Positions 1 through 24,218 of a stretch of 24,218 nucleotides of DNA are shown piece by piece. Below the pieces are notes generated by a model. The model did not search any database. It was given only the letters and a program-made list of their open reading frames with translations, and was not told the DNA's origin. Position 1 is the first letter of the stretch, and every line of letters starts with the position of its first letter. The translations under genes and the position numbers were made by a program. The stretch is taken from positions 1 through 24,218 of the IMG/VR virus record IMGVR_UViG_3300046532_001882. One strand, written 5' to 3'. This DNA is from a virus.

Positions 1-3000
1 GTAAGAGAGGTTGTGACCGTAACGGCAGCAGGGAGTCCAATTGTTACTGCTGCGGTTTCTGAACCCGATCCGCTTACATCTACCTCATTGGCGGTTCCTG
101 CTACCGTGGCAATGTAATTGCCTGTCGAATCCGTGCCCAAGGCGACAGAATCGGCAGCGATTGTTGCGGTAAGGGTTGCATTGGCCAAATCGGTAATCGT
201 GACGTTGCCTGTGAGGTCACCACCCAAAGTGATTGTGAAATCATCGACGTTAAGGTCGATAGCACCATCACCGGCATCATCGTAAGTAGCGGTGATGCCG
301 GTGTGGGTTCCATTGGTAGCGAGTTGTGCGCCAGATACATCTTGAACAGCCTCAGTAAAGTCTGTGACTGCCGTAGAGGGAATGGCGATTGTGGTGTTCG
401 CCGCAGCAGTCAAACGTCCGTAGGCGTCAACTGTGTAGCCGGGAACTTGGGTGGCGCTGCCATAAGCCGCTGCGGTAACAGCCGTGACGTTTAGCGCAAT
501 GTCGATTGCTCCGTCGCCAGCATCGTCGTAGGCGGCGGTTAGGTGGGTGTGCGAACCGTTCGTGACGATCTGAGCGCCCGTAACGTCCTGAGTGGCTTCC
601 GTGAAGTCCGTGACTGCCGTAGATGGGATGGCAATTGTCGTATTCGATGCTGCCGTCAACCGACCGTAAGTATCGACTGTGTAACCGGGTACTTGAGTCG
701 CACTCCCGTAAGAGGCCGCAGAAGCGCCAGAAGCCGTAAGGGTAAGATCTATGGCTCCGTCGCCAGCATCGTCGTAAGTGGCATCAATCCCGGTATGCGA
801 ACCGTTGGTGGCTACTTGAGCGCCAACGGTATCCTCAATGTGTTCCGTGGCAGCACTCAGGTTTCCAGTCGTAACTACGGTACCCGTAACATTCGGCAGG
901 GTGATCGTGCGATCCGCCGTCGGATCTGTAATCGCTAGAGTTGTCTCATAATCGTCAGCGGTAGCGCCTTCAAATACCAGCGGAGAAGCCCCAGCGACCG
1001 TGCCGCTAAGAGTTGTGATCCCAGTGAAGGTTGCGTTTACGGCACTTACATCTGCCGTAATGGTGAGATCATTTCCGATGGTCACATCGTCAGGCAGACC
1101 AACAGTAACGGCTGCTGTCTCTGAACCGGAGCCAGAAACCTCAACCTCGTTAGCAGTACCAGTAACAGTGGCAAGATAGTTGCCCGTGGTATCAGTCCCA
1201 AGAGCAATCGAATCGGCTTGGATTGTCGTAGCGAGCGTTGCATTGGCCAAATCAGTAATGGTTACGCTGCCCCCGATATCACCAGACAAAGTAATTGTGA
1301 AATCATCGACGTTAAGGTCAATCGCCCCATCGCCAGCATCGTCATAGGTCGCTGCGATACCAGAATGAGTACCGTTCGTAACCAACTGCCCTGCAACAAC
1401 GTCCTGTGTCGCTTCGGTGAAATCTGTAACTGCCGTAGATGGGATAGCAATGGTTGTATTTGCAGCAGCAGTCAAACGACCGTAAGCATCGACGGTGTAA
1501 CCGGGAACTGCCGTGGCACTGCCGTAAGCGGCTGCCGTAACAGCCGTAGTCGCAAGATCAATGTCATCGGCATTTACCACGATGCGGGCAGCACCGGCTG
1601 TTCCAACATTGACTGTGTTACCCGTGATACTGACACCGGTACCGGCGACGAACGCCTGAGTTCCAGTGAACTGTGTGAAATCAACGTCGTGTGTTCCGAC
1701 TGTATGCGGATCACTGGTTGAAGTGACTACAAATCCTTGACCGCCGTTGGCAGACCCTGCCAGAACGTAAACGGCTTCGCCCGCTTTGATCTCACCAGTT
1801 GGTGCGCCATCAAAGTCGGTGGCCCTCGTAAGCACCCATACAGCAGAACCTGACACACCCTGAGCGGTTACATCATAAATACCGTTGTGGGCAGCGGTTG
1901 CCTGATCCTGAACAAGAACCCGATTTCCGGTAGTTGCGTTTGCACCGTCGATGACGAGACGAACCTGTGTCGCTGTAGTCAGGGTTGCCCCTACTCCCGC
2001 AGTTCCATTGTCGTAGGTCGGAGTGTTCGGCAATACCGCAGCAGAGGCGTAGTTGACGGCCTCATGCCAATCAAGACCAGCGATGGCGTTATCGACGTAA
2101 GCCTTGGTTGCAGCATGTGTCGCGTTGGCGACCGCACTAGAGATTGTGACCGACCCGAAGGTGGGAGTATCTGACGCGCCTACGGCTTGTCCGATGGCAA
2201 CGGTCGGGGTTGCAGTTTCTCCACTGTTGTTAGTGAGAGTTACACCAGTGCCAGCAACGAGGCTGGCGGTGTAGTCACCGGTCGTGTCCGTACCTAAGGC
2301 AACTGAGTTCGCTTGGATTGTTGCAGTAAGAGTTGCATCGGCAAGGTCGGTGATCGTGGCACTACCACCGAGATCACCAGCGAGAGTGATCGTGAAGTCA
2401 TCGACATTGAGGTCGATGGCCCCATCGCCAGCGTCGTCATAGGTCGCAGCGATTCCTGAATGAGTACCGTTGGTAACCAACTGGGCAGCGACAGTGTCTT
2501 CAATGTGCTCTGTGGCGGCACTCAGATTTCCAGTCGTGACCACGGTTCCATCAATATTCGGGAATGTGATGGTGCGATCTGCCGTCGGATCTGTAACCGT
2601 CAGAGTGGTTTCAAAATCGTCAGCGGTAGCGCCTTCAAGGACGATAGATGCACCGGAAACATTAATCAGAGGAGTTGTGAGAGAAGTCGTAACAGTTACG
2701 TCGCTAGGCAGCCCGATGGTTACGGCAGCCGTTTCTGAACCGGACCCGGAAACCTCAACCTCGTTGGTAGTACCTGCAACGGTGGCGATGTAGTTGCCGG
2801 TGGTGTCGGTTCCCAACTCTGTCGCATCCGCGACGATGGTCGCAGTCAGCGTTACGTCGGCAAGGTTGGTAACGGTCGTGCTACCGCTCAGATCGCCAGC
2901 CAAGGTGATCGAAAAGTCATCGACATTTAGATCAATGGCACCGTCGCCAGCGTCATCATAGGTAGCACTAATTCCACTGTGCGATCCGTTGGTAACGAAC

Positions 3001-3020
3001 TGAGCGCCAACAATGTCTTC
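1..3020 (-). repeat. Six in-frame copies of a YDDAGDGAID fibre repeat
   Basis: Copies begin at nucleotides 3020, 2501, 1406, 836, 590 and 344 and read toward lower coordinates. Each starts with (E/Q)DxxxxQ(L/V/F)xTNG(T/S)H and continues into YDDAGDGAID. Copies 1, 2, 3 and 6 are long, continuing into NVDDFTITLxGDL and a stretch with LGTD(T/S)TG. Copies 4 and 5 are cut short after the aspartate motif. Copies 3, 5 and 6 are preceded by the AYGRLTAA block and copies 2 and 4 by the GTVVTTGNLS block. The copies differ at many synonymous positions, so they are old or under selection at protein level. Similar YDDAN-type repeats are common in cyanophage-like fibres, where they form trimeric beta-rich shafts. 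Confidence 0.85.
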
Positions 3021-3341
3021 AACACTCTCAGTATTGGCTTCCCATGAGACACCACCAGCAGCACTGCTGTCGGCAACGAGGTGCTGCCCATCGCTTCCTA
3101 CGGCGAGTATCCCAGCCGTATTATCTGCCGTACCGACAACGAGATCGCCTTTAGCGTCGATCAGGTGCTTGCTGATATCACCCAAACCGCCATAATCAAG
3201 AGAGGTCCATGCGGTTGATCCGTCGCCAATCTTGTACTTCTCGTTATCGGATTCATACCCGATTTCCCCGACAGCCATCGTGGGGTTATTAGAAGTCCAG
3301 TTCGCTGCCGTGTCTCTACGAAATTGAATGATTGCTGCCAT
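1..3341 (-). CDS. Large repetitive tail fibre protein, C-terminus beyond window (partial)
   Basis: An open frame runs from the ATG at 3341 to the window edge without a stop, giving at least 1113 residues. The first 50 residues (start MAAIIQFRRDTAANW, then GEIGYE, KIGDG, AWTSL) match the N-terminal domain seen in phage fibres and in the Bordetella phage major tropism determinant, which attaches the fibre to the virion. The rest is a mosaic. A block centred on YDDAGDGAID occurs six times, beginning at residues 108, 281, 646, 836, 918 and 1000. A block with PTADRTIT and GTVVTTGNLS occurs twice, and one with PGYTVDAYGRLTAA three times. Residues about 413-565 hold a KAYVDN...GLDW...NRVLVQDQ module also present in two other proteins here. 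All blocks are in one frame, which confirms a single gene. It follows a small fibre gene by 9 bases. The receptor-binding end is outside the window. Confidence 0.9.
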   Translation of the reverse strand, partial: MAAIIQFRRDTAANWTSNNPTMAVGEIGYESDNEKYKIGDGSTAWTSLDYGGLGDISKHLIDAKGDLVVGTADNTAGILAVGSDGQHLVADSSAAGGVSWEANTESVEDIVGAQFVTNGSHSGISATYDDAGDGAIDLNVDDFSITLAGDLSGSTTVTNLADVTLTATIVADATELGTDTTGNYIATVAGTTNEVEVSGSGSETAAVTIGLPSDVTVTTSLTTPLINVSGASIVLEGATADDFETTLTVTDPTADRTITFPNIDGTVVTTGNLSAATEHIEDTVAAQLVTNGTHSGIAATYDDAGDGAIDLNVDDFTITLAGDLGGSATITDLADATLTATIQANSVALGTDTTGDYTASLVAGTGVTLTNNSGETATPTVAIGQAVGASDTPTFGSVTISSAVANATHAATKAYVDNAIAGLDWHEAVNYASAAVLPNTPTYDNGTAGVGATLTTATQVRLVIDGANATTGNRVLVQDQATAAHNGIYDVTAQGVSGSAVWVLTRATDFDGAPTGEIKAGEAVYVLAGSANGGQGFVVTSTSDPHTVGTHDVDFTQFTGTQAFVAGTGVSITGNTVNVGTAGAARIVVNADDIDLATTAVTAAAYGSATAVPGYTVDAYGRLTAAANTTIAIPSTAVTDFTEATQDVVAGQLVTNGTHSGIAATYDDAGDGAIDLNVDDFTITLSGDIGGSVTITDLANATLATTIQADSIALGTDTTGNYLATVTGTANEVEVSGSGSETAAVTVGLPDDVTIGNDLTITADVSAVNATFTGITTLSGTVAGASPLVFEGATADDYETTLAITDPTADRTITLPNVTGTVVTTGNLSAATEHIEDTVGAQVATNGSHTGIDATYDDAGDGAIDLTLTASGASAASYGSATQVPGYTVDTYGRLTAASNTTIAIPSTAVTDFTEATQDVTGAQIVTNGSHTHLTAAYDDAGDGAIDIALNVTAVTAAAYGSATQVPGYTVDAYGRLTAAANTTIAIPSTAVTDFTEAVQDVSGAQLATNGTHTGITATYDDAGDGAIDLNVDDFTITLGGDLTGNVTITDLANATLTATIAADSVALGTDSTGNYIATVAGTANEVDVSGSGSETAAVTIGLPAAVTVTTSL

Positions 3342-3350
3342 AACTATCCC

Positions 3351-3785
3351 CTAGTTCCCTGTGGAATCATTGCCATCAGCATCGATGTGATAGCGAACCC
3401 AAGCGGCAGAAGTTCCACCGTCCGCAACCGTGGTTGACTGCGAAACGACTTCCGTCCATGTTCCACTAGACCTGTAATAAAACTGATTGTTCGTTGTATC
3501 TATTGCAATGGTCCCATCGGCAGAAGCAGCCGAAGGCGCTCCGTCGCTGGTCAAATTGATTACACCAGCAACAGCCTGAAAAGCATCATCAGTTTTTAAA
3601 GTATTAGCAGCAGAACGATAAAGAGTCGTGTCGCCAGTCGCGGAACCTGATCCCCAAGTGATTTTTCCGCCAGCGTCAATCTTGACCCGTGCCTCAGAAT
3701 CTAAATCAACCTTTACTCCCAACGCCTGCGTAGACGCGGCAGCAAGTTCCTCAAGAACTATGCCGGTTTTAAATTTCTGAGCCAC
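3351..3785 (-). CDS. Small tail fibre-like protein
   Basis: 144 residues. The start is a GTG at 3785. An in-frame TAG lies 15 bases upstream, and the first residues (MAQKF) equal those of the 516-residue fibre encoded just before, which supports this start. Residues about 30-70 contain RVKIDAGGKITWGSGSATGD followed by LYRSAANTLKTDD, a short module widespread in phage tail fibres. The C-terminus ends in DADGNDSTGN. It is probably a virion-attached accessory or short fibre in the same fibre operon. A GAGG lies only 2 bases before the GTG, and a small hairpin sits just upstream, so initiation may be weak or coupled to the preceding gene. No catalytic motif is visible. Confidence 0.7.
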   Translation of the reverse strand: MAQKFKTGIVLEELAAASTQALGVKVDLDSEARVKIDAGGKITWGSGSATGDTTLYRSAANTLKTDDAFQAVAGVINLTSDGAPSAASADGTIAIDTTNNQFYYRSSGTWTEVVSQSTTVADGGTSAAWVRYHIDADGNDSTGN

Positions 3786-3804
3786 GGCCTCAACCGCTTT
3801 CTAT

Positions 3805-3822
3805 CCTGAACCCCTCAGGGTT
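3805..3822 (-). other. Small stem-loop between two fibre genes
   Basis: In the 42-base gap between the 516-residue fibre stop and the GTG start of the next gene, a 5-bp perfect stem (AACCC/GGGTT, 4-base loop) at 3809-3822 competes with another 5-bp stem (CCTGA/TCAGG, 5-base loop) at 3805-3819. No U-tract follows on the minus strand, so this does not look like an intrinsic terminator. It could influence translation of the downstream gene, but the stems are short and may be chance. Confidence 0.25.
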
Positions 3823-3827
3823 ACTGT

Positions 3828-5378
3828 TTAACCTGTAACTACCACTCTGTATGCACTGCTCGCTGGAGCAGTAGAGAACGACACAGTGCAAGTGTCTGTG
3901 TCAGTCCTTACAACATCAGTAATCACTGTGTCATAAGAAGAATTGTCATACACCTGAACCGACACATCGCGAGTACCTAAACCATGTGTAATAACGAACG
4001 ATGTAGCCGAAGCATTGCCAACACTTTGAGCCACAATCCGGCCCAAAACTGGAGCAATGGTGCTTCGTGAAGAACCCGAACTATCCCCAATAGCCAAGAA
4101 GGCGTTGCTTCGGGCTAGAGCAGACGTTGTAGTGCCAGTACCACCATTGGCGATAGGCAAAGTTCCAGTTACGCCACCTGAACCACTTCCTGCCAAATCG
4201 GAGGCATCAGCGGAAAGAACACCGGAAGTAAAGGTAATACCGGTACCAGCGATATCAGACTTGATCGCCAAACCACTACTCGTTGTGGTTAGACCAGAAA
4301 TACCAGAATTAAGTTTGATTTGAAGACTGTCAGAGGAAGTCTCAATACCTCCAGCGGCAATCACGTTGATCGACAAAACACCACTTGCAATTGCAAGACC
4401 GTCGCCCGCAGCCGTGGTCGAAATCGAAAGAACACCACTTGAGTATGTAATCCCGTCCCCAGCAGTGGTACTAGCGAGAGCAACATCGTTAGCGTTGACC
4501 GTGATGCCATCCCCGGCGACCACATTGAGAGTGTCGCCACTCTTAGTTAGACCAGCACCAGCGTCGATTTGGCCAGCACCTGAGAATTGTGAGAAAACCA
4601 GATCATCGGTGCCGATCGTGTAAGACCCGCCACCCGTCTTGGCTTGAAGCACATAACCCCGGTTGGCATTCGCCGTGCCTCGTTCTACGAAGAAGAAAGC
4701 ACCAGCCGTAGCCTCTGCCGAAGTATCAAAATCTGTGGCTCGTGTTGGAGCGCCAGAAGCGTTTACCGTATAAACACCATTTTCAGAAGCGTCAGCCTGA
4801 TCTTTAAGCAGAACCCTGTTTCCTGTTGCGAGAGTAATCCCGTCAATGGCGTCACCGTTCTCAAAACCACTAGCAAGGGTTCCCGCAGCCGTTGTAGCAA
4901 CAACAACTGATTCTTTTGGATCTAAACCAGCGGCACGATCATCGACATAACCCTTATTGGCTGCATCAGCGGCATCAGTTGGTGCCGCCAAGCCAGTAAC
5001 TTTCGTAACATTGACAGCATTGCTGCCATCACGCTTCATAATCGTAGAAGCGGTATCAGCCTCAGTAGCGTTGTTGACTAGCGTATAATGCGCTGTGGGC
5101 ATAAGCCCGTCAGTGGAACCATTGGCATTAGCAACGGCTATCGCCGGAGCACCCGTCGATCCGGAAGTAACAGTAAGTGCTGTAGTCCCAGAAGAAACCC
5201 CAGTTACAATCTGTTTCCACGCAGAACCGTTATAAAGTTTGAGAATATTGTTGGTTGAATCATAAATCGTCCAACCTTCGAACTCTCCGGAACCGGGATC
5301 GCCAGCAGAGAACTGCAACTTCGCGTTCTGAAGTTCGTTCTGGTTTAGATTTAGATTAGTAACAAACTTTTGTGCCAT
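3828..5378 (-). CDS. Tail fibre protein
   Basis: 516 residues, ATG start. The N-terminus (MAQKFVTNLNLNQNELQNAK) and the following STNNILKLYNGSAW resemble fibre attachment regions. Residues 88-130 contain DGLMPTAHYTLVNNATEADT. Residues about 134-285 carry the KGYVDDRAAGLDPKESV...NRVLLKDQADASENGVYTV module that also occurs in gpJ and in the largest fibre. Residues about 287-400 are tandem GDGIT..SGVLSI repeats. LPIANGGTGTTTSAL at 407-421 is a classic fibre motif. The C-terminal 60 residues (ITHGLGTRDVSVQVYDN, then AYRVVV) form a small beta domain typical of cyanophage-type fibres. It likely forms a trimeric fibre or shaft for host recognition. It is 13 bases downstream of the 161-residue gene and sits in the same run of tail genes. 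Confidence 0.88.
   Translation of the reverse strand: MAQKFVTNLNLNQNELQNAKLQFSAGDPGSGEFEGWTIYDSTNNILKLYNGSAWKQIVTGVSSGTTALTVTSGSTGAPAIAVANANGSTDGLMPTAHYTLVNNATEADTASTIMKRDGSNAVNVTKVTGLAAPTDAADAANKGYVDDRAAGLDPKESVVVATTAAGTLASGFENGDAIDGITLATGNRVLLKDQADASENGVYTVNASGAPTRATDFDTSAEATAGAFFFVERGTANANRGYVLQAKTGGGSYTIGTDDLVFSQFSGAGQIDAGAGLTKSGDTLNVVAGDGITVNANDVALASTTAGDGITYSSGVLSISTTAAGDGLAIASGVLSINVIAAGGIETSSDSLQIKLNSGISGLTTTSSGLAIKSDIAGTGITFTSGVLSADASDLAGSGSGGVTGTLPIANGGTGTTTSALARSNAFLAIGDSSGSSRSTIAPVLGRIVAQSVGNASATSFVITHGLGTRDVSVQVYDNSSYDTVITDVVRTDTDTCTVSFSTAPASSAYRVVVTG
4179..4520 (-). repeat. Tandem GDGIT/SGVLSI repeats in fibre gene
   Basis: Within residues about 287-400 of the 516-residue fibre, a unit of about 20 residues recurs with the core (A)GDGIT..SGVLSI. 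Clear copies are at AGDGITVNANDVAL, AGDGITYSSGVLSI, AGDGLAIASGVLSI and AGTGITFTSGVLSA, with more diverged copies (SSDSLQIKL, TSSGLAIKS) between them. Such repeats build elongated beta-helical or triple-beta shafts, and copy number can vary between related phages. Confidence 0.75.
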
Positions 5379-5391
5379 GTCAACCCCGGAA

Positions 5392-5877
5392 CTACGTCAA
5401 ATAAGCCGATCCTGAAAATGCCGCAGAAAACGTCACAGTAACCTGCGTATCTGAGTTGTATTGTACATCACCTACCACGACTGTACCGGTAGAATCTACA
5501 ACAGTTACCGAAGGGCGACCACCTAAAGTGTGTACAACCGTCCAAGTCGTTGCTGCCGATCCTTGCGTATGAATATACCGATCGGCCCCAGTCAACGTAA
5601 TGTACGTTGCAGGCCATGCTCCACTTGCTTTTGGACCGTATAAACGAGCCTCCCCGCTTGCAGCAATCTGCCAGATATACCAATTTCCATCAGCCCCAGT
5701 AAGAACAGCAGGTGCCGTAACACCAGTCAACAGCCCGCCCTGTTGACCACCAGCAGTAGCGAGAACCTTCACATAAATTTTGTTTGGGGCAGCGGCAGAT
5801 GTAGTAACAATATTACGCGATTCCTCTGCCGTAATATTATTTAAAACTTCTGCAACGTATACCGTATAATCACTCAT
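5392..5877 (-). CDS. Tail-associated protein with C-terminal HxLG beta domain
   Basis: 161 residues. The start ATG overlaps the stop of the preceding gene by four bases (ATGA), indicating translational coupling. The last 60 residues (HTLGGRPSVTVVDSTGTVVV, then YNSDTQVTVTFSAAFSGSAYL) match a small C-terminal domain that recurs in phage tail proteins, usually written as HNLGKYPSVTVVD...FSGKAYLN. The middle (GLLTGVTAPAVLTGADGNWY) is unassigned. By context it is a small fibre, tail-tip or collar protein. No enzymatic motif is visible. Confidence 0.65.
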   Translation of the reverse strand: MSDYTVYVAEVLNNITAEESRNIVTTSAAAPNKIYVKVLATAGGQQGGLLTGVTAPAVLTGADGNWYIWQIAASGEARLYGPKASGAWPATYITLTGADRYIHTQGSAATTWTVVHTLGGRPSVTVVDSTGTVVVGDVQYNSDTQVTVTFSAAFSGSAYLT

Positions 5878-6221
5878 GTCGTTACATTCTCATCAAGATT
5901 AAAAAGACCTTGCAATAATCTTTCCACTACAGCAGTAGCACCAATCAACTCTAAATCATATATGCCACTGAACTGTAGCGCCGCAGTATCCGCAGCACTT
6001 ATCGTCAAACTCACCGTTCCCGTATCCGGGTTAATCACAATCCGACCATTCTCCGTGGTCAATTCAATTAAAGCAGCGGACGCTGCTAAATCCTTACGCA
6101 CCTGCATACGGGCCGTATAGCCCGCCAAAGTACGAATACTGTCATCAAAATTCGTTACCTCTACCTCACGAGTGAAAGTAGCGCCTTGTTCACAAGTAAA
6201 ATTATAGATACCGGCAGGCAT
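5874..6221 (-). CDS. Small phage tail-region protein (beta-sandwich-like)
   Basis: 115 residues. It begins MPAGIYNFTCEQGATFTREV and contains LAGYTARMQVR at about 52-62 and TGTVSLTISAADTAAL at about 86-101. This pattern (QGATF, then GYTARMQ(V/I)R, then an IS..DTA.L stretch, then YDLEL) is a recurrent small protein of tailed phages, found near tail fibre and baseplate genes. Its role is unknown to me, although a structural or baseplate-associated part is likely. GAGG lies 7 bases before the ATG. It overlaps the next gene by ATGA. Confidence 0.6.
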   Translation of the reverse strand: MPAGIYNFTCEQGATFTREVEVTNFDDSIRTLAGYTARMQVRKDLAASAALIELTTENGRIVINPDTGTVSLTISAADTAALQFSGIYDLELIGATAVVERLLQGLFNLDENVTT

Positions 6222-6257
6222 TTAAAGACCTCATTAAAGATAGTTTGGAAAATCTAC

Positions 6258-6273
6258 TCTGTGCCTTCACAGA
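6258..6273 (-). other. Short perfect stem-loop between genes
   Basis: In the 74-base gap between the 86- and 115-residue genes there is a 6-bp perfect stem (TCTGTG/CACAGA) with a 4-base loop. Downstream on the minus strand there is only a short ATTTT run, about six bases after the stem, so intrinsic termination is doubtful. It might be an mRNA processing or stability element. I rate it as weak. Confidence 0.25.
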
Positions 6274-6295
6274 TCTCCCCTTTAAACAGTGTACA

Positions 6296-6556
6296 TCATT
6301 CATTAGTTATATCTGGGTTAAAGTTGGGGTTATAAAACTGGTCATCAAAAAACCGTTCCCCATATTGCAACAACCCATAAACCGCCCACGGTGTAGCAGT
6401 GGGACTCGTGGAAACAAGCAGGGTGTTTCCTTCATCTGTCATAACCTCTGCGATCACAACATAGTCCTTGACAACGGCGGGGAGACCCTCGCCCATTTTG
6501 TCAGCAATCTCTATATCAACGATTTGCTTGCAAGGATCATCAGGTTCGTCTGTCAT
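6296..6556 (-). CDS. Hypothetical small acidic protein
   Basis: 86 residues, acidic (start MTDEPDDPCKQIVDIEIADK), with a predicted helix-rich middle (GEGLPAVVKDYVVIAEVMTD), TPWAVYGLLQYG at about 55-66 and an Asn/Asp/Phe-rich tail. I do not recognise a family. It is the last gene of the accessory enzyme cassette or the first of the next tail block, with 21 bases to the DUF6065-like gene. A GGAG lies about 12 bases before the ATG, farther than usual. The opposite-strand frame of 105 codons here has no supporting features. Confidence 0.5.
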   Translation of the reverse strand: MTDEPDDPCKQIVDIEIADKMGEGLPAVVKDYVVIAEVMTDEGNTLLVSTSPTATPWAVYGLLQYGERFFDDQFYNPNFNPDITNE

Positions 6557-6577
6557 GAATAGATGTTACTCCATCTC

Positions 6578-7327
6578 TTAAAGATCAGCGTCAGTAACTC
6601 TTTGATGTTTACGATAGAGACCCTTCATGGAGAACTTACTTATCGACCCATGGTTTTGACCCCGTGCATTTCCATCTCTAAACATCCCTGCATCACCAAG
6701 AATTATGTCTTTGATTTGATCGTTGCGTTTAAAAGGAATTAGATGATAGATCGGAGTACCCGCCTTGATTACAAAGGTTTCATCAGTCATCACCCGTAAA
6801 ACGACATGCATACTGTGGTAATAATCTGAATGAACCACTCCCGGTAGCACTTGATATCTGGGATCAGGCTCATAGGCGACAGGCAGACAAAGCATTGAAT
6901 AGCCGGGAGCAGTTTTAAACAAAAATGGGTTAACGATTTTAGGCCAATGTGCTTTAGGCCGATCCCTGTCATCATTGATGGGGCAACCGCGAGTGGCCTT
7001 ATAGGGAAATCCCTCCACACGGAAAGCCCTGTCGCTGGTTTCGGCCATCACATCTTCTGCACCCATCGGGCCGACCCGAATATCACACCACAACGGAACC
7101 GTTAGCCCCTGAGTTAAATACTCTTGAATACCCTTGCAACTATTGATAGTGCCGGGTTCCAAAATTTCTTCGTTCTTGAACCATTCCGGCCACCCGGAAC
7201 CATTCACATACGGAGGAAATTCCAACAGTCGATTGTCACTCGGGACGACAAGGACTTCTCCGGGTTTGACCTTTGGCCAATCCCCGTAATATCTAATTTT
7301 GTGTAAGTTCTTTAAGCGTTTCAGCAT
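6578..7327 (-). CDS. DUF6065-like protein of the enzyme cassette
   Basis: 249 residues. Its ATG lies 35 bases inside the 3' end of the halogenase gene, so the two are translationally linked. Residues 73-82 (GLTVPLWCDI) and about 128-200 (W128, NPFLFKTAPGYSMLCLP, then PGVVHSDYY, then IKAGTPIYHLIPFKR) fit the pattern W...NP...(T/K)(P/A)PGYS.L...PG.V.TD.Y......I..GTP..H.IPF.R that I associate with DUF6065-type proteins. These proteins lack a firmly assigned activity. The pattern suggests a compact beta-barrel, but no metal triad or nucleotide motif is obvious. Conserved-looking residues in this stretch include H166, D168, H171, H174 and H195. Its place next to a halogenase and two oxygenases suggests that it works with them. 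Partner, substrate-binding or tailoring enzyme are all possible. Confidence 0.5.
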   Translation of the reverse strand: MLKRLKNLHKIRYYGDWPKVKPGEVLVVPSDNRLLEFPPYVNGSGWPEWFKNEEILEPGTINSCKGIQEYLTQGLTVPLWCDIRVGPMGAEDVMAETSDRAFRVEGFPYKATRGCPINDDRDRPKAHWPKIVNPFLFKTAPGYSMLCLPVAYEPDPRYQVLPGVVHSDYYHSMHVVLRVMTDETFVIKAGTPIYHLIPFKRNDQIKDIILGDAGMFRDGNARGQNHGSISKFSMKGLYRKHQRVTDADL

Positions 7328-8777
7328 GATCTTTCACCGGTTGAGAATTTCGCGATTCACGCAAATTCCATAAGTAGTTATCGGTCACATCGTTCAAACC
7401 TAACGCATCAATCGAATCTTGTGCTGCTTTTCGACTAATCACTCCCTGCCCTTGCCCCACATAATAGAAATGTGGAAAGCCAAACAAATTCCACATCCCG
7501 TGGACATCCGACTCCACAGGCGCTCTTTCAGCCCAAACACCTAACAAGTGTTCCAACTCTTCCGGCATCGGCATTTCCTGCTGTGCAATCCAGAATGGGG
7601 AATCATCACGATCCGATATGTAATGCAACCTGATCATGCTAAGAATGTTCAACATCATCTTTTCAAACGTGTGGTTGTATTCCTTCGCCACCCATGTGTG
7701 ACCTTTCCGAAAAGACGCCAATGGTGCTATTAAAGCAAAACATTGATTAATCGTAGTTCCGATAGAAGTCGCTTCCAGCGGTTCAACAAATGAACCAGAC
7801 AGTCCGATTGCAACACAGTTACCTACCCACGCTTTTTCTAAATAGCCGGGATCGAACTTGAATTGTTTGAAGTCCGATAGTTGGTCGTCCAACAATTCTT
7901 CCATTTCATGAACTGCTTCCCCTTCTGAGCAGTGTTGAGAAGAATAGACGTAACCATTTCCTCGTTCTATCTGCGTGGGGATCTCCCAAGCCCAGCCCGA
8001 TTTCATCGCTCGCGAACGGGTATAGGGTCTGATTTGTCCGCTTTCATCTGGTGGGGTTCGGAAAGCAATAGCAGAATCGGTCAATAGATACTTTCCAAAC
8101 GAATTCCATTTCTCATCCGGCAAACGCGACATGAGAACTCTATTGAACCCAGATGCATCAATCCAAAAGTCGGAAGTGAGTTTTTCTCCGTCTGCGAGTT
8201 CGACACTCCCAACCCACTCTTCCGAAACGTTGACTTTTTTGACTTCTCCATCAACGAACTTGATTCCTCGTGCCTTTGCTTTAGAAACAAAGAAATCGTT
8301 AAGTTCTTGAGTGTCAAAATGAAACTGGTTCACACCACGGTGGGGATAGACCGCCTGTACTTTGTTCTCCCGTATCCCCAAAGGAGAAATAGCATCTGTC
8401 ATCAATGTTCCATTGACGATCAATTTCGCATAGGCAGCATTGAAATTAAATACGAATGGGGGATTATCAGGTAACCCGGAAATTGAATGAAAATAATCTG
8501 GAGTGTGATTTGTCCAGTCTTCAAACCGGATACCTTTTTTATGAGTTCCCAAAGTCGCTATCAACAACTCAGCGACAGGAATCTCCACAAAGTTCATAAA
8601 ACTCAACCAATGTTCAGTTGAGCCTTCCCCCACCCCAATAGTGCCAATCTTGTCAGATTTGACAACTGTTATCTCATAATCAGCAAACGCACGACGTAGC
8701 ACTAGGGCGCAAACTAAACCTGCGTTCCCGCCACCAACGATTGTTACGCACCTACGCGCAAGATTGGTTCCTTGCAT
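7293..8777 (-). CDS. Flavin-dependent tryptophan-halogenase-family protein
   Basis: 494 residues. The FAD-binding GGGNAG is at 15-20 after a beta strand. GVGEGSTEHW follows at 48-57. K80 in GTHKKGIRFEDW aligns with the catalytic lysine of PrnA-type halogenases. The family signature GWAWEIP is at 261-267. VEPLEATSIG at 331-340 supplies the glutamate (E335) of the active site. All diagnostic motifs are intact and the length is near the usual 500-540, so an active enzyme is expected. Known members use FADH2 (from a separate reductase), O2 and halide to form HOCl/HOBr or HOI and halogenate an indole or phenol. Cyanophage Syn10 encodes one such enzyme (VirX1). No flavin reductase is visible here, so the host would have to supply FADH2. 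The gene abuts the oxygenase gene (TAAATG). Substrate and halide are unknown. Confidence 0.92.
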   Translation of the reverse strand: MQGTNLARRCVTIVGGGNAGLVCALVLRRAFADYEITVVKSDKIGTIGVGEGSTEHWLSFMNFVEIPVAELLIATLGTHKKGIRFEDWTNHTPDYFHSISGLPDNPPFVFNFNAAYAKLIVNGTLMTDAISPLGIRENKVQAVYPHRGVNQFHFDTQELNDFFVSKAKARGIKFVDGEVKKVNVSEEWVGSVELADGEKLTSDFWIDASGFNRVLMSRLPDEKWNSFGKYLLTDSAIAFRTPPDESGQIRPYTRSRAMKSGWAWEIPTQIERGNGYVYSSQHCSEGEAVHEMEELLDDQLSDFKQFKFDPGYLEKAWVGNCVAIGLSGSFVEPLEATSIGTTINQCFALIAPLASFRKGHTWVAKEYNHTFEKMMLNILSMIRLHYISDRDDSPFWIAQQEMPMPEELEHLLGVWAERAPVESDVHGMWNLFGFPHFYYVGQGQGVISRKAAQDSIDALGLNDVTDNYLWNLRESRNSQPVKDHAETLKELTQN

Positions 8778-9380
8778 TTACCTAAACCAAGTTACAAGAG
8801 AATATTTTGTTCCTTTTTCCACCGGGTGAGCAATATGGGCATAAGGGAAATTGGAAGGAAACAACGCTACTGTCCCCGCTGTAGGTTCAATCGTCACTTT
8901 CTGGTGAGGGAATTCCAATTGACCACCCTCAAAATCATCATTTAAGAAAAGCACCATACTCAACGCTCTCGAATTTTGAGCATGATGATCATGATGGATT
9001 CGATACTCTGCCTTGTTTTGATAACGGATAGCCCTAAATCCCTCATCAGCACACAATGAGAGATCATAAACTCGTCTGAAATTATTAACCAACTGATCTA
9101 ATGCCGCTTGAAATTCTTCCATTTCCTGCTGCAAAGCATCAAAATCAGGATCATTGAAATCCACATGGGCGAAACAACCCAACTCAGACTCAACGCTGCT
9201 CCTATGCTCATTCGCACCTTGATGATCTCCAACACCCGTCCGTGAACGAGTCCACGCTGTAGGGGAGTACTCCAATTCAGCCGCTTCGTTTATTAGCGCC
9301 AGCAACTTTGGGGCGTTCTCGTACCATCCTTCGTGGACGAACATCCCCGGTGCTGGGTTTAAAAGTGTGTCGGATGACAT
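8778..9380 (-). CDS. 2-oxoglutarate/Fe(II) oxygenase, prolyl-4-hydroxylase-like
   Basis: 200 residues, forming a compact double-stranded beta-helix dioxygenase domain. The HxD iron ligands are H129 and D131 (YRIHHDHH), the distal histidine is H182 (AHIAHPVEKGTKYSL), and K192 in GTKYSLVTWF is placed to bind 2-oxoglutarate. EGGQLEFP at 151-158 and TAGTVALFPS at 167-176 are typical of the P4H/PKHD group. Members hydroxylate proline or other residues in peptides, or small molecules, using O2 and 2-oxoglutarate. The start is fixed by a strong AAGGAG 5 bases upstream, inside the end of the previous gene (22-base overlap). It is directly followed by the halogenase. Substrate is unknown. The adjacent adhesin rich in X-Pro-Gly is a candidate by proximity only. 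Confidence 0.88.
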   Translation of the reverse strand: MSSDTLLNPAPGMFVHEGWYENAPKLLALINEAAELEYSPTAWTRSRTGVGDHQGANEHRSSVESELGCFAHVDFNDPDFDALQQEMEEFQAALDQLVNNFRRVYDLSLCADEGFRAIRYQNKAEYRIHHDHHAQNSRALSMVLFLNDDFEGGQLEFPHQKVTIEPTAGTVALFPSNFPYAHIAHPVEKGTKYSLVTWFR

Positions 9381-10192
9381 GGAAACTCCTTCGTATTAGT
9401 AGCACTTACAACTTTATGACTTGCATCTCTTTTCAATTCCACAAACATATTACCGCCTACCCAAGGGGCACGCGGCCACAGCCATTCGTCGGGAGCGGCT
9501 CGTGGAAGTCTTCTGAAATCTCCTTGATTGAATACAGTCAAGTTCGCTATCCGATTCCCGGCAAGTACTGTTTCCACCCCGTGTGCATACAGGTAGTTGG
9601 CTGGATACATCATCGTGTCGCCCCTTTGGGGGGCGTATTCAATGTCCAGATAAGGCAAATACACTTCCCCTCCCGTGTATTCGTAAGGGCCGGGATTGTC
9701 GTGTTCCACATAGTTGCTGAAAAAAGTGATGCAAACAAGTAAACGAGTAGGTGCCACAGGATCGGTGTACTCAGAGCGTAGGGCTTTGATCGTTCCGGGG
9801 GTGTTATCTGAATGCGCCCCCATTTTGGCACCCGAAACATAATTCAATAACCTGTGGGCTTCCTGCCATTGAAGATCATTAAACAAACATGGATACAGGT
9901 TTCCGTATTCGACAAGACATTCTAAATATACGTCTTGAAGATCAAGCATAAAGGCATCGTAAGGATCGTCTTTGTCCCAATCATCACCATTGGGTGTGTG
10001 CGAAACACGCATCGGCAAATTTCTGTTTTCGTAGTACTTTCGTTTTTCTGGGTCTTGTCTGCCGTCGTCACGCCACTCGCTGCCGCGTTCTACCCTGTAA
10101 CGATGATCCCACATTTCTGGAATAAACGCATCTTCGTATTCGATGCTGTTGTGCCAAACAGTTACACCGGGAGCAATGATTTCTAAATCCAT
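9359..10192 (-). CDS. Second 2-oxoglutarate/Fe(II) oxygenase
   Basis: 277 residues. The iron triad appears as H127-x-D129 (AHSDN) and H204 (YAHGVE), with R214 (GNRIANLTVF) placed to hold 2-oxoglutarate. TGGEVYLPYLDIEYAPQRGD at 173-192 is the usual strand pair between the ligands. The N-terminal 110 residues (WDHRYRVERG, RQDPEKRKYY) have no counterpart in the neighbouring oxygenase, and the two share little outside the core, so they are not a recent duplication. The C-terminal 45 residues (WLWPRAPWVGGNMFVELK) extend past the core. The gene starts 2 bases after the stop of the 148-residue gene and overlaps the next oxygenase gene by 22 bases. Hydroxylation of a protein side chain or small molecule is likely, but the substrate is unknown. 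Confidence 0.85.
   Translation of the reverse strand: MDLEIIAPGVTVWHNSIEYEDAFIPEMWDHRYRVERGSEWRDDGRQDPEKRKYYENRNLPMRVSHTPNGDDWDKDDPYDAFMLDLQDVYLECLVEYGNLYPCLFNDLQWQEAHRLLNYVSGAKMGAHSDNTPGTIKALRSEYTDPVAPTRLLVCITFFSNYVEHDNPGPYEYTGGEVYLPYLDIEYAPQRGDTMMYPANYLYAHGVETVLAGNRIANLTVFNQGDFRRLPRAAPDEWLWPRAPWVGGNMFVELKRDASHKVVSATNTKEFPCHPTHF
9386..9391 (-). promoter_or_regulatory. Strong ribosome binding site of the 200-residue oxygenase
   Basis: AAGGAG lies 5 bases before the ATG at 9380, inside the last codons of the upstream oxygenase gene. It is one of the best Shine-Dalgarno matches in the window and decides the start of the downstream gene. Confidence 0.75.
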
Positions 10193-10194
10193 AA

Positions 10195-10641
10195 TCAGTC
10201 CGCGTAAACATAGACAGTATCGGTGTTCAACTCTTTACCATCTCTAGTTACCGTGAACCGATATTTACCAATCTTTTCAAAAGTTATGATCCATCTGGCT
10301 CTTGATGCCTCAACCCATTGAGGTTCAAGGTTTTCAAATAGAACTTCCTTAGAACGAACATTCTCAACTTTAAATTTCAAAGACCCTTTTCTTAAATCGT
10401 CATGCTCGTGGACCATTAGAAAAACAGCCACCGTGCCAGCGACAAAATCATCTTGACTGCGTTCCACATGTGATATTTCCGGCAGTTTCACAATGTCTGC
10501 CGTTTCAGGGAACACGAAATCAGGGTAATCGGTTTTTAATCTTTCCGAAATCCCATGAATTATTGGAAGTTGCCACAAAGTAGCCTCTTTGACGTAAGGC
10601 TCTGTATCTTCTTCCACTGGAACATAAAATAAAGTCTTCAT
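10195..10641 (-). CDS. Unknown protein at head of enzyme cassette
   Basis: 148 residues. I do not recognise a family. Residues about 68-146 (VAGTVAVFLMVHEHDD, then FKVENVRSKEVLFENL, then GKYRFTVTRDGKEL, then YVYAD) read as alternating strands of an Ig-like beta sandwich. The first 60 residues are mixed, with PETADIVKLPEIS. There is no signal peptide or catalytic signature. It abuts the stop of the glycine/histidine-rich adhesin gene (TAA then ATG) and is 2 bases before the first oxygenase gene, so it is co-translated with both. It could be an adhesin cap or chaperone, or a substrate-presenting partner of the oxygenases, and the sequence does not decide which. Confidence 0.55.
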   Translation of the reverse strand: MKTLFYVPVEEDTEPYVKEATLWQLPIIHGISERLKTDYPDFVFPETADIVKLPEISHVERSQDDFVAGTVAVFLMVHEHDDLRKGSLKFKVENVRSKEVLFENLEPQWVEASRARWIITFEKIGKYRFTVTRDGKELNTDTVYVYAD

Positions 10642-12183
10642 TTAAATATTGGCAGTATCTAGGGCAATCAGTCTGCCATTAACTCCTGTGTTTAAAGAAT
10701 AACTCGGTGTGCCCGCTTTTCTGGTGACCACAATCAAAACTCCGCCACCTCCACGACCGCCACGTTGCCCTGTATAACCTGTTCCCCCCGCTCCACCTGT
10801 GTAGACCCCAGCAGGAGTGTGGTTGGGAACGGAAGGATTGGCACCGGTATGCGAACCGGGATTGCCCGGAGTTGTATGCGACGTTCCATGATGGTTCGTA
10901 GTGGAATCGTGAACTCCGGAGTTACCCGCCGTCACGCCTAAAGTATGATTGGTCAAAATGTTCAGGTTGCCGCCTGTACTTGCGTGGGCAATTTCCATGT
11001 TCGTATTGAAATTGGCATACGGGTTGCCCGGATTGACGTTACCCGGCTGATAAGTATGGTTTGTAGGGTTGTGGTTACCTGAATGGTGTCCACTGGGACT
11101 TGGATCGTTATGAACCGGAGGGTTTTGAGTGCCGGGAATGGGAATGTGTTGACCGGGGTTATGACCGGGATTGTTCACACCTGACGGACCCGGACTTAAA
11201 GCCTCATGATGATTGGTGTGATGATTCACCGGATTCGTGTTGCCCGGAGATGTCCCCGCAGTGTGAAAATAAGTCGGATCGTTTGACCAAGGGTTACCCG
11301 GACTCACACCAGAACCGTGGCCCGTTCCATGAACATCAGCGTTTGTGAAGTTGTGTGTATAAGGGTTGCCGGGAGTCACACTGTGATGAGAAGGGAAAGG
11401 ACTATCAGGTGCAGGAGTACCTCCCGTACCTGCTGATCCGGTAACACCTCCACCGCCTTCAGAATAGATGCCACCCGCACCAGAAATAACGCGAGCAGAA
11501 ACCATAACTACCCCGCCGCCACGGCCTCCCGTTCCGCCTGAACCGCCAGTTCCTGCCGTACCGCGTCCACCGGGAACACCCACAGTGCCCGAATCCGATG
11601 GATGCTGACCTGCCGTACCCGTACCATCAACGCCATCCGCTCCCGTACCTCCGCCTGCTCCGCCTTTTACACGAAAGAAGTTGGACCCACGCTGCTTATA
11701 AGAGTTGATGGCATCCCGCAAATCAAAGAAATCGTTAGATGACACACCGACAGAACTATTGACTGCCCCTGAACCCGAAAAGGTGTAACCCGGAACGTAA
11801 CCATCTGGTTCACCGGCACCACCCAAACCATCAGTAATACTCGTGCCAATTCCTACGGTCCCCGCCAAGGAACCCGTAGTGACACTTGCAACTGCTTCTT
11901 TAACACCAATATCACCAGTTAGAGTCAAAGTGTTCTTAACGAATACTCTAAAACCATTAGGGTTCAGCGTTGCACCAGTATTAACAGTCAAATTGCCGTA
12001 ATACATATCTTCCGTAAGAGAAGTATCTGAAGTGATTGTCACATCACCATCATCTCCACTACCGAAAATCAACTCTCCATCAAATTGGAGATCGCCAAAT
12101 TCGTCCTCAGGCAGCATTTCGACTGCATAAGGAAGTAGATCCTTATCTCTACGAACACCCTGATCGTATTTCGGATCAGCCAT
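10642..12183 (-). CDS. Glycine-rich adhesin with His/Asn/Pro/Gly block
   Basis: 513 residues. Residues about 36-95 (DGDVTITSDTSLTEDMYYGN, then LNPNGFRVFVKNTLTL) form an attachment or beta-solenoid module shared with the 218-residue neighbour and common in aquatic phage and bacterial proteins. Residues 173-257 are glycine-rich (GGRGTAGTGGSGGTGGRGGG) and are followed by a VVMVSARVI strand, as in polyglycine adhesins. Residues 258-458 are a low-complexity block with 25 histidines and many Asn-Pro-Gly and Pro-Gly-Asn-Pro turns. A second Gly-rich stretch at 462-481 and a strand GVLIVV close the fold. The protein is likely a receptor-binding or fibre-tip protein. The C-terminus ends in LIALDTANI. 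It starts by a TGATG overlap after its paralogue. The His/Asn/Pro/Gly block is unusual and is treated separately. Confidence 0.75.
   Translation of the reverse strand: MADPKYDQGVRRDKDLLPYAVEMLPEDEFGDLQFDGELIFGSGDDGDVTITSDTSLTEDMYYGNLTVNTGATLNPNGFRVFVKNTLTLTGDIGVKEAVASVTTGSLAGTVGIGTSITDGLGGAGEPDGYVPGYTFSGSGAVNSSVGVSSNDFFDLRDAINSYKQRGSNFFRVKGGAGGGTGADGVDGTGTAGQHPSDSGTVGVPGGRGTAGTGGSGGTGGRGGGVVMVSARVISGAGGIYSEGGGGVTGSAGTGGTPAPDSPFPSHHSVTPGNPYTHNFTNADVHGTGHGSGVSPGNPWSNDPTYFHTAGTSPGNTNPVNHHTNHHEALSPGPSGVNNPGHNPGQHIPIPGTQNPPVHNDPSPSGHHSGNHNPTNHTYQPGNVNPGNPYANFNTNMEIAHASTGGNLNILTNHTLGVTAGNSGVHDSTTNHHGTSHTTPGNPGSHTGANPSVPNHTPAGVYTGGAGGTGYTGQRGGRGGGGVLIVVTRKAGTPSYSLNTGVNGRLIALDTANI
10810..11412 (-). 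repeat. Degenerate PGNP/NPGH repeat block in adhesin
   Basis: This encodes residues 258-458 of the 513-residue adhesin. Degenerate units built on PGNP, NPGN, NPGH and HNP recur at irregular spacing, with aromatic residues (PYTHNF, PWSND, PTYFHT, PYANFN) at intervals. There are 11 X-Pro-Gly triplets: TPGN twice, SPGN twice, SPGP, NPGH, NPGQ, IPGT, QPGN, NPGN and NPGS. The plus strand shows the matching repeated GGGTT(A/G)CCCGG-type word. Such repeats could expand or contract by slippage or recombination. Confidence 0.75.
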
Positions 12184-12839
12184 CAGTCCGCCTCTAAGAA
12201 GTAAGCATTCCCCGCAGAACCGGTGCCTGCACCAGCCGCGCTAAGGGTATAAGAATGACTTTTATCTGAAGAAATCAAAAACAGAACACCGCCACCAGCA
12301 TCACCTGACGCCGTAGCCGAGATATTTCCATTTCCGAACAGATAACGAGCACAAACGATTACTACACCGCCCCCATAATTTGTTCCATCGCCCGCTCCAC
12401 CTTTCAAGAGATTAATAGTTCCCGTAGCGGGATCAAACGAATAGCCATCAACAGCGTTTAACGGATTCTTGTACCATTTCGTTCCGCCCAAAGCGGCAGT
12501 AGGAGCCGTCACTGTGTGACTTGTCGATGCCCCACCTAAAGAGTTGGTTACAGCAGCAGATTGTGAACCGATACCCAAAGAACCCTGAGCCGCAGGGCCA
12601 GCCGTCATTCCAATCGTTCCATTCAAATACAAGTTTCGTTGAACAAACACGCGATAACCCGCAGTGTTCAAAGTTTTCGCCGCATCAACGGTAAGATCTA
12701 AATAGTATTTATCTTCTGTAAGAGTTGTATTCGCGCTAATAGTTGCAGAAGCATCCTCCCCACTTCCAAAGATATGGGAAGGAGAATCATAAAAATCCGC
12801 AAGAGCATCGGGAGCGCCGAGCCTGACCAGCCGCCCCAT
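12183..12839 (-). CDS. Small glycine-rich adhesin-like protein
   Basis: 218 residues, paralogous to the next gene. Residues about 22-78 repeat its N-terminal module (FGSGED, TTLTEDKYYLDLTVD, LNTAGYRVFV, LNGTIG). A short Gly-rich segment follows (GGAGDGTNYGGGVVIVCARY, about 146-165), then GDAGGGVLFLIS, and it ends in YFLEAD. It lacks the His/Asn/Pro/Gly block of the larger protein. AGGAG stands 8 bases before the ATG, inside the end of the preceding gene. It is probably a tail-tip or fibre component that shares an attachment site with the larger paralogue. The pair may be alternative or stacked adhesins. Confidence 0.65.
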   Translation of the reverse strand: MGRLVRLGAPDALADFYDSPSHIFGSGEDASATISANTTLTEDKYYLDLTVDAAKTLNTAGYRVFVQRNLYLNGTIGMTAGPAAQGSLGIGSQSAAVTNSLGGASTSHTVTAPTAALGGTKWYKNPLNAVDGYSFDPATGTINLLKGGAGDGTNYGGGVVIVCARYLFGNGNISATASGDAGGGVLFLISSDKSHSYTLSAAGAGTGSAGNAYFLEAD

Positions 12840-12841
12840 GA

Positions 12842-13174
12842 TTACGTCTCCTGTATGCCAGAAGAATGAATCGTGATTGCCGCAGCGACGCTTGCCAAAC
12901 CTTGCAGAGTTGCACCAGTCTCCATGACAGACGACAAGTTAACAAACATTGTTGATGTCGCATCAACGGTCATGTCGTACAACAAGGCATTTGCAACACC
13001 CGCAGTACCACCATTGGGCACGACATACAACTGCACCGTCCTGTTGTTCGCAGAAACATTGCACAAAGTGATTTGCTTCAAAATTGCTGTAGTTGAAGCA
13101 GGCACCGTATACAAAGTAGAGATTGAGTTCCCTAACTGTGATGGGTCGTGTAATTTAGTTTGAGTCATTGCCAT
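12842..13174 (-). CDS. Small phage structural protein (LYTVPA/ILCN type)
   Basis: 110 residues. The pattern LYTVPASTTAILKQITLCNV, then VQLYVVPNGG, then NALLYDMTV and LQGLASVAAAITIHSSG at the C-terminus is a recurrent small beta-sandwich phage protein. It is seen near tail and fibre genes of many tailed phages, and its exact place in the virion is not established to my knowledge. The start ATG at 13174 overlaps the preceding stop by one base (TAATG), and GGAGG lies 10 bases upstream. A second ATG two codons later is possible. No catalytic motif is visible. Confidence 0.65.
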   Translation of the reverse strand: MAMTQTKLHDPSQLGNSISTLYTVPASTTAILKQITLCNVSANNRTVQLYVVPNGGTAGVANALLYDMTVDATSTMFVNLSSVMETGATLQGLASVAAAITIHSSGIQET

Positions 13175-13866
13175 TAGACCATAACCTCCATGTGGAACAT
13201 AGTTTCTACGTCATGAACCTTGACGTTATTAGTTGTTAAATTCGTATCTGTTGCATAACCATATGCCAAAATCTTATCCTCAATAGCAGCAGAGGTCATG
13301 ATAGAAGTATCATTATTAGCAAACGATTCGGCTGAAGCCTGAACTGCCGCTATTCCAATGCTGTCAAGAGTTAGTGTCCCCGTAAGAGTGATATCGTTAG
13401 GAAGTCCGACAGTCACAGCACCGGATACCGTTGAAACCTCCACTTCGTTAGAAGTTCCCGCAACGGTTAAAACGGCATCTGCCCAAGCCAAACCTGTGCT
13501 TTCACCGGAATCTGCTTTCAAAACCTTACCATTTGCACCTGCCGCCAAACGAGTAACAACATTTGCTCCCGTAGCAGCGAATAGGTCACCTTTCGTGGTG
13601 ACCGCCGACGCCCTAACTTCTGTACCGTCGTTAAGGGTTACCCAAGCAGTTTCACCAGAAGAATAAACTTTTAAGGTGTTCGCCGTGGAGTTGTAATGGA
13701 AAAACCCGCTTTTAGTACCTGCTTCAGCACCAGTACTTTCAGACCATCCAGCAGCATTCGTATTCAGATCACTGAACGCGTCGTTAAACTGGACGCGACT
13801 GAACGCGTCAAGACTGGCCGACCAATTCGGCAAAGACAAAAATCTAGTTCCGTAAGTTATAGCCAT
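13174..13866 (-). CDS. Tail fibre-like structural protein
   Basis: 230 residues. Residues about 89-128 (TTKGDLFAATGANVVTRLA, GKVLKADS, then GLAWA) are a module common in phage fibre and minor tail proteins. GTSNEVEVSTVSGAVTVGLP at 137-156 is related to the TxNEVEVSGSGSETAAVTIGLP segment of the large fibre at the other end of the window. The protein starts 30 bases after the gpI-like gene and overlaps the next by one base. It likely forms part of the tail fibre network near the baseplate. The C-terminus ends in HMEVMV, unusually short for a receptor-binding tip, so a connector or short fibre role is plausible. Confidence 0.7.
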   Translation of the reverse strand: MAITYGTRFLSLPNWSASLDAFSRVQFNDAFSDLNTNAAGWSESTGAEAGTKSGFFHYNSTANTLKVYSSGETAWVTLNDGTEVRASAVTTKGDLFAATGANVVTRLAAGANGKVLKADSGESTGLAWADAVLTVAGTSNEVEVSTVSGAVTVGLPNDITLTGTLTLDSIGIAAVQASAESFANNDTSIMTSAAIEDKILAYGYATDTNLTTNNVKVHDVETMFHMEVMV

Positions 13867-13896
13867 ACCGTTGTACTCCCATAGTAATCTTACACT

Positions 13897-16800
13897 TTAA
13901 GTAGGCAATGTCTGACGCACTCTCTCCATATCTGCGACAGATAATGCTTCTTTAAACAATGCCATATGATTGAACTGCCACCCCGGCTCGTTGTCCGTAT
14001 GGAAAACAATATTTGAAGCGGGAGTACCAGTCTGAGTATTTAATCCACTCAGCGTGGTATCCGCAGCATTTGCTACCAACGTACCATTTGCATACAAATA
14101 AATCTTCCCACCCGATACGTCACGAACAAAACCTATATGGTTCCATTGTCCGATACGGGAAGTATCATTCCAAGTCACAGAACTAGTATTTCTAGCAGTA
14201 TCTGAAGAGTCGTATTTGTCATTCACATAACAAGTCACACCACTACCGGTGAACTTGAGTTGCACATTATTGTGCTTGAATACCCAATTGTCATTACCGC
14301 TGTCAGTTTTGAACCTTCGATAATGCAAAGAAAAAGAGATATCATCAGCAAGCCCAACACCGAGATTAGGAGCCAATCCCGCCCCTTCTCTATTGGTTTG
14401 AATCAAATCTCTATCAACGATTGAGGAAAACTCATAATCGTCTGACGATTCCCAAGCCCGGTTGATAGTCCACGTTCCGCTTGCAGAATCGGTTCCGGTA
14501 CTAGTCGTGATCGTATGTGTCGTAATGACGCTGGGTAAGAATGTATAAGTTTTGGTTCCCACCACTGCGATTGATTTAATCTGTTTACCACCGTAAGTCG
14601 CAGCAGTCCAAGTGAATGTAGTTGCAGTACCACTTCCCGTGGCAGTAGTTCCATCAGTGTAGGTCGCTGTCCAATTGTAAGAATCGGAATCCATTCCTGA
14701 AACTACAAGACTGTCACCAGCACTACTCTGATTCCCAAGATACAAATAGTCGGTTCCCGTGTGCGGCAGTCCGATCCAATTTGACAGAGGGACAGGAGAG
14801 GCTTCGTAAGTAATATTAAACTGACAAGTATTAGCATCTTTGTTAAGTGTTGAATCTTGATCAAAATCGTCTATGCCGTCATAAAGTTCCGTGATAACGC
14901 TGGCTGATGTTCCGGTCGTTCCCGTGTAAGTAGTCAGATTCAAATCTGCAACAGAAGACAATAAGAACCCAGAATATTGACTGTCCAACGCTCCATCATT
15001 GACGATTCCCCTATAGCCGACAATCCCATTACCATTATGAGCAACCTTGAAGAAGACGCTCGCTAAGGAATTATCATAAACATTTGGAGATGCCAAAGAC
15101 ACTGAGTTGATCAAATAAGTTGTCGGATGACAAACATCAATCATTGATGGACCAACATAGAACTTAGTTGTAGAAGCAGTCACCGAGATGCGTATCCAAC
15201 GATCTCCTACAGTAGTGAAATCGTATTCAACAGGATCACTCGCAGCAGCGTAAGCGGTAGAAGCAGCGGAACCTGAAGCACCGGTTAGATACTTCAAAAC
15301 TCCAGTTTCGTCAACCACGCAAGCCCTATAATTGGCATTTCCAGACGTACCCTGTTCAAATAAAACAGTGTCTGCACTGTTGCCATAACTGATATCACTT
15401 ACATGAAAAATATAATCAACAGTCGTACCTGATAAACCAGTGTTTAACGCTGGCAAACTGATATGGGCACCTGACCCAGTTACTGAACTGGGGTAAAATC
15501 CGAATCCCCTGTTGTAACGTGCCCCCGCAATAACCCCGTACTGCGAAGCCTTTGGATCAGAAATACCGCTATTCACTAGACAGAGATGACGACCAGAACC
15601 AGTTTGATCTGGAATCGCAGGTGCGGCATTGCTTCCAAAACGAAAAACCGTTTTGTCATCAGCAGATACCGCAGAACCCGGAACGTTCTTTTCTAAAAAC
15701 ACTTTAGGTTCGTAAGCGAACTCCCCTGCATCGGCAGGACGAGAAGACTGACTTCCAAATACTCCCGACGATAAAGTCGGTGCCATTTCCAATTCAACAC
15801 GAGTTCCCGCTGGATCAGGATCAACATCAGGATCAAAAATGTATTTGACCAAATGTGGAGATTCCCTATCCGGTGTTTTAATTCTGTGAAAATAACTAGC
15901 AGGTGTTTTCGTATCTAAGATGGTTCCAAGATAAGAACGCATCGCTGCTGGCTGACCGGCATTCAATCCATTGAAAGCATATTTGATTTGATTCCTGTAA
16001 GAATCAATATCTTCATAAACAGAAGACCTAGCAGCCACCCAAGTACAAGAATCATCACCTGATTCTCCATCAATCAAATCAATTTGTTGCCAAGTTGTAC
16101 TATCCAGATCTGTGTCCCAACCCTGTAAAGAAATCCACATACTCAAACCCGTATACGGATTAATAAGTGTCACCCCGACTGTTTGAGCAAGCCAAGATAA
16201 ATGTTCTTTTTTTGCTATTAGAGGATCAGTTAATTTAGATGTTTTTTCTACACCAGTGTTCGTGTCTTCAGCCCGAACATAAACCCAATCTCGTAAATCT
16301 TCACCAATAGTTATCCCATAAGCAAAAGCACTCGCCAAATACTTTTTGGTAACAAGTTTTTGCTCATTAGCACGACGTGTTGATGACTTCTCATCAGCAT
16401 GACGAATGAACTCAGGCAACAATCTGTAAGTTGTGTTAATGGTCGGATTATTTAAAATTCCACTAGTTTTGATTGCTGAGATATCAGTAAGCAAAAACCC
16501 CTGACCACCCGCCGTTGCAGATTCAACGAAATACGAAACCCTCGCATAGTTCGCGCCGGTTGGAATCCAAAATCTAATTGCACTAGCAACATTTGGTACT
16601 TCCGGATTCCTGTACCCATATGGATACAGTTCCATTGTCATCGGTACAGATACCGGATTTTCCGTAGTAGCCGTATCGGGAGTCACAAACTTGTACTGAT
16701 GCGTCTCATCTGTCGCGGTCCATTGACCCGAAACTTCTCTTTCTCCCACATAGTCCATTGCAGTTCCAACACTGCCAGAACTAACAGAAAAATATTCAAC

Positions 16801-17091
16801 TTTTATTCTGAGCGTTTTCCCAGCGAGCAACGAACCTATGGTGAAAATACCTGAAACCTTGAATGACTCCGTCGCGTCCACAGCAAACAGGGGAGACACA
16901 ACACCCAACTCCCCAGAACCATTTGCATAAATCAGAAAACCATCCGTTTGGACACTGCTATACAACGAAAGGGCTTGCGCTCCAATATCAGACATTTGCT
17001 TGATGGTCGCGTTAGTGGCACTGTATTTAATAGCATTAAAAATGCTACCGTCTATTTTAAGTAGATTCTTAGATATAATCGTATCCGGCAT
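13897..17091 (-). CDS. gpI-like baseplate protein fused to lectin-like domains
   Basis: 1064 residues. Residues about 45-205 look like a carbohydrate-binding-module beta sandwich (SFKVSGIFTIGSL, then RFWIPTGANYARVSYFV). Residues about 222-400 (LLPEFIRHADEK, then AYGITIGEDLRDWVY, then HLSWLAQTVGV, WDTDLD, YRNQIKYAFN) read like the P2 gpI / tail protein I family, which forms the outer baseplate and carries fibres. Residues about 555-720 and about 880-1060 look like two concanavalin A-like (LamG) domains; the last has WNHIGFVRDVSGGKIYLYAN and ends in ALFKEALSVADMERV, a typical closing helix. The gene abuts gpJ (TAAATG), the canonical P2 order J-I. The normal gpI is about 180-250 residues, so this one is greatly enlarged. 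The lectin domains probably bind surface glycans. The gpI assignment rests partly on gene order. Confidence 0.72.
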   Translation of the reverse strand: MPDTIISKNLLKIDGSIFNAIKYSATNATIKQMSDIGAQALSLYSSVQTDGFLIYANGSGELGVVSPLFAVDATESFKVSGIFTIGSLLAGKTLRIKVEYFSVSSGSVGTAMDYVGEREVSGQWTATDETHQYKFVTPDTATTENPVSVPMTMELYPYGYRNPEVPNVASAIRFWIPTGANYARVSYFVESATAGGQGFLLTDISAIKTSGILNNPTINTTYRLLPEFIRHADEKSSTRRANEQKLVTKKYLASAFAYGITIGEDLRDWVYVRAEDTNTGVEKTSKLTDPLIAKKEHLSWLAQTVGVTLINPYTGLSMWISLQGWDTDLDSTTWQQIDLIDGESGDDSCTWVAARSSVYEDIDSYRNQIKYAFNGLNAGQPAAMRSYLGTILDTKTPASYFHRIKTPDRESPHLVKYIFDPDVDPDPAGTRVELEMAPTLSSGVFGSQSSRPADAGEFAYEPKVFLEKNVPGSAVSADDKTVFRFGSNAAPAIPDQTGSGRHLCLVNSGISDPKASQYGVIAGARYNRGFGFYPSSVTGSGAHISLPALNTGLSGTTVDYIFHVSDISYGNSADTVLFEQGTSGNANYRACVVDETGVLKYLTGASGSAASTAYAAASDPVEYDFTTVGDRWIRISVTASTTKFYVGPSMIDVCHPTTYLINSVSLASPNVYDNSLASVFFKVAHNGNGIVGYRGIVNDGALDSQYSGFLLSSVADLNLTTYTGTTGTSASVITELYDGIDDFDQDSTLNKDANTCQFNITYEASPVPLSNWIGLPHTGTDYLYLGNQSSAGDSLVVSGMDSDSYNWTATYTDGTTATGSGTATTFTWTAATYGGKQIKSIAVVGTKTYTFLPSVITTHTITTSTGTDSASGTWTINRAWESSDDYEFSSIVDRDLIQTNREGAGLAPNLGVGLADDISFSLHYRRFKTDSGNDNWVFKHNNVQLKFTGSGVTCYVNDKYDSSDTARNTSSVTWNDTSRIGQWNHIGFVRDVSGGKIYLYANGTLVANAADTTLSGLNTQTGTPASNIVFHTDNEPGWQFNHMALFKEALSVADMERVRQTLPT

Positions 17092-18738
17092 TTAACTTAC
17101 CGTAACGCTAAACGTACTTGGATAAGTGAGTACTCCCAAGTGTGCAAATCGAATATCACCAGTTAAAGCACCATCACCCAAAGTCGAATTGCTACCCATC
17201 ACTTCTGCTCTTTTAGAAATTCCAGTTTGAGCAAACGTCATTACCGTTGTCCCCAGAGTTCCTGCCGAATCACAAGTAAAACCTTTAGTACCATTCGTTG
17301 ATCCTGCGGTACAGAAGATGAACTTATTAATACACATCTCATTCGTGGTATCAGCATCTATCGCACGAGTCAGTATCCAATTTGTCGAACCATCGCCAAC
17401 AGTAGTAACCGTGTAGATACCGTTTTGTAAACCAGCGGACTGATTCTTAAGAAGAACTCGCTGCCCCACGGTCGGGCTTTGTCCATCGACAGTGAAAGCC
17501 GCCTGACTCCCACCGTTAGTTAAAGTCGCTCCCACACCCGGTTTGGCAGTATCCGCTCCAGCAGCATAAACAACCGTTCCAAGATCTGCCGTAGTAGCAC
17601 AAACAACTTCCTCATCGGGGAGCGACAAAGTAACAGACTTCAAATAGTCAACGCCTGCGACCCCATCGATCAAACTGATTATTTCATTTGCTCTAACCAC
17701 TTCCCCCCAATCCCATACATCCGGATCTAAATAAGTAGTTAACGCCGTTTGAATAGCAGTCTGAACTGTTCCTGCGGCAGCAGAGGTCTTTTTATATGCC
17801 TCTAAAGTCACACCGATTCCAATCAATTCCGCATTGGCTACCTCTAACGTGACGCCCGTTCCAGTCTTTCCTGAAATTGCCGTTTTGATCGTGGAGAGAT
17901 CCGACGCCGTAACTATTGCATCGTTAACAAATTCACCGGCATTAACGTTCTGTCCAGCAACTGAAACCAGTATGTAACCCTTATGTTTTCCACCAGTATT
18001 TGATGTTCCACCAAAGGTCACAATATTTCTGTCTGAATACCGACGTAAGTTGTAAGCCTTTACCCTGTACACGCTTGCCGTGTAATTGGTGAGAATGAAA
18101 GTACGGATCTGCTCTTCTGTTGCTAACGAAGAAGAATAACTAGCCAACAGAGTAGTTCCACGAGTGAAATATTCTGCATCAGTCTCTGCGTTTAAACCAC
18201 CAGCAGGTTTAGCATCGAATACCGTAGAACTGATATATGGAATTGTTGAAAGAACTTGGAGGGTCGCACCATTAGAAGGAGTATTGAATGTGGTACCGAC
18301 TGATTGCGCCGTCACACCCAGCAGAGTTAGTTGATTTGCACCTGCGGCTACAGTCGCATCTACGTCTAGAAGATAGACATAAGCAGCACCATCTGTGCCA
18401 TAACTAACAAATGGTGTTTCTTTTGGAATTGTGTAACCAGTTGTGTCTGTGAAATTTATAGTTATTGTTGCTTTTGCTTTCACACCATTCGAACGCGTGA
18501 TCCCAGTTAGTTTCAATAATGTTTCCACTGTGGAAGCAGGCAGCCGATTCGCTGCATTAGAAAGATTCGCGGTCTGGTAGGCAACTGCTTCTAAAATAGT
18601 TGTTTCCAATTGGCCTACACGAGGTGTCCACTGTGGCAAAAGCGCACGAGCCTGAGTCACACCTTCTTCTAAGATGTTGGCGACAGTCGTGTCGTAAGGC
18701 GTCAGATCGACGTAAGTCGAAAAATCTGGTGAAACCAT
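17092..18738 (-). CDS. J: Baseplate assembly protein J with inserted tail module
   Basis: 548 residues. The N-terminal helical part (DTTVANILEEGVTQARALLP, then AYQTANLSNAANRLPASTVE) and the central GGLNAETDAEYFTRG with STIKTAISG are characteristic of gpJ / T4 gp6-like wedge proteins. The C-terminal strand FAHLGVLTYPSTFSVTVS is also typical. Between them, residues about 380-507 carry a module (GVGATLTNGG, then VLLKNQSAGLQNGIYTVTTV, then LTRAIDAD) that is otherwise found in tail fibres and occurs in two other proteins of this window. Without it the length would be about 420, nearer the usual 300-390. The protein is part of the baseplate wedge. The order gp25, gpJ, gpI is standard. AGGGG overlaps the gp25 stop ahead of the ATG. 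Confidence 0.88.
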   Translation of the reverse strand: MVSPDFSTYVDLTPYDTTVANILEEGVTQARALLPQWTPRVGQLETTILEAVAYQTANLSNAANRLPASTVETLLKLTGITRSNGVKAKATITINFTDTTGYTIPKETPFVSYGTDGAAYVYLLDVDATVAAGANQLTLLGVTAQSVGTTFNTPSNGATLQVLSTIPYISSTVFDAKPAGGLNAETDAEYFTRGTTLLASYSSSLATEEQIRTFILTNYTASVYRVKAYNLRRYSDRNIVTFGGTSNTGGKHKGYILVSVAGQNVNAGEFVNDAIVTASDLSTIKTAISGKTGTGVTLEVANAELIGIGVTLEAYKKTSAAAGTVQTAIQTALTTYLDPDVWDWGEVVRANEIISLIDGVAGVDYLKSVTLSLPDEEVVCATTADLGTVVYAAGADTAKPGVGATLTNGGSQAAFTVDGQSPTVGQRVLLKNQSAGLQNGIYTVTTVGDGSTNWILTRAIDADTTNEMCINKFIFCTAGSTNGTKGFTCDSAGTLGTTVMTFAQTGISKRAEVMGSNSTLGDGALTGDIRFAHLGVLTYPSTFSVTVS

Positions 18739-18741
18739 AAC

Positions 18742-19038
18742 TTACCCCTTAAAATTAACTTCAATAGAGTCAACCGCCCCACGGCGTTTTATGACATCAA
18801 TGTTGCTAACAACAATAGTAGTTCCATAGAACTGAGCAAACTCTTCTATTAATTCAGAACCATTAAAGTCACCAAACGTTGGATCGTCCGTACCGAAAGT
18901 CGGGAACAGAGGACGCTCCCCCTTATGAGTCGATACAAAGGCTTTTATCTGTTCAGCCTTATACTCATTCGACGTATCGCTCACCTTTATGAAATCTCCG
19001 TTTCCGGAGAAACCCAACGGAATAGATAGAACATCCAT
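18742..19038 (-). CDS. gp25/gpW-like baseplate wedge protein
   Basis: 98 residues. IKAFVSTHKGERPLFPTFGT at about 31-50 is the conserved core of the GPW/gp25 family, with the invariant glutamate of the (K/P)GE.P(L/M).P.FG motif present. The family forms the central baseplate wedge between the hub and gpJ. The ending VDSIEVNFKG is the usual terminal strand. The gene is followed after 3 bases by gpJ and preceded by a 71-base gap that may contain a promoter. An AGGG lies just before the ATG. This is a standard component that fixes the tail type as contractile. Confidence 0.88.
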   Translation of the reverse strand: MDVLSIPLGFSGNGDFIKVSDTSNEYKAEQIKAFVSTHKGERPLFPTFGTDDPTFGDFNGSELIEEFAQFYGTTIVVSNIDVIKRRGAVDSIEVNFKG

Positions 19039-19072
19039 ATAATCCCTACTTTAACATCAGTTACTCTAGGGG

Positions 19073-19099
19073 ATTTTACCCTGTTCACAGCAGTGACAA
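19073..19099 (-). promoter_or_regulatory. Possible sigma70-like promoter upstream of gp25
   Basis: In the 71-base gap between the peptidase and gp25 genes, TTGTCA at 19099-19094 and TAAAAT at 19078-19073 are separated by 15 bases. That is slightly short for a sigma70 promoter. Gaps of this size are rare in this tightly packed region, which is the main support. The match may be chance. Confidence 0.25.
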
Positions 19100-19109
19100 C
19101 GAAACAAAC

Positions 19110-19859
19110 CTAGGAGAGAGGTTCATCTCCCCACATTTCACCCCAAGTACCCGGACCAACAATCCCGTCTCTAGTCAAACGATTGATCCGCTGAAACTGT
19201 CTAACTTTCCTTTTGGTTCCCCAACCAAAGATTCCATCAATCTTTCCACAATCAATACCTAAAGCACCTAAGCGCCGTTGCAGAACTTTTACCCGATCTG
19301 AACGTTCTTTTCTCCGAATCGGATTCGTTCTAATCTCAGCGGTAAGAGCAGCGAGATATCTCAACAACGCTCCCCAATCCACCACTGGTTCTTTCGTTTC
19401 TTCTTTAACCCCCACTCCAATCAAAGCAGGAGCGTCAAACCAATCGGATGAAGCACGAGGTTGGTGATGCCACCACTCTCCACTAACCGTGGGATGCATC
19501 CCATATTCTTTAGCAATATTATTGACTTCCCACTTCTTAATGCCATTACCACACAAACCAAAATCGACCGCGTAGCAAAATCCGTCGTCCTGTTCCATGT
19601 GCCAACTTCCACGCCAAATCCCAATACCATTTAAGGCTTTAGGTCCAAATCGTCTGTCGGGATTAGCGGCTAAATTAAATCCTGCCTTACGGCTCTTATA
19701 GCCATCATAAAAATATTTCTGTTTCGCATAAGTACGGCATCCACTAGTTATTTGGACTCGTCCAATGATGCGTGGATCATTAAAGAAGGCTTCTAACCTT
19801 TTCACAAAACGTGGATGAAGCAACGAGAGATCGACCCCTCGTTTAGTGGGGATAGACAT
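19110..19859 (-). CDS. M15-type peptidoglycan peptidase with C-terminal peptidoglycan-binding domain
   Basis: 249 residues. The catalytic part (about 10-135) has ITSGCRTYAKQ with R42, the zinc-site pair H87 and D99 (SWHMEQDDGFCYAVDFG) and E128/H131 (SGEWWHHQP). This is the arrangement of VanY / D-Ala-D-Ala and L-Ala-D-Glu endopeptidases of family M15. Residues about 188-243 are a peptidoglycan-binding domain (VKVLQRRLGAL, DGIFGWGTKRKVRQFQ, DGIVGPGTWGEMW). There is no signal peptide. It cleaves stem peptides of the cell wall. It lies between the spike and gp25, not next to a holin, which suggests a virion-associated lysin used during entry, although an endolysin for lysis remains possible. AGG is placed 7 bases before the ATG. 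All zinc ligands are intact. Confidence 0.88.
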   Translation of the reverse strand: MSIPTKRGVDLSLLHPRFVKRLEAFFNDPRIIGRVQITSGCRTYAKQKYFYDGYKSRKAGFNLAANPDRRFGPKALNGIGIWRGSWHMEQDDGFCYAVDFGLCGNGIKKWEVNNIAKEYGMHPTVSGEWWHHQPRASSDWFDAPALIGVGVKEETKEPVVDWGALLRYLAALTAEIRTNPIRRKERSDRVKVLQRRLGALGIDCGKIDGIFGWGTKRKVRQFQRINRLTRDGIVGPGTWGEMWGDEPLS

Positions 19860-19870
19860 TTCTTACCTTT

Positions 19871-19927
19871 GGCCGTGCAGGCCGGGTTGGCTATGTATTT
19901 CCCCTCTTCAACCATCTATAAGTATAG
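19871..19927. other. Inverted repeats in the spike-peptidase gap
   Basis: The 73-base gap holds a GGCC-5-GGCC inverted repeat at 19871-19883 and a CTATA-AG-TATAG inverted repeat at 19916-19927. Neither is followed by a U-tract on the minus strand. They may form small mRNA hairpins, but the stems are short and the significance is doubtful. Confidence 0.2.
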
Positions 19928-19932
19928 GTCTA

Positions 19933-21159
19933 TCAACTCTCCAAGGCCGCAATGCGAACTTCTAATTCTTGAATCGCTTTAATGATAGGAGCGATCAGTT
20001 CGTTGTACCGGATTCCTTGGCGATAATGTTCTTCAACTGCTGGCATGGCAGGAGTTATTTCGTTTCCTTCTTCGTCTAATCCCGCCGGTTCCTCTGAACG
20101 CGCCTCAATGTGAGAGTTAGTCCACATTGCTGTAGTCGCCGCTGAACCACCTAAGACTGTTTCGACTTCTTGACCGATCAATCCGTGATGCGTTCGAACA
20201 CCGGGTTCACCCTTGGAAGTTATCCATTTAAATGACACGGGCCGTAGAGATTTGATGAACTCTAACCCCAGAGCGGAGTCGGCAATATCGGTTTTGAATT
20301 GTTGATCAGATGTCTGAATAGTACCGTTGGTAGCATAAATGTCATCCCACCTGTAACTTGACCAACCCAAATCTCTGTTGTCGTCAGGATATGGATGAAT
20401 GTTTCCAAGCCAGTATCCAAACTGACCTATATCCATCCAGTAATAACTAGAGCCATTGTCTTTGGGGTCAGTTCCACCGCTCTGGCCCTTCCATGCAAAA
20501 ATAAGACGTTCCGTACCAGTACCATCGACGCTGTAACTGGGATAAATGAACAATCGCCGCATGTACTCCCCACTGGGGGTTCCATGTTTATTTCCACCGT
20601 AAATCGCAAAGAAAGCGTTAGTCCAATTCGCATTACTTGTGTGTTCCGTCGCATAGGAACCCCAAGCACCGCCATGGTAAAGAAGCCAATGATCAGTATT
20701 GAAATCATAGGCAAAGAGATCACCTGAAGTTTCTCCATTCACCCCAATAGCAGAACCACCGCCACCAAAGCCCGTCTTGTCGAACCTCATCGACGCACGA
20801 CTAGAACCCACATAAGAAGTAGGTTCAACGTGCATCGTCACACCCCACTGCTCAGCCGCACCACCGAACCGATAAACACCCTCCGTCATATCATCATTGT
20901 TTTGATGACCAGCATTAAAGATAATTAGATCGTTCTCACGACCCTCGTTAAAACTCACCCAAACATCATCACCCACCGCTGGTGGCGGACCAACATACGG
21001 GTACGGTCCTGCGCCTTGATGCCCTAAACGCGGAACATCTACCTTGATCTCGTAAGGATCTACTTCCGTCGCCACAACTTCCGTGACTACGCCTTGATAA
21101 AAACCCGATATATCCCCCTGCTTCGAAGCAGGTTTATTGGGTGTTTTATATCCGGTCAT
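19933..21159 (-). CDS. gpV-like baseplate spike with C-terminal S74 intramolecular chaperone
   Basis: 408 residues. Residues about 18-84 (GFYQGVVTEVVATEVDPYEI, then PPPAVGDDVWVSFNEG and IIFNAG) form the OB-fold of gp5/gpV-type tail spikes. Residues about 95-280 are a beta-rich middle with GYWLGNIHPYPDDNRDLGWS and RWDDIYATNGTIQ, the usual lead-in to a chaperone domain. From about 283, TSDQQFKTDI supplies the Ser-Lys pair S284 and K289 with the five-residue spacing of the endosialidase-type (Peptidase S74) self-cleaving chaperone. PVSFKWI, HHGLIGQEVE and a C-terminal helix (YNELIAPIIKAIQELEVRIA) follow. The domain should fold the trimer and then cut itself off before S284. The gene overlaps the hub gene by one base. 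The middle region is unassigned. Confidence 0.85.
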   Translation of the reverse strand: MTGYKTPNKPASKQGDISGFYQGVVTEVVATEVDPYEIKVDVPRLGHQGAGPYPYVGPPPAVGDDVWVSFNEGRENDLIIFNAGHQNNDDMTEGVYRFGGAAEQWGVTMHVEPTSYVGSSRASMRFDKTGFGGGGSAIGVNGETSGDLFAYDFNTDHWLLYHGGAWGSYATEHTSNANWTNAFFAIYGGNKHGTPSGEYMRRLFIYPSYSVDGTGTERLIFAWKGQSGGTDPKDNGSSYYWMDIGQFGYWLGNIHPYPDDNRDLGWSSYRWDDIYATNGTIQTSDQQFKTDIADSALGLEFIKSLRPVSFKWITSKGEPGVRTHHGLIGQEVETVLGGSAATTAMWTNSHIEARSEEPAGLDEEGNEITPAMPAVEEHYRQGIRYNELIAPIIKAIQELEVRIAALES

Positions 21160-22547
21160 TAGAAAAAGAACTTTCTATCCGCATCAGTAGCCTGTGACGT
21201 GCCTGAACCATCACTAGGCTCCACCGCCCCAACCCTTGATTCGAGTTTAGCCCAAGACGAAGCAAAGCCTGTCATATCAACTTTTTCCCATTCCACATGA
21301 CGCCTCGTTGTTGGTGCCGCCACTATCAAGACGGCCCAATCATCTGTATTAATTATGCCGTCAACATCATAAGTCGTGATTTCACTTAACTCTCCGAAGA
21401 AATGCCGGTCAGCCGGATCAGCGTCCGACACCTTGCTAGTAGTCGCAATACCAAGTTTATTCTTGCGTTGCCAAACCATGACAGCATTCTTCGTTATTTG
21501 CCCAAATATTCCGTCTTGTTCACTCTCCGGCAAGCCAATAGCCATTTGCAACCGCTTCACATCAGTTCCTACATCACCCTCTTGAAGCGTTCGAGAACCA
21601 AAAGGAATCACACCACGACCAACAGAAGAATCTGCAACCGTATCGTCCGTTTCTGTCAAAGTTCTTGCACTAACCGAAACCGGTTCGCTGGTTCCTTCAC
21701 CCCATTTCACATCAGTAATCATATGGACACGCGTTGCCCCCACGTTTTCATATGTATCAGGATCGGCACCCGGTGTGGTGCCGCTGAACGAACCACCCCT
21801 CAACAATCTAATACCCATTCCGGGTCGTAGCCCCATAGCATTCCCGCGTGGAAGTTTCATACTCAAAGCAGAACCAGCCCAAGAATCATCATTGCTTTGA
21901 ACGCTAAACGCATACGGATACCACGGATCTGACTCGTTGGCAGCGTGTACCCCGCTGCCGATATTGACCGTGATACTAGGTTGACGTTCCAATAAATAAT
22001 CTTCAGAAGTGAAATACAAAACGTTGTAAACCTCAAACAATTGGTATTCAAGTTCTGACGCTAAACGCCCCAAAACATCCCACGTTGATTCGTCTCGTTC
22101 CTCAGACTGGATTCTTGTGATCGAATCTACTTTCGTGCTTTGCTGAATAAACATCTGCAAACCAAACTCTTCTGCTTTCAATTTTGCGAATTCAGCAGCC
22201 GTAATTCCGTTCCAAGTTTGCGCCCCTTTGTCTCTGGCTAATCTTTGAACAGCACGAGAACCAGCCCTAATATCAACCGTGTCCGCTTGCCCCGGCGCAC
22301 GAGACATCGTCACAGCAGCAATCTCATAGGATTGTCCTAAATACGAAAGTTCACGACGAATCTGAAAATAATTCGAATTAAACATACGAAAATGATGATC
22401 GTAAACTTTGAACATAATGGAAGTTGGCTGCCGAGAAGAAAGCGAAACCTTCAAATCTACAATTGCTTCCGTTATTTCGACTTCTCGCTCAGTGCCTACT
22501 TCAGCAATCTTCAGATCACCCAATTGGAGTACGGGAATAGAATCCAT
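21159..22547 (-). CDS. gpD-like baseplate hub protein with peptidoglycan-binding domain
   Basis: 462 residues. Residues about 1-300 have the hub architecture of gpD / T4 gp27-like proteins: an N-terminal strand pair (EAIVDLKVSLSSRQPTSIMF), an inner part with WNGITAAEFAKLKAEEFGL and WDVLGRLASELEYQLFEV, then VKWGEGTSEPVSVSARTL as the closing strands. Residues about 318-405 are an inserted or fused peptidoglycan-binding domain (LQEGDVGTDVKRLQMAIGL, DGIFGQITKNAVMVWQRKNK, DGIINTDDWAVL). The C-terminus ends in an Asp/Ser-rich stretch. The hub connects the tube to the spike, and the extra domain may anchor the tip to the wall during penetration. The short spacing after the adaptor gene (GGGG before the ATG, over that gene's stop) implies coupling. 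Confidence 0.82.
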   Translation of the reverse strand: MDSIPVLQLGDLKIAEVGTEREVEITEAIVDLKVSLSSRQPTSIMFKVYDHHFRMFNSNYFQIRRELSYLGQSYEIAAVTMSRAPGQADTVDIRAGSRAVQRLARDKGAQTWNGITAAEFAKLKAEEFGLQMFIQQSTKVDSITRIQSEERDESTWDVLGRLASELEYQLFEVYNVLYFTSEDYLLERQPSITVNIGSGVHAANESDPWYPYAFSVQSNDDSWAGSALSMKLPRGNAMGLRPGMGIRLLRGGSFSGTTPGADPDTYENVGATRVHMITDVKWGEGTSEPVSVSARTLTETDDTVADSSVGRGVIPFGSRTLQEGDVGTDVKRLQMAIGLPESEQDGIFGQITKNAVMVWQRKNKLGIATTSKVSDADPADRHFFGELSEITTYDVDGIINTDDWAVLIVAAPTTRRHVEWEKVDMTGFASSWAKLESRVGAVEPSDGSGTSQATDADRKFFF

Positions 22548-22557
22548 AATTACCCCA

Positions 22558-23400
22558 TCACAAGTGTGATCTTAGTAAATTGGCATCAGCCGTGTTAAGC
22601 GTAGGACGATCCTCAAGATACTGCCCCATCTTCCACGTCCCAGTACTTTCTTCATCTTCAAAAGCATCCGCTCCGCGAGCCGCCATCGCACCATCTGGGG
22701 TGCGTTTTTCTTTTTCTTCCTCATCAGGAATTGTTGCTATTGGTTTCGGTTCTTCTAAAATTGCTTTAAGGTGAACAATTTCAAGATTCAACGGAACGAC
22801 TTCCTTAAACGCTAAATCTATGCTCGCTTTAGAAATTGCGCCTTGAAGAGTTCGTTCTTGAGAAGAAATGTTGAAAGACGTTATACGCAATCTCGCTGGA
22901 AATGTGACATAGCCGTGTCTGAATTCAATATCCATATCGGCTTCTGCCATATCTTTCAACTTTTGCAATTGATCTTCGCAAGACGCCAAGCCATGAGTTT
23001 CACGATCCGCAATAACTGCATTCAATTTGATCGACCTGTTCATAGGAGCCTGCGCCCTCAAAAGAGGCTTTCTACCCGGACGCCGAATCTCCTGATATTT
23101 CAAAGCATGATCTGCATACTGAACTTCTTTAGGTCCAAACGGAAATTCAAAAGTAAGCAAACCAGACTCTTCAGTTTTTCTTAAAATAGTCTTAGGGAAA
23201 TTCCCATAAGAAAACTGAACTTTAGCCAACTGTTCGTTACCGCCTACCGCTGCTGCCGTTCCAACAGTAGTAAAAGTATTGGCGGTCATGTCATCGTCTC
23301 TACGCAATTGCCTCAAAGTCACACGCTCAACTCTGGCCTGCGTGCGAGGAACTAATGTCCCATCAGAACTTTCCACAAAAACCTTTATTACTCCGCTCAT
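22558..23400 (-). CDS. Hub adaptor / tail tube-hub connector protein
   Basis: 280 residues. The middle (FGPKEVQYADHALKYQEI, RRPGRKPLLRAQ, VIADRETHGLASCEDQLQKL, then VTFPARLRITSFNISSQERT) follows the pattern F.PKEV.Y......E....G.KPLL.........A...DR.T.G..S.E..L, seen in proteins encoded between the tape measure and hub in contractile phages and injection systems. Such proteins often carry a C-terminal LysM domain; none is evident here. Instead the last 60 residues are acidic and probably disordered (PDEEEKEKRTPDGAM, then FEDEESTGTWKMGQYLED). GAGGA is 8 bases before the ATG. The assignment rests on pattern and position. Confidence 0.65.
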   Translation of the reverse strand: MSGVIKVFVESSDGTLVPRTQARVERVTLRQLRRDDDMTANTFTTVGTAAAVGGNEQLAKVQFSYGNFPKTILRKTEESGLLTFEFPFGPKEVQYADHALKYQEIRRPGRKPLLRAQAPMNRSIKLNAVIADRETHGLASCEDQLQKLKDMAEADMDIEFRHGYVTFPARLRITSFNISSQERTLQGAISKASIDLAFKEVVPLNLEIVHLKAILEEPKPIATIPDEEEKEKRTPDGAMAARGADAFEDEESTGTWKMGQYLEDRPTLNTADANLLRSHL

Positions 23401-23413
23401 AGTTCAGTCCTCA

Positions 23414-24218
23414 TCAGGTTCCGGGCGGACGAGAGGTCGTAGTCGGTCGCGAACCCATACCACTGTTCGTTACGCCACGGCGTGCTTCACCAGCAGTGAC
23501 AATCAGTTCTTGCTCACGAGTTTTCCTTGCGTTCTCAACATCTTCAGCGGTGGGCAGCCCCCCGCTGCCAAGCAGTTCAGCCAAGTACTCCAATTCGGCG
23601 GCAGCCAATGCTCCAGCATCCTTCAAAGCCACAATCTGTACAGCAGCATCACTGTAAACCTGAGCACTAATCATCGCAATAGCCGCATCCGGATCACTAG
23701 CGTTATAAGCCGTTTCTAACATCTTCTCCATATCTTTCATCCCCGCCATCTTGCCCATATCCCTGATGGAATTCCACAACGGAGAAGTCGCAAACTCTCT
23801 ATCTGGAGCACCACCAATATGTTGAAGATCGCCCGAAAGAACAGCCATCGCTTCTGGCGGAATATCCCAACCACCAGCCGTAGCCGCGCCCGACATACCT
23901 GAACCGGCATCCCTCATAAAGCGACCCAAGTTCGTTCCACGATGACCACGGTTAATGCCTTCTTGTTCCAATTCGGTGGTCGCCGCCTGCAATAATTTGG
24001 CACCCGGCCCCGACCTGACATCACCACCGTCTTCAGCGAACTGGAAAAAACTTTCCAAAGCGGATTTGGAGTTTGCCCCAGCCTCAAAATTAGCAGCAAT
24101 TTGAGCAGTTTGAGTCTCCCCTCTGGCGGTCGCCATGAGACCCTCCATGTAACTAGAAACCGTACCGGTGGTCTGGTAATCCGAACCCCAAGCGTTTGCC
24201 TCTCGTGTTTCGTTACTC
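23414..24218 (-). CDS. C-terminal part of a large tail protein, possibly the tape measure (partial)
   Basis: The frame is open at the window edge, with 23 codons upstream of the first in-window methionine at 24148 and no stop, so the true start lies outside. 267 residues are visible. They are Ala-, Glu- and Met-rich and look alpha-helical (AKLLQAATTELEQEG, DMEKMLETAYNASD, ALAAAELEYLAELLGSGG), and end in a Ser/Thr/Arg/Pro-rich tail (GMGSRPTTTSRPPGT). Position just before the hub adaptor fits a tape-measure C-terminus, but I see no decisive motif. The pair MKDMEKM and PDAAIAMISAQVY suggests helices. The actual size cannot be known here. Confidence 0.6.
   Translation of the reverse strand, partial: SNETREANAWGSDYQTTGTVSSYMEGLMATARGETQTAQIAANFEAGANSKSALESFFQFAEDGGDVRSGPGAKLLQAATTELEQEGINRGHRGTNLGRFMRDAGSGMSGAATAGGWDIPPEAMAVLSGDLQHIGGAPDREFATSPLWNSIRDMGKMAGMKDMEKMLETAYNASDPDAAIAMISAQVYSDAAVQIVALKDAGALAAAELEYLAELLGSGGLPTAEDVENARKTREQELIVTAGEARRGVTNSGMGSRPTTTSRPPGT

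Follow-up and report, generated by a model that had tools for sequence, protein, structure and literature searches.

Within the 24,218-nucleotide stretch of viral DNA that we analysed (hereafter the window), five genes on the minus strand form the tightly coupled unit described in the original prediction, and re-reading the open reading frames upheld both their coordinates and their junctions. In reading order they encode a protein of 148 amino acids (10195-10641; A148), in which a small N-terminal part precedes a filamin/Ig-like beta sandwich (residues 55-148), two predicted 2OG-Fe(II) oxygenases (9359-10192 and 8778-9380), a predicted flavin-dependent halogenase of 494 amino acids (7293-8777), and a putative helper of 249 amino acids with a predicted dUTPase fold (6578-7327); successive junctions are a 2-base gap, a 22-base overlap, a direct abutment and a 35-base overlap. 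Since the gene for a Gly-rich adhesin of 513 amino acids (10642-12183, minus strand) directly abuts the gene starting at 10641, the adhesin is part of this gene series. This adhesin, the proposed substrate of the enzymes, combines a conserved N-terminal domain with Gly-rich blocks and a variable insert rich in His, Asn, Gly and Pro (about residues 265-460), and a second Gly-rich adhesin-like protein without the insert (12183-12839, minus strand; 218 amino acids; family A7) is kept beside it.

The flanking genes are also on the minus strand. On the baseplate side, where gene order is conserved, lies a fibre protein of 1064 amino acids (13897-17091), followed by a baseplate J-like protein (17092-18738; TIGR02243, E = 4e-12, below cut-off). 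Downstream of the cassette we found a gene for an 86-amino-acid protein of unknown function, conserved in the set of close relatives (6296-6556), a tail-assembly-associated protein of 115 amino acids (5874-6221; PHROG_1084/3304), a tail or virion structural fibre protein of 516 amino acids with PHROG matches to head-decoration and fibre proteins (3828-5378), and the start of a giant tail fibre of about 1780 amino acids (3-3350), which continues on contig G001 and ends at G001:19283. The claim that no other metabolic genes are present holds for the window but not for the phage, since a contig of this phage that overlaps the window has more. There, a much larger array of oxygenases lies beside a protein with (PPxF)n repeats.

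Catalytic residues and folds of the cassette proteins

The catalytic motifs predicted for the halogenase and both oxygenases proved to be intact. The halogenase (PF04820, E = 1e-100) has GGGNAG, K80, WAWEIP and E335; K80 and E335 correspond to the catalytic Lys and Glu of flavin-dependent halogenases (K79 of PrnA and E346), and both residues are invariant in 46/46 relatives. The three glycines of the FAD-binding GxGxxG motif are kept in the same 46, and the WxWxIP motif is present, with the second Trp changed to Phe in seven of them. The best PDB matches are halogenases (6frl, E = 1e-55), VirX1 among them. On sequence grounds we regard the enzyme as a true member of the flavin-dependent halogenases; we identified no gene for a flavin reductase next to it.

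The oxygenase encoded at 8778-9380 matches PF13640 above the cut-off (E = 1e-16) and the prolyl-4-hydroxylase structures 3itq and 5hv0 at E = 3e-7, and is predicted to be prolyl-4-hydroxylase-like. Its iron ligands (H129xD131 and H182) and its 2OG-binding Lys (K192) are conserved in 99, 98, 97 and 87 of 100 relatives, respectively. The oxygenase at 9359-10192, which is missing from some relatives (L096, L106), carries H127xD129 with a distal His and Arg (HSD...H...R), although its match to PF13640 (E = 1e-4) is below the cut-off. The family of the 148-amino-acid protein occurs in 30 of the 46 halogenase loci and in 69 of 85 adhesin loci; its AF2 model (pLDDT 95; VIA Z about 11 against filamin/Ig domains) has a common Ig/filamin arrangement that tells little about function.

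The product of 6578-7327 (PHROG_7084) had been labelled DUF6065-like, and of this label a remote likeness survives. Membership was rejected, as PF19541 was not listed for it at E < 10 and lies below Pfam cut-offs; profile-profile comparison (hhalign) gave a probability of 40%, 8/46 relatives match PF19541 weakly (best E = 0.004), and PGYS...GTP motifs are common to both. The phage does have a genuine DUF6065 gene (E = 4e-42), situated on the overlapping contig some 12 kb from the helper gene. The AF2 model of the helper (pLDDT 86.8) points instead to the fold of the dUTPase families, which account for nearly all the structure matches listed (Z about 11). A working dUTPase was rejected because the catalytic Asp of motif III is absent, a His standing in its place in the window. 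Among copies adjacent to a halogenase, this residue is His in 67, Asn in 35 and Asp in 3; thus, His or Asn occupies the position in 102/105 such copies, compared to 2/170 of the others with a readable motif, in which it is otherwise Asp or Glu. We also rejected a bacterial home for the helper, as the three MAG contigs that a scan recovered include two that are clearly phage.

Linkage to the adhesin and composition of its insert

A viral scan with the single halogenase protein found only the same phage, so we used profiles instead, with scans limited to the top 80 among several hundred matches; the halogenase set comprised 46 non-redundant loci with a median pairwise identity of 47%. Ten loci, 62-65% identical, repeat the gene order of the window exactly or nearly so, and dozens of more distant loci preserve its core, which excludes chance. 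The dUTPase-like gene lies directly downstream of the halogenase, in a frame overlapping its end, in 39/46 loci, a 2OG oxygenase lies within four genes upstream in 36/46, and a Gly-rich adhesin lies within six genes upstream in 34/43. Searching in the opposite direction, with the N-terminal domain of the adhesin, we found a halogenase downstream in all 63 contigs with room for one; at the 16 adhesin loci from this search that show no halogenase, the contig breaks off less than 1.6 kb from the adhesin. Among 85 non-redundant adhesin loci, 83 have the dUTPase-like gene and 81 a 2OG oxygenase. Four halogenases of the same clade (L128, L161, L168, L378) lie away from this adhesin, and no His-rich protein was found nearby at L128, L168, L171 or L172, or at the cyanophage halogenase loci examined. 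The original prediction had named conserved gene order and adhesin neighbourhood as its own test, and the genes indeed travel together beside the Gly-rich adhesin rather than being scattered.

The composition of the adhesin insert follows the type of cassette. The maximal His fraction within 60 residues is 0.18 in the window adhesin and has a median of 0.30 in 39 relatives; inserts reach 30-45% His over that length. A His-rich insert is present at 61/62 non-redundant adhesin loci with a halogenase compared to 3/23 without, and two of these three have a halogenase elsewhere in the locus. The halogenase-free sister adhesins are accompanied by different enzyme sets, which include additional oxygenases, a Skp1-type GlcNAc-transferase or an FkbM methyltransferase. 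The His content of the insert is 15.7% with a halogenase, 0.0% with a PF11397 GlcNAc-transferase, where the insert is rich in Thr, Asn, Pro and Tyr, and 5.6% in the extra-oxygenase class, where it is rich in Asn, Tyr and Ser and where one scanned member has the FkbM methyltransferase. The system extends further than predicted and has a modular make-up: the halogenase is an optional part, and related loci have a GlcNAc-transferase or a methyltransferase in its place.

These correlations have to be read in the light of phage kinship. The halogenase phages are one uncultured lineage of aquatic phages: most of the halogenase contigs tested share 63-69% identity in terminase and capsid, for which reason transfer between unrelated phages is not supported. 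Judged by the capsid, the closest phages in culture are those of Gordonia, at about 47%. Because all these phages are related, the correlation between His and halogenase rests on few evolutionary changes: halogenase presence changes once on the adhesin tree, and about one independent pair is informative on the halogenase tree, so that the correlation comes close to being a single evolutionary event, no matter how long it has been maintained. A T4-like ancestry was rejected, as gp23 is absent in 16/17 relatives tested and the lone match (L074) is at a locus that came into the set by way of the dUTPase-like family.

A proposed tailoring pathway and competing explanations

Gene identities, conserved catalytic residues, gene order, a near-obligate adhesin link and the match between cassette and insert tie these enzymes to the adhesin, and the near-constancy of the linkage suggests that the protein by which the phage recognises its host is chemically decorated by the phage itself. 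We favour, with a probability of about 60%, the reading that a virion-tailoring cassette hydroxylates and halogenates the adhesin insert. The weak matches of the halogenase to QhpG and LodB, flavoproteins that act on protein side chains, and the His or Asn in helper copies next to a halogenase also speak for this reading. We infer the following scheme for the identity of the substrate, the target residues, the sequence of reactions and the part played by the dUTPase-like protein. After translation, the enzymes would modify the Gly-rich adhesin whose gene directly precedes theirs, chiefly within its low-complexity, His-rich insert. Prolines or other side chains would first be hydroxylated by the oxygenases; the FADH2-dependent halogenase, supplied by the host with reduced flavin and halide, would then halogenate electron-rich aromatics (histidine, tyrosine). 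The dUTPase-fold protein, with its frame overlapping the end of the halogenase, may be a dedicated non-catalytic partner that binds substrate or enzyme, while the Ig-like protein may help present or assemble the adhesin, whose decorated tip would then meet the host receptor. The original idea of one modification pathway for the phage's own adhesins is partly supported: the link to the Gly-rich adhesin stood, but the system proved to be bigger and built of exchangeable modules, the DUF6065 label is remote, and the chemistry is read from sequence. A bolder and more tentative version, which we think somewhat improbable, is that the receptor-binding tip resembles a RiPP precursor, on which an exchangeable adjacent cassette with class-specific dUTPase-fold adaptors would write hydroxyl, halogen, sugar or methyl groups, making host specificity partly covalent, including through halogenated histidines.

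A metabolic role is the usual interpretation of phage halogenases and 2OG enzymes (PMC3037559, PMC8940887, PMC10452541), and cyanophage halogenases lie among unrelated genes, so the cassette might consist of auxiliary metabolic genes that halogenate and oxidise a host metabolite, and its position beside the adhesin, within a single phage lineage, might be inherited synteny. We consider this unlikely, since the halogenase-adhesin linkage persists as halogenases diverge to about 47% identity, and since the cassette is swapped for glycosyl- or methyltransferases while the adhesin stays and insert composition tracks the cassette. We rate slightly lower the idea that the PF04820 enzyme does act on the adhesin, but as a monooxygenase or cross-linker in the manner of QhpG or LodB, flavoproteins that modify protein side chains in quinone-cofactor biogenesis. 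NCBIfam matches to QhpG (5e-12) and LodB (3e-6), both far below family cut-offs, make these proteins distant kin, but their context differs, the halogenase Lys and Glu are invariant, and the closest structures are those of halogenases. Least probable among these is an unmodified, metal-binding His-rich tip, with the cassette modifying the host receptor or competing virion surfaces: the HxH iron sites of tail needles offer a precedent and the His content of the inserts is typical of metal binding, but this explanation does not account for the same oxygenases and dUTPase-like genes accompanying related adhesins that are free of His. DNA hypermodification, considered in view of a weak Tet_JBP match (0.0013) and haloviral copies near thymidylate synthase, is a reading we do not favour, since it is adhesins to which the cassette is linked, and tail adhesins are likewise found close to those haloviral copies.

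Relation to known systems

We found no published description of this cassette in the literature, and to our knowledge phages have not been reported to halogenate their own proteins. VirX1 and other cyanophage halogenases (Syn10, S-H38, P-SSM2) are likewise phage-encoded members of PF04820, often with a 2OG enzyme nearby, but they are at most 42% identical to the window halogenase, and the annotated cases examined have neither a dUTPase-like partner nor a His-rich adhesin within 6 kb. Viral halogenases have so far been interpreted as metabolic genes lacking a substrate. Here a neighbouring gene offers a testable protein substrate, and sister adhesins that combine a different cassette with a non-His-rich insert are matched natural controls. 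If correct, the tailoring of the adhesin would add a chemical layer to phage host recognition, account for the many oxygenases of some aquatic phages, and provide halogenases and hydroxylases that act on low-complexity peptides.

PF11397 includes the Skp1 GlcNAc-transferase of Dictyostelium and Toxoplasma, which acts on hydroxyproline formed by a 2OG prolyl hydroxylase (PMC11570480); with this precedent, a hydroxylase together with such a transferase points to protein modification. The halogenase-free sister cassettes share the prolyl-hydroxylase-like enzyme and the PF11397 transferase with the Skp1 pathway, but they are phage-borne and lie beside adhesins as putative substrates, and the window has a halogenase in place of the transferase. 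The adhesin itself recalls the gp38 adhesins of T-even phages, S16 and PP01, in which the hypervariable regions that determine host specificity are bordered by Gly-rich motifs (PMC12892980). A tblastn search for gp38 homology with a relative (L132), with the low-complexity filter on, gave no match in 50,697 phage records. Gly-rich motifs do flank hypervariable segments in 10642-12183, and unlike gp38 this adhesin has a huge low-complexity His-rich insert and an attached enzyme cassette.

The five-gene unit and its neighboring adhesin

The window is a complete virus record of 24,218 bases, and the five open reading frames of the unit, all on the minus strand, lie with their four junctions exactly at the coordinates of the original prediction. 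The first gene (10195-10641), directly adjoining that of a Gly-rich adhesin (10642-12183), encodes a protein whose predicted model is an Ig/filamin-like sandwich plus a small N-terminal portion. Two 2OG oxygenases follow: a more divergent one (9359-10192), which falls under the Pfam cut-off, and one related to prolyl 4-hydroxylases (8778-9380; 3itq, 3e-7), whose relatives (n = 100) retain the HxD residues (99 and 98), the distal His (97) and the 2OG-binding Lys (87). Next is a flavin-dependent halogenase (7293-8777; PF04820, 1e-100; 6frl, 1e-55), whose catalytic Lys and Glu are present in 46/46 relatives. The last protein (6578-7327; PHROG_7084) had been called DUF6065-like, of which only a remote relationship held up; its AlphaFold model (pLDDT 86.8) has a dUTPase fold (Z about 11), and the listed matches are all dUTPases. 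Gene calls were mechanical, and the contigs are fragments.

Halogenase-linked adhesins carry a hypervariable, low-complexity, His-rich insert between Gly-rich blocks. Of 39 non-redundant halogenase loci, 36 have an adhesin with a maximum His fraction per 60 residues of 0.15 or more (median over the 39, 0.30), compared to 6 of 448 other proteins from those loci; this threshold (15% His per 60 residues), like that of 80% identity, was set in this analysis. Judged from sequence, the architecture resembles that of T-even gp38 adhesins, in which Gly-rich motifs surround hypervariable segments (PMC12892980); no homology to gp38 was found by tblastn of the phage collection with L132, a related locus (low-complexity filter on).

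Conservation of gene order and the dUTPase-like partner

In close relatives (halogenases 62-65% identical), the order is fibre, Gly-rich protein, adhesin, Ig-like, 2OG, 2OG, halogenase, dUTPase-like, fibres; two of these relatives, L096 and L106, have neither the Ig-like gene nor the more divergent oxygenase. Our scans covered the best 80 of several hundred matches. Among 46 non-redundant halogenase loci, 39 have a dUTPase-like gene immediately after the halogenase and overlapping it, 36 have a 2OG gene at most four genes upstream, and 30 contain the Ig-like family; a Gly-rich adhesin lies within six genes upstream in 34 of 43 loci. When the search was reversed, using no more of the adhesin than its N-terminal 130 residues, 79 new loci appeared among the matches listed. 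Of these, 63 extend far enough to show the downstream region, and a halogenase is present there in 63/63; the remaining 16 contigs stop within 1.6 kb of the adhesin. The dUTPase-like gene and a His-rich adhesin occur together in 50 of 63 halogenase loci long enough to show them; six have the dUTPase-like gene alone, none the adhesin alone, and seven neither. In loci L071 and L036, a dUTPase-like gene lies between two halogenases, or a halogenase between two dUTPase-like genes.

The position equivalent to the dUTPase catalytic Asp is His or Asn in 102/105 halogenase-adjacent copies, but Asp or Glu in 168/170 other copies with a readable motif. Thus, a subclass of the dUTPase-like protein goes with the halogenase, and we infer that it is a substrate- or enzyme-binding partner. 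The family extends beyond the halogenase module, with some copies arranged in tandem next to 2OG genes. In haloarchaeal tailed viruses (L003, L012, L013, L052, L083-L085, L090), putative adhesin/tail-fibre genes lie a few genes away from a dUTPase-like gene and on the other strand.

Insert composition and cassette content

A scan from a halogenase-free adhesin found, among the matches listed, about 45 related loci with no halogenase, where genes for 2OG enzymes and one to three dUTPase-like proteins come after the same pair of adhesins; many also have an Ig-like gene. Some encode a PF11397 GlcNAc-transferase (E 5e-30) and, of the remaining class, one member that was scanned encodes an FkbM methyltransferase. 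The insert differs among these classes: 15.7% His with the halogenase, 0.0% His and Thr/Asn/Pro/Tyr-rich with the PF11397 transferase, and 5.6% His and Asn/Tyr/Ser-rich in the remaining class. Across 85 non-redundant adhesin loci (dUTPase-like genes in 83, 2OG in 81), the insert is His-rich in 61 of 62 with a halogenase versus 3 of 23 without, and two of these three have a halogenase elsewhere in the locus. The nominal Fisher p of 3e-15 cannot be taken at face value, since the halogenase label changes only once on the adhesin tree (support 90/67), the halogenase tree offers few independent pairs, and most halogenase contigs tested have a common terminase and capsid at 63-69%.

P4H-like 2OG enzymes and PF11397 (Skp1-type) transferases sit beside the same adhesin family in L032, L300-L308, L325, L328 and L336; the Skp1 transferase itself belongs to PF11397. 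In the Skp1 pathway, sugar is added to hydroxyproline, the product of a 2OG prolyl hydroxylase (PMC11570480). The L309-L344 cassettes combine a number of 2OG enzymes with two dUTPase-like genes; the scanned member also has the FkbM methyltransferase. Their adhesin inserts contain NPTNYG and YSYG repeats and an HTHYHWH core.

We consider it probable (about 60%) that the unit is a virion-tailoring cassette, whose enzymes would hydroxylate and halogenate the adhesin insert. The halogenase has distant matches to QhpG and LodB, flavoproteins that work on protein side chains, and a protein substrate is therefore plausible; that the cassette instead modifies a host metabolite seems unlikely. About as unlikely are two further readings, that the PF04820 enzyme, with its conserved Lys and Glu, is a non-halogenating monooxygenase, and that the insert is an unmodified metal-binding tip.

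Virion glycosylation by phage-encoded enzymes is known. In the literature searched, we found no description of a halogenase-hydroxylase cassette that is linked near-obligately to an adhesin and matched by the composition of its insert. Halogenases of cultured phages are distant only, and those examined have no adjacent dUTPase-like partner; among cultured phages, Gordonia phages come closest by capsid (about 47%).

The rest of the phage and its relatives

An overlapping contig of the same phage (IMGVR_UViG_3300047669_001396), which ends inside the halogenase, overlaps window bases 1-8407 and differs there by five substitutions, without indels. Four are synonymous and one is V28I in the dUTPase-like gene; all lie at window 7241-7680, within the halogenase and dUTPase-like genes. 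Leftward, this contig adds 21 kb: the remainder of a giant tail fibre, a PASTA-like protein and an array (its positions 2455-19280; also in L010 and L011) of about 13 2OG/TauD oxygenases (seven PF13640 above cut-off and two below, one 2OG-FeII_Oxy_5, three TauD), together with two GSHPx-domain proteins (one below cut-off), a thioesterase and a true DUF6065 protein. With the window's two, this phage has about 15 2OG enzymes. About 30 viral contigs share the gene order of the array, and nearly all of them, where they cover the spot, encode the PASTA-like protein with its long (PP[FHY]F)n tail (positions 18786-19280 of the overlapping contig; also L019, L177, L096 and others). This protein was unmatched in cultured phages (low-complexity filter on) and is a possible prolyl-hydroxylase substrate.

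The longer relatives are contractile-tailed phages, present as two syntenic contigs of 72.8 and 62.3 kb (C3 and C75; L211-L218) in one Gammaproteobacteria MAG. The 72.8-kb contig, on which the gene content was checked, encodes portal, protease, capsid, sheath, terminase and ribonucleotide reductase. The halogenase match on C3 was listed with a single in-frame TAA close to its end. On a chromosomal-looking contig of this MAG (C12, L220, 8175-13758), 2OG, halogenase and TonB-receptor-like genes are consecutive, possibly a cellular parallel to the phage unit.
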